From positions 1 to 64,000 of the forward strand of contig JAUVAV010000014.1 in assembly GCA_030591525.1 (NCBI GenBank): DNA of 64,000 nucleotides. The letters run 5' to 3'. A model generated the notes under the pieces. That model ran no database searches, was not told the origin of the DNA, and saw nothing but the letters and a program-made list of their open reading frames with translations. The position numbers were made by a program, and so were the translations under genes. Origin of the DNA: a candidate division FCPU426 bacterium (GTDB lineage Bacteria; Oederibacteriota; JAAXVQ01; JAUVAV01). Shown piece after piece: positions 1 through 64,000 of the stretch (its first letter is position 1; each line of letters starts with the position of its first letter).

Positions 1-1077
1 ATCAACAGCGGATTGAAAGATATTTCTATTTCCCGGGCTTCCACGCAGTGGGGAATACCTTTTCCTGATGATCCCGAACATATTATTTATGTCTGGTTTG
101 AAGCTTTAATCAATTATCTGTCAGCGATTGGATTCCCCGACGACATGGAGACATTCAACCGTTTTTGGCCTGCGGATCTACATGTTATTGGAAAGGACAT
201 TACCCGTTTTCATTGTATCATTTGGCCGGCCATGTTGATGGCTGCCGGTTTGGAGCTGCCTAAACAGGTTTTCGGCCATGGATTTATTCACCTGAAAGGC
301 GAGAAAATTTCCAAGACCCGCGGCAATGTGCTTGATCCTTTGGATATAGTGAGCGATTATGGCGTAGATCCCTTTCGTTATGTGCTAATGGCGTCCGGCA
401 ATTTTGCCGGGGATAGGGATTTCAGTGAAGAGGAAATGGTAGAACGCTATAACAGCGATCTGGCTAATGATATGGGTAATCTTTTGAATCGGACATTAAC
501 CATGGTAGAGAAATATTGTGAGGGGCGAGTTCCGAAACCTCCGGAAACGAAAGATTTAACCGTCAGGCATGGTTTATCAACGATGCCAGGGTTGCAATGG
601 AGCGAGCCCGAGATTTGGGAGGAATTGGAGAAAAGCAGCCCCCAGGACATGGCTTTGAGAAAGACCGCGGTTAATCTTTATCCCATGTTTAATCAGGCCA
701 TGGAAAAATTGGATTTTTCCGGAGCTCTGGCAATAGTTTGGAATCTGGTGAAGCAAGCCAATAAATATATTGAAGAAGCAAGTCCCTGGTCGCTTTTTAA
801 ACAGGGTAAAAAGATAGCCGGCCATGACTATGCTCGCGTGAATCTTGTCATGTACAATCTACTGGAAGTATTACGGCTGGTAGCTCTATATATTCATCCC
901 TTTATGCCGGGAACAACACCGCGTATTTTGGCGCAACTGGGCTATCACGACGATCCGGAACAGAAGTTTGCGTTTCCAGATGATCCTCTTTGGGGCAGAT
1001 TGCTGCCCGGACAGAAAATCGCCAAGGGAGCGCCCTTGTTCCCGCGTATGGAAAAAGACACGGTATTGAAGCAATAG
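1..1077 (+). CDS. metG: Methionyl-tRNA synthetase, 3' part (5' end outside window)
   Basis: Class I aminoacyl-tRNA synthetase that charges tRNA-Met in the cytoplasm. The reading frame is open from base 1, so the Rossmann N-terminus lies outside the window. Visible are the catalytic-domain stretch YVWFEALINYLSAIG, the 'IGKDITRFHCIIWPAML' block, and the KMSKS-equivalent loop as KISKTRGNVLDPLD, followed by the alpha-helical anticodon-binding domain (DMGNLLNRTLTM, 'NKYIEEASPWSLFK'). It ends soon after that domain, so it lacks the C-terminal Arc1p-like tRNA-binding domain seen in some MetG proteins. The stop codon abuts the ATG of the TatD gene, and metG-tatD is a common bacterial pair. Identity is secure; only the start is missing. 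Confidence 0.95.
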   Translation: MNSGLKDISISRASTQWGIPFPDDPEHIIYVWFEALINYLSAIGFPDDMETFNRFWPADLHVIGKDITRFHCIIWPAMLMAAGLELPKQVFGHGFIHLKGEKISKTRGNVLDPLDIVSDYGVDPFRYVLMASGNFAGDRDFSEEEMVERYNSDLANDMGNLLNRTLTMVEKYCEGRVPKPPETKDLTVRHGLSTMPGLQWSEPEIWEELEKSSPQDMALRKTAVNLYPMFNQAMEKLDFSGALAIVWNLVKQANKYIEEASPWSLFKQGKKIAGHDYARVNLVMYNLLEVLRLVALYIHPFMPGTTPRILAQLGYHDDPEQKFAFPDDPLWGRLLPGQKIAKGAPLFPRMEKDTVLKQ

Positions 1078-2475
1078 ATGGAACTCATTGACACCCACGT
1101 TCATCTTGAAGAACCGGCCTTTGATCCGGACCGTGAGCAGGTTATCCGGCGTGCCGGAGCAGCTGGCGTTCAAACCATGATAAATGTCGGTTCCAGCCTG
1201 GAGGCCAACCAGAGGGGATGGGATTTGGCTCGCGCTAATAGCGGCATTTACGCAGCCATGGGCGTGCATCCGCATGAATTTAAACCAGGCTCTGAGCCGG
1301 AGCTTAAGGAACTGCCCGAACAACTGAGCCGGGAAAAAGTTGTGGCCCTGGGCGAGATTGGTTTGGACTATCACGTTTTTCCGGATTACCCGGCCCCGGA
1401 CCGCAAAGCTCAACAGGACGGCTTTAGCCGGCAGCTCGAGCTGGCCAGGATTTTTGAGCTGCCCTTGATTATCCATATCCGGGAGGCTTTTGATGATGCC
1501 CTGCGATTGCTCAGGCAACAGGGCCCTTTTCCCGGCGGAGGGGTTCTGCACTGTTATGACGGGGGAGTAGAACACCTTCCCGAGGTTCTGGATATGGGTT
1601 TCCACGCCGGGATTGGGGGAACCATTACCTATCCGCGCGCTGAATCCGTGCGAACGGTGGCACGCACCCTGCCGGATGACCGGCTCTTGCTGGAGACCGA
1701 TGCGCCTTATCTGCCGCCCCAGGAGCAACGGGGAAAAAGAAATGAACCGGCTAATGTTCTCAAAGTGGCGGAGGCCGTAGCCCGGATAAAAAACATTTCA
1801 CCCGCTCTTGCGGCGGAGCAGACCAGCCGGAATGCCCGCCAATTGTTTAAAATCAGTGAGCACGATCCGGGCGTGATAGTATATAATATCCAGGGACATC
1901 TATATGTCAACTTAACCAACCGCTGCAGCTCGGATTGTGTTTTTTGTCCCCGGCGGGTTAATCGCCGGGTCCAAAATTATGAGTTGACCCTGAAGCGGGA
2001 ACCCCGGGCCGAGGAGATTATAGCGGCCATAGGAGATCCCCGAGACTATTCCGAGATCGTATTCTGCGGATTCGGAGAGCCCTTGCTGCGGCTCGCTGTC
2101 ATGCTGGAGATCGCCCGGAAAGTCAAATCCCGGGGGGGATGGGTGCGGGTGGATACCAACGGCCAGGCGGACCTGATTTTCGGACGCGATATTCTGCCGG
2201 AGTGCCGGGAAGTTGTGGATGAGTGGTCAATATCTTTGAATACCGCTGATCCTGAGCAGTATTTTAAAATGGTTCGGCCGGCCACTGGGCCAGGGACTCA
2301 TGCGGCGGTACTAAATTTTATCGACCGGGCCGGGCAAGCCGGATATAAAGTGAACTTAACGGCCGTGGAAATGCCGGGAGTACAAACCACCGGGCTGCAG
2401 GCCTTGGCTAAAGGTTTGGGAGTCCGGTACCGGGGAAGGGCTTATCAGAAACTGGGAGAGCCGGAAGACAAATAA
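1078..2475 (+). CDS. TatD-family metal-dependent hydrolase fused to a radical-SAM domain
   Basis: A 465-residue fusion. Residues about 1-260 are a complete TatD-type TIM-barrel DNase: DTHVHLEEP metal-binding start, MGVHPHEF, ALGEIGLDYH, IHIREAFDDAL, LHCYDGG, and the late LLETDAPYLPP. Residues about 270-465 are a compact radical-SAM domain. NLTNRCSSDCVFCPRR carries the CxxxCxxC cluster motif in the form C-S-S-D-C-V-F-C, and IVFCGFGEPLLR is the SAM-binding GGE-equivalent. Family knowledge: small radical-SAM proteins linked or fused to TatD are a recognised group (TIGR04038-like) of unknown reaction. It begins directly at the metG stop and precedes trpC by 15 nt, so it is probably cotranscribed with both. 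The substrate of the SAM domain cannot be told from sequence. Confidence 0.88.
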   Translation: MELIDTHVHLEEPAFDPDREQVIRRAGAAGVQTMINVGSSLEANQRGWDLARANSGIYAAMGVHPHEFKPGSEPELKELPEQLSREKVVALGEIGLDYHVFPDYPAPDRKAQQDGFSRQLELARIFELPLIIHIREAFDDALRLLRQQGPFPGGGVLHCYDGGVEHLPEVLDMGFHAGIGGTITYPRAESVRTVARTLPDDRLLLETDAPYLPPQEQRGKRNEPANVLKVAEAVARIKNISPALAAEQTSRNARQLFKISEHDPGVIVYNIQGHLYVNLTNRCSSDCVFCPRRVNRRVQNYELTLKREPRAEEIIAAIGDPRDYSEIVFCGFGEPLLRLAVMLEIARKVKSRGGWVRVDTNGQADLIFGRDILPECREVVDEWSISLNTADPEQYFKMVRPATGPGTHAAVLNFIDRAGQAGYKVNLTAVEMPGVQTTGLQALAKGLGVRYRGRAYQKLGEPEDK

Positions 2476-2490
2476 AGGGGAGGAAACTTC

Positions 2491-3288
2491 ATGGCGGGCT
2501 CATTTTTAAAACGGGTGGTAAAAGAAAAACAGCTGGAAGTGGAAAGGGCTAAAAAGCGAACCTCTATGGAGAAGCTGCTCCATACCATGCTTACTCTGCC
2601 GCCGGTCAGGAATTTCAGGGAAGCGCTTTACCGTGCCCAACGCATCAGCGTGATTGGGGAGGTGAAGAAAAAAGTTCCCGGGTCTTCGTCCTGGAAGCCC
2701 CGCATTCAGCTCCCGAAAATAATCAAGGCGTATGAACAAGGCGGAGCCATGGCAATTTCATTGGTAACGGATGAAAAACATTTTGGGGGAAAATTAGCCC
2801 AAATTGCCGAGATTAAAAAGCTTACCAGCTTGCCGGTTTTGCGCAAGGATTTTATTATTGATACGTATCAGATATACGAATCCCGGGCGGCACAGGTGGA
2901 CGCCTTGCTTCTGATTGCGGAAACTCTTAATAAAAAGGAACTTCCCCGCATGATAGAAGTAACCGCTGGCCTGGGAATGACGCCGGTAGTTGAAGTGCAC
3001 ACTGTGCCGGATTTGAAGCGGGTACTGCGCCTCGGGGCTGACGTTATTTTAATCAATAACCGGGATTTGAATACGCTTAAAATTAATATGCAAACCGTGG
3101 AACGTCTGGCCAAGCTGGCTCCGCGGGATATTATGATTATAGCGGCCAGTGGATATAAATCAGCGGAAGAAGTAGCCGGCATCAGCTCGGACCGGGTGCG
3201 TGCGGTATTGATGGGGCGGGCATTAATCAGCCACAAACAGCCCGAATCTTTTATACAGGAAATAATTACCCAAGCCGAGAAATTATGA
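2491..3288 (+). CDS. trpC: Indole-3-glycerol-phosphate synthase
   Basis: Closes CdRP to indole-3-glycerol phosphate in tryptophan synthesis. The 265-residue beta/alpha barrel matches the usual length. The substrate and catalytic lysine region reads VIGEVKKKVPGSSSW, where most homologues have AEIKKxSPSxG. Other landmarks are LRKDFIIDTYQIYESRAAQVDALLLIAE, VVEVHT, LINNRDLNTLKI and ASGYKSAEEV. A strong Shine-Dalgarno sequence (ggggagg) lies ahead of the ATG. The stop overlaps the trpF start by the ATGA junction, indicating translational coupling. trpE, trpG and trpD are not in the window upstream, so the pathway is split in this genome. Confidence 0.93.
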   Translation: MAGSFLKRVVKEKQLEVERAKKRTSMEKLLHTMLTLPPVRNFREALYRAQRISVIGEVKKKVPGSSSWKPRIQLPKIIKAYEQGGAMAISLVTDEKHFGGKLAQIAEIKKLTSLPVLRKDFIIDTYQIYESRAAQVDALLLIAETLNKKELPRMIEVTAGLGMTPVVEVHTVPDLKRVLRLGADVILINNRDLNTLKINMQTVERLAKLAPRDIMIIAASGYKSAEEVAGISSDRVRAVLMGRALISHKQPESFIQEIITQAEKL

Positions 3289-3944
3289 TTGCGGTTAAAA
3301 TCTGCGGCTTAACACGTCCGGAGGACGCCCGGGCCGCGGCTGCGGCAGGGGCTGATGCCATTGGTCTGGTATTTGCGTCTTCTCCCCGCCAAGTATTGCC
3401 AGGGAAAGCCAAAGCTATTATAGCCGCACTCCCTCCGCACATTGTACGAATAGGCGTTTTTGTTGACCAGGATCCGGATTGGATAGCCCGGATTATGGAT
3501 ACGCTGGGACTGGATCGGCTGCAATTTCACGGTTCGGAGAAAAAAACAGTCCTGCGCCGTTTTCCGGCCAGCCGCGTGATCCGCGCCCTTCGTCCTCCGG
3601 CAGGCTTGGCCTTGCCCCGGCGGGATCCCGAACCCGCGGCCTCGGCTTTTCTGGTGGATGCCTGCGTTCCAGGAAGCCGCGGCGGAACCGGGATTTTATC
3701 CAACTGGAAATATGCCCGCGGCTTACGGCGTTTTGGCAAGCCCGTTATTCTGTCCGGAGGACTTGATCCGGACAATGTTAGCCGGGCTATTCGCGCGGTT
3801 AAGCCGGACATGGTGGATGTCTCCTCGGGCGTGGAAATCCGGCCCGGCATTAAGAATGCGGCCCGGATGCGGGCTTTTGTAAGGGCTGTGCGGGAAGCGG
3901 GTCGAGGAAAAGAGTTGAAAAAGAAATGGATGAACATTCTATAA
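3285..3944 (+). CDS. trpF: Phosphoribosylanthranilate isomerase
   Basis: Amadori isomerisation of PRA to CdRP, the step before TrpC. The N-terminal VKICGLTRPEDARAAAAAGADAIGLVF holds the general-base Cys of the KICG motif; the general-acid Asp is in FLVDACVPGSRGGTG; the phosphate-binding loops are LSGGLDPDNV and VDVSSGVE. The usual family length is about 200-220 residues and this is 219. It overlaps trpC by 4 nt. After its stop a 163-nt spacer containing a mobile palindrome separates it from trpB, which is unusual for an otherwise tightly packed operon. Confidence 0.93.
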   Translation: MIAVKICGLTRPEDARAAAAAGADAIGLVFASSPRQVLPGKAKAIIAALPPHIVRIGVFVDQDPDWIARIMDTLGLDRLQFHGSEKKTVLRRFPASRVIRALRPPAGLALPRRDPEPAASAFLVDACVPGSRGGTGILSNWKYARGLRRFGKPVILSGGLDPDNVSRAIRAVKPDMVDVSSGVEIRPGIKNAARMRAFVRAVREAGRGKELKKKWMNIL

Positions 3945-4107
3945 TATATCTGCCGTTTGTTGTTGTGAATCCGGCCTATGTAGGGGCGTTTAATTAAACG
4001 CCCCTACATCCCGTGGGGGGCATATCTCAGCTTTCGTGGGATTGAAAGAATAGTATCGAGAAACGCTAGACTTTTTCAGCACGCTTAGATAATTAACAGG
4101 AGTCAAG
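3945..4107. other. Spacer interrupting the trp operon
   Basis: Non-coding spacer between trpF and trpB. It contains the perfect palindrome at 3980-4007 and, 3' of it, a tatctcagctttcg word (4023-4036) that also occurs in inverse orientation beside the sister palindrome at 37450-37477. The rest shows only the trpB ribosome-binding site (aggag). It is best read as a repeat element inserted between cotranscribed genes. Confidence 0.6.
3980..4007. repeat. 28-bp perfect mobile palindrome (GTAGGGGCG family)
   Basis: Half-sequence gtaggggcgtttaa followed by its exact reverse complement. As RNA it forms a 14-bp stem. The palindrome at 37450-37477 is the same element with t-to-c changes that preserve pairing. 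A third subfamily with ends gtagagacg occurs at 50732, 51131 and 51507. With no T-run after it, it is not a typical intrinsic terminator. Confidence 0.85.
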
Positions 4108-5280
4108 ATGACCTCATCACGCAAAGGATGGTTTGGCGACTACGGCGGATGCTACGCGCCCGAGGTGCTAATGCCGGCTGTGGAGGAGCTTAAAAGAGCT
4201 TTTCACCAGGCCCGGCGCGACCCCGGTTTCAAGCGTGAGTTGGATGAGTTGTACCGGAATTACGCCGGCCGGCCCACGCCTCTGGATTTAGCCGGGCGCC
4301 TGACCCGGGCATGGGGCGGGGCCAGGGTATTTTTAAAGCGCGAGGATTTAAACCACACCGGCTCACACAAACTCAATAACTGCCTGGGACAAGTGCTCCT
4401 GGCCCGGCGCATGGGAAAGAAGCGTATTATTGCCGAGACCGGCGCCGGCCAGCACGGCGTGGCTGCAGCCACGGTCTGCGCCCGCTTCGGCCTGCCCTGC
4501 CGGGTTTATATGGGAACCGAGGATATGCAACGCCAGGCGCTGAATGTCTACCGTATGCGCCTGCTGGGAGCTGAAGTAGCTCCGGTGGATTCCGGGACGC
4601 GTACCCTTAAAGACGCCATGAATGAGGCTATCCGGGATTGGATTACCAATGTAAATAATACTTATTACCTTTTGGGAAGTGTAGCGGGTTTTGACCCTTA
4701 CCCCACCCTGGTCCGGGAATTTCAGTCTATTATTGGAAAGGAAGCCCGTCAGCAGATATTGAAGCGGATTCACCGGCTACCGAACGCCATCGTAGCCTGC
4801 GTGGGCGGCGGGAGCAATGCCATAGGAATTTTTTCCGCTTTTCTTCGCGATGCCAAGGTCCGTTTTTACGGCGTGGAGGCCGGAGGCCAGGGACTCTCAA
4901 CCGGACGCCATGCCGCGCCCTTGCAGCGCGGCCGGGTTGGGGTTCTGCATGGCAGCCGGAGCTATGTAATGCAGGATCAGTACGGCCAGATTTTAACGAC
5001 GCATTCCGTGGCTGCCGGCCTGGATTATCCGGGTGTTGGGCCGCAACTGGCTTTTTTAAAAGACAGCGGCCGGGCAGAGTTTACCTCTGTTACTGATCGC
5101 CAAGCCTTGACCGCCCAGAAGCAGATGGCCCGGCTGGAAGGTATTATTCCAGCCACTGAGAGCGCGCATGCCGTGGCTTATGCCAAAGACCTGGCCGGGA
5201 AACTGGGCCCGCGCGCGAATATTATTATTAATGTTTCCGGCCGGGGAGATAAAGACCTCAAGCCCGAGGGCGCATCATGA
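4108..5280 (+). CDS. trpB: Tryptophan synthase beta subunit
   Basis: PLP enzyme that condenses indole with serine to tryptophan, channelling indole from TrpA. The 390 residues match the usual TrpB1 length. [17 protein letters not shown] holds the Schiff-base lysine (H-K-L-N-N), [11 protein letters not shown] is the catalytic Glu/COMM region, and the phosphate-binding loop is [12 protein letters not shown]. Preceded by the RBS aggag. Its stop overlaps the trpA ATG (ATGA), as expected for the alpha2-beta2 complex. This is the canonical TrpB1 rather than the stand-alone TrpB2. Confidence 0.95.
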
Positions 5281-6152
5281 GCGCCCGGCTTATGAACCGG
5301 TTCAAACCGGAACTGGCTGCCGGCCGCAAGCTTTTTGTTCCATTTATAACCGCTGGTGACCGGGGATTGGACTTTACGCGGCGGGCAATTATGGCTCTGG
5401 CCCGGGCCGGCGCGGACGCGGTAGAGCTGGGAGTGCCGTTTTCCGATCCGCTGGCTGACGGCAAAATCATACAGCGTTCCTCCCACCGGGCCCTGGAGCA
5501 GGGGACTAATCTGCCGGCAATTATCAGCCTGGTAAAAAGCCTGCGCCGGGAAACAGACATACCTATCCTGCTTATGGGTTATTTAAATCCCTTCCTTCAA
5601 CCAAACATGCCAAGCAACGCATCCCTTGCCCAGGCCGCGGGTGTGGATGGATTTATAATTCCGGACTTAACCCCGGAAGAGGCAGGATCCTGGATAAGTA
5701 TCTGCCGGAAGAAAGATCTGGACACAATTTTTTTAGTTACGCCTAACAGCACATCGGACCGTCTGAAAGCCATAATTCGATGTTCCACCGGATACATTTA
5801 TTATGTATCAGTTACCGGAACCACGGGCCTGCGCAATAAGCTGCCCGCTGATGTGCGGACTGGCGTGGCCCGGATACGCAGATATTCCTCCTTGCCAATA
5901 CTCGTGGGATTTGGAATTTCAACTTCCCGACAGGCAGCAGATGCGGCTGACATAGCGGACGGCGTGATTGTTGGAAGTGCTTTAATCCAGGCTATGGAGC
6001 AGGGGAGTACGGATCATGACGCATTACGTAGGTTGCGTCAATTGGCGGAAGAGATGGTGAAGGCGGTAAAGGGAAAAAAATATAATTCCCTGGTTGCAAA
6101 GGTCAAATGCTGTTCTGGCTGGGACCATAGAGCCAAAGGACTTAAATTATGA
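5277..6152 (+). CDS. trpA: Tryptophan synthase alpha subunit
   Basis: Cleaves indole-3-glycerol phosphate to indole and glyceraldehyde-3-phosphate. A TIM barrel with the catalytic Glu and Asp in [19 protein letters not shown], also [25 protein letters not shown] and the phosphate loop [13 protein letters not shown]. At 291 residues it is slightly longer than the roughly 265-residue norm; the last 20 or so residues ([24 protein letters not shown]) are not conserved in character and may be a tail gained by drift into the following intergenic DNA. Last gene of the local trp run. Confidence 0.94.
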
Positions 6153-6731
6153 ACGCATAACTTCCTCAAGATGTTTTGCAATTCTGTACAGTAGCAAATC
6201 CCCCCCGTCATTCAGCCCACAGCAATTCCCGGAAGAAATCAACTGCTTGTACTGAGCCTAAAACGCTTAAATCATTATTGCCTAAGGTGAAAATATTATT
6301 CATATAGAGCACCCGTTCAAAATCTCAAGATAAAATATGTCCAAATAGTCCTCTTTTCCTTCTGTTCTGCGGTGAATATCACCCGGCGTCTGCTGGCTGC
6401 ATTCACTTTACTGCTTCCCAGCGACCACCCTTGTCAGGGCCGATTCGCTTAAGGCGCCCTCGGCTTTTAGATGGTAAAAGCGTTTATGTGTTCCTGCCGG
6501 TTATCCAAGATGTCTCCCAAGACGGTTGAGCCTCGAAATCGACCCATCTTCAACATGCATTGTGGATAATCCGGAAGGAATCTTTGTCCGAACAGCACAT
6601 GCGCCGCCTGGGTTTTTTATCTGAAATTGTAAAAAGCTGACAAAAAGTCGTTGACTGCCACGATTTTGACTTTTTCACCCGCCTTTTGCTATATTATTAT
6701 CGAAAACCAATTACCTATCAGCAGCCAATGC
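6153..6731. other. Long non-coding or decayed stretch before the defence island
   Basis: About 580 nt without a credible gene on either strand. Stops interrupt all frames and no recognisable protein signature was found. It marks the change from trp genes to the toxin-antitoxin pair and defence operon and is probably decayed accessory DNA. Confidence 0.5.
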
Positions 6732-6760
6732 TTGACAAGGAAAATATTATAGTCTAAAAT
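6732..6760 (+). promoter_or_regulatory. Sigma-70-type promoter of the MNT/HEPN operon
   Basis: TTGACA at 6732-6737, a 17-nt spacer, and TAAAAT at 6755-6760. It sits 40 nt ahead of the MNT start codon and immediately upstream of an inverted repeat likely to be the operator. Confidence 0.7.
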
Positions 6761-6771
6761 ATTATACGAAC

Positions 6772-6787
6772 GTCTAATAAATTAGAC
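6772..6787. promoter_or_regulatory. Inverted-repeat operator gtctaat-aa-attagac
   Basis: Perfect 7-2-7 palindrome placed about 12-27 nt downstream of the -10 box, covering the expected transcription start region. A related half-site (gtctaa) overlaps the -10 box itself at 6752-6757. The downstream protein starts with a winged-helix domain, so autorepression through this site is a reasonable inference. Confidence 0.6.
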
Positions 6788-6800
6788 AAAGGACGATTGC

Positions 6801-7340
6801 ATGACGAAAGAAATTCTGGTGGCCACGAACGCCCAAAAAATACTGGATTTCATAATCCGGAACCCGGGCAAGCAGTTTACGGCCACCGAAGTCCAGACGG
6901 GCACGAAAATCAGTAAAGCCGGCGTCAACGCCGCGTTGCGGAAACTGGCGTCCGCCAGGCTGATCACGCGCGAGAAAAAAGCCAAAATATTTCTCTATTA
7001 CGCCGAGACCGTCAATCGGCCGCTGATCAAACAGTTGAAAATCCTCCAAATTCTGTTGGCGCTCCAGCCCTTCATTCGCAAGCTTCAGCCCTTATGCGAG
7101 AAAATGATACTCTATGGAAGCGGCGCGCGCGGTGAGGATACCCGGGGAAGCGACGTGGATTTGTTGGTCATCACCAATGACCAAGCAGAGGCGGAAAAAA
7201 CAGCCGTCAAGACGGCGCTTCCCAGAAAGCTGCAACTGGTGTTTAAATCACCGCTGGCGTTCGTGGAGATGGAAAGCAAAGACCGGGAATATTTTGAAGA
7301 AGTATCCCGGGGGATCGTGCTGTGGGACGGAAAGCCATGA
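6801..7340 (+). CDS. MNT-type nucleotidyltransferase antitoxin with N-terminal winged helix
   Basis: A 179-residue protein. Residues about 1-70 form a winged-helix DNA-binding domain (KILDFIIRNPGKQFTATEVQ, 'SKAGVNAALRKLASARLITRE'). Residues about 85-175 are a minimal nucleotidyltransferase: ILYGSGARGEDTRGSDVDLLVI, with the G-S and S-D-V-D-L metal-binding motif. In MNT/HEPN systems the MNT protein neutralises the HEPN RNase, in studied cases by AMPylating it. Start chosen at ATG with an aaagga RBS. The gene overlaps the HEPN gene by ATGA. The fused DNA-binding domain and the palindrome just upstream suggest it represses its own operon. Confidence 0.85.
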   Translation: MTKEILVATNAQKILDFIIRNPGKQFTATEVQTGTKISKAGVNAALRKLASARLITREKKAKIFLYYAETVNRPLIKQLKILQILLALQPFIRKLQPLCEKMILYGSGARGEDTRGSDVDLLVITNDQAEAEKTAVKTALPRKLQLVFKSPLAFVEMESKDREYFEEVSRGIVLWDGKP

Positions 7341-7768
7341 ATGCCGATTTTAAAGAGTGTCTACGGAAGAGAAAAATCACGGAGTTTACACGGGGCAAAG
7401 CGCTGGCTGCCAAGGAACTCAGGATTGCCAGAGAGGATTTTAAAACCGCCAAGCAATCCTATGACCGTTCAGGCTATAAATGGGCAACCGTGCAAGCCTA
7501 TTACTCCATGTTCCACAGCGCCCGGGCCTTATTGTATGCCAAAAACTACCGTGAAAAAAGCCACGCCTGTCTCATCATTGCCATCCGGGCCTTGTATGTG
7601 GACCAGAAATTGTTGCCCTTAAGCTTGCTGGAATATTTGCAGAAAGCCAAAATGCTCAGGGAAAACGCCGACTATTCCAACGAGTGGTCGCGCGAAGGCG
7701 CCCGTCTTCTGGTAAAAGCAGCGGAAGATTGGTGCTTAAAAAGTGAAACTTTATTGGGTAAGAGATAA
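7337..7768 (+). CDS. HEPN-domain toxin partner
   Basis: A 143-residue all-alpha HEPN protein, the likely RNase toxin of the pair. Typical signature: KWATVQAYYSMFHSARALLYAKNYREKSHACLI, with the R-x(3)-H segment REKSH and the conserved aromatic-rich helix. The start is taken at ATG 7337, which overlaps the MNT stop as ATGA; a GTG 15 nt upstream is less likely. MNT/HEPN pairs often reside in defence islands and this one sits directly ahead of the DISARM-like operon. Function is from family knowledge; the R-x-H spacing is shorter than the classical R-x(4-6)-H, so RNase activity is not certain. Confidence 0.8.
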   Translation: MNADFKECLRKRKITEFTRGKALAAKELRIAREDFKTAKQSYDRSGYKWATVQAYYSMFHSARALLYAKNYREKSHACLIIAIRALYVDQKLLPLSLLEYLQKAKMLRENADYSNEWSREGARLLVKAAEDWCLKSETLLGKR

Positions 7769-7770
7769 TA

Positions 7771-8013
7771 AGCAAGGGCTTTATTTATGCCTGTGGTTCA
7801 TTTACCAACGGCTCCAAGCCGGCCAAGGATAAATGGCTTGAGAGCAGTGAGGTGTTTGGGGAAAAACAAGAGGCATTCCGGATAAGATTAAATGCCGCCA
7901 GGTCCCAGTCGCAGGAGAACTGGATTGCGTACCGTAAGGATTTGAATCAAAGGTGGGAAGCCGTCGAAGCGGCGTTTCAGGAGCTTAAGAAAGCGGCGGG
8001 GAAGAGGGAGTGA
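7771..8013 (+). pseudogene. Remnant of a small coiled-coil protein gene, start lost
   Basis: An 80-codon open stretch ending in TGA without an ATG start or RBS. It encodes a charged amphipathic helix-rich peptide (KDKWLESSEVFGEKQEAFR, 'NWIAYRKDLNQRWEAVEAAF') that reads like real protein, similar in style to small sll1863-type stress-response coiled-coil proteins. That resemblance is from memory. It begins 3 nt after the HEPN stop, so the 5' part was probably lost when the toxin-antitoxin pair or another element joined here. Confidence 0.5.
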
Positions 8014-8193
8014 GGGGTGGGATTTGATTTTTCGTATACCAATATACTAATCAACGTTCCGGACTTTAAATAAAAGCATAAACGTCCCCGGGGTCTACAT
8101 GAGAAGGCTGTCTGGTTATTTGGATATTTGAACTCCGGCACCGAAGACTAAATTCCCGGACTGTTGGTCAAAAAGAAGTAATGGGAGTATTAT

Positions 8194-11100
8194 ATGGACG
8201 TCTTTTCTTTACGCTCGCAACTCATTGAAGATTACTCTGACTATATACAGGGCTTCATCAACATCAGGGACCAGCGTATTCGGGACTACGTGGATGACCA
8301 GCTCCGGAGTGGATTGCTATGGCCAGAGCCGCTAGTCCAACTAAATCCCTTTTTCAAGTCTGGTGGCACCATAGATAAGTTGGCAGACGAGGGTGTGCTT
8401 CATGCTGAGTGCAAGAAGGTCTTCAGGCGTAAAAAGGATCAGGCCGATGCTGGCATGGCCATGGACTTATATAAGCACCAGGCTGACGCAGTCCGGACAG
8501 CCAACACGGGTCGAAACTATGTGCTGACCACGGGCACAGCCTCAGGTAAAAGCCTAGCCTACATTATTCCCATTGTGGATCACGTTCTCCGCAATTCCAA
8601 GCCAAATACTATTAAGGCGGTCATTGTTTACCCGGTCAACGCATTAGCCAACAGCCAGATGGAAGAACTCAAGAAATACATCAACTACGGCTATCCTGAC
8701 GGTAAAGGCAAGGTTACCTTTGAACTCTTCACCGGCCAAGAGGATGACACCACCCGAGAGCGTATCAAAAACAACCCGCCGGACATCTTGCTGACCAACT
8801 ACGTTATGCTTGAACTGCTGCTGACAAGGCCTGCTGATAAAACTTTAATACAGGCCGCCCAGGGGCTGAGTTTCCTGGTGTTAGACGAGCTTCACACTTA
8901 TCGTGGCCGTCAGGGCGCCGATGTGGCCTTGGTTGTAAGGCGGCTAAGAGAGGCGGTGGCATCAAGCCATCTTCAGTGCGTCGGCACATCGGCAACGCTG
9001 GCAAACAAGGGGAGTTTTACCGACCACCAGTGTGAAGTGGCGGCAGTGGCTTCAAAACTTTTCGGTTCCGAAGTGAAACCTGAAGATGTTATTACCGAGA
9101 CCTTAAAACGGTGTACTGATACTGGTATTACCGCGTCCCCTGATTTCAAACAACGGCTGGTAACGCGGGTTCGGCTTGCAAAAAAAGGGGTGCCAGCTAC
9201 ACACGAGGCGTTTCTCAAAGATCCGCTTTCGGTTTGGATAGAAGGAACCTTTGGCGTGCGTGAGAAGGAGGGTAGGTTGGTCAGGGCGCAGCCGACCCCT
9301 ATCCGGGGGCTGGAAAACGCGTCAATGAAATTGGCCGGTGAGACTGGCCTGCCAGCGGACCAATGCGCTGAAGTCATTCAGGATCACCTTTTAGCTGGTT
9401 ATTTACTCCACGACAATGAGGGCCGCCCGGCGTTTGCCTTTCGTCTGCACCAGTTTATAAGTCGTGGTGATACGGTGTATTCCACGGTTGAATCCGAAGC
9501 AGTGCGTATGTTTGCGTCCCACGGCCAGAGATTCCACCCAAAGGCACCTGAAAAGGCCATTCTGCCTCTGGTTTTCTGTCGGGAGTGCGGTCAGGAGTTC
9601 TATACGGTTTTCCGCGTGAACCAGGAAGGCCGAACCGCATATGAGCCCCGTTTGCTTCGCGATATGGGTCGGGACGATGAGGAAGCCGGTGAACCTGGCT
9701 TCCTGTTCATCAGTGAAAAGGACAGCTGGCCAATTCAGGAGGAGCAGTATCTCGACCGGGTTCCAGAAGACTGGAAAGAGGAATTTCACGGCAGCGATCG
9801 CGTGAAGCGGGATAAGCGCAAGGACCTTCCAAAAGTGATTCGTGTGAACCATGAAGTCGCGGAAGATAAAGCGGGGTCTTGGGCGGCCTTTGTACCGGCC
9901 CCGTTCCGTTTCTGTCCCTGCTGCGGGGTGACCTACAAAGGTCGCATGGCCGACTACTCCAAGCTGGCTTCCTTGGCCACGGAAGGCCGCAGTACGGCCA
10001 CGACGGTCCTCAACTTCTGCGCACTATGCTTTCTCCGCGATCCCAAGTCAGGTCTTGCCGACGAAGCGCAAAAAATCCTCAGTTTCACAGACAACCGGCA
10101 GGATGCCGCTCTTCAAGCCGGTCACTTCAATGACTTCATACAAATCGGCCAGCTACGGGCTGCTGTCTACAAGGCGGTTAGTCAGGCTGGGCCAGCAGGC
10201 TTGGATGGCTCGCGCATTGTTGAAAAGGTCTTTGAAGCTCTGGCGCTTGACCCCGAGGAATACGCGATCAATCCAGATCCGCGTTTTGGGGCAAGGGACG
10301 AGGCGGATGTCGCCCTACGTCAGGTACTGGGATACCACCTCTATAGGGACTTGGAACGTGGTTGGCGCATCACGTCCCCTAACCTGGAGCAGTGCGGCCT
10401 CCTGAAGATTGAATACGGCAAGCTCAAGGAACTTTCGGAAGCTAATGACGTTTGGCAGGATTGCCATCCCATTTTAGCCCAGGCCAGCCCGGAGACCAGG
10501 CGGGAAGTTTGCAAAGTCCTCCTTGACCTATTGCGTCGCGAACTTGCCATTAAAGTCGAGTGCCTAGATACCAATCAACAGGAACGCATTAAGTCAGCGA
10601 GCTACCAGCACCTTTTCGGCCCATGGGCGCTGGACGAAGATGAGCGCTTGGAGACAGCGCACCTGGCGCTTCCGCGTAGCGTAACCAACCAGGATTACGG
10701 TGGCAACGTATTCATATCCGCCCGCAGTGGTTTTGGTCAATACCTGCGGAGGGAAGGGACATTCCCAGAGTGGCCTCGAAACGCACGTCTGAATTCAGCG
10801 GACACACAACCTGTTATCGAAGAGTTGTTCAACAAGTTGGAGATCGCCGGTCTGGTGGAGAGGGTTAGGGCGAGAAGAGGTGGCACCGAGAAAGGATTCC
10901 GCCTGAAGGCTGACCGCATCATGTGGCTGGCCGGAGACGGCACAAGCCCATATTACGACCCGATTCGCATACCCCGCCCGCCCAAGGACGGCGGAAGAAC
11001 CAACCCCTTTTTCGTGACTTTTTATCGCAACCGCGCCTGCCAGGGCAAGGGCCTGCTTTCCAGGGAACACACAGCCCAGGTTGAATCCAACGATCGCAAA

Positions 11101-13371
11101 GAAAGAGAAAAAAAATTCCGCAGCGGTGCGTTAAAAGTGTTGTTTTGCTCCCCGACAATGGAGCTTGGCATTGACATCGCTGAGTTGAACGTAGTCAACC
11201 TGCGAAATATACCTCCTACCCCAGCCAACTACGCACAACGAAGTGGCCGGGCCGGTCGCCACGGACAGCCTGCCTTGGTGTTCACCTATTGCTCCAGCGG
11301 CAGCAATCACGACCAGTATTATTTCCGCAGACCCCACGATATGGTCTCCGGAGCCGTGGACGCCCCGCGCCTGGACCTGAGCAATGAAGATTTGGTCAAG
11401 GCCCATGTCCATTCGCTTTTCCTGTCAGAAGCCGGATTGAAACTAGGCGAGTCCCTGGTGGACATTCTTGACTTGAGTGGCGACCAGCCTAAGTTGAGGC
11501 TGAAGGAAGAAGTGAAAGCCAAATTTGACTCCGTCCCGGCCAGGCAGAGGACTATAGAAGCCGGCAAGAATTTCCTGAAGAGTATTGAGCCGGGACCCGC
11601 AGAAGCAGTTTGGAGCCGCGAGGGCTGGCTGGAAGAGACCGTAAACAAAATAGAGCTGGATTTCTTGTCAGCCTGCAACCGCTGGTGGAGCCTTTATGAA
11701 ACCGCTGTAAAACAGTTGGATCTTCAAGGCCGCATTGCCCGAGACCTTTCACGGCCCCAGGAGGATCGTGACAAGGCCATGGCTAGGCGTAAAGAAGCCG
11801 AAGCGCAGTTCGCACTGCTTACAGACACCAGGCGCGTGGTAGAAGCTGACTTTTACAGCTATCGGTATTTCGCCTCTGAGGGCTTTCTACCGGGCTTTAA
11901 CTTCCCGCGCCTGCCCATCTCGGCCTACCTGCCTGCCTCTACAACAAGGAGGGGCAAGGAGGGCTTTCTCTCACGGCCACGATTCCTGGCCATCTCAGAG
12001 TTCGGCCCCAGGGCCATCATCTACCACGAGGGTTCACGCTACCGCATCGAACGGGCCATGTTGCCCCTACGCGGGCCAGACGAAGAGCTTCCGACCAGGA
12101 CGGGGAAGCGCTGCGAACATTGTGGCTATTTCCATCCCCAAGATGGCCCGACATTGCCAGACCTATGTGAGCGGTGCAACCAGGAATTGGGCCAACACTT
12201 TAGCCACCTTTTCCGGATGCAAAACGTTTCCACTCAGCGAGTCCAGCGCATCAACAGCGACGAGGAGGAGCGCCGGCGCATGGGTTACGAGATTCAAAGT
12301 GCCATCCGATTCAACAATGCGACGGGCCTGCCTGGACAGAGAAAGAGCCGCCTGATGTTGGGAGGAAAGCCGTTCGCTGAACTCACCTATAGCCATGCTG
12401 CCACTATCACCCGTTTGAACTTCGGTTGGACCCGCCGGGCAGATAAGGACATCAAAGGATTCTTGATGGACTTGGAGTGGGGACGATGGGAAAAGAACAA
12501 GGTGGATGAGGATGACGAGCAGGGCAGGGACCTGGAAATGCGGCGGCCCCAGAGAGTGATCCCCTTTGTAGAAGACCACCGAAATTGTCTGCTTCTTGAG
12601 CCCATTGAACCCCTGGAGGATGGAGTTATGGCGTCGCTGCAGGCAGCCCTGAAAACGGCTATCCAACTTGAGTTCCAGCTTGAAGACAGGGAGCTGGCCG
12701 CAGAGGCATTGCCGGATAGGCAAAACCGCAGGTTTATCCTGCTTTACGAGTCCGCTGAAGGTGGGGCAGGGGTACTAAAACATCTAGTGGAAGAGGCAGA
12801 AGCGTTTAAGCGGGTGGTTAGACGTGCCCTGGAGATTTGCCATTTCGACCCCGAAACTGGTGAAGATTGGAAACATGCACCACACTCTAGAGAAGACTGT
12901 GTGGCAGCCTGCTACGATTGCTTGATGAGTTATTACAACCAGCAGGATCATAAACTGCTGGATAGGCGCGGGCTAAAAGACATTCTGCTCAACCTGCGTG
13001 GAGCTACCTTGGAAGCCTCACCCAATACCCTGGACCGCAAGGCGCATCTGGACATACTTATGAGACGCTGTGACTCGGACCTTGAGAGGGAGTGGCTCAC
13101 TTTATTGGAACAGCATAATTTGAATCTTCCGACACGATCCCAAGTGCTGATGGAAGACTGTGGCACCCGGCCAGATTTTATATACGACGGGCAACAGACA
13201 GTGATTTATGTTGATGGGCCGGTGCATGATTATCCGGAACGGCAGAAACGGGATATAGATCTCAAAAACAGGTTGGAAGACAAAGGTTACTTAGTCCTAC
13301 GGTTTAGTATAAAGGACGAGTGGAAAAAATTTCTTATGCAACACCAAGCACTATTCGGTGGTATTGCTTAA
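8194..13371 (+). CDS. YprA/MrfA/DruE-like DUF1998 helicase with C-terminal nuclease-like domain (DrmA+DrmB equivalent)
   Basis: A 1725-residue SF2 helicase. Motif I is TTGTASGKS (Lys about 119), motif II LDELH (Asp about 231), then GTSATL, and a distant second RecA domain with [18 protein letters not shown] and motif [12 protein letters not shown] (about 1015). Zinc-type cysteine pairs occur in [14 protein letters not shown] and CEHCGYFHP...CERC. The late part is DUF1998-like: [17 protein letters not shown] and [15 protein letters not shown]. The last 100 residues resemble a DUF559/Vsr-like PD-(D/E)XK domain ([23 protein letters not shown]). DISARM carries helicase DrmA and DUF1998 protein DrmB separately; Druantia DruE and Bacillus MrfA combine them, as here. 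First gene of a three-gene operon, 26 nt before the SNF2 gene. Likely role: DNA translocase and effector of an anti-phage system. Confidence 0.85.
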
Positions 13372-13397
13372 TTTTGAAGTTTCTTTAGGAGTCATGG

Positions 13398-16265
13398 ATG
13401 GATTATGCGGTTGGCTCTTTAGTCAAAGCCCGCGGCAGGGAATGGGTGGTTCAGCCGGGGTCGGATGAGGAAGTCATCAGGGTCCGTCCCATTGGTGGTA
13501 GCCCTGAAGAGGAAACGGGATTGCTATATGCGTTAGAAGGCGCTGACATTACCCCGGCCCAATTCGCTCTACCAGCCATTAATCAGCTTGGCGATTACCG
13601 TTCCTGCAAACTGCTGCGCGATGCTGTCCGCATTAACACCCGGTCCGGGGCTGGGCCTTTCAGAAGTCTGGCACGCATCGCGGTAGAACCTCGACCCTAC
13701 CAGTTGGTGCCCCTTTTGCTGGCTTTGAAGCAGGACCCGGTGCGTCTTTTAGTAGCCGATGACGTTGGAGTGGGAAAAACTATTGAATCCTGCATGATAG
13801 TAAGGGAGCTCATCGACCGGGGGGAGATCAAGTCTTTCGCCGTGTTGTGCCCACCTCACCTGGCCGACCAATGGCAGCGTGAGCTCAACGACAAGTTTCA
13901 CCTGGACTCTGAATTGGTGTTGCCTGCCACCATTGCCAGACTGGAACGCGGCTTGCCGCAGCACATATCAGTTTTTGACCATTACTCCCGTATGGTCATC
14001 TCCATGGACTTCATCAAATCCGAGAAAAAGCGCAATGAATTCATCAGCCGCGCACCGGAGTTGGTGGTGGTCGATGAGGCGCATACTTGCGCCACAGGAT
14101 ACGAAGGCCGGGCCAGCCATCATTATCGCCATGAGTTGGTGAAAGCCCTGGTGGATAAGGCCAACACAAATGGCGAGATACGTCACCTCATCCTGGTCAC
14201 AGCCACACCCCACAGTGGCAAGGACCAGGCTTTCAGGTCATTGCTGGCCCTCCTGAATGAAGATTTCCAGAAACTCCCCGACAACTTAGGCGGCCAGGAG
14301 AACGAGGCTTTACGACGACGGCTTGCAGGGCACTTCGTCCAGCGACGCCGCGCCAATCTGGAAAGATTTGTAGGTGTCAATACACCTTTTCCCAAAAGGG
14401 AATCCAAGGAAGAAGACTACCACCTTACCCAGGAATACCAGACGTTCTTCGACAAGATATTGGAATATGCGTCTGAAAAAGTCCGCAGTGAGGAGACTGA
14501 TCAGCGTCGTAAGCGGCTTAACTGGTGGTCGGCATTGGCCCTGTTGCGCTCCCTGGCCTCAAGTCCGGCTGCCGCCGCTGCCACGCTTAGAAGCCGGGCT
14601 AAGGTTGCGGACGAAGAGTCAGTGGAAGACATCGAAGAAGTTGGCCGTCAGAGTGTGCTTGACGTACAGACGGAAGACAAAAATGAAGGAGTAGACCTGT
14701 CGCCGGGGGCAGACATATCCGGGAAAAAGGACGACGAAAAAGCCATCACTGATCCGCGATTGGCTAAGCTGGCCAAGGAGGCCGAAAGCCTTAGGGGAGA
14801 GAAAGACGCAAAGCTCCAGAAAGCCGTGAAGATGGTGAAGGTGCTGGTAGACGAAGGCTTCCAGCCCATTGTTTTCTGTCGGTTCATTGCCACGGCGTCC
14901 TATGTTGCGGAGGAGCTGAGCCATCGCTTGAGCAAAAGCGTTGAGGTTACCTGCGTAACCGGAGAACTATCACCGGCAGAGCGCGAGGAAAAAGTCCTGG
15001 CAATGGAAAGCCACGGCAAGCGTGTGCTGGTGGCCACGGATTGCCTCAGCGAGGGCATCAACCTCCAGGAGCTTTTTAACGCCGTTATCCATTATGACCT
15101 TTCCTGGAATCCAACGCGCCACGAACAGCGCGACGGGCGCGTGGACCGGTTTGGCCAGGCGCACAGCCCAGTTCGCATCATCACCTATTACGGCCATAAC
15201 AATCCTGTGGACGGCATGGTGCTACAGGTTCTGTTGAAGAAGCACGAGGAGATACGGAAGAAGACGGGCGTAGGCGTGCCGGTGCCCAGAGATAGCGAGG
15301 CTGTCATGGACGCTATCCTTGAAGGTCTGTTGCTGCGCGAAAAGCAGAGTGGCGATCATCAGAATTTTCTACCTGGCCTGGAATCGGTATGGAAGCCCAA
15401 AGCAGAAGGCTTTCACCGGCAGTGGGAAGAGGCCGGGGAGAAGGAAAAGGCGCTTAGGAGCATGTTCGCCCAGGAGTCTATCCGTGTAGAGGAACTGCAA
15501 TCCGAACTTGAAGCTTCGAGAGCTGCGGTAGGTTCATCCTTGGATGTCGAGGACTTCACCAGGGCGGCATTGGAGATGCACGGTGGTCTGGTCAGGGACA
15601 AGAAGAACCATGTGGTACTTGACCTTAACGAACTGCCCCAGGAGCTCAAGGATAGTCTGCGTGATGCACTGGGAAGCACGGACAGTCAGGTCGCGGCTCG
15701 ATTTGACCTACCACTGACAGACGGTGTGCGCCATCTTTCCCGCACCAATCCTTTCGTAGAGAACTTGGCTTCATTTTGCATGGACACCGCATTGGACAGC
15801 CTGGCAAGCGCCAAAGCTCAGCGTTGCGGGGTCATCCAATCCAAGGCTGTGGCCAAGCGTACCACTGTTTTACTGACCAGATTCCGCTTCGATCTCACCA
15901 CGGTATTTAAGGACCGCCAGGAATCCCAGATCAGCGAAGAAACCGGGGTGCTGGCTTTTGAGGGAGCTCCTGAAGAAGCTGTATGGATGGACGCCGGGAC
16001 TTCAGAAGGCCTGCTTGACGCCAAACCTTCGTCTAACGTGGACGGCAAGAGAGCAGAAGTATTCCTGCAAAAGGTTGTGGAAGGCCACAAAGCTTTAATT
16101 CCAAAATTGGAGGAGGAGGCCAAACAGCGGGCCAAGGCTTTGCAGGCGGCGCACAGTCGGGTGAGGACGGTTTCAAAGCAGAAGGGACTGGCCTATAAGG
16201 TCCGGGAACAACTACCAGTGGATATTCTTGGTATTTACGTTATTTTACCGCATACGAGCCAATAG
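13398..16265 (+). CDS. SNF2-family helicase, DrmD-like
   Basis: A 955-residue Swi2/Snf2 ATPase. Motif I is ADDVGVGKT (Lys about 127), DEAH box VVDEAHTC (Asp about 226), motif III VTATPHSG, and C-terminal RecA domain with VFCRFIATASYVAEEL, VATDCLSEGINLQ and motif VI RDGRVDRFGQ (about 578). The DDVGxGKT and 'YYGHNNPVDG' style is that of the DISARM class 1 protein DrmD. The region after residue about 640 is a long, mostly helical and charged extension. Start chosen for the taggag RBS. Its TAG stop is immediately followed by the ATG of the methyltransferase gene, so the two are translationally coupled. Likely acts as a DNA translocase together with its neighbours. Confidence 0.85.
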   Translation: MDYAVGSLVKARGREWVVQPGSDEEVIRVRPIGGSPEEETGLLYALEGADITPAQFALPAINQLGDYRSCKLLRDAVRINTRSGAGPFRSLARIAVEPRPYQLVPLLLALKQDPVRLLVADDVGVGKTIESCMIVRELIDRGEIKSFAVLCPPHLADQWQRELNDKFHLDSELVLPATIARLERGLPQHISVFDHYSRMVISMDFIKSEKKRNEFISRAPELVVVDEAHTCATGYEGRASHHYRHELVKALVDKANTNGEIRHLILVTATPHSGKDQAFRSLLALLNEDFQKLPDNLGGQENEALRRRLAGHFVQRRRANLERFVGVNTPFPKRESKEEDYHLTQEYQTFFDKILEYASEKVRSEETDQRRKRLNWWSALALLRSLASSPAAAAATLRSRAKVADEESVEDIEEVGRQSVLDVQTEDKNEGVDLSPGADISGKKDDEKAITDPRLAKLAKEAESLRGEKDAKLQKAVKMVKVLVDEGFQPIVFCRFIATASYVAEELSHRLSKSVEVTCVTGELSPAEREEKVLAMESHGKRVLVATDCLSEGINLQELFNAVIHYDLSWNPTRHEQRDGRVDRFGQAHSPVRIITYYGHNNPVDGMVLQVLLKKHEEIRKKTGVGVPVPRDSEAVMDAILEGLLLREKQSGDHQNFLPGLESVWKPKAEGFHRQWEEAGEKEKALRSMFAQESIRVEELQSELEASRAAVGSSLDVEDFTRAALEMHGGLVRDKKNHVVLDLNELPQELKDSLRDALGSTDSQVAARFDLPLTDGVRHLSRTNPFVENLASFCMDTALDSLASAKAQRCGVIQSKAVAKRTTVLLTRFRFDLTTVFKDRQESQISEETGVLAFEGAPEEAVWMDAGTSEGLLDAKPSSNVDGKRAEVFLQKVVEGHKALIPKLEEEAKQRAKALQAAHSRVRTVSKQKGLAYKVREQLPVDILGIYVILPHTSQ

Positions 16266-19200
16266 ATGAGCCGACACACGGAGCTGTTTGCCAGCGTGAG
16301 GACCGAGGGAGCCATGCTTCCGGCTGACCTGCTGAAGAAGGTGGCTGAGGGCAGCCGTGACCTGGCTGGTCTAAGCTCGGAACATTATCATCTGCCCGAT
16401 ACGGAGAGGATTTCTACGGCGGTAAGCCGGGCGTGGACCCGGCTAAGGACTGCCTGGTCTGGTTTCAAGGCCGCCACGGCTGGCTTGGGCCAGGGTGATT
16501 TGGGAATAGGCCTCACCCGCGAGAAGTGGCTTCTGCAACTCTTCCAGGCTCTTGACTATGGGCGCTTGCAGACGGCCAAAGGTTTGAAAGTAAAGGACAA
16601 AGTATACGCTATTTCCCACCTGTGGCGTACCGTGCCCATCCACCTGGTAGGCTTTCGCGTGGACTTGGATCGCCGCCAAAAAGGCGTGGCCGGTGCTGCC
16701 AAAATATCCCCCCACGGGCTAATCCAAGATTATCTGAACCAGGAACTCGCCTCCCTATGGGGCATGGTTTCAAATGGCCTCAGGCTTAGGCTTCTTAGGG
16801 ATAACGTTAGCCTCACCAAGCAGGCTTATGTGGAATTTGACCTGGAGGCTATGTTTGAGGGCGACCTCTACGCGGACTTCCACTTACTGTGGATGCTGTG
16901 CCATCAAAGCAGGTTGGAGGGGGGAAAACCCGAAGATTGCTGGTTAGAACAATGGTCTGACCAAGCCCGTGAACAGGGTATCAGAGTGATGGACAGCCTC
17001 CGCCAGGGCGTGGAAGCGGCTCTCAAGGTGCTGGGGAAGGGTTTTGTATCCCATAAGGACAACGGGCCACTTCGGAAAGACTTGCGCGACGGAAAATTGA
17101 AGAACGAGGACTTCTACCGACAGCTCCTCCGCGTGGTCTATCGCCTTCTTTTTCTTTTTGTGGCTGAAGACAGAAAACTGCTGTTGGACCCGCAGGCCAG
17201 CGAGAAGGCCAAAGCCAGGTATCGGAATTTTTATTCCACGGCCCGTCTTCGTCACCTGGCAGGCCGCGTTCCCGGCGGCAAGTACGTCGATCTATACCGC
17301 TCCCTGGTCCTGCTTATGGGTATGCTTCATGAAAAGGGCTGCAAAGAGCTTGGGTTGCCCGCTCTAAACAGTTTCCTGTGGTCTGGGGACGCCGTGAAGG
17401 ACCTATGTCACTGTGAGCTGACCAACCGCGATCTCCTGAAAAGCATACGTTGTCTAGCATACACGCAGAAAGAGAAAGTACTCAGCGCTGTTGATTTCCG
17501 CAACCTGGGTTCTGAGGAGCTAGGTAGTGTTTATGAGTCTTTGCTGGAATTGCACCCCAAGATCATAGCCGATGCTGGAGGATTCGAGCTGTTTTCAGCC
17601 CAAGGCAATAAGCGCAAATCTACTGGCAGCTATTACACCCCCACCAGCCTTATCAATGTCTTGCTTAAGTCAGCCCTGGACCCAGTGCTGGAACACGCGG
17701 CCAGCCAGGCCAATCCTGAGCAGGCCATATTAAACTTAAAAATTTGCGATCCTTCCTGCGGCAGCGGACATTTTCTCGTGGCCGCCGCTCACCGGGTGGC
17801 CAAACGGCTGGCCATGGTCCGGACCGGGGACGAAGAGCCGTCACCGGAAGCCTTGCGGCATTCGCTCAGAGACGTGGTAGGCCGTTGCCTTTATGGCGTA
17901 GACCGCAACGAAATGGCAGTGGAGTTGTGCAAGGTATCTCTGTGGATGGAGGGAATGGAACCCGGCAGGCCACTGACATTCCTTGAGCACCGCATTCAAT
18001 GTGGCAACAGTTTGATGGGCGCGACCCCTACACTCATTGCTAAGGGCATTCCTGATGACGCTTTCGTGGCCTTGGAAGGTGACGATAAAAAGCTGGTGTC
18101 AGCTTTGCGTAAGCGCAACAAACAGGAGCGGAGCGGCCAGACAACTCTGGATTTCGGTTCCGTCGATCAGGCGGAACAGGTAGCCTTGGCGGATTCGATG
18201 GCAAGCATCAATGTCTTGAGCGATGATTCAGTGGATGCTATACAGGAAAAGCAGAAGCGCTTTACTGCTTTAAGCCATTCACAGGCATATCTTCATGCCA
18301 AGGCTGTAGCAGATGCCTGGTGTTCGGTTTTTGTGGCGGAGAAAAACGCCGCGCACCCGGAGAGCTATACCCAGGATACCTTTCTGAAGCTTAAAAGCGA
18401 TCCCAAAGACATGACCGCTCCTTTGGCAAAAGAGGCCGCCATGCTATCAGAGCAATATCAGATGTTGCACTGGCACCTAGCTTTCCCGGATGTATTCAAG
18501 CCCGCGCCGGACCCGGCAAAGGCGGAGAAAATGGGCTGGATAGGCGGCTTTGACGTGATGCTGGGTAATCCCCCCTGGGAGCGCATCAAGATTCAGGAAA
18601 AGGAATGGTTCGCCCAGCACGACGCAGGTATCGCCGGTGCCGAGAACGCGGCCAAACGCAAAAAAATGATTGAGAAGCTCCAAGAACGGAATCCGCATCT
18701 GCTTGCCCAGTTTAACCAGGCGAAGCGTCAGGCCGAGGGTGAGAGCCATTTCTTGCGTGGATCAGGCAGGTTTCCCCTGGCAGGGCGGGGAGATATTAAC
18801 ACCTTCGCAGTCTTTGCCGAAACGTTCAGGGACATGCTAAATCCTGAAGGTCGGGCAGGTTTTATTGTTCCTTCGGGTATAGCTACAGACGACACCACAA
18901 AGTATCTGTTCCAGGACCTGGTGGCCAAGGACACACTGGTCAGCCTGTATGATTTTGAAAATCGAGAGGGCATCTTCCCAGCGGTGGATAGCCGGATGAA
19001 GTTTTCTTTAGTCACAGTGGCCGGGGAAGGACGCAGGTCCAAGACGCCTACTGACTTTGTGTTTTTCGCGCTGCGGGTTGAGCACTTGGCGGAACAGGAG
19101 AGGCATTTCACGCTGACCAAGGATGAGTTTAAGCTCATAAGTCCTAACACAGGCACTTGTCCTATTTTTCGGAGCAAACGAGACGCGGAGATCACCAAGA

Positions 19201-20681
19201 AAATATATAGTCAAGTTCCAGTCTTGATCAAGAAAGGCAAGAATAACGGAGAAGATATCAATCCGTGGGGCATTAGGTTTCAAGCAATGTTTCACATGGC
19301 CAATGATTCTGGAGATTTCCGGCAGCGGATTTGGCTTGAAGATAAAGGTTTCAGGCTATTCAAAAATGTATTCAAAAGAGGCAAAGAAACTTACTTGCCT
19401 CTTTACGAAGCCAAAATGATTCACCAGTTTGACCACCGCTGGGCTACTTATGTTAGCGACAAGGGGGCAAAGGACCTGCCACCTGAGGAGAAAGCGGACC
19501 CGGATACTGTGGCTTTACCACATTACTGGATTGATGCGAAGTTGGTGGACAAAAGGCTGTCTGGTAAGTGGGAACACGATTGGCTAATGGGTTGGAGAGA
19601 TATTACGAATACGACTAACGAGAGGACGATTATCTCCAGCGTTGTATCAAGGGCGGGAGTTGGCGATAAATTTCTGCTAATGTTTCCGTTAAAAAAGCCT
19701 CAACAAATAGCATGTCTATTGGCGAATCTTAATAGTATTCCTTTTGATTATGTAGGCCGTCAGAAATTGGGTGGAACTAGCGCCAAATACTTTTTTATGA
19801 AGCAGCTACCGATAATGTTGCCTGAGACCTATGAAATACAAACGAACTGGTCTGAAGGGCGGAGTTTGGCGGAATGGATCAGTGCAAGGGTTGTCAAATT
19901 GGTCTATACCTCTAGGGAGTTGGAGCCCTTTGCTAAAAGTTTAGGTTACATGGGAAATCCTATAGTATTTGAATCTGCTCTTCGTCAAGAGCTTCGCACC
20001 GAGCTCGATGCAGCATTTTTCCATCTCTACAGGCTTGATCGGCAGGACGTTGAATACATTCTTGATACTTTCCCCATTACAAAGCGCAAGGATGAGGAGA
20101 AGTTTGGTGAATACAGAACCAAGGTCCTTGTACTGAAAAACTTTGATCTCATGGGTGGGGTTCAACCAACCGCTCAGATTATCGAATTTCCGAAGGAGGC
20201 TTTCAAAAGAGTCCGTCCTACAGAGGGTCAGCGATATCGAAACTGCGTGCCTATCTGGAACCTGAAGGCCGCCGCGGGTGGTTTTAGCTCGTCACAAGAA
20301 GTGGAAGAGCTGGAGGAATGGGCAGAACTGAATACAACTAAGAAATTGAAACCCGGCATGTTCGTGGCCCAGGTTGTGGGAAGGTCGATGGAGCTGAGCA
20401 TTCCGGATGGCTCTTGGTGCATGTTCTCCTGGCCAGCGGCTGGCTCTCGCAATGGACGCGTCCTGTTGGTAGAGCACCACGATATCCACGACCCAGAAAC
20501 CGGCGGCAGCTATACCGTAAAGCGCTACAAGAGCACGAAGGTATCCGATGGTGAAGGCGGGTGGAAGCATGTGGAAATCCGGTTGGAACCGGACAATAAG
20601 GACTTTGAGCCTATCGTGTTGACGCCGAAGGACGAGGATGAGGTGCGGGTAGTGGCGGATTGGGTTGAGGTGCTTAAGTGA
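16266..20681 (+). CDS. Eco57I/PglX/DrmMI-like adenine DNA methyltransferase fused to an S24 (LexA-type) domain
   Basis: A 1471-residue protein. The SAM-binding motif is KICDPSCGSGHFLVAA (Asp 495), preceded by TGSYYTPTSLINVLL; the N6-adenine catalytic motif is MLGNPPWERIK (Asn 768). Further features are GVDRNEMAVELCKVSLW and a large target-recognition region. Residues about 1340-1471 form a LexA/S24-type domain: KPGMFVAQVVGRSME with Ser 1374 in a G-R-S-M motif, IPDGSWCMF, and YTVKRYKS with Lys 1419 as a candidate general base. The whole block (NCVPIWNLKAAAGGFSS onward) looks like a complete S24 module rather than a fragment. Such a fusion could make methylation or release depend on self-cleavage or DNA-damage signals; that is inference. 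BREX PglX and DISARM DrmMI have similar methylase cores. No separate restriction enzyme gene accompanies it. Confidence 0.87.
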   Translation: MSRHTELFASVRTEGAMLPADLLKKVAEGSRDLAGLSSEHYHLPDTERISTAVSRAWTRLRTAWSGFKAATAGLGQGDLGIGLTREKWLLQLFQALDYGRLQTAKGLKVKDKVYAISHLWRTVPIHLVGFRVDLDRRQKGVAGAAKISPHGLIQDYLNQELASLWGMVSNGLRLRLLRDNVSLTKQAYVEFDLEAMFEGDLYADFHLLWMLCHQSRLEGGKPEDCWLEQWSDQAREQGIRVMDSLRQGVEAALKVLGKGFVSHKDNGPLRKDLRDGKLKNEDFYRQLLRVVYRLLFLFVAEDRKLLLDPQASEKAKARYRNFYSTARLRHLAGRVPGGKYVDLYRSLVLLMGMLHEKGCKELGLPALNSFLWSGDAVKDLCHCELTNRDLLKSIRCLAYTQKEKVLSAVDFRNLGSEELGSVYESLLELHPKIIADAGGFELFSAQGNKRKSTGSYYTPTSLINVLLKSALDPVLEHAASQANPEQAILNLKICDPSCGSGHFLVAAAHRVAKRLAMVRTGDEEPSPEALRHSLRDVVGRCLYGVDRNEMAVELCKVSLWMEGMEPGRPLTFLEHRIQCGNSLMGATPTLIAKGIPDDAFVALEGDDKKLVSALRKRNKQERSGQTTLDFGSVDQAEQVALADSMASINVLSDDSVDAIQEKQKRFTALSHSQAYLHAKAVADAWCSVFVAEKNAAHPESYTQDTFLKLKSDPKDMTAPLAKEAAMLSEQYQMLHWHLAFPDVFKPAPDPAKAEKMGWIGGFDVMLGNPPWERIKIQEKEWFAQHDAGIAGAENAAKRKKMIEKLQERNPHLLAQFNQAKRQAEGESHFLRGSGRFPLAGRGDINTFAVFAETFRDMLNPEGRAGFIVPSGIATDDTTKYLFQDLVAKDTLVSLYDFENREGIFPAVDSRMKFSLVTVAGEGRRSKTPTDFVFFALRVEHLAEQERHFTLTKDEFKLISPNTGTCPIFRSKRDAEITKKIYSQVPVLIKKGKNNGEDINPWGIRFQAMFHMANDSGDFRQRIWLEDKGFRLFKNVFKRGKETYLPLYEAKMIHQFDHRWATYVSDKGAKDLPPEEKADPDTVALPHYWIDAKLVDKRLSGKWEHDWLMGWRDITNTTNERTIISSVVSRAGVGDKFLLMFPLKKPQQIACLLANLNSIPFDYVGRQKLGGTSAKYFFMKQLPIMLPETYEIQTNWSEGRSLAEWISARVVKLVYTSRELEPFAKSLGYMGNPIVFESALRQELRTELDAAFFHLYRLDRQDVEYILDTFPITKRKDEEKFGEYRTKVLVLKNFDLMGGVQPTAQIIEFPKEAFKRVRPTEGQRYRNCVPIWNLKAAAGGFSSSQEVEELEEWAELNTTKKLKPGMFVAQVVGRSMELSIPDGSWCMFSWPAAGSRNGRVLLVEHHDIHDPETGGSYTVKRYKSTKVSDGEGGWKHVEIRLEPDNKDFEPIVLTPKDEDEVRVVADWVEVLK

Positions 20682-20858
20682 TGTTTTCGAGAGCCGGATC
20701 AATCCAAGACTGCCAAGGCTATTTTGCAAATTCTGATGATGAACCTGAACGCTCTAAGGATGGAGAAGGATTCTCAGGTTAGGGAGACGGGTCTGAATTG
20801 GCCTTAATTAATATGCATTAGTCCAGACTTAATCTGACACTTCACAAAATGGAAGAAG
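20682..20858. other. Degraded mobile-element DNA after the defence operon
   Basis: No intact gene. One frame (about 20703-20810) reads TAKAILQILMMNLNALRME and ends at a stop, resembling the C-terminal tail of some transposase, though the family was not identified. The sequence gtccagacttaatctgacac (20821-20840) has the look of an insertion-sequence end. Confidence 0.35.
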
Positions 20859-20921
20859 TGGGTTACCCTGTTTGTGACAACAAACAAAACCTGGGAGCGG
20901 AGCTCCCAGAAAGGTAACCCA
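20859..20921. repeat. Nested inverted repeat able to fold as a three-way junction
   Basis: Outer 9-bp arms tgggttacc (20859-20867) and ggtaaccca (20913-20921) enclose two perfect hairpins: tgtttgt-gaca-acaaaca and ctgggag-cggag-ctcccag (20891-20909). The start codon of a 41-codon reading frame lies 1 nt after it. It could be a structured RNA leader, an attenuator or the end of an insertion sequence. Confidence 0.7.
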
Positions 20922-20922
20922 A

Positions 20923-21048
20923 ATGAATAATAACGAAAAAATCATCAATAACCCGGTTTGTGCATTTCCCGAATTTCAACGGCTCCTGTGCGATGAACTG
21001 CTTCGGCAATCAGGAAGTTTTTCCACACCGTCTACAAGCAATATTTGA
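20923..21048 (+). CDS. Short reading frame following a structured leader, function unknown
   Basis: A 41-codon frame, beginning MNNNEKIINNPVCAFPEF and containing QRLLCDELLRQSG, that ends with TGA. I do not recognise it. It starts right after the 20859-20921 junction, with a ggtaaccc tract rather than a clear Shine-Dalgarno sequence. It could be the first exon-like remnant of a truncated transposase gene whose structured 5' leader has survived, or a spurious frame. Confidence 0.3.
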   Translation: MNNNEKIINNPVCAFPEFQRLLCDELLRQSGSFSTPSTSNI

Positions 21049-21220
21049 GAAATCAGTATAAGTTTGATTAATGCTTTTATCTTAAGAGACCAGACGATGG
21101 ATGTCAAAGATATTTCAAAGTCTCTTTAAAAAAAAGGAAAAAAGGTCTGGAAAAACCATTAAAATAATGTAAAATATTAGGATTAAACTAGGAGTTTAAA
21201 CATTTAGATGGTTTTTCGGG

Positions 21221-21364
21221 TTGTCATTCCCGCATGCCTTTAGCGGGAATCCAGCAGCGGATTTAGGGCCCCCGGGCTTGCCCGGGGGGAACCACAAAAA
21301 GATTGTTTTATCGGTATTGATGGCTTCCTGGATTCCGGCTTTAAGCATGCCGGAATGACGACAA
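21221..21364. repeat. MITE/REP-like long inverted repeat
   Basis: Left arm ttgtcattcccgcatgcc... and right arm ...gcatgccggaatgacgacaa are imperfect inverted repeats. Inner words gcgggaatccag and cctggattccggc extend the pairing. The centre holds a very GC-rich hairpin, cccccgggc-tt-gcccggggg (21269-21288). Short non-coding sequences of this 'tcattcc...ggaatga' type are common dispersed repeats in bacteria. It lies between the defence operon and accD. Confidence 0.75.
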
Positions 21365-21456
21365 AGAAATACTGCAAAAATAAAAATTTGCAAAAGTTGA
21401 GTAATTTTATTAAAAACATCAGGCTCCTGGAAAATATGAAACTAAGGAAGAAATAA

Positions 21457-22302
21457 ATGGATTGGTTTAAGAAACCCAAATATACCACTGTCCGGGTATC
21501 TGCGAAAAAGAAGACGGATATACCGGATAACCTGGTTACTCGCTGTCCGGGATGCAGTGAAATTGTGTTTAACAAGGAGATAGAGAAGGCTCTTCGGACC
21601 TGCCCCAAGTGCAATCATCATTTTAACATACCGGCGCGGGAGCGTATTCAGTTACTGGCAGATAACGGGGTGCTGCTGGAGGAAACCACGGGCCGGATCA
21701 AGGCGGCAAACCCCCTGGAATTTCCCGACTACACTGAAAAAATTGAAAAAGGGAGTAAAAAAACCGGACTTCAGGATGCAATTCAGGCCGGTATTTGCAC
21801 TATTGGTGGAAAACGCACCGCTCTGGCAGTAACTGATTTTGATTTTATGGGCGGTTCCATGGGCTCGGTCATTGGCGAGGAAATTGCCCGTCTGATTGAG
21901 CGGGCAATTAAAGAACGTCTGCCAGTGGTTATTGTTTCGGCCTCGGGCGGAGGCGCCCGTATGCAGGAAGGGATTGTCTCCTTAATGCAGATGGCCAAGA
22001 CCTCGGCTGCCCTGGCGCGCCTGGCCGCGGCTAAGTTGCTCTATATCTCAGTGCTGACAAATCCCACGGGCGGCGGAGTAACTGCCAGTTTTGCCATGCT
22101 GGGTGATATCATTATGGCTGAACCTAATGCCCTGATTATGTTTGCCGGGCCCCGGGTGATTGAGCAGACCATCCGGCAGCATTTGCCCAAACGCTTCCAG
22201 CGCGCCGAATTTCTCCTGGAGCACGGCATGCTGGATATGATAGTTAAGCGCCAAGAGTTAAAGCACACTATTGCCCGGCTCCTGCCTATTTCCTGTCCAT
22301 GA
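21457..22302 (+). CDS. accD: Acetyl-CoA carboxylase carboxyltransferase beta subunit
   Basis: Carboxyltransferase subunit that moves CO2 from biotin to acetyl-CoA at the start of fatty-acid synthesis. The 281 residues are normal length. The N-terminal zinc ribbon is RCPGCSEIVFNKEIEKALRT with two C-x2-C pairs (CPGC and CPKC), followed by the crotonase-like core DFDFMGGSMGSVIGEEIARLIE, VSASGGGARMQEG, LTNPTGGGVTASFAMLGDI and AGPRVIEQTI. The start has an RBS-like aaggaag. It overlaps folC by 4 nt. accA is not in the window. Confidence 0.95.
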   Translation: MDWFKKPKYTTVRVSAKKKTDIPDNLVTRCPGCSEIVFNKEIEKALRTCPKCNHHFNIPARERIQLLADNGVLLEETTGRIKAANPLEFPDYTEKIEKGSKKTGLQDAIQAGICTIGGKRTALAVTDFDFMGGSMGSVIGEEIARLIERAIKERLPVVIVSASGGGARMQEGIVSLMQMAKTSAALARLAAAKLLYISVLTNPTGGGVTASFAMLGDIIMAEPNALIMFAGPRVIEQTIRQHLPKRFQRAEFLLEHGMLDMIVKRQELKHTIARLLPISCP

Positions 22303-23621
22303 CATATGCCCGCGTCAGGGCAGCGCTTCATAAACTAACCATCCGAGCGGTTTGGCCCGGCCTGGCCAGAACGCGTAAGCTTCTAACCCATCTTGGACAT
22401 CCTGATGCCGCCTGTCCGGCTGTGCAGATTACGGGCACTAATGGCAAAGGCTCAGTGGCAGCCCTGCTTAGCGCGGTTTTAACCCAGACCGGCTATAGGG
22501 TCGGCTGCTTTACTTCGCCCCATCTCTGGGACGAACGGGAACGCATAACCTTGAATGGAATAAAAGTCTCCAGAAAAGCCTTTGCCGCAGCGGGTCAAAG
22601 ATTGCTACCCGGCCTAAAAGTCCTGCAACAAGCCGGAACTCCGGCCACCACCTTCGAGGCCTGGACAGTCTTGGCGGCCGAGGTTTTCCGCCAGGCCGGA
22701 GTAGATTTGGCCGTGGTAGAAGCCGGCATGGGCGGCCGCCTGGATGCCACTTCAGCCTGGAAGCGCGTTATACTTTCTATCCTGACTAATGTAAGCTTGG
22801 AACACACCCGGGAACTCGGAACCAGCTTGAGCGCTATTTGTGGGGAAAAAATCGCCATAGCCCGGAAAGGTGTGCCGCTGCTTTCAGCCGAAGCGCGTCC
22901 CGGACTCCGAGCCCTGATGCGAGACCAAGCCCGTGGAAAAATGTTTCCGATAAAATTTGCAGGCATGAATTCCAACAACGCCATACAGGTTAAAGCGTGG
23001 AGAAGAACCTCTGCCGGGTTGCAAATGGAATTGATCGTGAAACGGCGGGATTTAATTAAAATTCAGATACCCTGGCATGGTGAATTCCAGGTTTTAAATG
23101 CGGCCTTGGCAGTCCTGGCAATTCGAAATTTACAACCGGCTGGTTATCAGATATCCGGAAAAGACATTAGACAGGGATTTAAATCCGCGCATTGGCCCGG
23201 GCGCATGGAAATGGTCAGCCAAAAGCCGAAAATATATTTGGATGGTGCGCATAATCCAACGGCTGTACATGCGCTTCTCCGGGAATGGAATTCCCGGTCG
23301 AAAAAGGTCTATCTGGTAGTTGGCATAGTCAGAGACAAAGACGTAAGCGGCATGTGCCGTGAGTTTGCCCGGGCGGCCAAAGCGGTCTGGACAGTCGCGC
23401 CTCCGGATCCGCGGGCCCTGCCGGCCAAAGAACTGGCAAAGCATTTCCAGGCCTGGGGAGTAAAAGCCGAACCGCAGGCTGGTTTTCGACCAGCCCTGCA
23501 AAAGGCCGTACAGGCCGCCGGCACGCGGGGAACGGTTTTGGTCGCCGGGTCTTTATATAACATAGCTCCGGCCCGCAGGGCCCTGGGCCGCCTTAAGTCA
23601 CTTAACCTGATAAACTTATAA
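22299..23621 (+). CDS. folC: Bifunctional folylpolyglutamate/dihydrofolate synthase
   Basis: Mur-ligase family enzyme that adds glutamate to folates and probably also makes dihydrofolate. The ATP-binding P-loop is ITGTNGKGSVAALLSAVL (about 45-60); GCFTSPHLWDERERI is the folate/omega-loop region; VVEAGMGGRLDATSAW follows; the C-terminal domain has WPGRMEMV and YLDGAHNPTAV. Its 440 residues match the family. The accD-folC order with an ATGA overlap is a frequent bacterial pair. It converges with the patatin gene and their 3' ends overlap by 6 bp. Confidence 0.94.
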   Translation: MTYARVRAALHKLTIRAVWPGLARTRKLLTHLGHPDAACPAVQITGTNGKGSVAALLSAVLTQTGYRVGCFTSPHLWDERERITLNGIKVSRKAFAAAGQRLLPGLKVLQQAGTPATTFEAWTVLAAEVFRQAGVDLAVVEAGMGGRLDATSAWKRVILSILTNVSLEHTRELGTSLSAICGEKIAIARKGVPLLSAEARPGLRALMRDQARGKMFPIKFAGMNSNNAIQVKAWRRTSAGLQMELIVKRRDLIKIQIPWHGEFQVLNAALAVLAIRNLQPAGYQISGKDIRQGFKSAHWPGRMEMVSQKPKIYLDGAHNPTAVHALLREWNSRSKKVYLVVGIVRDKDVSGMCREFARAAKAVWTVAPPDPRALPAKELAKHFQAWGVKAEPQAGFRPALQKAVQAAGTRGTVLVAGSLYNIAPARRALGRLKSLNLINL

Positions 23622-24479
23622 CCCCAGAATCTGCTTGATTTTCGGAAGGGCATTTTTCGCGGCCTGGCGCCCGGCCTCGATCAGTTCGCGTTTCTTGCTG
23701 AAATCGGTAATGCCTATATTTCCGACCTGGGGCTCAATTAAAATATCAATATCTTTTTTTCGCAAACGCACAATCTCGTCGCCCATAATATTGATGGCTT
23801 CCATGATTACGGTAAGCACATTGGGCATGCCGCCGGAGAGAGTGGAACGGGGCTTGGCAATATTAACTCCGATTATTACATCCGCACCCAGATCCTTGGC
23901 GACTTGCGGAGCCAGGTTGCCCACGACCCCGCCGTCAACCAGGAACTTGTCCTCATAGGGCATGGGCATGAAGATACCCGGCACGGCTGTGCTGGCCCGC
24001 ACGGCATCTCTTACCAAACCGGTTTTGAAAATAACCGGCAAACCGCTGTTTATATCTACGGCCACAATGGCCAGCGGGATTTTCATGTTTTCAATATATT
24101 TCGCGTCGATGTTATTATCTATATAGGTTTTAATAGCCTCGCCCTTGGCCAGACCATCCTTGAGATTGAACAGCTTGTAATCGAAGATGTCCTTTTTTTG
24201 GATCTGAAAGGCTTTCCACTCAAGTTTGAATGAATCCGCAGTATCCGCGTAAAGCGCGCCAAGCAAGCTGCCCACGCTGACACCCACGATCAAGTCTATC
24301 GGAATCCTGGCGCTCTCGAGCTCCCGGATTACGCCCACGTGCGCAAAGCCGCGCGCCCCGCCTCCGCCCAGGACTAAGGCCACTTTGGGTAGCTGTTCGC
24401 CTTGGCGGGCCGGTGTTCCGGCGCAGCCTGACAGAAAAACCATGACCAGCATGCTTGAAATAATGCCTTGCAAACGCAT
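23616..24479 (-). CDS. Patatin-like phospholipase lipoprotein
   Basis: A 287-residue protein with a type II signal peptide (MVFLSGCAGTP lipobox, Cys about 19), so anchored to a membrane by lipid. The patatin domain has the oxyanion loop LVLGGGGARGFAHVG, the catalytic serine in GVSVGS and the aspartate in LVDGGVVGNLAP, giving the Ser-Asp dyad of acyl hydrolases of the RssA/YlbK type. It likely acts on membrane lipids in the periplasm. The gene faces away from the flavin reductase gene, leaving a 337-nt shared intergenic region. Confidence 0.9.
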   Translation of the reverse strand: MRLQGIISSMLVMVFLSGCAGTPARQGEQLPKVALVLGGGGARGFAHVGVIRELESARIPIDLIVGVSVGSLLGALYADTADSFKLEWKAFQIQKKDIFDYKLFNLKDGLAKGEAIKTYIDNNIDAKYIENMKIPLAIVAVDINSGLPVIFKTGLVRDAVRASTAVPGIFMPMPYEDKFLVDGGVVGNLAPQVAKDLGADVIIGVNIAKPRSTLSGGMPNVLTVIMEAINIMGDEIVRLRKKDIDILIEPQVGNIGITDFSKKRELIEAGRQAAKNALPKIKQILGL

Positions 24480-24816
24480 TCTCTTTATTCCTCCCGGGAA
24501 GATAATCTGGGCATATATTTACTTTTCAAATATCAGCCATTCGCTTTCCGCTACGCAAAAAAATAAAGATGTTTTTTTGAGCCCCCGAAAAATGAGATGT
24601 GCCACCCACGGGAGGCAGGCCCCTGCGACTGTCAATGATACCACAACGTACAGCTAATATATTACAAATATATTTTGTTTTGGACAAACATAAATTATTG
24701 TCTATAATAACAACTCTGATAAGTTCCGGTTGCGGAAGGAGGATTTTTTGCTCCCGGGACGCAGGATGTATACTGTTTAACCGGGATGGAATTTTTCGCG
24801 GGCGGGTATTTAAAAA
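24480..24816. other. Divergent intergenic region
   Basis: 337 nt between the patatin lipoprotein and the flavin-reductase gene. It holds a good sigma-70 promoter facing right (24680-24708). Short frames in it look random, and nothing else was recognised. Confidence 0.5.
24680..24708 (+). promoter_or_regulatory. Sigma-70-type promoter for the flavin reductase-rubredoxin genes
   Basis: TTGGAC at 24680-24685, exactly 17 nt, then TATAAT at 24703-24708, in an AT-rich setting. The 5' leader to the start at 24817 would be about 100 nt and contains an unused-looking aaggagg at 24735-24741. Confidence 0.7.
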
Positions 24817-25338
24817 ATGAATTTAGATATTGATGCCAAAGCTTTCTGGAAACTCAGTTATGGACTTTATATTCTCTCTGCCAAAGATGAGGGGAGATAT
24901 AATGGACAAATTCTAAATGTTGCCATGCAAGTCACGGCCACCCCAATGCGATTAGCCGTCTGCGTGAATAAGGAAAATTTAACTTATGAGTATATTAAAA
25001 AAAACAAAATATTTGGACTTTCAATATTAGAACAAGATACTCCCATGAAGTTTATTGGAACCTGGGGATTCAAGTCAGGCAGAAACATGGATAAAATTCA
25101 AAGTGTAAATTTTAAGTTGGGTAAAACCGGAGTGCCCTTAATCTTAGATTACTCGCTCGCCGTGATGGAGAGCAAGGTTATTGGCGAAATAGATGTAGGT
25201 ACGCATGTTCTTCATATAGGGGAAGTGGTTTCCAGCCGGGTATTAAAAGAAGGAACCGCACTTACTTATGAATATTATCAACAGGTCAAAAAGGGCAAAG
25301 CGCCCCCCACCGCGCCAACCTATAAAGCGGAGGCGTGA
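24817..25338 (+). CDS. Flavin reductase-like FMN-binding protein
   Basis: A 173-residue protein of the flavin reductase-like split-barrel family. Landmarks: AFWKLSYGLYILSAKDEGRYNGQI, NVAMQVTATPMRLAVCVNKENLTYEYI, FGLSILEQDTP, and the late VLHIGEVVSSRVLKEGTALTYEYY. Family members bind FMN and pass electrons to partners. A rubredoxin gene starts 18 nt downstream, the same pairing found inside 'high-molecular-weight rubredoxin' proteins of anaerobes, where flavin reductase and rubredoxin are fused. A role in oxygen or NO detoxification is plausible inference. The RBS at the start is weak. Confidence 0.85.
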   Translation: MNLDIDAKAFWKLSYGLYILSAKDEGRYNGQILNVAMQVTATPMRLAVCVNKENLTYEYIKKNKIFGLSILEQDTPMKFIGTWGFKSGRNMDKIQSVNFKLGKTGVPLILDYSLAVMESKVIGEIDVGTHVLHIGEVVSSRVLKEGTALTYEYYQQVKKGKAPPTAPTYKAEA

Positions 25339-25356
25339 CGATAAGAGGAGGATAAA

Positions 25357-25518
25357 ATGAAAAAATATATTTGTGATGTTTGCGGATATGTTTACGACCC
25401 GGCCGCTGGAGATCCGGAACATAATATTGCGCCGGATACCCTGTTTGAAGACTTGCCGGATAATTGGGTTTGCCCGGAGTGCGGCGCTGGGAAGGATCAG
25501 TTTTCTCCCCGAGATTAA
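25357..25518 (+). CDS. Rubredoxin
   Basis: A 53-residue protein with the complete rubredoxin signature: [19 protein letters not shown] (first C-x2-C), then [20 protein letters not shown] (second C-x2-C). The four cysteines bind one iron for single-electron transfer. A clear RBS (agaggagg) precedes the ATG by 5 nt. It follows the flavin reductase-like gene on the same strand and is probably its electron partner. Confidence 0.95.
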
Positions 25519-25628
25519 AAAAATATGCCACCAAGGCTTATGATTATTGGAGCCAGAAGCAGGAATTATGAAAATAGCAACCGCAAGGCTGACGTTGGTT
25601 ACGCGGCAGTTTGTGGTGGAGATGCGTG

Positions 25629-26468
25629 ATGCCGGAATTGCCCGAGGTTGAAACCATACGTAAATCATTATCCGGCAGTATTTGCGGAAGAAAGATATTG
25701 AATTTAAGACTGACCAAGCCTAAATTGCTGAGAGGCCAAAAGGTCGTGAAAGTTAAAAGCAGAGTAATTAATACCAAAATCCTGGCAGTTGATCGGCGGG
25801 CAAAATATTTGATATTAAGGTTGAATAAAGGAATGTTGGTTTTACATCTTGGTATGACCGGCCAGATATTTGTCGCGTCAGAAAATAGGATGAAAAATAA
25901 AAATATTTTTAAGCTGCCGGACAAACATACGCATTTTCAACTTGAATTAAGTGGTGGAAAATCCCTGTATTTCAGAGACACCCGGCAATTTGGCCGGGTA
26001 AGGTTTCTGGAAAATCATGAAGAACACGATTATTTTAAAAATATCGGACCCGAGCCTTTGGAAAAACAATTTAAATCAGATTATCTTTATCAAAGTATAA
26101 AGCAGAGAAGCACTAACTTAAAAGCAGTTTTATTAAATCAAAAAGTAGTGGCTGGTTTGGGCAATATATATGTTGATGAAGCCTGCCATGCCGCCAGGGT
26201 ATCTCCGCTTCTTTCGGGAAAGAGGATAAGTCTTAGCCAGGCCCGGAGTCTTTATCGAGCCATTAGAAATGTCCTCCAAAAATCCATAAAATATCGCGGA
26301 ACCAGTATATCGGATTATCGGGATCCGGATAATAACCAGGGCGGGTTTCAGAATAGGCTGCAAGTTTACGGCCGAGCCGGTCAAAAATGCAAAAGATGCG
26401 GCAGTATAATTAAAAAGGCGGTGGTGGCGCAACGCGGTACGCATTGGTGTGCGGGTTGTCAAAAATAA
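25629..26468 (+). CDS. mutM: Formamidopyrimidine-DNA glycosylase
   Basis: Base-excision repair enzyme that removes 8-oxoguanine and Fapy lesions and nicks the abasic site. The start at ATG 25629 gives MPELPEVETI, with catalytic Pro 2 and Glu 3; an upstream in-frame start would bury them. Also visible are DRRAKYLILRL, LHLGMTGQ, FRDTRQFGR, GLGNIYVDEACHAARVSP, FQNRLQVYGR and the C-terminal zinc finger CKRCGSIIKK...CAGCQK. 279 residues is normal. Placed after the rubredoxin, which fits an oxidative-stress grouping, though the link is only positional. Confidence 0.94.
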   Translation: MPELPEVETIRKSLSGSICGRKILNLRLTKPKLLRGQKVVKVKSRVINTKILAVDRRAKYLILRLNKGMLVLHLGMTGQIFVASENRMKNKNIFKLPDKHTHFQLELSGGKSLYFRDTRQFGRVRFLENHEEHDYFKNIGPEPLEKQFKSDYLYQSIKQRSTNLKAVLLNQKVVAGLGNIYVDEACHAARVSPLLSGKRISLSQARSLYRAIRNVLQKSIKYRGTSISDYRDPDNNQGGFQNRLQVYGRAGQKCKRCGSIIKKAVVAQRGTHWCAGCQK

Positions 26469-26514
26469 ATAGACCTTTCCGTAATATAACTATTCAGGAG
26501 GTTTGTATATCCCT

Positions 26515-27258
26515 ATGCCGAATATAATCGGAATTATACCCGCCCGGTGGGGGTCAACCCGCTTGCCGGGCAAACCATTGGCACGGCTCGGCGGCCGCTC
26601 CCTGATTGAGCAGGTCTGGCGCCGGGCCTGCAAAGCCCGGAGTCTTTCCCGGCTCCTGGTGGCAACGGATGATCCCCGGATTTTAAAAGCTGTCCGGGAA
26701 TTCGGCGGAGAAGCGGTTATGACCCCGCGTACCTGCGCTTCCGGCACGGACCGGCTGGCTAAGGCCGTGGCGCACATTCCCTGCGATATAGTCGTCAATA
26801 TCCAGGGAGATGAACCTTTTATTCCTCCGGCATATATTGATAAACTGGCAGAGCCATTCGAGCAGGAAGCCGGACTGCAGATGGCGACCCTGGCTGCTCC
26901 TTTACCGGCCGGGGACAGGCAAAATCCTAATGCAGTCAAGGTGGTTTGCGGCCGGGACGGAAGTGCGCTTTATTTTTCGCGCGCTTTGATTCCATATCCG
27001 CGTTCCGGTAAAAGAGCCAAACAGCCTGCCAAGCCGATGCTGCATCTCGGACTTTATGCCTTTCGGCGCGATTTTCTTCTGCGCTTCGCCGGGCTAGCGC
27101 GCACACCTCTGGAAAAGACAGAAGAATTAGAGCAATTGCGGGCCCTGGAGAACGGAGTAAAAATACACGTCGTGCGGGTGGCCAAACCCCTCCTTTCCAT
27201 AGATACTCCCCAGGATTTAAGACGGGCTGAAAGGATAATTTCAGGAGGAAAAAAATGA
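26515..27258 (+). CDS. kdsB: 3-deoxy-manno-octulosonate cytidylyltransferase (CMP-Kdo synthetase)
   Basis: Activates Kdo with CTP for lipopolysaccharide inner-core synthesis. NIIGIIPARWGSTRLPGKPLA is the nucleotide-binding start, followed by TDDPRI, VMTPRTCASGTDRLAK, VVNIQGDEPFIPP, HLGLYAFRRDFL and SIDTPQDLRRAE. At 247 residues it matches the family. The ATG at 26515 was chosen over a TTG at 26503, because an aggagg at 26496-26501 leaves usable spacing only for the ATG. Its stop overlaps the next gene by ATGA. Presence of kdsB argues for a Gram-negative outer membrane. Confidence 0.94.
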   Translation: MPNIIGIIPARWGSTRLPGKPLARLGGRSLIEQVWRRACKARSLSRLLVATDDPRILKAVREFGGEAVMTPRTCASGTDRLAKAVAHIPCDIVVNIQGDEPFIPPAYIDKLAEPFEQEAGLQMATLAAPLPAGDRQNPNAVKVVCGRDGSALYFSRALIPYPRSGKRAKQPAKPMLHLGLYAFRRDFLLRFAGLARTPLEKTEELEQLRALENGVKIHVVRVAKPLLSIDTPQDLRRAERIISGGKK

Positions 27259-30200
27259 TAAAGCGAATTAGCGCTCTGGCTATTATATATTTTATATGTT
27301 GGTCTGTTTTATCGGGGCCGGCATGGGCCGCAACTACTACGGTAATGGGAAAAATTGATGATGCTACTAATGAAACCCCTTGTGCCGGAACCAAGGTGGA
27401 AGTGGACGGAAATGTGACTTTCTCGGACGGAGACGGGAATTACCTGCTGGAAAATATCCCACTGAATCCTCCTCCTCATCAATTTTACGCATCTAAATCC
27501 GGCTATGCCTCCTGCCGGCTCTGGGATCCTGAATTGGTCGAGAGCGGGGTTAATACCATTAACGCTACTTTGTATATTGGTTCTCTGATTTCCGGGATCA
27601 TTACTGAAGCCGGAACCGGAAGCCTCCTGGCAGGCGCTGCCATTACTGTAAACAACACGGATGATACTTCATACCAGGAAGTATTCAGCCAGGGTGACGG
27701 TTCCTACCAGGTTCGGCAGCCGCCGGGACGCTGTTATGGAGGCGCAGCAGCGGCCGGGCATGCTCCCAGCCTGGAACAGAGTTTTGAGCTGCAAGACCAG
27801 GTGGATTATCCTCACGTTGATTTTCAGCTTTATATTGGCGGAAACCTTTCCGGGACAGTCTCTTACGGAGATACCGGGTTTCCAGCGGCTGGCGTAGAAG
27901 TTATTGCCACACTGGCGGATTCGAACGACTACATGCCCCGCAGTACCACTTTCACCGCTGCGGACGGCGCTTATACGCTTTTCCATGTTTATCCGGATAA
28001 AACCGATATCGAGGTGATTGCTCCTGCCGGATATGCCAACGGCCATTTATATTATATTGATGTGCATGACCAGGAGCTGCTGGATAATCTTGATATTTCA
28101 CTGCAGCCGGGAGGAGACATTTCAGGAGTTATCCAGGATTATGTTGGTAATCCTGTATTTAATGCGAAAATCCTAATTTATCCTGAGAGCGGCAATTCAG
28201 CCAACCAGCAGGAGACCAAATCCAACCCGGCCGGAGCATACACGCTTACCGGCATGCCGAAGGGCCGGTACTCCCTTAGGGTTTGGCCCCGGCAGGGAAA
28301 TAATCTGCAGATAGTTGAGGTCGGTGGAATAGAGATTAAGGCCGGTATTATAGAGACACGCAATTTCACCCTCCAGCCGGGAGGAATAGTCAGGGGGAAA
28401 GTGAGCGGTCAAGATGGGCCCGTCGACAAGGCCTGGATAAATGTTTTCCTGGATATGCAGTATCCTTTTGAGAATATTGTGGAGTTGGAGACCAGTGAAT
28501 CGGGTGAGTATTTAGTAGACGGAGCATCTCCGCTGCAAAGCTACACTATAATGGTCGTTCCGCCTGCCGGCGACACGGTAAATGCCATTGCTATAAAAAA
28601 AGGATTAACCGTTCCCGAGGGCATAATAAATATTCAGGATTTCACACTGGTCAGCGGCGGCGGGGTGCAGGGAAGCATAATCGACCATATGGGACAGCCG
28701 GTTACGAGCGGCATGGTTGTAGGTGTGAGCGCAATGCTGGGCTTTGGCCAAGAGTATGACAATCTGGACGGCAATTACTGTTTGAAGAGCCTGCCGGAGA
28801 ATGACTATCTTTTTGTAATTAGCCCGGCACGGGGAAACTACCGGCAGACAACCAATTTTTTACACGTCACGCCCGGGGTGATGGAGAATTATAATTGGCA
28901 GTTCCGCGAGGGCGGAGTTCTATACGGATATATTTATGAAGGATCCGGAACGATCCCGGCTGTCAACGCGCGGGTCAGCGCTAAAAATAAAACCGATCTA
29001 TTGGCCTCCATTGTTCATTTTGAACAGGAGGGCTTTACCGCGGGCAATGGATATTATTATATATCCGGGCTTTCGGAAAAAACCTATCAGATCACAGTAG
29101 CGCCCGAGGTCCGGGATGCGGATGGATGGGCCGGGCTCACTTCCGAGGCCGCGATTATACCGGGAGAAGAAAAACGTCTGGATTTTCACCTGGCCGGCAG
29201 CGGCACCATGGTATTTGGTACGGTCAAGGATCAATACGGCAACCGGCTGGCAGGCTCGTATGTTTATTTTTGGCCGGCTGGGCAAGCCGGCTCAATGCCG
29301 CAAACCTACACCATTACGGATAATTGGGGGAACTACTCACTAATGCTCGCGCCGGGATCCTATATGGCCCAGGCTTATCATACCTCTATGTTGATTCTGG
29401 GCGCCAACCTGGCAATTGAACCGATCCAAGGGGTGGTAGTGCCTTCTGCGCCTCAAACCAAGCATCTGGAATTTATTATGCAGTCAGGCGGAACCATTTC
29501 CGGTGTGGTTAAAGATCAGCTGGGGCAGAAGCTGTCCCAGGCTGTAATCCGGGTTTACCAGGATACCAATCCCACACCGGCGCGCATAGCTATATCGGAT
29601 GCGGATGGATATTACCAGGTTACAGGTTTGCATTCCGGTATCTATAACATAGAAGCTGAGGCCGCCGGATACAATGGGACGCCCGGACAAATTAATGCTT
29701 CCCTGGGAGGACAGACTGAAGGCGTGGATTTGATTTTAATTGCTCAGACCACGATTGGAGGAACGGTCCGGAGAAAGGGCGATAAACCGGTAAGCGAAGC
29801 CATAGTACAGGTTCCAAATTCAGGCTCAGCAGTATTACAGACCATAACCAATAAGAAGGGAGAATATATTCTGGAACTGCCGGCTGACGGCGGATGGCCT
29901 TTTCAGGTAAAGGCCTCGGCTACGGGTTTGAAAAGCCAGACTATTTCAGGATTATATCCCGGGGACCGGGCCGACTTTATACTGGAACCGCTCATTGGTA
30001 AGAATGAGGCGATCAGCTATCCCAATCCCTGCCGGGGGGAGAACCTCTCTTTTCTCTTCTGGCTGGAAAGCGATGCCACAGTGCTGATACGGGTTTATAA
30101 CCAGGCCGGAGAATTGGTATGGGATTGGGAAGGACCGGGCATTGGTCAGCAGTATAACCGGCATACCTGGCAGGTATCGGGCGTGGCCCCGGGCGTTTAT

Positions 30201-30278
30201 CTATATATAGTTACCGCGCGGGAAGACGGCGGAAATACACACAGATTTCCCGCGGGAAAGTTGACGGTGATAAAATGA
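27255..30278 (+). CDS. Large secreted protein of carboxypeptidase-regulatory-like (CarboxypepD_reg) repeats
   Basis: A 1007-residue secreted protein. An N-terminal signal peptide (IYFICWSVLSGPAWAA) is followed by about ten beta-sandwich repeats of the form 'GG.ISGvV.D..G.pv..A.v', for example GGDISGVIQDYVGNPVFNAKI, GGTISGVVKDQLGQKLSQAV and GGTVRRKGDKPVSEAIV. The last 90 residues form a different domain, AISYPNPCRGENLSFLFWLE...VYNQAGELVW...GVAPGVYLYIV, a FlgD-like or type IX-style sorting domain. It is probably exported to the cell surface. It overlaps both kdsB and the PorV-like gene by ATGA, so the three are likely cotranscribed. No enzymatic motif is seen. Confidence 0.8.
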   Translation: MIKRISALAIIYFICWSVLSGPAWAATTTVMGKIDDATNETPCAGTKVEVDGNVTFSDGDGNYLLENIPLNPPPHQFYASKSGYASCRLWDPELVESGVNTINATLYIGSLISGIITEAGTGSLLAGAAITVNNTDDTSYQEVFSQGDGSYQVRQPPGRCYGGAAAAGHAPSLEQSFELQDQVDYPHVDFQLYIGGNLSGTVSYGDTGFPAAGVEVIATLADSNDYMPRSTTFTAADGAYTLFHVYPDKTDIEVIAPAGYANGHLYYIDVHDQELLDNLDISLQPGGDISGVIQDYVGNPVFNAKILIYPESGNSANQQETKSNPAGAYTLTGMPKGRYSLRVWPRQGNNLQIVEVGGIEIKAGIIETRNFTLQPGGIVRGKVSGQDGPVDKAWINVFLDMQYPFENIVELETSESGEYLVDGASPLQSYTIMVVPPAGDTVNAIAIKKGLTVPEGIINIQDFTLVSGGGVQGSIIDHMGQPVTSGMVVGVSAMLGFGQEYDNLDGNYCLKSLPENDYLFVISPARGNYRQTTNFLHVTPGVMENYNWQFREGGVLYGYIYEGSGTIPAVNARVSAKNKTDLLASIVHFEQEGFTAGNGYYYISGLSEKTYQITVAPEVRDADGWAGLTSEAAIIPGEEKRLDFHLAGSGTMVFGTVKDQYGNRLAGSYVYFWPAGQAGSMPQTYTITDNWGNYSLMLAPGSYMAQAYHTSMLILGANLAIEPIQGVVVPSAPQTKHLEFIMQSGGTISGVVKDQLGQKLSQAVIRVYQDTNPTPARIAISDADGYYQVTGLHSGIYNIEAEAAGYNGTPGQINASLGGQTEGVDLILIAQTTIGGTVRRKGDKPVSEAIVQVPNSGSAVLQTITNKKGEYILELPADGGWPFQVKASATGLKSQTISGLYPGDRADFILEPLIGKNEAISYPNPCRGENLSFLFWLESDATVLIRVYNQAGELVWDWEGPGIGQQYNRHTWQVSGVAPGVYLYIVTAREDGGNTHRFPAGKLTVIK

Positions 30279-32194
30279 GCGCGCGATCCGGTTTATGTTG
30301 GCTGATGGCAGGCGGCATCTTAATCCTGCTGTGTCTTCCCGCTGCGGCGGGAGACCGTCCGGCTTCCAAACGTGCCATGTCATTCCTGCAACTGGGCGCA
30401 GGGCCACGGGCTTATGCCATGGGAGAGGCTTTCAGCGGACTGGCGGATGATGTGACAGCCTTATTCTGGAATCCGGCCGGCTTGGGACAACTATCTTATC
30501 CCGAGATATTTTTCATGCATAACCAGTGGATTCAAAATCTCCGGCAGGAATATTTAGCCGTGGCCTGCCCCCTGGCCGGCGGATGCGCGGCCGCGCAAAT
30601 AACCTATCTAAACTCGGACATCCAGCTCTGCCGGGATGCGGAAGGAAACCTGACCGGACATAGTTTTAATCCCTACAGCCTGATGGGAGGACTGGGATAT
30701 GGTTATAATTTAGGGTCAGGACTTCTGGCAGGAGGGAGCATAAATTACGCGCGCGAGCAATTGGACGATACTACTTATGCCACAATCTGCCTGGATATCA
30801 GCGGCCTCTATAGGCCAAAAGATGCCTGGTGGTCAGTCGGAATGGTTGTCCGGAATCTCGGAGCGCCGGTGGCCGGATATCCCCTGCCATTAACCATGCG
30901 CCTGGGCGCTGCCGGTCAATTTTTCAGAAAAAGCCTGAATGTGAGCCTGGATATAGCGCGCACGATACCGGGGTGGTTCAGATACGGATTCGGCGCCGAA
31001 TACTGGTATAAAAATATTTTCGCCGTGCGCTCCGGTTATTTATTCCGGCCCGAACAGGAAGGCCTGGATAACCTCTCCGGATTGCGGGCGGGATTGGGAT
31101 TTAATATCCAGGGTTACCAACTTGATTATGCCATGATTCCTCAGGGTGATCTCGGATACGGGCACCGCGCCGGCTTTACTTATTTCTTTGGGGGAGGACG
31201 GGCCCTGGCCTCGGAAAAGCAGGCTTTAATTGACAAGGCCCGGCAACAGGGGCAGAAAGCTTTAGCCGCCCAGGACTATGACTTGGCAGTTGATGGATTT
31301 CAGAAAGTATTGTCATTTATTCCGAATGACCCAGCGGCACGCCAGGGGCTGGCCGCAGCTCAGACCGGCCTGCGCCAACAGGAAAAAGCCCATGAGCTGA
31401 AGCGCCGTATTAACCAGGCGGAAAAGTATGTCCGCAGCGGTCTTTTTAAAGACGCCATGGACGAGTACCAGCGTGTGCTATTAATTGACGAGGGGAATAC
31501 CCGCGCAGCCCGGGCATTGGATAAAACACGCCGTATATTCCAGTCAGGAACAATAACCAAGCATCTCAAAGCCGGCCGGAAAGCTTACCAGCTTCAAAAG
31601 TGGGTGGATGCCATGCAGTCCTGGCAGGCAGTTTTGGCAATTGATTCCCAACATAAAGAAGCCAAAAAAATGCTGAAAAAAACCCGTGACCAACTGGCCA
31701 AGGGAAGCATGGGATTCAAAGATCCCCGGATTCGTAAACTATATTTAGCCGGACTGAAGCTTTTTGAGAAGGGCGATTATGGCGGGGCCACGAAAAAATG
31801 GACACAAGTACTAAAGCTGGCCCCTAAGCACAAGCAGGCCAAGCAATATCTCCAGCAAGCTCTCCGCCTGCTGGAGCAAATAATCAAACAGTATTTGCAG
31901 GCCGGAGATAAGTATCTGACAGCCGGAGATCCGGTGCGCGCCGCGGGTAGTTGGCGAAAAATCCTGAAACTCTCGCCCCAACATACGGAAGCGAAAAAAC
32001 GCCTCCAGGAGCATAAAGCGCTCTTCCAGAAACACGCCAAGGAGTTGTATTTAAAAGGCATAGAATTATATACCCAGGCGCATTTCAAGCGGGCAATTGC
32101 GAACTGGCAAGACGTCTTGACTCTGGCCCCGGACTATGCCGGCGCGGCGGATAATATCAAAAAAGCCGGGAAGAAGATTAAGGCTCTGCGGTGA
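30275..32194 (+). CDS. PorV/PorQ (UPF0164)-like outer-membrane protein with C-terminal TPR repeats
   Basis: A 639-residue protein. After a signal peptide (LILLCLPAAAG) comes a roughly 280-residue beta-barrel region with the UPF0164/PorV hallmark: MSFLQLGAGPRAYAMGEAFSGL, then DVTALFWNPAGLGQL and repeated aromatic-gapped strands. Residues about 310-639 are tetratricopeptide-like helices (ALAAQDYDLAVDGFQKVLSFIPNDPAARQGLA, and several GDYGGATKKWTQVLKLAPKHKQA-type units). Family knowledge: PorV shuttles cargo in type IX secretion. Its overlap with a gene whose product ends in a YPNP-type domain is consistent with an export role, but no PorU or SprA gene is in view. Confidence 0.82.
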   Translation: MSARSGLCWLMAGGILILLCLPAAAGDRPASKRAMSFLQLGAGPRAYAMGEAFSGLADDVTALFWNPAGLGQLSYPEIFFMHNQWIQNLRQEYLAVACPLAGGCAAAQITYLNSDIQLCRDAEGNLTGHSFNPYSLMGGLGYGYNLGSGLLAGGSINYAREQLDDTTYATICLDISGLYRPKDAWWSVGMVVRNLGAPVAGYPLPLTMRLGAAGQFFRKSLNVSLDIARTIPGWFRYGFGAEYWYKNIFAVRSGYLFRPEQEGLDNLSGLRAGLGFNIQGYQLDYAMIPQGDLGYGHRAGFTYFFGGGRALASEKQALIDKARQQGQKALAAQDYDLAVDGFQKVLSFIPNDPAARQGLAAAQTGLRQQEKAHELKRRINQAEKYVRSGLFKDAMDEYQRVLLIDEGNTRAARALDKTRRIFQSGTITKHLKAGRKAYQLQKWVDAMQSWQAVLAIDSQHKEAKKMLKKTRDQLAKGSMGFKDPRIRKLYLAGLKLFEKGDYGGATKKWTQVLKLAPKHKQAKQYLQQALRLLEQIIKQYLQAGDKYLTAGDPVRAAGSWRKILKLSPQHTEAKKRLQEHKALFQKHAKELYLKGIELYTQAHFKRAIANWQDVLTLAPDYAGAADNIKKAGKKIKALR

Positions 32195-32207
32195 AAGCGT
32201 TTTCCGG

Positions 32208-33653
32208 TTAAAATTTCCGAAATAGTATAAACTCATCTTTTTTGAAGATTTCCTGATATTTCGGATTATTTTTAAGGGATTGATAAATGGCTGAAAGCTC
32301 TTTCTTTGTCATGGGAAAATGGTTGCCAACCAGGTCTAAAGCAATATATTCATCGCTCGCTTCAATTCCGGGTAAAGTGTGAATGTGCTCGCGATGGGAT
32401 ATATGCGGCACCAGGCTGCTTTGAGCGGCCAGCGGGACATTTTCAGGAATACTCTGCAGCATTGCTCTCCCGGTCTTATGCCGGGCCTCTATACTGTCTG
32501 GAAAATAGCGGTGTACATTGAAGATTACTAAATAGAGGCATAAACCGGGCAAAATCCAGAATTTGTTAATATTACGTTTGATTATGTTTTTCAGACCGAA
32601 GATAACACCCACAAATAAAAAAGGAATTATGGGTGCGGAATAATAGAGCATAAAACCGGCCTGCAGAGAATTAGCGCTGGCGGCATTCAATCCAATTGGC
32701 GCCAGGAGCAGAATACCCCACCAGGAAAACAGCGGAAGAAAAGCCAGGGGATAGAACAGACGAAAGACTCTCATATTTAAAAAGATATCTACGGCTTCCT
32801 TAGGATGCGAAGCCCAATGAAAAAATTGCTCCGAGAGGCTGGTATCTTGGGGAATCCAATTGGTTAAAAAATTATATCCCGAGAAAACAGCAGCTTCATT
32901 ATTCATAAGTGCTATGATTATTAAAGCGGTTAAAACCCATAAAAGCGATGCTCCGGAAGTAATTAAACCTAACTTGATTCGCTTTTCTTTAATTAATACA
33001 AATAGACCGAAGAAAAAGAGATAAATACCTACATCCTCTTTGCACATAAGCGCCAGCAGCAACGAAATCCAGTAAATCAGATATTTTCTTTCCAAATAAC
33101 CCCAAACCATTAAAATGATCAATAATGGTTCGAACATTTCCACGTGAAAATCATAAAGCAAGCCATGAACGAGATACCAGTTATTTAAAAACGCAAAAAC
33201 AATAACCAGTGCCATAGTTTTATTTCCCAGTTGCTTTTTGGCCAGCAAGAATAACGGCCAGGCTGCCCCGGCCACGGCCAGGCATTGGATCACCAATAGA
33301 TTAACCGGTGAGTTTTTAATCATATACAACGGCGTGAGTAAAAGCAGGATAGGGCTAAAATGCTCTTGGAAAAACGAGCCGTTTAAAAAGGGTACATAAA
33401 GAAATTTACCGCGCAGAGTATTCGCCACGGCGTAGTCAAAGATGGATAAATCAAAGGCGTTGGTATGAAAAGAGTAATGCTGGGTGATTTTCAAGATGAG
33501 GTAAAAGACAAAATAAAGGGTAATTAAAGAAAAAGCGGCCAGGTTCCAGTTGATTCTGCCATAAATTTCGTGTTTTAGATACGACCTTTTCTTGTTTATT
33601 AAATAGCCGGCGGCAAGTAGAAATACACCAACGAAGATTTTGAACACTAACAT
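32208..33653 (-). CDS. Multi-pass membrane protein, DUF2079 family
   Basis: A 481-residue integral membrane protein with about ten hydrophobic helices. The sequence FHTNAFDLSIFDYAVANTLRGKFLYVPF is the characteristic DUF2079 start ('D..fDLgifdqa.w....G'), followed by HFSPILLLLTPLY. DUF2079 proteins are GT-C-like and predicted to transfer sugars or lipids at the cell envelope, but none of this subgroup is well characterised to my knowledge. It converges with the PorV-like gene (13 nt between stops) and lies downstream of the next membrane protein, 111 nt away. Confidence 0.8.
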   Translation of the reverse strand: MLVFKIFVGVFLLAAGYLINKKRSYLKHEIYGRINWNLAAFSLITLYFVFYLILKITQHYSFHTNAFDLSIFDYAVANTLRGKFLYVPFLNGSFFQEHFSPILLLLTPLYMIKNSPVNLLVIQCLAVAGAAWPLFLLAKKQLGNKTMALVIVFAFLNNWYLVHGLLYDFHVEMFEPLLIILMVWGYLERKYLIYWISLLLALMCKEDVGIYLFFFGLFVLIKEKRIKLGLITSGASLLWVLTALIIIALMNNEAAVFSGYNFLTNWIPQDTSLSEQFFHWASHPKEAVDIFLNMRVFRLFYPLAFLPLFSWWGILLLAPIGLNAASANSLQAGFMLYYSAPIIPFLFVGVIFGLKNIIKRNINKFWILPGLCLYLVIFNVHRYFPDSIEARHKTGRAMLQSIPENVPLAAQSSLVPHISHREHIHTLPGIEASDEYIALDLVGNHFPMTKKELSAIYQSLKNNPKYQEIFKKDEFILFRKF

Positions 33654-33764
33654 AATATTTTATCCCGCAAATTTGTGTTTGATATAATCAGGGTGAATTT
33701 AAAAAGCGATTCGGTATCCGCAACGGCAAATAAAGGAAATAATCTTTTAAAAAACTGTTTGAAT

Positions 33765-35405
33765 CTATTTTCTTTCAAATACCACTAAATATTCAGTTTG
33801 ACCTGCAAATGTATATTGCCGTGTTTCATCCCATTTAAAATAATGTTTCTGAAATGTTGGATGATTATATAATGCAGTTTCTCCTATCCAATAATCGCTG
33901 ATGAATTCATCTTTTTGCGGTTTTGTCCGCGTAGTTAAAAGCACATAATCAGGTTTCTTTTCCAATAAATTATCTACGTGATATTTCTCGTGAAAACGCA
34001 TGTTGAATTGCTTGGCGACTTCAGGATTTATTAAACCAACCATATCTAATATAGTAAATTGGGAATAATATCCCAAAGAACCAATATGATTCGCAGCTAA
34101 TGTAGAATTGGCGGGGATATTTTGATTTAAATAATGAGCGATGCTCTTGTGCGCGTTCACTATCAAAGCTTCAATACAGAAAGAAGATTTCTTTGTTTTC
34201 AAACTCAAAACATTCTTCCAGGTATTCGTGTTCTGAATAATAGTATTCTTAAAAATAAAGCCGATAAGTAATACTAGTATTATAGTAATGCCGACTTTAA
34301 AGAAATATTTGATATTGTAATTTGCGATTATTTGAATCATCTTGGCAAAGCAGGAGCTACTAAGTATCCAAAACATAGCGATGAGGGGAATAAAATATCG
34401 AAAATGCCACATCCAGTCGCCGCCAATAAATATTATTAATCCAATATAACCAACAAGATATGCAATCATTAGATGTTTCAAGAAAGTATTGCTATTTTTT
34501 AAAATAAATACACTACCGCCCGCTAATAATAGTAAGAGATAATATTTACTAACAAAAGCCCACATATATTTGAAACCTAAGATCCATTGCATGCCACCAT
34601 ATTTTGCGTAGTAAGTATTAGAAATAATATCTTGATAATAATAAAATCTCCATAGTTCGAAAATTATAAAAGATGAAATAATAATACAAAATTCCATAAA
34701 ATACTTTTTGAAATACAATTTATTAAAATGATTACGTTTGCTTTTAATGAGAAATATTTTAGCCGGTATGGAAAACAAATAAAAAACAATACCTTCAACT
34801 CTGCATAATGATAACAATACAAATATTATTGATGCTTTAGGAAATATAGATGAAGATTTAAGATCATAATGCTGGATGATCAAAGACGCGAGTATTAATG
34901 ATGTAAAAAAAGTAGTTTCCATTCCAGTGGCGGACCAATATACAAAGGGATAAGATATCGCAAATAGAAATGAAACCACAAGTGATGACAAAATAATATA
35001 ATGCATTTTAAATTCATTTGAATTGTTTGCTTCTGAATGTTTGAAAAAAGTAATCGAATTATTTTGATATAGATTACTAATTAGAAAAACACAATATATT
35101 GATAAGGCTCCAAATATAATGCTCAAATATTTACTGAATATTGGTAAAGATAAATTGAGTTTAGATAATACTGCTAAAATAATCACCCAAAGAAAATTGG
35201 AATATCCTTCTATTTTATCACCGATATTAAATACTAAACCATCGCCATTAGCAAAATTCCTGGCATAACGAAATGAAATATAAAGATCATCTGCTGTGGC
35301 ATGATAAAAATGACGACAGGCCAATAGAAAAATAAGTAAACCTAAAGACAATAATACAAATGGCACAATATTAATTAATTTATTTTTGGAGACTAGTATT
35401 GACAT
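33765..35405 (-). CDS. GT-C-type membrane glycosyltransferase-like protein
   Basis: A 546-residue, very AT-rich gene for a multi-pass membrane protein (about 10-12 helices). The signature HATADDLYISFRYARNFANGDGLVFNIGDKIEGYSNFLW contains the GT-C 'DDAyIsfRya' acidic motif in the first periplasmic loop and the VEGYTNFLW-type stretch, typical of lipid-linked sugar transferases. The soluble C-terminal part (about 430-546) has LAANHIGSLGYYSQFTILDMVGLINPEVA, also typical of the family. The donor is presumably a polyprenyl-phosphate sugar. Base composition is clearly more AT-rich than the trp or accD regions, suggesting a different origin. Confidence 0.78.
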   Translation of the reverse strand: MSILVSKNKLINIVPFVLLSLGLLIFLLACRHFYHATADDLYISFRYARNFANGDGLVFNIGDKIEGYSNFLWVIILAVLSKLNLSLPIFSKYLSIIFGALSIYCVFLISNLYQNNSITFFKHSEANNSNEFKMHYIILSSLVVSFLFAISYPFVYWSATGMETTFFTSLILASLIIQHYDLKSSSIFPKASIIFVLLSLCRVEGIVFYLFSIPAKIFLIKSKRNHFNKLYFKKYFMEFCIIISSFIIFELWRFYYYQDIISNTYYAKYGGMQWILGFKYMWAFVSKYYLLLLLAGGSVFILKNSNTFLKHLMIAYLVGYIGLIIFIGGDWMWHFRYFIPLIAMFWILSSSCFAKMIQIIANYNIKYFFKVGITIILVLLIGFIFKNTIIQNTNTWKNVLSLKTKKSSFCIEALIVNAHKSIAHYLNQNIPANSTLAANHIGSLGYYSQFTILDMVGLINPEVAKQFNMRFHEKYHVDNLLEKKPDYVLLTTRTKPQKDEFISDYWIGETALYNHPTFQKHYFKWDETRQYTFAGQTEYLVVFERK

Positions 35406-35439
35406 AATGTTTTATAATGATTGCAACTAAAATAATTCA

Positions 35440-36435
35440 TTACCACCCGCAACCGGTTACTGTTACAGGAGAGGATAAATATCCTGAATAATCAACCGTG
35501 CCTATGGCTGGAAGATCGTTTTTGTCGAATATTTTTGAATCTATTTCTGAGGGGGTTGTCGTTCCCCAATAATTGCCAGTGGCTGTTTGATCATCATAGC
35601 TTTGATTATAATAATCAAAAAAATTACTCCCGTAAATATTACTTCCTGTTATAATGACGAAATTGTAAGTGGAAATGCCAATATAGGCGTTATTTAAAAT
35701 TGAAGAGTTAGTAATAGTTAGATTGCCGGAGGAAAGACTGATACCGGAGTAAAATAATTGTATAATGCAATTATTAAATACACCAGATAAACTTCCTGTA
35801 TTTGAAAGGACACCCCAACCATCACCATTTCCAATAAATGTACAATTGCTAATGCTTAAAGTTATTGAATTTGCGCCGGGAGCCCATATCGCAAATTTAC
35901 CCATCCCATCTATTGAATTGATAATTTTGCAGAATTGAATATCAACATTGTCGGTATCAATTGCCAAACAAATATCCTGTAATTCGCAATATCTTAATAC
36001 ACTACCGGTGCAAGTTGAAGTGAAAAATATTTGCCCGCCACCCACTGTCCCTTCTTTTTTGAATAGAATAAGATTTGATGCGGTGCCTTGTGCATCTAAT
36101 TTGCCATCAATATAAATAATAGTGTTGGGATTTAAATGTACAGCTGTATTAGGTTCTATAGTCAATGTGGCTTCTGATTTTACTACTATGTTTTTTTCCA
36201 ATGTATAAGGGCCACCTGCAGCAGTCCAAGTAGTGTCTGAATTTATATTTCCTTGAGCATCTGCCCCGGGAAGGCCCGGATCGCCTTTATCACCTTTATC
36301 TCCATCCTGGCCGTCTTCACCAGCTTCTCCTGTCGGTCCGGCGGGTCCCATAGGCCCCTCTTTTGCACATGAAGATAGAAAAGCAGACGATCCAAAAAGC
36401 AATCCCAGCATTAAAATAGAAAAAAAGTATTTCAT
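35440..36435 (-). CDS. Collagen-like surface lipoprotein with parallel beta-helix
   Basis: A 331-residue lipoprotein. The start at 36435 (MKYFFSILML) has the RBS aaaggagg; an upstream frame extension has none. The lipobox is FLSSCAKEG. A short collagen-like Gly-X-Y segment follows directly (GPMGPAGPTGEAGEDGQDGD, then KGDKGDPGLPGADAQG). The remainder is a right-handed parallel beta-helix of the NosD/periplasmic copper type: GPYTLEKNIVVKSEATLTIEP, then N-rich coils such as NCTFIGNGDGWGVLSNTGSL, ending ATGNYWGTTTPSEIDSKIFD. Likely a surface-exposed fibrous or adhesive protein. The ligand is unknown. Confidence 0.75.
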   Translation of the reverse strand: MKYFFSILMLGLLFGSSAFLSSCAKEGPMGPAGPTGEAGEDGQDGDKGDKGDPGLPGADAQGNINSDTTWTAAGGPYTLEKNIVVKSEATLTIEPNTAVHLNPNTIIYIDGKLDAQGTASNLILFKKEGTVGGGQIFFTSTCTGSVLRYCELQDICLAIDTDNVDIQFCKIINSIDGMGKFAIWAPGANSITLSISNCTFIGNGDGWGVLSNTGSLSGVFNNCIIQLFYSGISLSSGNLTITNSSILNNAYIGISTYNFVIITGSNIYGSNFFDYYNQSYDDQTATGNYWGTTTPSEIDSKIFDKNDLPAIGTVDYSGYLSSPVTVTGCGW

Positions 36436-36503
36436 GTATAAACATCCTCCTTTAGTAATAGAGTCCTCTTTATTAGAGAAATAACTATATTGACTCTGGA
36501 TTT

Positions 36504-37346
36504 TTAATATCCAACAGCTATCCAGTAGAAATATGTTGCAGCTCCAACACCGCTTCCTGGCCATCCCCCTAAAACGGAAAAGGAAGACGTGCTAACATTT
36601 GTTATCATCATAATAAAATAGGAATAGTCACCTCTTCCTGGAATACATACGACATTAGGAGTTTGAGTAAATCCATAATCAGATAAACTAATAGTTTTTT
36701 TACCGTCATTGCCCGTCAGATCAAATCCCGAAACAATAATTGGATTATTTCTAAAAGCGCCATTTACGGCCACTTTTGGGGCAAATTGTGCTTTTACCTG
36801 AGTCACCGCATTATTTGCAATATTCGTGTTCCCGATTTGCCCGCCCCCAATATTCCCGCTGGTAATTGTCCCGCTTGCGATCTTGGCCGAGGTGACTGCA
36901 CTATTTTGAAGCTTGCCCGTTGTCACCGCATTATCCGCCACTTGATTCGCCCACTCCGCTCTCATTGCATAAGGGACGGTAATGAGTTCCTGCCGGGCAA
37001 AGGTCTCCGGTTTACCCTTTATGGTTACAGTTAATTGAAGCCAGTAATTTTGATCAAACACTGGCAAGGGATTTGTGCCGCCTAAAACCACATTGAATCC
37101 ACCTCCGTAACTCTGAATGCCTCTTCCTTGCGCCTCGTAATGTTCCTCCCACCACTCCTTACTTCCGTTGGTTTGCGCAGTCCACAAGGAAAAATGCATA
37201 TCATAAACTTTGTCCGGCAGAATGTTTCCTTCTTTGTCGGTTAGTTTTCCGGAATAATTAATCAACTTGGGGACTGTAGCCAGTGCTGATGTTGCTAGAA
37301 TACAACTAAATACAGATAATATTAAAATGCTTAAACCTTTATTCAT
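36504..37346 (-). CDS. Secreted repeat protein of tail-fibre-like type
   Basis: A 280-residue secreted protein (start at 37346 with aaggag; the frame extends 11 codons further upstream without an RBS). Signal peptide LSILILSVFSCILATSALA. The N-terminal domain reads LINYSGKLTDKEGNILPDKVYDMHFSLWTA, the opening seen in many secreted proteins of uncultured bacteria, and ends with QELITVPYAMRAEWANQV. A central heptad-like beta-repeat, AVTTGKLQNSAVTSAKIASG...IGGGQIGNTNIANNAV, resembles phage tail-fibre shaft sequence. The C-terminus is beta-rich and ends in aromatic residues. Possibly forms a trimeric surface fibre. Neighbour of the collagen-like lipoprotein. Confidence 0.65.
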   Translation of the reverse strand: MNKGLSILILSVFSCILATSALATVPKLINYSGKLTDKEGNILPDKVYDMHFSLWTAQTNGSKEWWEEHYEAQGRGIQSYGGGFNVVLGGTNPLPVFDQNYWLQLTVTIKGKPETFARQELITVPYAMRAEWANQVADNAVTTGKLQNSAVTSAKIASGTITSGNIGGGQIGNTNIANNAVTQVKAQFAPKVAVNGAFRNNPIIVSGFDLTGNDGKKTISLSDYGFTQTPNVVCIPGRGDYSYFIMMITNVSTSSFSVLGGWPGSGVGAATYFYWIAVGY

Positions 37347-37449
37347 TTTAAATTCTCCTTTTACAAACATTTTAACCAATATTTTGTGAAAATGGATATT
37401 CTATGCTGCTTTTTTAATTCCTCGAAAGCTGAGATAGGTCACTAAGCGT

Positions 37450-37477
37450 GTAGGGGCGTTCAATTGAACGCCCCTAC
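37450..37477. repeat. 28-bp perfect mobile palindrome (GTAGGGGCG family)
   Basis: Half-sequence gtaggggcgttcaa followed by its exact complement. It shares with 3980-4007 both the ends and an adjacent cgaaagctgagata word (37424-37437; reverse complement of the word at 4023-4036), so a unit larger than the palindrome was moved. Confidence 0.85.
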
Positions 37478-37535
37478 ATCCGCAGGATTTACAATTACAA
37501 ACGGTTAATATGTTACAAAAAAAATTAGCAAATAC

Positions 37536-37871
37536 TTAAATATGTTCTTTTTGTAAAGTTTTCTTTAATTCAACCACCATAATATAATATAAAATTGGGC
37601 CTGCAAAATAAAAAAACATACCGAATATTATTATAAACAGCCATATGTATTTCATAAAGCCGCTGGTAAATGATTGCTTGCTCCAATGCGAAAAAGAAAA
37701 ACACAAGATATAGATAGCGCAAATAATAGAGATGAATATCCATGCGCCTAAAAGCATTTCAGGAAACGTAATATTTTTCAGACTTCCTGAAGCTGATATC
37801 GGTGAAAAAATAGAAATCAAGTTCCCTATGGCTAGATTCAGTATCAGTATTCTTTGGATTATTTTCTTCAT
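37536..37871 (-). CDS. Small membrane protein, unknown
   Basis: A 111-residue protein with four hydrophobic segments (about 5-28, 39-60, 72-95 and a final FAGPILYYIMVVE stretch). I do not recognise a family. A very good RBS (aggaggagaag) precedes the ATG. The first 113 nt lie inside the 3' end of the giant coiled-coil gene in another frame, so the two are translationally linked, or the giant gene's last codons are the product of a frameshift. Probably the same transcript as the giant gene. Confidence 0.6.
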   Translation of the reverse strand: MKKIIQRILILNLAIGNLISIFSPISASGSLKNITFPEMLLGAWIFISIICAIYILCFSFSHWSKQSFTSGFMKYIWLFIIIFGMFFYFAGPILYYIMVVELKKTLQKEHI

Positions 37872-40800
37872 TTCTTCTCCTCCTGAATGGCATTATCGCC
37901 TTTTTGAGTAATTTATCAAGATTAATGTGTCCTTCACAGGTTACGCCTATAGGAGTTCCGGGAAAAATAAATGTGCCGCCTATTACTATAGCGTCTTGGT
38001 TTATTTCAACAAAATCCTTTCTCCAATAGAAATCAAATTTACTCTCGCCGTTCTCTTTTGCTATTCTAACTCCTATCCCTAATAATTCAAGTTCACCTCC
38101 TATATAATTTTCTTTTTTAAATACAAATTTACCATCTATTACTTCTTTTAAAACACTTTTCTTGCACCCGACTTTAAAACGCCCAAATCTTCCTAATTTA
38201 AGTTTGGCCATGTAGCCTACACACAATCCGAATTTTGTACCATCTATGACACCGGTTTTTCCATAATCCGAATCTAACTTATATGCTGTATTTAAGGTAC
38301 GTTCCTGCCAATATTTGAGACCGTTCTTAAATTTATTGGGATTTTTCCAGAAAATCCTGGCATTATTTAAATTTTCACTTCCCTTTTTACCAATGTTTTT
38401 TCCAATTTGTCCGGCTTTGTTTAACCCCCAGCGCGAAAGGTCTGTGGTGGTTTTAATATATTTTTTTGGATTAATAAAATTAGCCGCCCCGGTTTTCATT
38501 AAATTTAAGGAGCTTTTTATCCCGGCTTTTGTAATATCGCCTATTTGATAAGCAGTCTTTTTTAAATTTTCGGCTTTTTCAGGCGCTCCACGGCCTAACG
38601 CTTCATTCACCTTCTCCGCTTTTTTCTCCCACCTCCTTGGATCAACCCAGGTCTTTCCGGCTTCTTTAAATACTGCGCCGACTTTAGGGGCTGTTTCAAT
38701 AATAGCCGCATTAACTTTCTCCGCCTTGGGGCCCCACCTTCGCGGATCTGCCCAGGTTTTGGCTCCTTCTTTTAGCGCTCCGTTGACGCGGGAAAACAGG
38801 GAGGGAGTCTCTGAATCCTCTTCTGATATCCATACGTTTCTTCCGGTCGCAGGATCGATTTCCCAATGCCCTTTGCCAGGCGGCATGGGAATACCGCCGC
38901 GCGGAGGGGATAAATCGGCTTTTTCCAGCAGGGACACATTACCATCAGTGGCGGCGTTGGAACTGCCTGGGCGGACATGGAAGTCCGCCCCTACCTTTGA
39001 AATGCTTGAGCGGACACCGGAGTCTGCCCCTGCGTTTGAACTGCTTGGGCGAACACGGGGGTCCGCCCCGACATTTGAACTGCCTGGGCGGACACGGGGG
39101 TCCGCCCCGACATTTGAACTGCCTGGGCGGATACGGGGGTCCGCCCCTACATGTGAAATGCTCGAGCGGATACCGGAGTCCGCCCCTACGTCTGAAATGT
39201 CCGGGAGACTGTAAAGGCTGGGGTCGATCTGCGCAAGATAATCATCCATACTGCTTTGATATGTCTGTCCGGCATGATTTGCATACGCTCCTTTATTCCT
39301 CGCCGGGCCGTTTCCCAGGACATACACCGGACCCGGGTTTTCCAGGGAACCAAGCAGCCGGGCGCCCAGGCTGGCTAGAGATGTCACATCTACGCTCTGG
39401 ATAGCCTCCCAGGCCTGTGCTCCATGCTGGTAATATTCTTCTCCCTGTCTGTATATATCACTAATATCCGTATAGATTCCGCGCAGGTCATCACTCAGAT
39501 AAGCGCTCAAATCATCAAGCATGCTGAAAATGTAATCAGCCGATAAATCAAAATCCGCGTCAAAAGTAAAATAAATCTTCTCCAGCACGCTTTTAGCGGG
39601 CTGGAACTCCGGGGGCAGGAATTTGTCTATCAATCCGTTGAGGGAATCCGCCCATTTTCTGCTAGTCAGTTCTTCCAGCCATCGCGACGGCCCGCTTGCG
39701 AAAATGTCAAGATACTCCTGCGCCTGGCCCCAGTATTCCTGCCAGCAGTTTTGGACCCACTGGAGGCCGCGGTCCACCAATGAGCTGATCCCAGCGGAAA
39801 TGGATTGCATAAACCCATCCACGGCCCGGAAAAAATCAAATTTCCAATTCTCGGAATTGAAAATATCGGCCACTGTATCCCAAACCTGATCTGCCTGGAA
39901 CCAACTGCCGGATGAATCGAAACGAAACTCAAAACTGTCAGCTATAAATCCGCTGATCATATCTCCGGCTTTAGTGAAGAATTGTCCGGGGGTTAAAGTG
40001 AAATTCATAAAAGCCGCGCCCAGATCGATCTGGCAGGCGGCAGTAATGAAATCTTTAAGCCTGCCTGCCAGATTCTTGCCAAAGTTACTAAAACCTTCCG
40101 CGATCCCGGCCCACAAGCTTAGAGCGTTGTGGGAGCCTCCCATATCCGCGATCAAGACCCTGACCTGATCTATTGCCGTCTGCCCGAAATCAGCTGTTCC
40201 GCTAAAATGCGCTGCCAGTTTTTGGCCTATTCCAGCCAGGTCCAGAGTCTTATTACCGCTTAGCTGATCCCAGATATCCAGCACATTTTTACCTAAGGCA
40301 TTAATGGATTGCATAAAAGCGTTATTACTTATCAAAGCCTGGACATCTCCGATGAAAGAATCTATCTGGCTGGTGATGAGATCCGGCAGGCGTTGGAAAA
40401 CGTCCAATTGCTGCATGAACTCAGAACGCAGGATCAAATCTTTTAGAGGCCCGGTGACTGTGCTGAAAATCGTCTCGATCTGTTTGGTTTCAAGACCTAT
40501 CTCGCGTATGAGACGGCCCAGATCGCTTTTAAGCAATTCAGTAGTACCTTGCGCAACAGCCTGATCGAGCAGATGTTTTACGTCCTGCCTCAGCCGGGTC
40601 AAATTTTCTACATGTTTATAAGCCTCGGTGCGATGAAGCCATTTAGAAAATTGGCCGCCACCTTGGGCTGCCAGGTTATTCAAGAGACCAATAACGTCCC
40701 TGGGATTCTCAAGCTCTTTTAAGATGGGATGGGATTCCACCAGCCTGGCAAACACATCCTGCTGCAAGGTTTGTAACAATTCCTGATCTATCTTAAACTG

Positions 40801-43800
40801 CCCCGGATTTACGAAATTGAAGGCCGGATCTGGAGTCCGGTTCCCGGGATTCAGTTGATAGGTAATCTTTTTCCGCGCTTCCTGGAATTCCTCACCCAGG
40901 GTCTTATATTTCCCGGCAATGGCTTGCATAACCAGGGCTGCATCTGCTCTCCGGATTTCCAGCAACTGGCGCTCCAGGCCGGCATTAAAATGATCTTTTA
41001 GATTCCGGAGTTTATCGAGTTCTTTAACGATTTGAGACTGGGAGCCTGCCAGGCCGATTTGTTTAGCTAATCTGTCCAGGGCCGGATCGGAAGTGGAGAG
41101 CAGGAGCATGGCAGGCCGTGCCTCTGTGAAGATGAGCTTGGCCAAATGATCACTAATTTCCAGAATATGCCGGTCCAGCAGTGTGCGCGCCTCGTCGCCC
41201 AGGATGGCAACTTGATCCAGGGCTTGCTGCACTTCAGTGCGCATAGCCTGCTGCCGGATAAAATCCACTGCACAGTTAACGGCGTTTTCGTATATTTTTT
41301 GTAGAGGCTTGGTGTGTTGCATATCCCAATCCGGCGGTGCCCGGCCAGCGGCAAGATCCTTAGCGGCCCGGTTGGTCCGGTCTTTAGCGCGTGCCAGGGC
41401 CCGGCTCATGTCGCTGGCAAAGGACGCCAGATGAATATTCTTAATTATGTCTCCAATATCCTTCGCAGCTCCGGCTGCCAGGTGGTTGATGTTTAAAAGC
41501 GCATCCTTGCATTCCCGGCCGGACTGCTTACCCATATCCAACAGCCGGGTTTTAAACCGGGCCTGGCTGCGTTGGGCGATTGACTTAACCTGGGCGGCAT
41601 TAAATTTCAATCCGGCGCTCATGAGCTGAGCGGATATTTCCATATTTATCAGGTCCAAAGCCGCGGCTATTTTTTCCCGGTCCATCCGGTATTTTTCCAG
41701 TCCTTTTTGCACCTCTGGCTTTCGCAAGGTTTGCTGCATATCAATACCGGCTTTATTCAATACGGCTTGCAAATGCGTTGCCTCATCAGCCGGCTGGTCA
41801 AATTGCTGCATGAGCCGGCCTTGCAAAACCAGCTGCTTAAGCAGATGCAGATTAGTCTTTAAGTAATGCTTGGCCTGGATTTGGGTGCTTTGTAATTCAT
41901 GCACTTGCTGCCGAATTTTGCCTAAAAGCACGGCCTGCTTTACGGTCTGGATAAAAGATTGCAGGTCTCGCTGTATTTGGTTCTCTTTGATTGACAGGGT
42001 TTTAAAATCTTCCGGATATTTATGTCCCATGATTTGTTCAAGTGTTTCACCGGAATATAAGTCATATTGATGCTCCAATCCCTGATGGAGAGTACCAAGT
42101 CTTGCCAAAGCCGGGAGCGCCGGGTTTTTAATCAAGGCTTCTTCAAGGGCCTGGCTGTGTGCGGAAATTGCCGGACTATCCCCTGGCTCAGGCAGAAAGA
42201 CGCTTACTTTGGCAGAGCTTTCTGTCAGCAAGGCTTTTTGGCTATCAAGAAATTTTTTCTCTTGCGCTATTCCGGCTTCAATCTGTTTTTTCAAATCTTG
42301 CCAATTGTGGAGTTGAAAATCCCGGGCAGAGCGGTTGGCCTGCTTTTTCAACTCAGCCCGAGCCACTGGAAGGAGATTTTGAAGGTTTTTAAAATTCTCC
42401 CCGTTTTTAACTTGCAAGGCGGCCAACCTCTCTACTCTCAGGTTAAGTTGTTGGAGCAAATCCGATTTTTCACGCAGGCAGGTCATGGTTTGCTTTACAG
42501 CGGCCGCGTGGCTAATGTGTTTTCTGGCTTTGTCGAGATGAACCGCCTGGTTCAAATGATCCCATACTGCATCCCTGGCCGCTTGCTCTGCCATTTCCAT
42601 CTTGGTCAAACTCCGGTACAGACGCAGGGCCGTATTAGTGTCCGTGCAAATTTTAATCTGCTGTTGGGCAAGCTTCCAAAAAACCGGGCCAACCGCAGGC
42701 AGCCGGCCAAAAGCTTCCAGACGGGCGGCAAAGCGGGTAAGATCAACGGCTTTTATTTGTTCAAACCCCTGGCCGGTTCTGTTCAGGACAGCCATAACCA
42801 GATTCCGGCGCGCTTGGGACAGTTGGGACAGTTCTGCGGCAAAATTAGTCCGCGATACGTTCCGGTTTAAATCCTCCGCGCTTCGGGCGCATATCATTTT
42901 CATGTATTGCTCGGCATGTCCCATTTTCTCCAAAGCCCGGATCGCATTAAAGGCAGCCAGGCTTTGTTTTGCTGCCTCGGCCTGTTTTTGCAAGTGCAAC
43001 TTGAGCAGGCCGGATTTTGCTTTAAAATAATCCGAATCGCGGAGTAATTTATAGCTGCTCAGGCCCTGCTTGATTTTACTTAAGCTTTCATGCAAGACCC
43101 GGCCGTCAGACCGGTCCGGGTCATGGGAAAATAAAGGATCAAAAGACGAGGAAACTTCTATCTGATGATAGAGTTTCTCAAACTCGCGGTCCAGACGTTG
43201 GCGCGAGGTTTGGGCAAACATTTCCATTTCCTTTACCGCGGAGCCCTTTTCCAAGGCTATGATAGATTGGTGCAAGTCCCCGGGGCCATGAGGAATTTTA
43301 TTCATGACCAGTTGGTCCAGATGATTCGCGCGCTCCAAATACAGCAAGTATTCCTTTTTAACAATCCGGCTGGGAAATCTTTCGCTCGAGTTCTCTACAG
43401 CATCCAAAAAATCTTTTTGGTGGATTTTAAAAACCTGATACCTGGTCCGGACTGCGTCTGTGAGCGTGGGCATATTCGGAGAATAAAAGAGTTCATCCCG
43501 GGCTGGAGTCAGAATCTGTTTGGCCTGGTACAGTATCTGCCGGGCTTCTGCAAAATCCGTTGGCGACTTCTTTTCAAGTTTTTGCGCCTGAAGTTCTATA
43601 TTTTCCTGATAAGCCTGAAATTTATCGCGCAGGAAGATATTCGATCCAGCCTCTGCGTATTGCCTGAGGCTGACCAGCCATTTTTGCCGGGATTCCTCCA
43701 TCGCATCCCAGGACATTTGCAGGCGGGTTAGGGCTATCGCGGCTCGTGCAAATCTACTTCCCGGCTTATGTGTTAGAGGCGCTTGGGAGGCAGTGACTGA

Positions 43801-45075
43801 CATGGCAGTAAAATCATCCCATTGTTTTTTCAGCTTTGGCGCGGTCCGGCTATAAAAGAGGTCGAGCTCATCCAAGGCCTTTTTGCATTTATCCTGCGAG
43901 AAAATCTCTCCCAGTTCTTGAATTTTTCCGGTAATAGCAGTTAGGAGATGGTTTTTCGGATTTCCGGGAACCAGGCCTAATTGGTAGAATTCCCGGGAAT
44001 AAAGGAGGTCCAGCAAGCGGCCTTGAGCCTGATCAGTTTTGGTCTCAATTATCCTGCTTAAATCTTTGATTTTCAACAGTTTTTGGGCCAGGGGCGAGCG
44101 CTCCAGCCAGTCAGCGGGTTTCCGGGTTTGCGCTGCAATCTTTTGGCGGATTTTAACATGTTCACGATTAAGACCATGCCCTAGACTGACCAGATCATTT
44201 ACTCTGATTTCTTTAGTAAGATTATCTCCGAAGTTCTCGCATACCATTTTCAGATTCTGGTACGAGCTTTTTATGTCATGAATGCGCTGCCTGTCCCAAG
44301 GGCTTAAATGAATGCTTTCCGGGGCACTGAAGAGCCGGTCTACCTGTTCCGCAGCCTCAGCTTTGGCATGGTCAATGGCAGCGAGTTTGGCTTTGACTTC
44401 CTGATTAAACGTGAGGTTATCCAGGTTTTTCAGTGTTTCTTCGGCCCTATGAATCAATTTTTCGCGTTTCTTTTTAAGATGATTCAATTTACGCATAAAC
44501 CGGGAGTCCGGCGAGAGGTCGCGTACTGCGGCTGAACGTGCACCCACTCCAGGCAAGGGAAGAGCCAGAGCATATGCCCACTTGGCCCATAATCTCCCAT
44601 TATGAGGAACCCCGATCCCTATAACATCAATAATTGGCGCTCCCTCGGGCCGAAACTCCCTGGTCTCGGCCAGATAAGAACGGGCTACCAGGCCGCCAGT
44701 GCCTTTGGCAATCAGATGGGCCTTGAGCCCCCTGCGTTTGGCGGATTCCACCTCTGCGATTCTTGCCAGCTGTTTGGCCTGCACGGCCAGCCCTGATTTG
44801 GGATCAAAATCAGGATGTTGGGCGAGATTTATTATATCCTGGGACGGTATTCCCTTGGCGCGCAGACGCGACAGGGCTTTATCTATTTCTTTGGATTTAT
44901 CAAAAATATCAGGAATATAAATAACCAGTTGGCGAAAAGGATATTCAAGCCGGGACACGGCTGGCTGGCCGATTACCCGGCCCTGGATTGAAAGGGGGAC
45001 GAAATGCGCGGGAAAAACCAGTAAAAAACTGAGTAAACAGGAAATACCGCGATGGCTACGATTATTTACGGACAT
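37759..45075 (-). CDS. Giant (2438-residue) secreted coiled-coil protein with N-terminal lipase-like fold
   Basis: Signal-peptide-like N-terminus (ISCLLSFLLVFPAHFVPLSI). Residues about 45-165 look like an alpha/beta-hydrolase of the PGAP1/lipase type: QLVIYIPDIFDKS, then HLIAKGTGGLVARSYLAE where the nucleophile elbow has Thr (126) instead of Ser, and VIGIGVPHNGRLW. Residues about 180-1900 are predominantly long charged helices with heptad character. Residues about 1957-2038 are six tandem 13-residue repeats (VGADPRVRPGSSN type) encoded by mobile palindromic DNA. Two copies of DPRRWGPKAEKVN / DPRRWEKKAEKVN follow, then amphipathic helices and a small beta-rich end. Function unknown; perhaps an extracellular structural or toxin-delivery-like protein. 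The extreme C-terminus overlaps the next gene. Confidence 0.65.
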   Translation of the reverse strand: MSVNNRSHRGISCLLSFLLVFPAHFVPLSIQGRVIGQPAVSRLEYPFRQLVIYIPDIFDKSKEIDKALSRLRAKGIPSQDIINLAQHPDFDPKSGLAVQAKQLARIAEVESAKRRGLKAHLIAKGTGGLVARSYLAETREFRPEGAPIIDVIGIGVPHNGRLWAKWAYALALPLPGVGARSAAVRDLSPDSRFMRKLNHLKKKREKLIHRAEETLKNLDNLTFNQEVKAKLAAIDHAKAEAAEQVDRLFSAPESIHLSPWDRQRIHDIKSSYQNLKMVCENFGDNLTKEIRVNDLVSLGHGLNREHVKIRQKIAAQTRKPADWLERSPLAQKLLKIKDLSRIIETKTDQAQGRLLDLLYSREFYQLGLVPGNPKNHLLTAITGKIQELGEIFSQDKCKKALDELDLFYSRTAPKLKKQWDDFTAMSVTASQAPLTHKPGSRFARAAIALTRLQMSWDAMEESRQKWLVSLRQYAEAGSNIFLRDKFQAYQENIELQAQKLEKKSPTDFAEARQILYQAKQILTPARDELFYSPNMPTLTDAVRTRYQVFKIHQKDFLDAVENSSERFPSRIVKKEYLLYLERANHLDQLVMNKIPHGPGDLHQSIIALEKGSAVKEMEMFAQTSRQRLDREFEKLYHQIEVSSSFDPLFSHDPDRSDGRVLHESLSKIKQGLSSYKLLRDSDYFKAKSGLLKLHLQKQAEAAKQSLAAFNAIRALEKMGHAEQYMKMICARSAEDLNRNVSRTNFAAELSQLSQARRNLVMAVLNRTGQGFEQIKAVDLTRFAARLEAFGRLPAVGPVFWKLAQQQIKICTDTNTALRLYRSLTKMEMAEQAARDAVWDHLNQAVHLDKARKHISHAAAVKQTMTCLREKSDLLQQLNLRVERLAALQVKNGENFKNLQNLLPVARAELKKQANRSARDFQLHNWQDLKKQIEAGIAQEKKFLDSQKALLTESSAKVSVFLPEPGDSPAISAHSQALEEALIKNPALPALARLGTLHQGLEHQYDLYSGETLEQIMGHKYPEDFKTLSIKENQIQRDLQSFIQTVKQAVLLGKIRQQVHELQSTQIQAKHYLKTNLHLLKQLVLQGRLMQQFDQPADEATHLQAVLNKAGIDMQQTLRKPEVQKGLEKYRMDREKIAAALDLINMEISAQLMSAGLKFNAAQVKSIAQRSQARFKTRLLDMGKQSGRECKDALLNINHLAAGAAKDIGDIIKNIHLASFASDMSRALARAKDRTNRAAKDLAAGRAPPDWDMQHTKPLQKIYENAVNCAVDFIRQQAMRTEVQQALDQVAILGDEARTLLDRHILEISDHLAKLIFTEARPAMLLLSTSDPALDRLAKQIGLAGSQSQIVKELDKLRNLKDHFNAGLERQLLEIRRADAALVMQAIAGKYKTLGEEFQEARKKITYQLNPGNRTPDPAFNFVNPGQFKIDQELLQTLQQDVFARLVESHPILKELENPRDVIGLLNNLAAQGGGQFSKWLHRTEAYKHVENLTRLRQDVKHLLDQAVAQGTTELLKSDLGRLIREIGLETKQIETIFSTVTGPLKDLILRSEFMQQLDVFQRLPDLITSQIDSFIGDVQALISNNAFMQSINALGKNVLDIWDQLSGNKTLDLAGIGQKLAAHFSGTADFGQTAIDQVRVLIADMGGSHNALSLWAGIAEGFSNFGKNLAGRLKDFITAACQIDLGAAFMNFTLTPGQFFTKAGDMISGFIADSFEFRFDSSGSWFQADQVWDTVADIFNSENWKFDFFRAVDGFMQSISAGISSLVDRGLQWVQNCWQEYWGQAQEYLDIFASGPSRWLEELTSRKWADSLNGLIDKFLPPEFQPAKSVLEKIYFTFDADFDLSADYIFSMLDDLSAYLSDDLRGIYTDISDIYRQGEEYYQHGAQAWEAIQSVDVTSLASLGARLLGSLENPGPVYVLGNGPARNKGAYANHAGQTYQSSMDDYLAQIDPSLYSLPDISDVGADSGIRSSISHVGADPRIRPGSSNVGADPRVRPGSSNVGADPRVRPSSSNAGADSGVRSSISKVGADFHVRPGSSNAATDGNVSLLEKADLSPPRGGIPMPPGKGHWEIDPATGRNVWISEEDSETPSLFSRVNGALKEGAKTWADPRRWGPKAEKVNAAIIETAPKVGAVFKEAGKTWVDPRRWEKKAEKVNEALGRGAPEKAENLKKTAYQIGDITKAGIKSSLNLMKTGAANFINPKKYIKTTTDLSRWGLNKAGQIGKNIGKKGSENLNNARIFWKNPNKFKNGLKYWQERTLNTAYKLDSDYGKTGVIDGTKFGLCVGYMAKLKLGRFGRFKVGCKKSVLKEVIDGKFVFKKENYIGGELELLGIGVRIAKENGESKFDFYWRKDFVEINQDAIVIGGTFIFPGTPIGVTCEGHINLDKLLKKAIMPFRRRRNEENNPKNTDTESSHRELDFYFFTDISFRKSEKYYVS
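38960..39205. repeat. Six tandem 39-bp palindromic repeats inside a coding region
   Basis: Each 39-bp unit (13 codons) contains an inverted repeat gggcggac...gtccgccc, with spacers such as atttgaactgcct. Copies begin near 38969, 39009, 39048, 39087, 39126 and 39165. Units 3 and 4 are almost identical. Because 39 is a multiple of three, the reading frame of the giant gene is kept. The element edge cgcccctac matches the gtaggggcg palindrome family. Confidence 0.85.
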
Positions 45076-45370
45076 TAATCCACTCCCAGGTGTAAGTTGA
45101 TTCCATATATGGTTCGACAGGGAGCGGACTAAATCCTTTCAAAAAAAATGCAGTTAATTAAAAAAAGTTCTTCCGGGTTTTGCGTGAGTGAATATAAGCC
45201 TTTTAATGGAGTGAGGGATTGTTTTTGCCGTCATTCCGGCGAAAGCCCTGGACAAAACCATCCCCTGGACCAAATCATCCAGGACGGGCAGGACAGGCCG
45301 GAATCCAGGAAGTAAACTTATCTTAAGTGAAATACTTCGTTGGATTTTGGCCTGCCCTGCATGGTTTGGT
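45076..45370. other. Intergenic DNA with REP-like half elements
   Basis: Region upstream of the giant gene. 45232-45250 carries cgtcattccggcgaaagcc and 45289-45310 carries caggccggaatccaggaag, arms of the common 'tcattccgg / ccggaatcca' dispersed repeat also seen at 21221-21364. A frame of about 100 codons on the minus strand here is a translation of repeat DNA and was not called. Confidence 0.5.
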
Positions 45371-45543
45371 CTAGGAGTCTGTCGGACTTTAGTCATTCTC
45401 CCCCTTTTGTAAAGGGGGGCAAGGGGGGATTTAATAAATAAAACGCCCGCTTTCGTATGCAAAACTCCCTCATTCCCCCTTTTTCAACGGGAAATTATAA
45501 TTGACGCTGATCACTTTGAGCTTAAAGTCCGACAGACTCTTAG
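45371..45543. repeat. 173-bp MITE with 21-bp terminal inverted repeats
   Basis: Left end ctaggagtctgtcggactt (45371-45389, continuing ta) and right end aagtccgacagactcttag (45525-45543) pair over 21 bp with one mismatch. The interior holds another repeat type (cccccttttgtaaagggggg). There is no coding capacity. The same terminal sequence forms the isolated palindrome at 59401-59436. Confidence 0.8.
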
Positions 45544-45631
45544 GGGCTTGCCAGCATGGTTCCATGGGAGCATCCGCAAAAGGAACTAACCAAAAGGTAA
45601 TGAAAGCGGATGAGGGATAAACCGATTGGGC

Positions 45632-45660
45632 TTGCATAGATATGTGTGCAGTTTTATAAT
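45632..45660 (+). promoter_or_regulatory. Sigma-70-type promoter ahead of the Qat operon
   Basis: TTGCAT at 45632-45637, 17 nt, TATAAT at 45655-45660. It points to qatA, with a leader of about 200 nt that would include the 36-bp transposase-end repeat at 45754-45789. No other gene lies between. Confidence 0.65.
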
Positions 45661-45753
45661 GTGAGCATGGTTAAGGAGGATGTGTAGACCTAATGTCAAG
45701 TATAGTTATAAGATAATGAATTAAGTAAGGTGGCCCTGGATTTTAGCAATATA

Positions 45754-45789
45754 CCAGGGAAAGAGGAGTTAACTTGTTATTTTAACCAC
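45754..45789. repeat. 36-bp direct repeat, remnant of a RAYT element right end (left copy)
   Basis: Identical base for base to 51678-51713, and similarity continues about 8 nt further upstream. Read in frame it encodes the same tail ([11 protein letters not shown] then stop) as the transposase remnant at 51593-51709. It therefore marks the former 3' end of a RAYT-type gene just ahead of the Qat operon. Confidence 0.85.
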
Positions 45790-45865
45790 TGGACTTCCCC
45801 AAAATTCATGGTAACTCTGTTGCCGCATAAAGGATATTATTAAAATAGCTTGAAAGGAAAAATAT

Positions 45866-47665
45866 ATGTGGCCTGATAAGGAATCGGATAAAGATTATTT
45901 AAATTTTGGAGAAGTCTCTAGCTTGACAGTGGATATTTTAACGGCTCCGGATATGTTGCCTGTGTCGGTAGGTATTTTTGGGAATTGGGGCGCCGGAAAA
46001 TCATCTTTGTTAAGGTTAATTGAGCGAGAAATAGAAAATCAAGAAAAGAAATACATGGTTATTAATTTCGATGCATGGCTTTATCAAGGATATGATGATG
46101 CACGCGTATCTTTGTTAGAAGTTATTGCGCGGAAGTTAGATACAACGGCTAAGGATAATGAGCCATTGCTACAAAAAACTAAAAATTTATTGTCTAGGGT
46201 TAACGCATTCCGTGCAATAGGACTCTTAGCTGAAGGGGTTGCTTTGGCTCACGGAGTGCCGACAGGAGGATTAATTTATAAAGGCGTTGGGTCAATAGAG
46301 AAAGTGCTTGGTAGTTTTCAAGGAAAAGATAGTATTAGCAAAAAAGATTTTCAGGATTTGCAAAAAACTGCTAAAGAAGGAATGGAAACTTTCAATGGCT
46401 TAATCAAAAAAGTTCCTCCTACAACACCCCCTCAACAAATAGACGCTTTCCGCAAAGAATACGGCGAGATTTTAAAGGAGATAGGTAAACCATTAATTGT
46501 AATTATTGATAATCTTGATCGCTGTCTTCCAGCTAACGCAATACACACATTAGAGGCTATCAGGCTTTTTTTATTTTTACCTAACACTGCTTTCATAATT
46601 GCAGCTGATGAAGAAATGATTCGTGAGGCTGTTGCTGACTATTTTAAAGGTGCCTCTGATCGACATCAAATTGATTATATTGATAAGCTTATCCAAGTGC
46701 CTATTCGTGTACCAAGAACAGGTATTCGTGAAATACGTTCATATTTATTTATGTTATTTGCATCAGCTTCTGATATCCAAAAAGACATGTTAGAGAAATT
46801 ACGAAGTAAATTAGAAGAGTCGCTACAAAAATCTTGGCAGGAAGCACCCATTGAGAAAGAAGCCGTGTTAGCTTTGATAGGAAAATCTGAAGATGCCGAT
46901 TTTATAAAAAAGTTTGAACTCGCTGATCGAATAGCACCTATTCTAGCAACATCTCCATTTATTCAAGGAAATCCGCGGATTGTGAAGCGTCTTCTTAATG
47001 TAGTTAAAATGCGTAAGAAAGTTGCCGATCGTCGAGGGATTTCCTTAGATGAAAGCATTATTACCAAACTAGTGATTTTTGAAAGATGTGCCGGTGCAGA
47101 TGCGACGGCAGACCTTTACCGTCTTATTGACGCGGAAGCAGGTAAACCGAAGATATTTGACCTTATAGAAGATGATAGTTCAAATGTTTTATCAGGTGAT
47201 GGCTTGCCAGAGAGTTGGACTAAGAATAAGACGACATCAGCATTTATAAAGAAATGGAGTCAATTGGAACCATCTTTAAATAACGTTGACTTACGTGCTG
47301 CTGTTTATTTGTCTCGTGAAACCATGCCTATAGGAGCATATATTGTTGGATTGTCACCCCAGGGAAGAGAAATTCTAACAACACTTATTAGTATATCGAA
47401 TTTGTCATCACCGGCTGCCCAAGGGGCACTAAAGCAATTGGCTTTGGAAGAACAGGTTTTAGTTATGGAGGGGATTGTTAATTATTTACGTCAAATTCCA
47501 GATTGGGCAAACCAACCGAAAGGGTTTGCCGGCGCAGTTTTATTAGCCAGACACTCGGATGTTGGGGCTGAAATTTTACGGCGTTTTATTAATCAATTAC
47601 CTAGTCAACATCCATGGATGAGAGCGATGATAAAAGAAGAAAACTGGTACAGAAAGGAAACTTAA
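45866..47665 (+). CDS. qatA: QatA: KAP-family P-loop ATPase of the Qat anti-phage system
   Basis: A 599-residue KAP NTPase. Walker A is VGIFGNWGAGKSSLLRLIE (Lys 45), followed by YMVINFDAWLYQGYDD, the KAP 'fnaW.y' motif. Walker B is LIVIIDNLDRCLP (about 213-220), then IRLFLFLPNTAFIIAADEEMI and the KAP sensor IQVPIRVPRTG. The region GNPRIVKRLLNVVKMR resembles the arginine-finger or sensor-2 part. In the described Qat system (QatABCD) QatA is the ATPase; the mechanism is not settled. Good RBS (gaaagga). Codon use is AT-rich, unlike the trp genes, fitting horizontal acquisition. First gene of four with overlapping or adjacent borders. Confidence 0.9.
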   Translation: MWPDKESDKDYLNFGEVSSLTVDILTAPDMLPVSVGIFGNWGAGKSSLLRLIEREIENQEKKYMVINFDAWLYQGYDDARVSLLEVIARKLDTTAKDNEPLLQKTKNLLSRVNAFRAIGLLAEGVALAHGVPTGGLIYKGVGSIEKVLGSFQGKDSISKKDFQDLQKTAKEGMETFNGLIKKVPPTTPPQQIDAFRKEYGEILKEIGKPLIVIIDNLDRCLPANAIHTLEAIRLFLFLPNTAFIIAADEEMIREAVADYFKGASDRHQIDYIDKLIQVPIRVPRTGIREIRSYLFMLFASASDIQKDMLEKLRSKLEESLQKSWQEAPIEKEAVLALIGKSEDADFIKKFELADRIAPILATSPFIQGNPRIVKRLLNVVKMRKKVADRRGISLDESIITKLVIFERCAGADATADLYRLIDAEAGKPKIFDLIEDDSSNVLSGDGLPESWTKNKTTSAFIKKWSQLEPSLNNVDLRAAVYLSRETMPIGAYIVGLSPQGREILTTLISISNLSSPAAQGALKQLALEEQVLVMEGIVNYLRQIPDWANQPKGFAGAVLLARHSDVGAEILRRFINQLPSQHPWMRAMIKEENWYRKET

Positions 47666-47667
47666 TA

Positions 47668-48426
47668 ATGGGAACATCTCAATCAAGTTCAGGTCCTGGT
47701 GGTAGCTCTCCCTTAGTGCCACCTTGGGCTGACGATGAACCACAAAAACCATTGCCTTCACCACCTCCAGCCCGATTTAAACCTTTTCGACAGTCTTTAG
47801 GACGTTTTTTAAATAGTAACAATCAATCTGATTTAAGATCAGCGCTTGGTCATTACGCCAGTAAAGGTACAGGTGGAGGTGGCTTGGCATCAAGACGATT
47901 GGGAAGTGTTACAAGTGCCGGTTCTGCATTATATGGAATGTTATCTAGCCTTGCTGAATCAAGGGTGCCGCCGGATGTATCGATAGATCTGGATAATTTG
48001 AAGGGGCAACCCTGTGATATAGCGATAGATACTATTACACGATCCTTGGCTACAAATGATGGTGACTCCGAGAAGATTCGTGCGGCAATGAACCACGCAT
48101 TGGTAGAAGCCCTAGATGGAATAAATGTGTTTGATCCTATAAATATAACAGATGACATTATTATTAGCACCATGATTAATTATTTATCCGAGGCAGTATT
48201 TTTACAAATTGTTATGGACGCAGGGAAAGCTTGGACAAAGGCTGAAAGACCGACACAAGCTGCTATTGCCGAGAACGCTTTGAGCGAGTTAATTAAAGTG
48301 ATAGTTGATAAAAATATGGCACCAAGACTCCAAAAGAATACTAGAACCTTTACAAGGCAAGAGATGAAAACTTTGCAAAGAGAAGTTATCCAGATTGTTT
48401 GGAAAGAATGGGAGGGCTATCAATGA
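47668..48426 (+). CDS. qatB: QatB: Qat anti-phage system component of unknown activity
   Basis: 252 residues from ATG 47668, 2 nt after the qatA stop, with aaagga upstream; an earlier in-frame start inside qatA is less likely. The N-terminal 60 residues are low-complexity, rich in Ser, Gly and Pro (SSSGPGGSSPLVPPWADDEP, then PPPARFKPFRQSLGRFL). A helical domain follows (LRSALGHYASKGTGGGGLASRRLGS... to WKEWEGYQ), typical of QatB. No catalytic motif is recognised. Placement between a KAP ATPase and a QueC-like gene is what identifies it. Its stop overlaps the qatC ATG. Confidence 0.82.
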   Translation: MGTSQSSSGPGGSSPLVPPWADDEPQKPLPSPPPARFKPFRQSLGRFLNSNNQSDLRSALGHYASKGTGGGGLASRRLGSVTSAGSALYGMLSSLAESRVPPDVSIDLDNLKGQPCDIAIDTITRSLATNDGDSEKIRAAMNHALVEALDGINVFDPINITDDIIISTMINYLSEAVFLQIVMDAGKAWTKAERPTQAAIAENALSELIKVIVDKNMAPRLQKNTRTFTRQEMKTLQREVIQIVWKEWEGYQ

Positions 48427-49742
48427 CCCGAGTTGTAGTGCATCATGATTATGGGAAATTACCTTCTTTAGAAAAAAATGTTATTCCAGTACAAATCTAT
48501 GGCATGGATGGTTGGCGAAAGAGCAACATTGCGACTATAGGTAATTCAGTTATTGGTATTATAAAACGGCTCGGTGTTGATTTAACCCCGGCAGCCTTTG
48601 ATTATTTGACTTTGGCTTTAGCTGTAACAGCTGCAGATACATTTGTGCAACGGAAAACTGCTGCTGATGGATGGTCCAGAGAAATTGAATTAAAACTTTC
48701 TCTTTATAAGCCAGCTCCTTGGATAGCACAAAAAAATAACATGGAAAAATTACTGCTTTTTTTAAGTGGAGATCTCTGGAAATTAAAGATTACAGGTGGA
48801 GGATGTCCTCCACCAATTCCTTATAGCAGAAGAAGTCGTTGTCGTTTGATCGATCTTGAAAAAATAGATTGCGCTTGTCTTTTCTCTGGTGGGATAGATA
48901 GCACGGTTGGTGCACTTGATTTACTGAGCAACAGTAGAAAACCCCTGCTTGTTAGCCACTCATATACACACGATCAATCACTCCAGGATGCTATTGCCAG
49001 GAAGTTAAAAGGAAAATTTACCAGATTTGCGATAAATGCTAATCCATTGCCATCTCAATCACTGCGAGGCGCCACGGATATTAGTATGCGAACAAGAAGT
49101 TTCAATTTTTTTGCATTGGGAGTAATCGGAGGATGTGCCCTTTCTAAGATAAATAAGTTGAAACAGGTTGAACTATTTGTTCCGGAAAATGGTTTTATAT
49201 CTCTTAATGCGCCATTAACTTTAAGACGTATAGGCTCTTTGAGTACAAAAACAACACATCCTTATTATGTTCAAGGGGTACAATCGTTATTTGAAGCAAC
49301 TAAAATTAATGTAACCTTGGTCAATCCATATCAATTTAAGACAAAAGGTGAGATGTTAAAAGAGTGTGCCGATCAAGAAACTCTTCGAAAGGTAGTTCAG
49401 GAAACAGTATCCTGTAGTAATTGGAAGCGTAAAGGAAAACAATGTGGACGTTGTGTCCCGTGTCTTATTCGACGCGCCGCGTTTGCCTCATCGGATTTTC
49501 GTGAGACCAATTCTTATCTTTATGAAGATTTAGCTGCAGTCCTCAAAGATGTAAGGAATCGAGATGATTTATTTGCTGTAATCTCCGCAATTAATAAACT
49601 TGATGAAGATTCACTTATTTTATGGTTGCTCGATAGCGGTCCACTCTCCAAAGATAAAAAGATTCGAGATAAGTATAAGCAGATATTTATTAAAGGATTG
49701 AATGAGGTGAAAGTTTATTTGAAGAAAGAAGGGTTGCTTTGA
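48423..49742 (+). CDS. qatC: QatC: QueC-like PP-loop protein of the Qat system
   Basis: 439 residues from ATG 48423 (ATGA overlap with qatB). The PP-loop ATP pyrophosphatase motif is CACLFSGGIDSTVGALDLL (SGGIDS at 155-160). The zinc site resembles that of QueC: SCSNWKRKGKQCGRCVPCL, with C-x(n)-C-x2-C-x2-C. A pre-domain of about 150 residues precedes the QueC-like core. QueC proper makes preQ0; in the Qat system QatC is thought to modify a target by related chemistry, and other queuosine genes are not nearby, so a defence role fits better than queuosine synthesis. Confidence 0.9.
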   Translation: MTRVVVHHDYGKLPSLEKNVIPVQIYGMDGWRKSNIATIGNSVIGIIKRLGVDLTPAAFDYLTLALAVTAADTFVQRKTAADGWSREIELKLSLYKPAPWIAQKNNMEKLLLFLSGDLWKLKITGGGCPPPIPYSRRSRCRLIDLEKIDCACLFSGGIDSTVGALDLLSNSRKPLLVSHSYTHDQSLQDAIARKLKGKFTRFAINANPLPSQSLRGATDISMRTRSFNFFALGVIGGCALSKINKLKQVELFVPENGFISLNAPLTLRRIGSLSTKTTHPYYVQGVQSLFEATKINVTLVNPYQFKTKGEMLKECADQETLRKVVQETVSCSNWKRKGKQCGRCVPCLIRRAAFASSDFRETNSYLYEDLAAVLKDVRNRDDLFAVISAINKLDEDSLILWLLDSGPLSKDKKIRDKYKQIFIKGLNEVKVYLKKEGLL

Positions 49743-50533
49743 TGATTGATATGCACTGCCATCTTGATTTATACGCGGAACCACAAAATGTTGTTAATAA
49801 TTGTAAAGAAAAAGAAATATATGTTCTTTCTGTAACCACTACTCCAAAAGCTTGGAGTGGAACGAGAATGATTGTTGAGGGAATTGATAAAATTTGGACA
49901 TCTCTGGGGTTGCATCCCCAGTTAGCGCATGAAAGATATAATGAACTTGAAATTTTCGATGATATTCTTCCCGACACTACTTTTATTGGTGAAGTTGGAT
50001 TAGACGGAGGGAAAAATTATCGATCCCATTATAAGCGTCAAAAAGAGGTATTTCGTCACATACTCATGAACGTCCAACGTGCAGGAGGACGGATCATGAC
50101 AATACATAGTCAACATGCAGCTTCTGATGTCCTGGATGAGTTAGCGGATTATCCTGATGCTGGCATCCCAATTTTACATTGGTTCACGGGAAATAAATAT
50201 GAATTAAAGGAGGCGATATTACAAGAGTGTTGGTTTTCAGTTGGCCCGGCAATGCTTGCAACTCAACGTGGGCGGGAATTATTCATAAATATACCCCGCG
50301 ATAAAATAATTTCAGAAACAGATGGTCCATTTGCGATGGTTAATAAGAAACCCTTAATGCCTTGGGATGTAGATTTAGTCATTTCTGCTATATCAAAACT
50401 GTGGGATGAAAGCGATAAGTCGGTCAAAGAGAAAATTTCAAATAATTTTAGTAATTTAATAAAATATTCAAAGAAAGTTATGGGTGCCGGAGTGATCTTC
50501 CCCCGATTTGAAGGCGGGACGCGGTTAAAATAA
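49742..50533 (+). CDS. qatD: QatD: TatD-like metal-dependent hydrolase of the Qat system
   Basis: 263 residues from ATG 49742, sharing one base with the qatC stop. TatD metal-site motifs are complete: MIDMHCHLDLY, SLGLHPQLA, FIGEVGLDGG, MTIHSQHAASD, LHWFTGN and SETDGPFAM. It is predicted to be a nuclease. The final 15 or so residues (VIFPRFEGGTRLK) do not look like TatD and are encoded by the terminal repeat of the adjoining transposable element (50516-50542), which supplies the stop codon. The native 3' end was thus probably replaced by element DNA. Fourth and last gene of the operon. Confidence 0.9.
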   Translation: MIDMHCHLDLYAEPQNVVNNCKEKEIYVLSVTTTPKAWSGTRMIVEGIDKIWTSLGLHPQLAHERYNELEIFDDILPDTTFIGEVGLDGGKNYRSHYKRQKEVFRHILMNVQRAGGRIMTIHSQHAASDVLDELADYPDAGIPILHWFTGNKYELKEAILQECWFSVGPAMLATQRGRELFINIPRDKIISETDGPFAMVNKKPLMPWDVDLVISAISKLWDESDKSVKEKISNNFSNLIKYSKKVMGAGVIFPRFEGGTRLK

Positions 50534-50587
50534 CAAGTTAACGAAAATTAAATGCATGGAATTCTTCAGATATCTGTCTGAAGGAAT

Positions 50588-51442
50588 ATGCCAAGACAGG
50601 GAAGAATTTATATATCCGGTGGAATTTACCACGTGATCTTCCGCGGAATAGAAAGGCAGCGGATTTTTACGGATGCAAAGGACTGCTGGGAATTCATCTG
50701 TCGCCTTGCCAAACCTCAAATTGATTATACCGTAGAGACGCCCAATTTGGGCGTCTCTACAAACACCAACGGCGGAAATACAAATGGCAACGGCGGAAAT
50801 GTAAATGCCGACGATGGAAATACAAACACCAACGGTGTCTCTACAAATGGCCTATATAAAAACAAATACCGTATTGCATCAACACGTCTGAAACATTGGG
50901 ATTATAGCAGTAATGCCGCGTATTTTGTGACGATATGTACACAAAACAAAATCTGTTATTTCGGGGATGTTTTGGATGACGAAATGCGGTTATCGGAAAT
51001 CGGGATCATTGCCGATAAATATTGGCGGGAAATTTCAGAACATTTCCCATTCGTGAAATTGGATGCGTTTGTGGTTATGCCTAATCATGTACATGGGATT
51101 TTGATTATTGATAACGATCACGTAAATACCGTAGAGACGCCCAAATTGGGCGTCTCTACAAATGGCAACGGCGAAAATGCAAACACCAACGGCGTTTCTA
51201 CAAATGCCGACGATGGAAATGCAGGGAATTTAAATCACAAATGGAAACCAGGTATTTTGGGTGGTATCATTAATCAATACAAACGAATTTGCACCATTCA
51301 TGCCAGGAAAACAAATCCTGATTTTGTATGGCAATCCCGATTTTACGATCACATCATCCGTAATGAAAAATCGTATTTAAGAATATCAGAATATGTAATC
51401 AATAATCCATTCAAATGGCAGGATGATGAACATTATGAATAA
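50588..51442 (+). CDS. Chimeric Y1 (IS200/RAYT-like) transposase
   Basis: A 284-residue frame built from two transposases. Residues 1-46 (MPRQGRIYISGGIYHVIFRG, IERQRIFTDAK) are the N-terminus of one RAYT type. Residues about 47-95 are palindrome- and repeat-encoded Asn/Gly/Thr-rich filler. From about residue 96 a second type begins: YRIASTRLKHWDYSSNAAYFVTICTQNK, KLDAFVVMPNHVHGILII (HUH motif H-V-H), and GGIINQYKRICTIHAR with its likely nucleophile region (YKR). A second palindrome is inserted in frame at about residues 182-191 between the HUH motif and the helix with the catalytic Tyr. Family role: single-strand transposase that moves REP hairpins. Whether this chimera is active is doubtful. 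Confidence 0.7.
   Translation: MPRQGRIYISGGIYHVIFRGIERQRIFTDAKDCWEFICRLAKPQIDYTVETPNLGVSTNTNGGNTNGNGGNVNADDGNTNTNGVSTNGLYKNKYRIASTRLKHWDYSSNAAYFVTICTQNKICYFGDVLDDEMRLSEIGIIADKYWREISEHFPFVKLDAFVVMPNHVHGILIIDNDHVNTVETPKLGVSTNGNGENANTNGVSTNADDGNAGNLNHKWKPGILGGIINQYKRICTIHARKTNPDFVWQSRFYDHIIRNEKSYLRISEYVINNPFKWQDDEHYE
50691..50763. repeat. 73-bp direct repeat, left copy
   Basis: Matches 51466-51538 with three differences. Contains cgccttgccaaacctcaaat and the 29-bp palindrome. The two copies bracket the nested transposase segment of about 700 bp. Confidence 0.8.
50732..50760. repeat. 29-bp palindrome (GTAGAGACG subfamily), copy 1, in frame
   Basis: gtagagacgcccaa, a single t, then the exact complement. 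Encodes VETPNLGVST within the transposase frame. Confidence 0.9.
51131..51159. repeat. 29-bp palindrome (GTAGAGACG subfamily), copy 2, in frame
   Basis: Same 14-bp arms with a central a. Encodes VETPKLGVST inside the transposase frame, directly after the HUH block. Confidence 0.9.
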
Positions 51443-51465
51443 AAGCACCGAATCTAAAATAGAGA

Positions 51466-51538
51466 AATTCATCCGCCGCCTTGCCAAACCTCAAATTGAT
51501 TATACCGTAGAGACGCCCAAATTGGGCGTCTCTACAAA
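51466..51538. repeat. 73-bp direct repeat, right copy
   Basis: Right partner of 50691-50763, with the third 29-bp palindrome at 51507-51535. The short frame running through it (from 51423) is element-derived and not called as a gene. Confidence 0.8.
51507..51535. repeat. 29-bp palindrome (GTAGAGACG subfamily), copy 3
   Basis: Identical to copy 2 over all 29 bases, 24 bp after the last transposase-like sequence of the right direct repeat. Confidence 0.9.
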
Positions 51539-51592
51539 TGCTACGCCTGGGTATTACTCTCCAACCACGTACATCTTCTCCTTTCGCCGACG

Positions 51593-51709
51593 AACGCAAC
51601 GCTTAGTGATCTGATGCGCAGGGTCTTGACCGGCTATGCCGTATATTTCAACCGTCGGCATAAGGGCGAGCAGTATGCCAGGGAAAGAGGAGTTAACTTG
51701 TTATTTTAA
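51593..51709 (+). pseudogene. 3' fragment of the interrupted RAYT transposase
   Basis: A 38-codon frame without start: SDLMRRVLTGYAVYFNRRHK, then [14 protein letters not shown] and stop. LMRRLLTGYAVxFNRRHxR is a typical RAYT core helix, so this is the remnant of the gene beginning at 50588, displaced by the nested insertion. Its last codons form the element's terminal inverted repeat. Confidence 0.75.
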
Positions 51710-51713
51710 CCAC
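51678..51713. repeat. 36-bp direct repeat (right copy)
   Basis: Identical to 45754-45789. The pair encloses the Qat operon and the transposable element in a 5.9-kb segment. Confidence 0.88.
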
Positions 51714-52265
51714 GTTCCGTCTGTCCTTCTCCAGCACGAATCCGATTTTCTTTTTCGGTTTTTTGGGTGGTTCTAATAGTTGCTTGATAGCATCAAATAC
51801 AACAGCGAATTGTTGATCGTATTTCCTCTCCATGGCCTCGATTTTCCGGCGCAAATCTTCATGCGAATTTAACATCTCACGCAGACGGGTAAATGTACGC
51901 ATAATCTGAATATTGACCTGAATTGCCCGTTGAGAATGCAGGACACTAGAGAGCATGGCAACACCTTGTTCTGTAAAAGCATGAGGCATTTTTCGAACAC
52001 CACCCCAGCTTGAAGTCACAATTTGTGACTTCAAGCTGGAAAACTCTTTAAAATCAAGAGTAAACATAAAGTCTTCCGGAAATCGCTTGCTGTTTCTTTT
52101 TACAGCCTGATTTAATGTTTTTGGCTCAACGCCATATAACTTTGCCAAATCCCGGTCCAACATGACCTTTTTTCCCCGAATCAAATATATCTTGCTTTGA
52201 ATAGTTTCTTCAGGAAGCATAGTTTGAGTCATAGAATCCTCCAAATGTATTTTTTCATGTGTCAT
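51693..52265 (-). CDS. ORF6N-domain DNA-binding protein
   Basis: A 190-residue protein of the ORF6N/KilA-related group found in phages and mobile DNA. Landmarks are [31 protein letters not shown]-like [27 protein letters not shown], and [19 protein letters not shown], followed by a coiled coil ([20 protein letters not shown]). The C-terminus (RRNVVKITS and stop) is encoded by the neighbouring element's terminal repeat. Its role is usually regulatory and poorly defined. The start could be internal at the second Met (MTQTMLPEE). The gene is probably cargo of a former prophage or mobile region. Confidence 0.82.
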
Positions 52266-52616
52266 TTCTTTGGGTTAGACTGAAAATCAGTATTTTCCTT
52301 GCAGAAAAAATGAAAAATTTTAGTGGCCGGCACAATTCACAATCCCATGAATATTTTTTCTCAGTATTCGAATAACAGTTGAAGCCACCCCTGGAAAAGC
52401 GCATAATATTTTGGCCATCGTATAACTGCCTTCTTGTGGGGTGTGTTTTGCTGAACACCTAGTCTGCGATGGCTTCTTTAATCCATAATTGCAAACTTTA
52501 AGTTACACTACTTCTCAGGTGATACTTCTAAATTAGGCAAATGAGCAGAAAATAATAAAATAGTGATAGGGAAGCAACAGCGGGTTAGAATCTTTCGGGA
52601 AATCAGGGAGAAACAG
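52266..52616. other. Intergenic stretch of about 350 nt, no supported gene
   Basis: A minus-strand open stretch (52346-52480 region) reads TMAKILCAFPGVASTVIRIL then stop, which might be a decayed gene tail, but no family was recognised. The last 20 nt carry the RBS gggaga for the methyltransferase. Confidence 0.4.
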
Positions 52617-53309
52617 ATGACTTGGTTGATAAAAGCAGCGGAATTTATCGGACTGTACAATTGTTTTAGAAATTTAAAATTATTGATTATTAGTCGCTTG
52701 ACACATAAAAAATTTCTCGGTCATTTTATGACTTTTGAGCAGAAAAAAGCATTTATGTTGTCTTTTGATCCTGTTCGCTATGCCACTATGATATTAGCTA
52801 TCCAGACAGTGGTGCGCACCCAGATCAAAGGTGATCTAGCTGAATTAGGTGTTTTTGATGGAAGCACTAGCAAATTGATTCATAGCTATGCGCCTGACCG
52901 GAAAATTTATCTCTTTGATACTTTTGGAGGTTTTCCTGACAGAGATTTAAAGGGCAAACATGATGGGCGGTTTAAAGATACTAGTATAGAAAAGGTTAAG
53001 CAGAAATTTGGAAACCTAACTAATGTAATTATTAAAGCTGGATATTTCCCAGATACTACTCAGGGATTAGAAAATGAGCAGTATGCTTTTGTGATGCTGG
53101 ATGCTGATTTATTTGCTCCAACTTTGGCGGGATTACAATATTTTTATCCTCGTTTAGCTTCCGGAGGCTATATTTTTGTTCATGATTACAATTCTGATGA
53201 ATCAAATTTTGCGGTTTCTCAAGCAGTTAGTAAATATTTTGCTGATAAACCTGAAAAAATAATCGAAATTCCAGATGAAGGTGGTTCGATTTTAATCAGA
53301 AAATCATAA
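52617..53309 (+). CDS. TylF/MycF-like class I SAM methyltransferase
   Basis: 230 residues from ATG 52617 (RBS gggaga; an upstream GTG in frame is less convincing). The TylF/macrocin O-methyltransferase pattern is clear: GDLAELGVFDGSTSKLIHSY (SAM motif), KIYLFDTFGGFPDRDLKGKHDG, GYFPDTT, FVMLDADLFAPTLAGLQYFYPRLASGGYIFVHDYNS with metal-binding Asp residues, and EGGSILIRK. Such enzymes methylate sugar or polyketide hydroxyls and are common near surface polysaccharide genes. The substrate here is not evident. Confidence 0.82.
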   Translation: MTWLIKAAEFIGLYNCFRNLKLLIISRLTHKKFLGHFMTFEQKKAFMLSFDPVRYATMILAIQTVVRTQIKGDLAELGVFDGSTSKLIHSYAPDRKIYLFDTFGGFPDRDLKGKHDGRFKDTSIEKVKQKFGNLTNVIIKAGYFPDTTQGLENEQYAFVMLDADLFAPTLAGLQYFYPRLASGGYIFVHDYNSDESNFAVSQAVSKYFADKPEKIIEIPDEGGSILIRKS

Positions 53310-53396
53310 AACGCCTGTGAATAGTAAAAGTTTGAGCTGTTTAATCATGGACACACATTCTGGTCAGGTTTTATACTACCTTTTTGGTGTGTCTGC

Positions 53397-53867
53397 TTTT
53401 TTGGGGGAGGACCAATTCCTTTCGGGCTGGTAGGGATACTGCTTGCCTTTGGAATACAGGGCATGGAATTGTCAATGCTCGCCATGATAGGAATAATTGG
53501 ATATTCAGGGGTTATTGTTAACGACTCCCTGATTTTGGTGGATTTCATAAACCGGAAGAGATTACTTGAAAAGAAAAGGAGCATTAAAGTCGATATAGTA
53601 GAAGGTGCGGTGACAAGGTTAAGGCCGATACTTTTAACCACCCTTACTACAGTTGCTGGTCTTATTCCTACAGCGTACGGTTTATTTGGGGGATTTGACA
53701 GCTTTATTTCACCCATGGTAATGGTGCTGGTGTGGGGGCTGGCCATAGGCACGCCTTCGGTTCTTTTTGTCATTCCGATTATTTACATAATCAATGAGGA
53801 TATAATAGGAATGAAAAACCGGATGGCGGCAGTAATATGGGATAAACTTAAGGGTAAAAGGAACTAA
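53397..53867 (+). pseudogene. C-terminal fragment of an RND efflux transporter
   Basis: The open frame lacks a proper N-terminus; it runs in-frame from near 53397 (IPFGLVGILLAFGIQGMELSMLAMIGIIGYSG) into VIVNDSLILVDFINRKRLLE, RLRPILLTTLTTVAGLIPTA, and SPMVMVLVWGLAIGTPSVLFVIPIIY. These are the last transmembrane helices (TM10-TM12) of an AcrB/CusA-like pump, normally over 1000 residues. The rest is missing, so this is a truncated remnant next to a metal-transport permease. Confidence 0.8.
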
Positions 53868-53909
53868 ATAATGTAAACCGAAAAGTAGTTTAACGGTGTG
53901 TCATTTTAT

Positions 53910-53925
53910 TCGGGGGAAGATCACT
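53910..53925. repeat. 16-bp inverted copy of a sequence at the qatD 3' end
   Basis: tcgggggaagatcact is the exact reverse complement of 50491-50506 (agtgatcttcccccga). It lies in non-coding DNA between the RND fragment and the ArsR-like gene and may be the end of another mobile unit. Confidence 0.6.
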
Positions 53926-53987
53926 GTTAACATTCCGTTTCAATGCGGGCAATCAAATTGTCAACAATAAAAATTTGACCATTTTAT

Positions 53988-54338
53988 TCACTCCTGTACT
54001 GCGCCCTGCCACCGGGGGCGGGGCGTTTCATTGACGTGTTCCTTGCCGATAATCACTAATTGCCGGACATGGTCATCAATCAGCCGGTAATAAATGGTTT
54101 TACCGGCGCGGCGCCGTGATACCAGCCGGGCGGTTCTTCACTGGCGCAGTTGGTGAGAAACCGCTGATAAGGTCACATTCAACTGTTTGGCCAATCCTCC
54201 CACTGATAATTCATTATCTGCCAATAGCAAGAGTAATTGCAAACGGTGAGGATCACTAAGGTGCTTAAAAAGATCGGCTAAATCGTGTATCCGGGCTCTC
54301 TGCTTTTTAGAAAATAGCATTAATATCCCCTCGCTCAA
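53988..54338 (-). pseudogene. ArsR/SmtB-family metal-sensing repressor with in-frame TGA
   Basis: The intact part, from TTG 54338, is a winged helix: ADLFKHLSDPHRLQLLLLLA, then LSVGGLAKQLNVTLSAVSHQLRQ, followed by TGA at 54138-54140. Reading through the TGA keeps the family pattern: RTARLVSRRRAGKTIYYRLI then DDHVRQLVIIGKEHV, ending with TGA at 53988. Most ArsR proteins have a Leu-Leu or similar pair where Gln-stop occurs. TGA is an ordinary stop in other genes here, so this is a nonsense mutation or a sequencing error. It overlaps the permease gene end by 4 nt, suggesting it once controlled that operon. Confidence 0.75.
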
Positions 54339-55597
54339 GAATCTACTACTGAATATCCTGCGGCTTTAATCACCCGGATAATTATGGATCTATCCAGGGC
54401 CTCTCCTTTGACATGGGCCAGCCCGGTTTCCAGCCGGATATCAGCAGACCGGATATTGGGCTGGCTTTCCAAAGCATGCCGGACATGCGCGACGCAGTTA
54501 TTACAGGTCATGCCGCTTACTTGCAAGGTTAGTTCTTCCTCTTTCCGGGGAGCCGGCCGGTTTAAGCGGCGGAACCATGAAAGGAAATCCAGTCCGGCCC
54601 AGCGCACGATAAGCCCGGAAAGCAGAATCGCAAAAAATGCATTGATTATCGGGCGATAGGCCGGGACATGTTCATGATGCGAAATCAGGACCTCAGACAG
54701 GGCAGGGCTGAAAAAGAACTGGAAAAGCAGTCCGAAAGCAATGCTGCCTAAAATAACCGTGCCTAAATAGATCGCAGTAATCCGCCGGCCAAAAGTCCGG
54801 TAAACCCCTGCCAAGGTGGCGGCATTGGTGGCAGGACCGGCCATTAGAAAGACCAAGGCGGATCCTATGGGTAAGCCGGCGGATATCAATGAAGCCACGA
54901 TCGGTACCGAACCGGTGGTACAGATATAGAGCGGTATGGCCAGAGCCAGCATAACCAGCATACCCCCAATTCCCTGCAAAGCCGGAAGCCGGGAGAGTGC
55001 TTCGCTAGGAAAAAGAGAGCTGATCAAGGCTGCCAATAGAATTCCGAGAACGAGATATTTATAAATGCTTCCGATCAGATCATTAATCGTGTAATTAAAA
55101 AATATTTGCCAACGTGATTCTCCGCCCGGGTTATCATTTTCTTTGGGATCGGATTTTACATGAGCAGGATCACTTATTAATAGCGGGCGGGGTTCGGTAT
55201 AATGAGTCAAGAACCCGCCCGCTATCCCTGTGATCAGGGCGGCGATAACTTTGAAAAGCGCCAGCGGCCACCCGAGAAAATTGGCAGTTACCAGGATAGA
55301 GTCTAAACCGGTTTGGGGAGTACTGATCAAAAATCCGAGCGAGGCGCCGTTGCTGGCTCCGTCTTTTTTTAACCCCATGGTAGTAGGGAGTACACCGCAT
55401 GAACAGAGAGGCAGCGGGATTCCCAGCAGGGTAGTTTTCACAATATTCGCCAAACTGCTTGCGCCCAAATGCTTGGAAATAAAACCCTGGGGCAAAAATA
55501 TTTTAAGCAGACCGGCCAAGCCCGCGCCGAAAAAAAGCCAGGGGGCCAGTGCGGTTAAAATGTTCCATATTTCTTCGAGGTAATGAATGAAGAACAT
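54335..55597 (-). CDS. DUF318/ArsP-like permease (SO_0444-type metal efflux) with C-terminal HMA domain
   Basis: 420 residues. Eight or so membrane helices contain the permease hallmarks GIPLPLCSCGVLPTTMGLKKDGASNGASLGFLISTPQTG and AIPLYICTTGSVPIVASLI (Cys-containing), MAGPATNAATLAG. Residues about 350-420 are a heavy-metal-associated domain with LQVSGMTCNNCVAHVRHAL (C-x2-C metal site). Family knowledge: DUF318 permeases with HMA tails, next to ArsR-type repressors, export Cu/Zn or arsenicals. The operon with a downstream arsR-like gene and an upstream inverted repeat fits metal-inducible efflux. Confidence 0.85.
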   Translation of the reverse strand: MFFIHYLEEIWNILTALAPWLFFGAGLAGLLKIFLPQGFISKHLGASSLANIVKTTLLGIPLPLCSCGVLPTTMGLKKDGASNGASLGFLISTPQTGLDSILVTANFLGWPLALFKVIAALITGIAGGFLTHYTEPRPLLISDPAHVKSDPKENDNPGGESRWQIFFNYTINDLIGSIYKYLVLGILLAALISSLFPSEALSRLPALQGIGGMLVMLALAIPLYICTTGSVPIVASLISAGLPIGSALVFLMAGPATNAATLAGVYRTFGRRITAIYLGTVILGSIAFGLLFQFFFSPALSEVLISHHEHVPAYRPIINAFFAILLSGLIVRWAGLDFLSWFRRLNRPAPRKEEELTLQVSGMTCNNCVAHVRHALESQPNIRSADIRLETGLAHVKGEALDRSIIIRVIKAAGYSVVDS

Positions 55598-55614
55598 AAT
55601 CTCATCTCCTCTAG

Positions 55615-55653
55615 GAGTTTGGGCAATTAGTTATAGACTAATTGCTCAAACTC
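55615..55653. promoter_or_regulatory. 17-bp inverted repeat upstream of the metal permease
   Basis: gagtttgggcaattagt, loop tatag, actaattgctcaaactc (one mismatch) starts 18 nt upstream of the permease ATG. Next to it lie several caattg/ctattg words that also form imperfect inverted repeats up to about 55740. It is a candidate operator for the ArsR-like regulator or a leader hairpin. Confidence 0.55.
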
Positions 55654-55962
55654 CAGAGCAATTGAAAATTGAACAATAGAGCAATAAAAAATTCAATTGC
55701 GGTCTATTTTCTATTGTCCAATTGTTCTGGAATTAAAAAATCAGACTAAATGCTCAGGCTTCTACAATTAAACAATTGAACAACTATTCAAATAATAGAC
55801 ACCGAATCCAAGGGGGTCAAGCAGGTTTTCTTTAAAAAAATTATCCTTGCATATGAATATGTACAACTCTATAACGCGAGCGTTATCAAGGAAGACTATT
55901 AGTGTATTGCAAGTGGGACGCGGTTAAAATAAGATTCTGCTGCAAAACCTTTTTTGATGTCT
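55654..55962. other. AT-rich promoter-type region with element remnants
   Basis: Non-coding DNA between the permease and the NHL-like gene. Contains ataacgc-ga-gcgttat (55871-55886), then the RAYT-element end fragment (55915-55932) and a MITE terminal fragment gattctgctgcaaaacc (55933-55949) joined head to tail. Confidence 0.55.
55915..55949. repeat. Fused remnants of two mobile-element ends
   Basis: gggacgcggttaaaataa is identical to 50516-50533 (left flank of the RAYT element). It is followed directly by gattctgctgcaaaacc, matching the outer arm of the MITE at 60971-61135. Confidence 0.7.
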
Positions 55963-57687
55963 TTATTTTATAATGACCAGCTTGCGCAGCGCATATTTTT
56001 TTATACCCTGGCTACTCTCTGTCCGCATTTTATACATATATATGCCCGGCGCAGCGTCATGGATATCCCAATGAGTTCGGTGGAATCCGGATTCAGTCTG
56101 CCGATCGCTTAAAACCGCGGCTTTTTCACCCCTGATATTATAAATTTCAATTTTCACCAGAGTGGGACCCTCGACATTATAGTAAAACCAGAGATCATTG
56201 CCACGAGCCGGCGAGGGGTAGGCAATCACTTCGTCTTTGCCAATGGTATAGGGCGTAAGCATGCTGGTTATGGTAGGACTAATAATAGTGGGACTGCCGG
56301 TGGGAGAAAAGGTAACAGAGATAATCGGCGTCACCGTAAATATCGGAGTTGCTGTGGATGTCGGACTTGCCGTCGGGGTAAAGCTCGGCGTATTCGTCGG
56401 CGTTAGCGGCGGCGGATTATAAATCAGGATCCGGTGGTTTTCGGAATCCGGAATTATCAGCCGCGTGCCATCGAAATATATCTTAACCGGCCGAAAAAGC
56501 GTATCTGCGTCCGGAACTCCTCCCTGATTGGCTAAGCCGCTGGTCAAATTCGGTTGGCCGAGGACCGTATCGGCGCCGGCGTTGTTGGTCAGGGGAATAC
56601 TATTATAGATCAAACAGCGATTATTTGAAATATCTCCGATGTATACAGAGGTGCCGTCGCTATAAACGCCACCAGGACTGGATAAAGTATTGGCGGAAAC
56701 ATTCCCTCCTTGATTCGCGCCATTGCTGGTTATGTCCACTTGGCCGATCACCACGGAAGCGGAAGCATTGTTTGCTGTGGGAATGGGATTAAAAATCAAA
56801 ACCCGGTTATTATCCCGATCCCCAATAAAAAGTCGCGTGCCGGCCACACAGATCCCTTCCGGGACATTCAGCGTATTGGCCGCCGTGGCTGAAAAGAGAT
56901 TGCTGAACATGTCCACCTGGCCGATCACGATATTCGCGCTGGCATTATTCGCTGTCGGAATAGAATTGTAAATTAAAACCCGATTATTGCTGGCCTCCGC
57001 AATAAAAAGTTTGTTCTCATCTGTCCATATCCCGTATGGGAAACTTAAAGTGTTCGCCGTAGGGCCGGCACCGCCCTGGTTGGAAGAGTTGGTGGTCATT
57101 TTCGATTGTCCCACGACCACATCCGCGTTGGCATTATTGATGGTTGGAATGCTGTTATAGATCAAAACCCGATGGTTGCCGGAATCAACGATAAAGAGTT
57201 TGGTGCCGTCGCTATAGACTGCAAAGGGAAGATTAAGACTATTGGCAGCTGGGCTGCCGCCTTGATTGGCGCTATGGCTGATCATATCGGCTTGTCCCAC
57301 CACCACATCCGCGTTAGCGTTATTACCCGAGGGAAAGCTGTTGTAAATTAATACACGGTGGTTATAGCTATCCGCGATAATCAATTTGCTGCCAACGCGA
57401 AACACACTTCTGGGCCGCAGCAGGGTATTGGCCATCGGGCCGATGCCTTGATTACCGGTAGTACTAGTCATATCCGGCTGTCCCACAACCACGCTGGCAG
57501 GCTGATTATCGGCAAAACCGAAAACACTATGGGAAGCGAATAATCCGCTGATCATCCCGCCAAGGATAACCAACACCATTTTGACTGTAATTCGCTTGGG
57601 AAGATCAAACTTTTTTCCCTTCCCTGGTTTGCTAGGCAAATTCACAACCTCCCCGCAGCATGCTTTGATTATTTCCCGGCTACCCAT
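55963..57687 (-). CDS. Secreted tandem-repeat NHL-like beta-propeller protein with C-terminal sorting-type domain
   Basis: 574 residues. A signal-anchor-like segment (MVLVILGGMISGLFASHSVF) lies at about 37-56, so the true start may be internal. Six to seven tandem units of about 57 residues follow: ADVVVGQADMIS, NQGG, ANSLNLP, DGTKLFIVDSGNHRVLIYNS, IPTINN. This resembles NHL-type propeller blades. A Thr/Pro-rich linker (TPTNTPSFTPTASPTSTATP) leads to a C-terminal FlgD-like or T9SS-type domain: VIAYPSPARGNDLWFYYNVE...IYNIRGEKAAVL...HDAAPGIYMYKM. Divergent from a paralogue at 57868. Probably surface-bound; ligand unknown. Confidence 0.75.
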   Translation of the reverse strand: MGSREIIKACCGEVVNLPSKPGKGKKFDLPKRITVKMVLVILGGMISGLFASHSVFGFADNQPASVVVGQPDMTSTTGNQGIGPMANTLLRPRSVFRVGSKLIIADSYNHRVLIYNSFPSGNNANADVVVGQADMISHSANQGGSPAANSLNLPFAVYSDGTKLFIVDSGNHRVLIYNSIPTINNANADVVVGQSKMTTNSSNQGGAGPTANTLSFPYGIWTDENKLFIAEASNNRVLIYNSIPTANNASANIVIGQVDMFSNLFSATAANTLNVPEGICVAGTRLFIGDRDNNRVLIFNPIPTANNASASVVIGQVDITSNGANQGGNVSANTLSSPGGVYSDGTSVYIGDISNNRCLIYNSIPLTNNAGADTVLGQPNLTSGLANQGGVPDADTLFRPVKIYFDGTRLIIPDSENHRILIYNPPPLTPTNTPSFTPTASPTSTATPIFTVTPIISVTFSPTGSPTIISPTITSMLTPYTIGKDEVIAYPSPARGNDLWFYYNVEGPTLVKIEIYNIRGEKAAVLSDRQTESGFHRTHWDIHDAAPGIYMYKMRTESSQGIKKYALRKLVIIK

Positions 57688-57791
57688 TGCAGGTACCTAT
57701 AATCATTATTAATTATAATATTGTTAAAATCCATATAAAGCCAACGAGAAAATATATTCTAACACTTGATAAGCAAAGTTTGGAATTATGT

Positions 57792-57797
57792 TATACT
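57792..57797 (+). promoter_or_regulatory. Possible extended -10 promoter for the 57868 gene
   Basis: TG-t-TATACT with TGN extension at 57789-57797, about 70 nt before the start codon. A -35-like ttgata lies further upstream at suboptimal distance. Confidence 0.35.
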
Positions 57798-57867
57798 TAA
57801 TCCACCGCTTTTAGAAAACTCTTCGCAGGCATAAAAGTTTTATAAACACGGGGAAGATATTTTTATT

Positions 57868-59382
57868 ATGAATAAAACATTCTTTAAACAACCCTTTTTA
57901 ATAATCGTGTTTGGTTTCTTTGTCCTGGGAAATGCGTCCAGACTTCCGGCTTTTCAAACCAACGAACCCGCCAGTGTGGTGGTCGGACAAGCCTGCATGA
58001 TATACAATAGCGTTAACCAAGGTGGCGGACCGGCGGCCAACACCTTGAATTATCCTTACAATGCTTTAATCAGCAACCACCGTCTCTTGATTGCTGATTA
58101 CTATAACCACCGGGTCTTGATCTTCAATAACCTCCCCAATTACAACGACGCCAGCGCGGATATCGTGCTCGGTCAGCCGGACATGACCAGCAACACATTA
58201 AATCAGGGAGGATTGCCGGCAGCCAATACGCTTAATTATCCCCGCGGGGTTGACGAGAAAGGAACCAAATTTTTTATCGCGGACACGGAAAACCACCGTA
58301 TCTTAATTTTCAATACGCTTCCCCTGACGAACAACTCCGGCGCGGACGTTGTGGTGGGTCAGCCCAACATGCTCACCAATACCGCCAACAGCGGTGGACT
58401 CGACGCCAATAGGCTGGATTTCCCTTACTCCTGCTGCAGCGACGGCACCCGGCTTTATATCGCTGATTTCGGTAACCATCGTGTCCTGATCTTCGATACA
58501 ATTCCAGCGGTCAATAATGCCAGTGCGGATGTAGTTGTCGGCCAGCCGGATATGACCAGCAATCTTGCCAATAACGGCGGTATCGGCGCCAACACGCTGA
58601 ATCATCCGGTTGCGGTTCATACTGACGGCACCCGGCTGTTTATCGCAGACCGGGATAATAACCGCGTCTTGGTTTTTAATAATATTCCAGCGGTCAACAA
58701 TACTAGTGCGGATGTGGTTGCCGGCCAGCCGGACATGACCAGCAATCTTGCCAATAACGGCGGTATCAGCGCCAACACGCTTTATTCTCCCCGGAGCGTC
58801 TATTCGGATGGAACCAGTCTTTATATCGCGGACAGATACAATCACCGCATCGTAGTTTTCAACACCATCCCCCTGGTGAATAACACCAGCGCGGATAGCG
58901 TAATCGGCCAGCCGGACATGACCAGTCGTTTGGCAAACAACGGCGGTATCGGCGCAAATACTCTGGATTCTCCCCGCCATGCTTCCTGCCAGGGGACCGT
59001 ACTCGCGGTTTCGGACCGGGCCAACAACCGTGTCCTGCTTTATGGTCAGGCTACGGCCACACCGACCACACCGCCGACTCCCATTTTTTCTCCCGCCATT
59101 ACACCGGCCATACCGCCCCTTTTTCAAGTCAAACCTGGACTGGTCCGCATCTCGCGGGGAGAAAGCGCAAAGTTTCTGATAAATCTAACTCAATCCAATC
59201 ATGTGCGATTGAAGATTTATAATCTGAACGGAAAGTTTTTCATTAGTTTGATAGATAGCTACTTGACTTCTGGAACGCATGAATTTCTCTGGGATGGAAA
59301 TAACGCGGGTTCAGGCACTTATTTGGCAAGGCTTGAATGCGAAGGCCGGCAAATCCTGAAGAAAGTCGTTCTGGTCCGATAA
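57868..59382 (+). CDS. Secreted tandem-repeat NHL-like protein, paralogue of the divergent neighbour
   Basis: 504 residues with a signal peptide (IIVFGFFVLGNASRLPAF). Six tandem units of about 57-61 residues: ADVVVGQPDMTSN, LANNGGI, ANTL, DGTRLFIADRDNNRVLVFNN, IPAVNN. The nucleotide sequence of several units is nearly the same, indicating recent duplication or conversion. The C-terminal domain is a short beta-sandwich (VKPGLVRISRGESAKFLINLT, then LKIYNLNGKFFISLIDSY), variant of the sorting-type domain but without the YPNP motif. It reads away from the 55963-57687 gene and shares the 180-bp spacer with it. Confidence 0.75.
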   Translation: MNKTFFKQPFLIIVFGFFVLGNASRLPAFQTNEPASVVVGQACMIYNSVNQGGGPAANTLNYPYNALISNHRLLIADYYNHRVLIFNNLPNYNDASADIVLGQPDMTSNTLNQGGLPAANTLNYPRGVDEKGTKFFIADTENHRILIFNTLPLTNNSGADVVVGQPNMLTNTANSGGLDANRLDFPYSCCSDGTRLYIADFGNHRVLIFDTIPAVNNASADVVVGQPDMTSNLANNGGIGANTLNHPVAVHTDGTRLFIADRDNNRVLVFNNIPAVNNTSADVVAGQPDMTSNLANNGGISANTLYSPRSVYSDGTSLYIADRYNHRIVVFNTIPLVNNTSADSVIGQPDMTSRLANNGGIGANTLDSPRHASCQGTVLAVSDRANNRVLLYGQATATPTTPPTPIFSPAITPAIPPLFQVKPGLVRISRGESAKFLINLTQSNHVRLKIYNLNGKFFISLIDSYLTSGTHEFLWDGNNAGSGTYLARLECEGRQILKKVVLVR

Positions 59383-59400
59383 TCAGGCTTTGGCTGCCTT

Positions 59401-59436
59401 TAGGAGCCTGTCGGACTTAAGTCCGACAGGCTCCTA
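59401..59436. repeat. 36-bp perfect palindrome made of two abutted MITE ends
   Basis: taggagcctgtcggactt joined to its exact reverse complement without any loop. The same word (taggagtctgtcggactt) forms the inverted ends of the 173-bp element at 45371-45543. It lies 18 nt after the stop of the NHL-like gene and could also act as a transcription barrier, but no U-run follows. Confidence 0.9.
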
Positions 59437-59487
59437 GGCTTAATGGTCTGGGGCAAGTCCATACCCTTTTTAAGAATGCAGGTAAAT

Positions 59488-60288
59488 ATGGAGAATCTGA
59501 GAAAATATGGAACCAGACCATTTAAGACAGCGGTTATTCACGGGGGGCCGGGCGCGGCTGGCGAGATGGCTCCGGTGGCGCGGGAACTCGCCTCTGAGGG
59601 GGGCGTTTTGGAACCGCTGCAAACAGCGTTATCGGTTGCGGGACAGATCGAGGAGTTAAAAACGGTTCTGGAAAAGCACGGAGACCTTCCAGTCATCTTG
59701 ATTGGTTTTTCCTGGGGAGCATGGCTCAGTTTTATATTGGCCGCTCATTATCCTGCCTTCGTAAAGAAATTAATCCTTATCGGAAGCGGCGGATACGAAG
59801 AGAAATATGCCGGGAGTGTGCAGGAAACCAGGTGGCAGCGGCTTAGTGAAGCCGAGAGAGCAGAGGCGCAGTCGCTTATCGAAATTATCAATAATCCCGC
59901 GGTTAAAGATAAAAGCAAGGCTTTTGCGCGGATCGGAGCATTGTTTTCAAAAGCCGATGCCTATGATCCCCTGCCCTGCAAGTCCGAAGTGTTTAGCGGG
60001 CAGGCGGAAATATTTCAAAGTGTGTGGAAAGATGCCGCAGAACTAAGAAACAGCGGAAAACTCCTGGAATTCGGAAAGCGCATCCAATGTCCGGTGGTTG
60101 CGATCCACGGCGACTACGATCCCCATCCGGCAGAAGGAGTTCAAAAACCCCTCTCCGCCCGGCTAAAGAGCTTTCGATTTATCCTGCTTGAGAAATGCGG
60201 GCACAAGCCCTGGATCGAACGACAGGCGCGGGATAAAATTTACATTCTGCTTAGGGAAGAAGTACGCTCTGACGGCAGCGCAAGATAA
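59488..60288 (+). CDS. Alpha/beta hydrolase
   Basis: 266 residues from ATG 59488; an in-frame ATG at 59443 lies only 6 nt after the palindrome and is less likely. Typical fold: TAVIHGGPGAAGEMAPVA (oxyanion loop), PVILIGFSWGAWLSFILAAHYP (nucleophile Ser in G-F-S-W-G), VVAIHGDYDPHPAEGV (acid Asp), ILLEKCGHKPWIE (catalytic His). Peptidase, esterase or lactonase activity is possible; the HGGPG motif is shared with proline iminopeptidases. No neighbour hints at the substrate. Confidence 0.85.
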   Translation: MENLRKYGTRPFKTAVIHGGPGAAGEMAPVARELASEGGVLEPLQTALSVAGQIEELKTVLEKHGDLPVILIGFSWGAWLSFILAAHYPAFVKKLILIGSGGYEEKYAGSVQETRWQRLSEAERAEAQSLIEIINNPAVKDKSKAFARIGALFSKADAYDPLPCKSEVFSGQAEIFQSVWKDAAELRNSGKLLEFGKRIQCPVVAIHGDYDPHPAEGVQKPLSARLKSFRFILLEKCGHKPWIERQARDKIYILLREEVRSDGSAR

Positions 60289-60325
60289 GTGATTAGGCCC
60301 CGCTGCTTCGTTGGGCTCCCAATTC

Positions 60326-60934
60326 CTACTCCGCTAAACTAAATGGCGGATACTGGTCTGTGGTTAGCAGTAGGGCATACCCTGCCACCCGCAAATACCA
60401 GCGAAACACCCCTACGATAAATTCGAATAAATTCCTTGGAATGCGGCCGGTAAATAGGATCGCAAACCAGGAAATTATGACAACGATTAAGACGATAATG
60501 CTGAGCACGGCCAGGACGATATAGTGTGGGATGGCGAGGAACCATTTGACCAGGGGCATCCAGCGGTTGAGATCTGTTTTGGCATTCGGATAAGGGAACT
60601 GGAGGTGCACGTACTGCTCTTCATCGGTGGAAGGATATACATCGCTTAAGAGCGCGAAATAAGCTGTGACGCGGGCCGCGAAACCGGCGAGGTTAAAATT
60701 CCAGTCAAACCACCATTTCGGATATTTTTGGCAAAACAGCAGCATTAGCAGGGTGGGCAGGATGACGAAGCCGGCGAGGGAAGATTGAATTTCGCTGCCG
60801 CCGGCCTGGAGCAGACCTAAAATAATCAAGATGGGAATGACCGTAAAGATCCTGAAAAATGTGCTCACTTTGTCCAGCGGTCGTTTGGGATAGTCAATAG
60901 TCAGGCTGATCGGGTACTCATGGTTGGTTTTCAT
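60326..60934 (-). CDS. DUF4389 membrane protein
   Basis: 202 residues from ATG 60934 (RBS gggagg). The longer frame to 60997 would be partly encoded by the MITE and is rejected. DUF4389 signature: YPISLTIDYPKRPLDKVSTFFRIFTVIPILIIL and a second copy RWMPLVKWFLAIPHYIVLAVLSII, then RWYLRVAGYALLLTTDQYPPF. Four predicted membrane segments. Function unknown; in Actinobacteria such proteins occur near the envelope. Confidence 0.82.
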   Translation of the reverse strand: MKTNHEYPISLTIDYPKRPLDKVSTFFRIFTVIPILIILGLLQAGGSEIQSSLAGFVILPTLLMLLFCQKYPKWWFDWNFNLAGFAARVTAYFALLSDVYPSTDEEQYVHLQFPYPNAKTDLNRWMPLVKWFLAIPHYIVLAVLSIIVLIVVIISWFAILFTGRIPRNLFEFIVGVFRWYLRVAGYALLLTTDQYPPFSLAE

Positions 60935-60970
60935 TTCAGCGAAGCCTCCCTGATTAATTAGTTGCCTGTG

Positions 60971-61135
60971 GTATGATATTATCTGATTCTGCTGCAAAAT
61001 CCCCTAAGAAGTCATTGCGAGCTACAATAGGGTGCGCGGCAATCTGATTTTATCCTTATAAAATCGAGATTGCTTTGTCGCTGCCGCTCCTCGCAAAGAC
61101 AGCAAAAAGGGTTTTGCAGCAGAAGCTTATCATAC
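60971..61135. repeat. 165-bp fully self-complementary MITE
   Basis: Nested inverted repeats from both sides: gtatgata/tatcatac outermost, ttctgctgcaaaa/ttttgcagcagaa, gtcattgcga/tcgcaaagac, and in the centre gcaatctgattttat/ataaaatcgagattgc. Nearly the whole sequence can form a single long cruciform. A partial copy sits at 55933-55949. Confidence 0.8.
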
Positions 61136-61525
61136 TTTTACCATCAAATAAAAATGATATTTTATCATCGGGGGCCGGATTTTTGATAGCGAAATTTTAG
61201 AAAAACACCAGTTTTACGTGAATAGAGGGTGAAACTAAGAGCTGTTTAAAAGTATATTATAAAGAAATTGGTAAGAGCGTAAGTCAACCTGGAAAAAGTG
61301 TCCCGGATTTTGATACACCGGCAATTGGCCTGGTCTAAAGCCCGGGTTCGGCAAACCAGGATAGGGTTAAAAGTAAGCGCATCAAGAGTGGAGAGTAAGC
61401 AAAGGAAAAGGGGCTAACTCATCATTTAAGGTAATAAAATCGCATTGTGATAAAATAAGCGTTGAGAATCGAAAATCGAAAGTTGACCGCATTTGGTATT
61501 ATTATTTATGTTTAAGGTTCAAATG
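61136..61525. other. Non-coding stretch of 390 nt
   Basis: No credible gene on either strand. The sequence is AT-rich with a possible ttgacc box at 61485-61490. Otherwise nothing was recognised. Confidence 0.4.
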
Positions 61526-61574
61526 CTTCATAACCTATCAGTCATGTTAGTGCCATGACTGATAGGTTATGAAG
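61526..61574. promoter_or_regulatory. 21-bp perfect hairpin just upstream of a ribosome-binding site
   Basis: cttcataacctatcagtcatg, loop ttagtgc, catgactgataggttatgaag. It ends 11 nt before the ATG at 61586 and directly abuts the RBS (ggggaag). It may be an operator, an RNA leader hairpin, or a mobile palindrome. It does not match the other palindromes in the window. Confidence 0.7.
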
Positions 61575-61585
61575 GGGAAGTGTCA

Positions 61586-62146
61586 ATGAGTACAGATCCG
61601 GCAACTCAAAATAAGGATCATGTTTTTGAAAATTATCCGGCTGGGATTATTGTGCTGGCCAATTTGGCGTCATTTTCCATTTATGCCTTGGGCGCGATGA
61701 TTATGGCAAAACTCGGGACAGTGGCATTGTTTTTGTATCTCGGTCTATGTCTGGGCCTGGAAGTGAACGTCCTGGCCGGCAGTTGTGTCAATTGCTATTA
61801 CTACGGCAAAGCCTGCTTTTCCGGCAAAGGCATTATCAGTTCCTGGTTTTTCAAACCGGGCAATTCAGAAACATTTTCCCGAAAGGAAGTCAGTTGGCTG
61901 AACATATTGCCGGATATGCTGATAGTGCTGATTCCGGCTGGAATCGGCGCTTTTCTTTTGATTCAGCAATTCCAGTGGCAGGTGCTGGTGCTCATGGCAG
62001 GGTTGCTGGTCATGGGGGTCCCAGTCACTGGTATGATCCGGGGCAGTTTGGCCTGTTGCTATTGCCGCCAGCGTATACTCGGCTGCCCGGCGGAGAAATT
62101 ATTTCAGAAGAAAGGGGGACGATCACGACATCCCCAAAGTTCATAA
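61586..62146 (+). CDS. Small cysteine-rich membrane protein, unknown
   Basis: 186 residues with about four hydrophobic segments (GIIVLANLASFSIYALGAMIM, VALFLYLGLCLGLEVNVLAG, LNILPDMLIVLIPAGIGAFL, VLVLMAGLLVMGVPVTGMIR). Between them is a cysteine-rich loop SCVNCYYYGKACFSGKG (C-x2-C-x6-C) and near the end CCYCRQRILGCP. The cysteine arrangement suggests metal or cluster binding or heme ligation, but I do not recognise a family. Start at ATG 61586 with ggggaag as RBS, right after the hairpin. Confidence 0.6.
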   Translation: MSTDPATQNKDHVFENYPAGIIVLANLASFSIYALGAMIMAKLGTVALFLYLGLCLGLEVNVLAGSCVNCYYYGKACFSGKGIISSWFFKPGNSETFSRKEVSWLNILPDMLIVLIPAGIGAFLLIQQFQWQVLVLMAGLLVMGVPVTGMIRGSLACCYCRQRILGCPAEKLFQKKGGRSRHPQSS

Positions 62147-62195
62147 GAGGCTCTTTCGGCTGATGTTTTTGTAAGCCCCAGGTATTTTCCCCAGC

Positions 62196-62224
62196 TTGAC
62201 CTTTTTTCTGACTTCCAGTAAACT
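62196..62224 (+). promoter_or_regulatory. Possible sigma-70-type promoter for the LamG protein gene
   Basis: TTGACC at 62196-62201, 17 nt, TAAACT at 62219-62224. The next gene begins at 62391 with a canonical aaaggaggtg RBS. A small hairpin gccgc-tcag-gcggc lies at 62362-62375 between them. Confidence 0.4.
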
Positions 62225-62390
62225 TATAATACCGGATAAGTCAATGAGGAACATTTTAGAGGTGCCCTTTAAAGAACCGTTTTCCGTCTTGATCTTCAAT
62301 GCCCGGGTTGACCGGAATAACCCGGTAAGAGCATTCGAGGTGTAATGAGGAGAAGTATATGGCCGCTCAGGCGGCATAAAGGAGGTGCCA

Positions 62391-64000
62391 ATGAGTGTCC
62401 CAAGAACCATGACCGCTACAATATATGTCCCGCCGATGCGCTTGTTTTTAGTGAGTTTGGTTATTGGTTTTATGCTGTTATTTGGGGGCACAGGTGTAGT
62501 AAAGGCACAGTCTTGGACGGTTGGGGTTGGAGGTGATAGTTGGAGTGGAAATGTTGTTCACGATGATACAACTGAAGTTCAGGCAACTGGAAAGATTGAA
62601 TTAAGACAATTAGTGGATGATTATATCTCGTACTGGAAATTTGATGAAGGTTCCGGTTTAACCGCATATGATGAACATAAAACCAATAACAATGATGGGG
62701 TCTTAACCAATATAGACCCTGCCACCGGTTGGGTAAGTGGGAAATATGGCAAAGCCTTGGATTTTGATGGAAGCGATGATTATCTTAATAACGGGAATAA
62801 TGAGAGTTTGGATCTTATTGACGAGATTACGATTGAGGCGTGGATTAAGTCGGCAGCGGGGCTGGCAAATAGTTACTTGGTGTTAAAAGATGATCAGATT
62901 TCGAAAAGGTGTTGGGATTTAAAGGTCAGTACTGATTTGAAATTTGCGTGGTTGATTTGGGATAGTGGCTCGGTTATGAGGAGTTGTTATGCGGATAATG
63001 TTTTATCATACAATACGTGGTATCATGTGGCTGGCACCTATGATGGTTCTATGCAAAGAATTTATGTGGATGGTGTTTTGCAGACCAATACGAACTTATG
63101 GAGCAATACTATTAAAAGTGAGCTTACGCAGCCCGTAATTGTGAGTGGTAATTTTTTAAAAGAGCCATCCAATACTTTAAGGCATTCGGATGATGCTCAG
63201 GTTACCTCTTACTCTGCAACCTATGAAAAGAAAAAGACCATAACTTTTGATAAAGTAATAAAAGGAACGCTAAGGGTTAAATTCGATTTAAGGAGATTTG
63301 AGGCCGGTGCAGTACCCATTGGAAGAGTTTATAAAAATGGAGTGCCGATTGGATTCGAGCAATGGGGGGATGGGGCTTGGGCAACTTTTATTGAAGACAT
63401 AGATGTTGGCTTCATGGCCCCGGGAGAAACCCTGGAATTGTGGTTAAGACAAATAGGAGATTGTGATTCGACGGCGAGAAATTTTAGAATATACTACGAT
63501 AGTGCCAGTTGTTTCAAGGGCACAATTGACGAGGTCAGAATTTATAACCGGGCTTTAACTTCGGCCGAAATCAATCAAACTATGAACAACGAACATTACG
63601 CCTCAGGAAATCTCGCCTCCATCAATAAAGATGCTGAAGGTATTGGTTATGCCGGAGATGTCTGGAAGCAGATAAAATTTGCAGGGACAATACCAGTAGA
63701 TACTAATGTCTCTATTTATATGAATTCCTCTTCAGATAATTTGACGTGGAATGACTGGACCTTGGTCAAAGCCAATGCAATTAGCGGGATAGCCTATGAG
63801 TTGCCGGAAAGAAATCAAAAGCGATACGCAAAATGGAAGTTGGTTTTAAATACTAATGATCTGTCAGTAAGTCCGGAGGTTGAAAAAATGATGCTGGTCG
63901 CCGGCCAGGGCGGTTTTTCAACCTTGCCAAATAGGATTGCAGTATTCCCAAATCCTTATCGCGCCGATGACAAGAGTTGCCCGAAAAAAATAACCTTTGC
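62391..64000 (+). CDS. Secreted LamG/concanavalin-like protein, 3' end outside window
   Basis: The frame is open from ATG 62391 to the window end (about 536 codons). The RBS aaaggaggtg is near ideal. Signal peptide LFLVSLVIGFMLLFGGTGVV then KAQSWTVGVGG. Residues about 70-400 are a LamG-like jelly roll: YWKFDEGSGLTAYDEHKTNN, GKYGKALDFDGSDDYLNNGN, ITIEAWIKS, WYHVAGTYDGSMQRIYVDGV, and KGTIDEVRIYNRALTSAEI. A non-LamG insert lies at about residues 245-375. The last part (RIAVFPNPYRADD) begins the same YPNP-type C-terminal domain as in 27255-30278. Probably a surface glycan-binding protein. Confidence 0.78.
   Translation, partial: MSVPRTMTATIYVPPMRLFLVSLVIGFMLLFGGTGVVKAQSWTVGVGGDSWSGNVVHDDTTEVQATGKIELRQLVDDYISYWKFDEGSGLTAYDEHKTNNNDGVLTNIDPATGWVSGKYGKALDFDGSDDYLNNGNNESLDLIDEITIEAWIKSAAGLANSYLVLKDDQISKRCWDLKVSTDLKFAWLIWDSGSVMRSCYADNVLSYNTWYHVAGTYDGSMQRIYVDGVLQTNTNLWSNTIKSELTQPVIVSGNFLKEPSNTLRHSDDAQVTSYSATYEKKKTITFDKVIKGTLRVKFDLRRFEAGAVPIGRVYKNGVPIGFEQWGDGAWATFIEDIDVGFMAPGETLELWLRQIGDCDSTARNFRIYYDSASCFKGTIDEVRIYNRALTSAEINQTMNNEHYASGNLASINKDAEGIGYAGDVWKQIKFAGTIPVDTNVSIYMNSSSDNLTWNDWTLVKANAISGIAYELPERNQKRYAKWKLVLNTNDLSVSPEVEKMMLVAGQGGFSTLPNRIAVFPNPYRADDKSCPKKITF

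Follow-up and report, generated by a model that had tools for sequence, protein, structure and literature searches.

ARMADA type I systems have been described as a YprA helicase with a C-terminal Vsr-type nuclease, followed by a BrxHII-like protein and then a PglX-like methylase (Bell et al. 2025, PMC12458937). In the window, the whole 64,000-nucleotide stretch of a candidate division FCPU426 bacterium analysed here, we identified a three-gene plus-strand operon that appears to match this type by gene order and domain content. The first gene (8194..13371, +) encodes an ArmC-like helicase of the YprA/DruE family (1725 aa), with Pfam DEAD, Helicase_C, and MZB (MrfA Zn-binding) matches and a predicted C-terminal DUF559/Vsr-like nuclease (DUF559 at residues 1623-1705, 22.5 bits against a cut-off of 20.6; PADLOC DruE, 348.6 bits); it carries no S24 module. 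The second encodes an ArmA-like SNF2/BrxHII-type helicase of 955 aa (13398..16265, +; PADLOC DpdE 785.9 bits and DrmD 291.5 bits; NCBIfam DISARM_DrmD 333 bits, under the curated cut-off of 610). The third and last encodes an ArmB-like (PglX/Eco57I-type) N6-adenine DNA methyltransferase of 1471 aa (16266..20681, +; Pfam Eco57I, N6_Mtase, and Peptidase_S24; PADLOC DrmMI, 233.5 bits). The series of YprA helicase with a Vsr/DUF559-like end, BrxHII/SNF2 helicase, and PglX-like methyltransferase is shared with ARMADA type I, whereas the LexA/S24 module at the end of ArmB sets the window apart; the words S24, LexA, and SOS are absent from the text of the ARMADA paper (PMC12458937). We considered DISARM and rejected it, as the three-gene operon has no separate DUF1998 protein (DrmB) or DrmC PLD nuclease, the zinc-binding and nuclease domains being fused to the helicase. 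Just upstream of the operon (6801-7768, +) lies an MNT/HEPN-type pair, in which a nucleotidyltransferase with an N-terminal HTH (179 aa) overlaps a HEPN protein (148 aa), and elsewhere in the window a 2438-aa ORF (37759-45075, −) has no Pfam match. A LexA-box search of the window gave no convincing site at the operon: GAAC-N4-GTTC boxes occur at chance level, CTGT-N8-ACAG shows a slight, unproven excess (18 against a mean of 12.2, with 3 of 100 shuffles as high), and a one-mismatch match to the latter at 8235, just inside the first operon gene, is unproven as a LexA box.

The methyltransferase gene is a single intact ORF with no interruption. Its methyltransferase body, residues 1-1296 (16266..20153, +), contains DPSCGSGHF and NPPW motifs and ends near the point where module-free ArmB homologues stop. 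Alignments to module-free plasmid homologues from Deinococcus, Nostoc, Rhodococcus, Streptomyces, and others mostly end at about residues 1290-1303, with one at 1333, and most ArmB tails in a Planctomycetota sample extend only 4-45 aa past the body; two genomes of that sample (G949 and G059) have the module on ArmB at the same place as the window. Two other ArmB proteins (L186 and L206) carry different C-terminal tails of about 200 aa at this position, and an ARMADA operon with a module-bearing ArmB includes a protein that combines DUF4062 and a RecG-C-like ATPase domain with a Fic-like domain at its C-terminus (L164:7290-9035). In the window, the body is followed by a flexible linker at residues ~1297-1313 (20154..20204, +) and then by the predicted self-cleaving LexA/S24 module at residues 1314-1471 (20205..20678, +), which is delimited by the Pfam match, conservation, and structural modelling with Foldseek.

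An earlier note on this DNA, made from the letters alone, had placed a full S24 module at the end of the methylase, and this observation is confirmed: Pfam Peptidase_S24 (PF00717) matches residues 1330-1464 (E 4.7e-7, 30.0 bits against a cut-off of 23.3). The start of the module should best be set upstream, at about 1314, taking in the cleavage-site region and a conserved pre-site motif. The note had also proposed a catalytic dyad, and both residues are where it put them, with GRSM beginning at 1372 and VKRY at 1418, giving Ser1374 as the predicted nucleophile (20385..20387, +) and Lys1419, in TVKRY, as the predicted general base (20520..20522, +). Its candidate cleavage site, AAAGG, is likewise present, at residues 1335-1339 rather than 1341-1345, and the predicted scissile bond is therefore Ala1337-Gly1338, in LKAAA/GGF (20274..20279, +). 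Alignment of the host LexA (L095; VPLVGLVAAGSP), which has LVAA/GSP, with the module (VPIWNLKAAAGGF) predicts a cut at the same bond, 37 residues ahead of Ser1374. The Ser-to-Lys spacing in the module is 45 residues; in LexA it is 37. The protein is not a LexA repressor proper: Pfam places a methyltransferase where the N-terminal winged HTH would be, the NCBIfam lexA score is 14.7 bits against a cut-off of 110.95, and the true host LexA is encoded elsewhere. That the module is a DNA-damage-responsive self-cleaving domain is a prediction well supported by this anatomy.

Structural modelling points to the same family. An AlphaFold2 model of the module (pLDDT 85.2, pTM 0.80; two rows, one of them from a plasmid record, were left out of the alignment used for modelling) gave 13 Foldseek matches in the PDB at E <0.001, all of them LexA or lambda CI repressors (E 2.7e-5 to 9.5e-4) and including RecA-bound and hyper-cleavable forms; UmuD was also matched. 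A PDB sequence search with the single module sequence returned no match, and one with the module profile returned weak LexA matches only (best E 0.014), so the fold claim is based on Pfam and Foldseek. The structural comparison suggested earlier thus yields a predicted S24/LexA fold, with a low-confidence loop ahead of the Lys. A second model, covering residues 1100-1471, is indicative only (mean pLDDT 68.6); in it, the last methyltransferase helix stops at 1296, residues 1302-1309 (pLDDT <50) make up a low-confidence linker, and a low-confidence loop at 1337-1343 starts at the predicted cut.

The predicted site and dyad are strongly conserved among relatives of the module. Our genome scan used S-M and TVK patterns, and the presence of Ser1374 and Lys1419 in 81/81 loci each is accordingly biased in the scan set; the site columns lie outside the scan patterns, and there A1336 and A1337 are each found in 81/81 and G1338 in 78/81. 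Because of this bias, the conservation test was repeated on 40 loci found by profile only, one of which (L147) appears to be the same gene as a scan locus (L016). Where the column is present in this set, A1337 is kept in 33 of 34 sequences, G1338 in 32 of 34, Ser in 36 of 38, and Lys in 37 of 38, so nearly all homologues keep the dyad, whereas its loss from most of them would, by the earlier note, have spoken against the idea. A 40-row alignment has 13 invariant columns of 148, including the P2 and P1 Ala, the Ser, and the Lys. One decayed module, on a type III-like Res of Geobacter sp. OR-1 (L130; L175:7558-11184), has lost the site, the Ser, and the Lys together (TVVR/A/R), as would be expected if all three serve one activity. 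At another locus (L106), a fragment of the module is present.

The module is also found on many other defence enzymes. The genome-collection scan found 301 module relatives, the best 80 of which are 41-59% identical to the window module over the best segment; these numbers, along with LexA and lambda CI as top structural matches, indicate that the module is not due to chance. Among the best-scoring 80 of 301, which are not a census, the partners (Pfam on representatives) were 29 Schlafen group 3 helicases, 23 HsdR, 16 YprA-like helicases, 3 type III Res-like proteins, 1 ARMADA methylase, and 8 others or contig-edge fragments. These 80 loci are all bacterial, and most loci are MAG contigs, some of them broken. 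The ARMADA methylase (L014) is 53-57% identical to the ArmB of the window and is frame-broken in its MAG. Profile searches added HIT-PLD-helicase proteins (L168 and L169) and a third ARMADA methylase (L164), and at least seven kinds of defence enzyme are now seen with the module: Schlafen group 3 helicases, HsdR, YprA-like helicases, type III Res, ARMADA methyltransferases, HIT-PLD-helicases, and other ResIII helicases. Whole-genome profile searches found carriers in 4 of 45 genomes of the window's own phylum and in 10/395, 5/399, and 19/392 genomes of three other phylum samples, the latter three counts including centre genomes picked for having the module. Each locus has one module, no second having been found, and some genomes have two or three in separate systems. 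HsdM and HsdS precede the HsdR-module gene at L025, and HsdS is also present at L013 and L036; Mod precedes the Res-module gene at L030, L032, and L037; and an Eco57I-type methylase precedes the YprA-module gene at L048 and L091. Neighbours of this kind indicate that the module loci are real systems. A search of the literature (open-licence PubMed Central text; an unlisted report could exist) found no report of an S24 module on these enzymes. As judged from these sequences, this S24 subfamily is a portable module that is not specific to methylation.

Two further loci show the module in other states. At L173:9249-9743, a stand-alone 164-aa module gene directly follows a ResIII helicase, the fusion here being divided between two genes, and at a locus in the window's own phylum (L002; G009:C27), the front half of the module is missing, the frame runs on from a transposase, and the upstream sequence reads as HsdR-like. 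The position of the module can also vary. In EcoEI-type HsdR proteins (L165 and L167, the latter adjoined by HsdM and HsdS), it lies near the N-terminus rather than at the C-terminus. Alignment with HsdR proteins that lack the module, one from Aromatoleum EbN1 and one from a cyanobacterial plasmid, shows that it interrupts the nuclease domain, after the N-terminal helix and ahead of the catalytic ADYVL...VIEAKK. The same arrangement, with the module just before the catalytic motif, was seen at L166 (and L138). At a contig edge in L178 (G1059:C31), a module sits immediately ahead of the Walker A motif of the HsdR motor, possibly a third insertion position.

The history of the module appears to include repeated changes of partner. 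Mapping the partners onto a 106-module tree takes 21 changes of label against a minimum possible of 7, and HsdR and YprA rows interleave. The starred branches force more than one partner change for the four largest partner groups, and the modest support of the tree leaves exact transfer numbers unsure. Plasmid records searched with the module alone gave one match only, in Halomonas, with the module after a Schlafen-type helicase. An origin of the module from a phage repressor has no support, as no relative was found in phage records and none was confirmed in an IMG/VR scan.

A restriction enzyme can be lethal to its own cell if the host DNA is under-methylated, if there has been DNA damage, or if the system has moved into a new host. 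What is understood of the control of such self-harm comes from a few E. coli enzymes. The need of restriction enzymes for alleviation following DNA damage is established in E. coli (PMC3874165); ClpXP destroys the HsdR of EcoKI, the degron never having been found (PMC4231737), and plasmid-induced EcoKI alleviation is independent of SOS induction, with lexA1 having no effect (PMC11109961). Once LexA has cut itself, its N-terminal fragment is likewise a target of ClpXP degradation (PMC11442139). LexA and a tmRNA tag of AEPELALAA are both present in the host of the window, and LexA scores above its curated cut-off in 24 of 30 other module-bearing genomes.

We propose, with about an even chance of being right, that the module is a portable LexA-type DNA-damage fuse that switches its enzyme off; cleavage, the RecA trigger, degradation, and the direction of the switch are all steps that we infer. 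This reading is favoured because the fold matches LexA and lambda CI, the site and dyad are near-invariant, the fusions are recurrent, and LexA is present in most of the hosts checked. Broken or stalled host DNA, including damage from the defence system hitting its own chromosome, would give rise to RecA-ssDNA filaments, which would bind the module and prompt a self-cut between Ala1337 and Gly1338. Where the module is a C-terminal fusion, as on the methyltransferase, HsdR, Res, and helicases of the YprA and Schlafen types, the cut would leave the enzyme body with an (A/I/V)-A-A end. Such an end is similar to those of the LexA fragment that ClpXP degrades (VAA) and of the ssrA tag (LAA), and the body may be destroyed; in EcoEI-type HsdR, a cut in the module would split the nuclease itself. 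The net result would be restriction alleviation of a built-in and transferable kind. The degron step cannot apply throughout, as the cut in an inserted HsdR module gives the main body no AAA end. Host LexA proteins, too, commonly have Ala at P2, and this residue may stem from ancestry rather than from degron selection. Two points against a damage fuse are that the LexA-box searches gave no convincing site at the operon and that, in the window, it is the methyltransferase that carries the module and not the helicase with the nuclease; loss of the methylase alone could put the host at risk, unless the complex as a whole cannot work without it. The earlier note had suggested that coupling the domain to a modification enzyme would let the cell switch methylation or release the system upon infection or SOS. 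The anatomy supports a damage-responsive, self-cleaving domain well, but methylation is too narrow a target for it: HsdR, Res, and the YprA-like and Schlafen-type helicases have the module too, and a switch acting on the restriction or defence machinery as a whole is the better fit. More tentatively, and somewhat short of even odds in our judgement, an undescribed portable "SOS fuse" may be common to type I and III restriction enzymes, ARMADA and other YprA systems, Schlafen-type helicases, and others, combining RecA coupling with built-in alleviation through a ClpXP-type AAA end or a nuclease split.

Cleavage of UmuD activates polymerase V, and the same fold thus offers a precedent for a switch in the other direction, in which the intact module would keep the enzyme inactive and RecA-triggered cleavage, upon phage replication or DNA damage, would free active restriction. 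The conserved catalytic anatomy is equally expected under this activation, and the insertion in the EcoEI-type HsdR could block the nuclease sterically. We consider activation unlikely: each of the enzymes has module-free relatives that work, or are presumed to work, with no such cap, a nuclease switched on by host DNA damage would worsen self-damage, a cut within the nuclease domain of HsdR would detach a piece of its fold rather than free it, and in the window the module is tethered by a flexible linker to the distal end of the methyltransferase. Alternatively, self-cleavage might respond to something other than RecA, such as a phage protein, a small ligand, or autodigestion as a complex assembles or disassembles, making the module a phage sensor or timer. 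Conserved cleavage machinery alone does not name its trigger, and the 45-residue spacing and low-confidence loop before the Lys, against 37 residues in LexA, suggest that the RecA interface may differ. This alternative is quite unlikely in our view, as the top structural matches are repressors that respond to RecA, some of them in RecA-bound form, and most hosts checked have LexA; that the best 80 scan loci are all bacterial, as RecA dependence predicts, is weak evidence in the same direction.

LexA C-terminal domains form dimers, and the earlier note had allowed that the S24 domain might serve only as a fold for protein contacts. A non-cleaving domain for dimerisation or contacts is now disfavoured and very unlikely, with the scissile Ala-Gly, the Ser, and the Lys among the most conserved of the 148 columns and all lost together in the one decayed copy, when contacts would not require them. 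A fusion made by assembly or a chance ORF is scarcely credible, even with several related loci being fragments or frameshifted MAG contigs (L014 and L080), given a single unbroken frame of 1471 aa, the recurrence of the ArmB fusion in two further genomes (L014/L126 and L164), and fusions of the module to other enzymes across many phyla, including the named strains Geobacter sp. OR-1 and Thioalkalivibrio.

If the module does act as a DNA-damage fuse, it would be a direct molecular link between the DNA-damage response and immunity, through a LexA-type module on restriction enzymes of many phyla, and one safety device reused across unrelated systems. It would also provide a single point, S1374A or K1419A, at which to part defence from self-protection.

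Set against known systems, the module shares with the LexA/UmuD/lambda CI family (MEROPS S24) its fold, the Ser-Lys dyad, the Ala-Gly site just upstream, and a cleavage-site strand before the catalytic core. Unlike these proteins, it has no HTH or polymerase partner and is joined to restriction and defence enzymes; with its longer Ser-Lys spacing, an extra loop, and a conserved pre-site motif, it forms a subfamily of its own. The HIT-PLD-helicase-S24 proteins (L168:6718-10503 and L169:6009-9710) are SauUSI-like, having PLD-like and helicase domains ahead of the module as in SauUSI-type PLDc-helicase enzymes (PMC3874153); SauUSI ends in DUF3427, whereas these proteins have HIT in front and the S24 module at the end. 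With EcoKI alleviation by ClpXP (PMC4231737, PMC11109961), the proposed outcome is the same, a temporary loss of restriction that would protect host DNA. EcoKI alleviation relies on an unidentified degron and needs translocation rather than SOS induction. Cutting of the enzyme under the control of RecA would therefore work by another mechanism, in which a dedicated, predicted self-cleaving module is carried on the enzyme itself.
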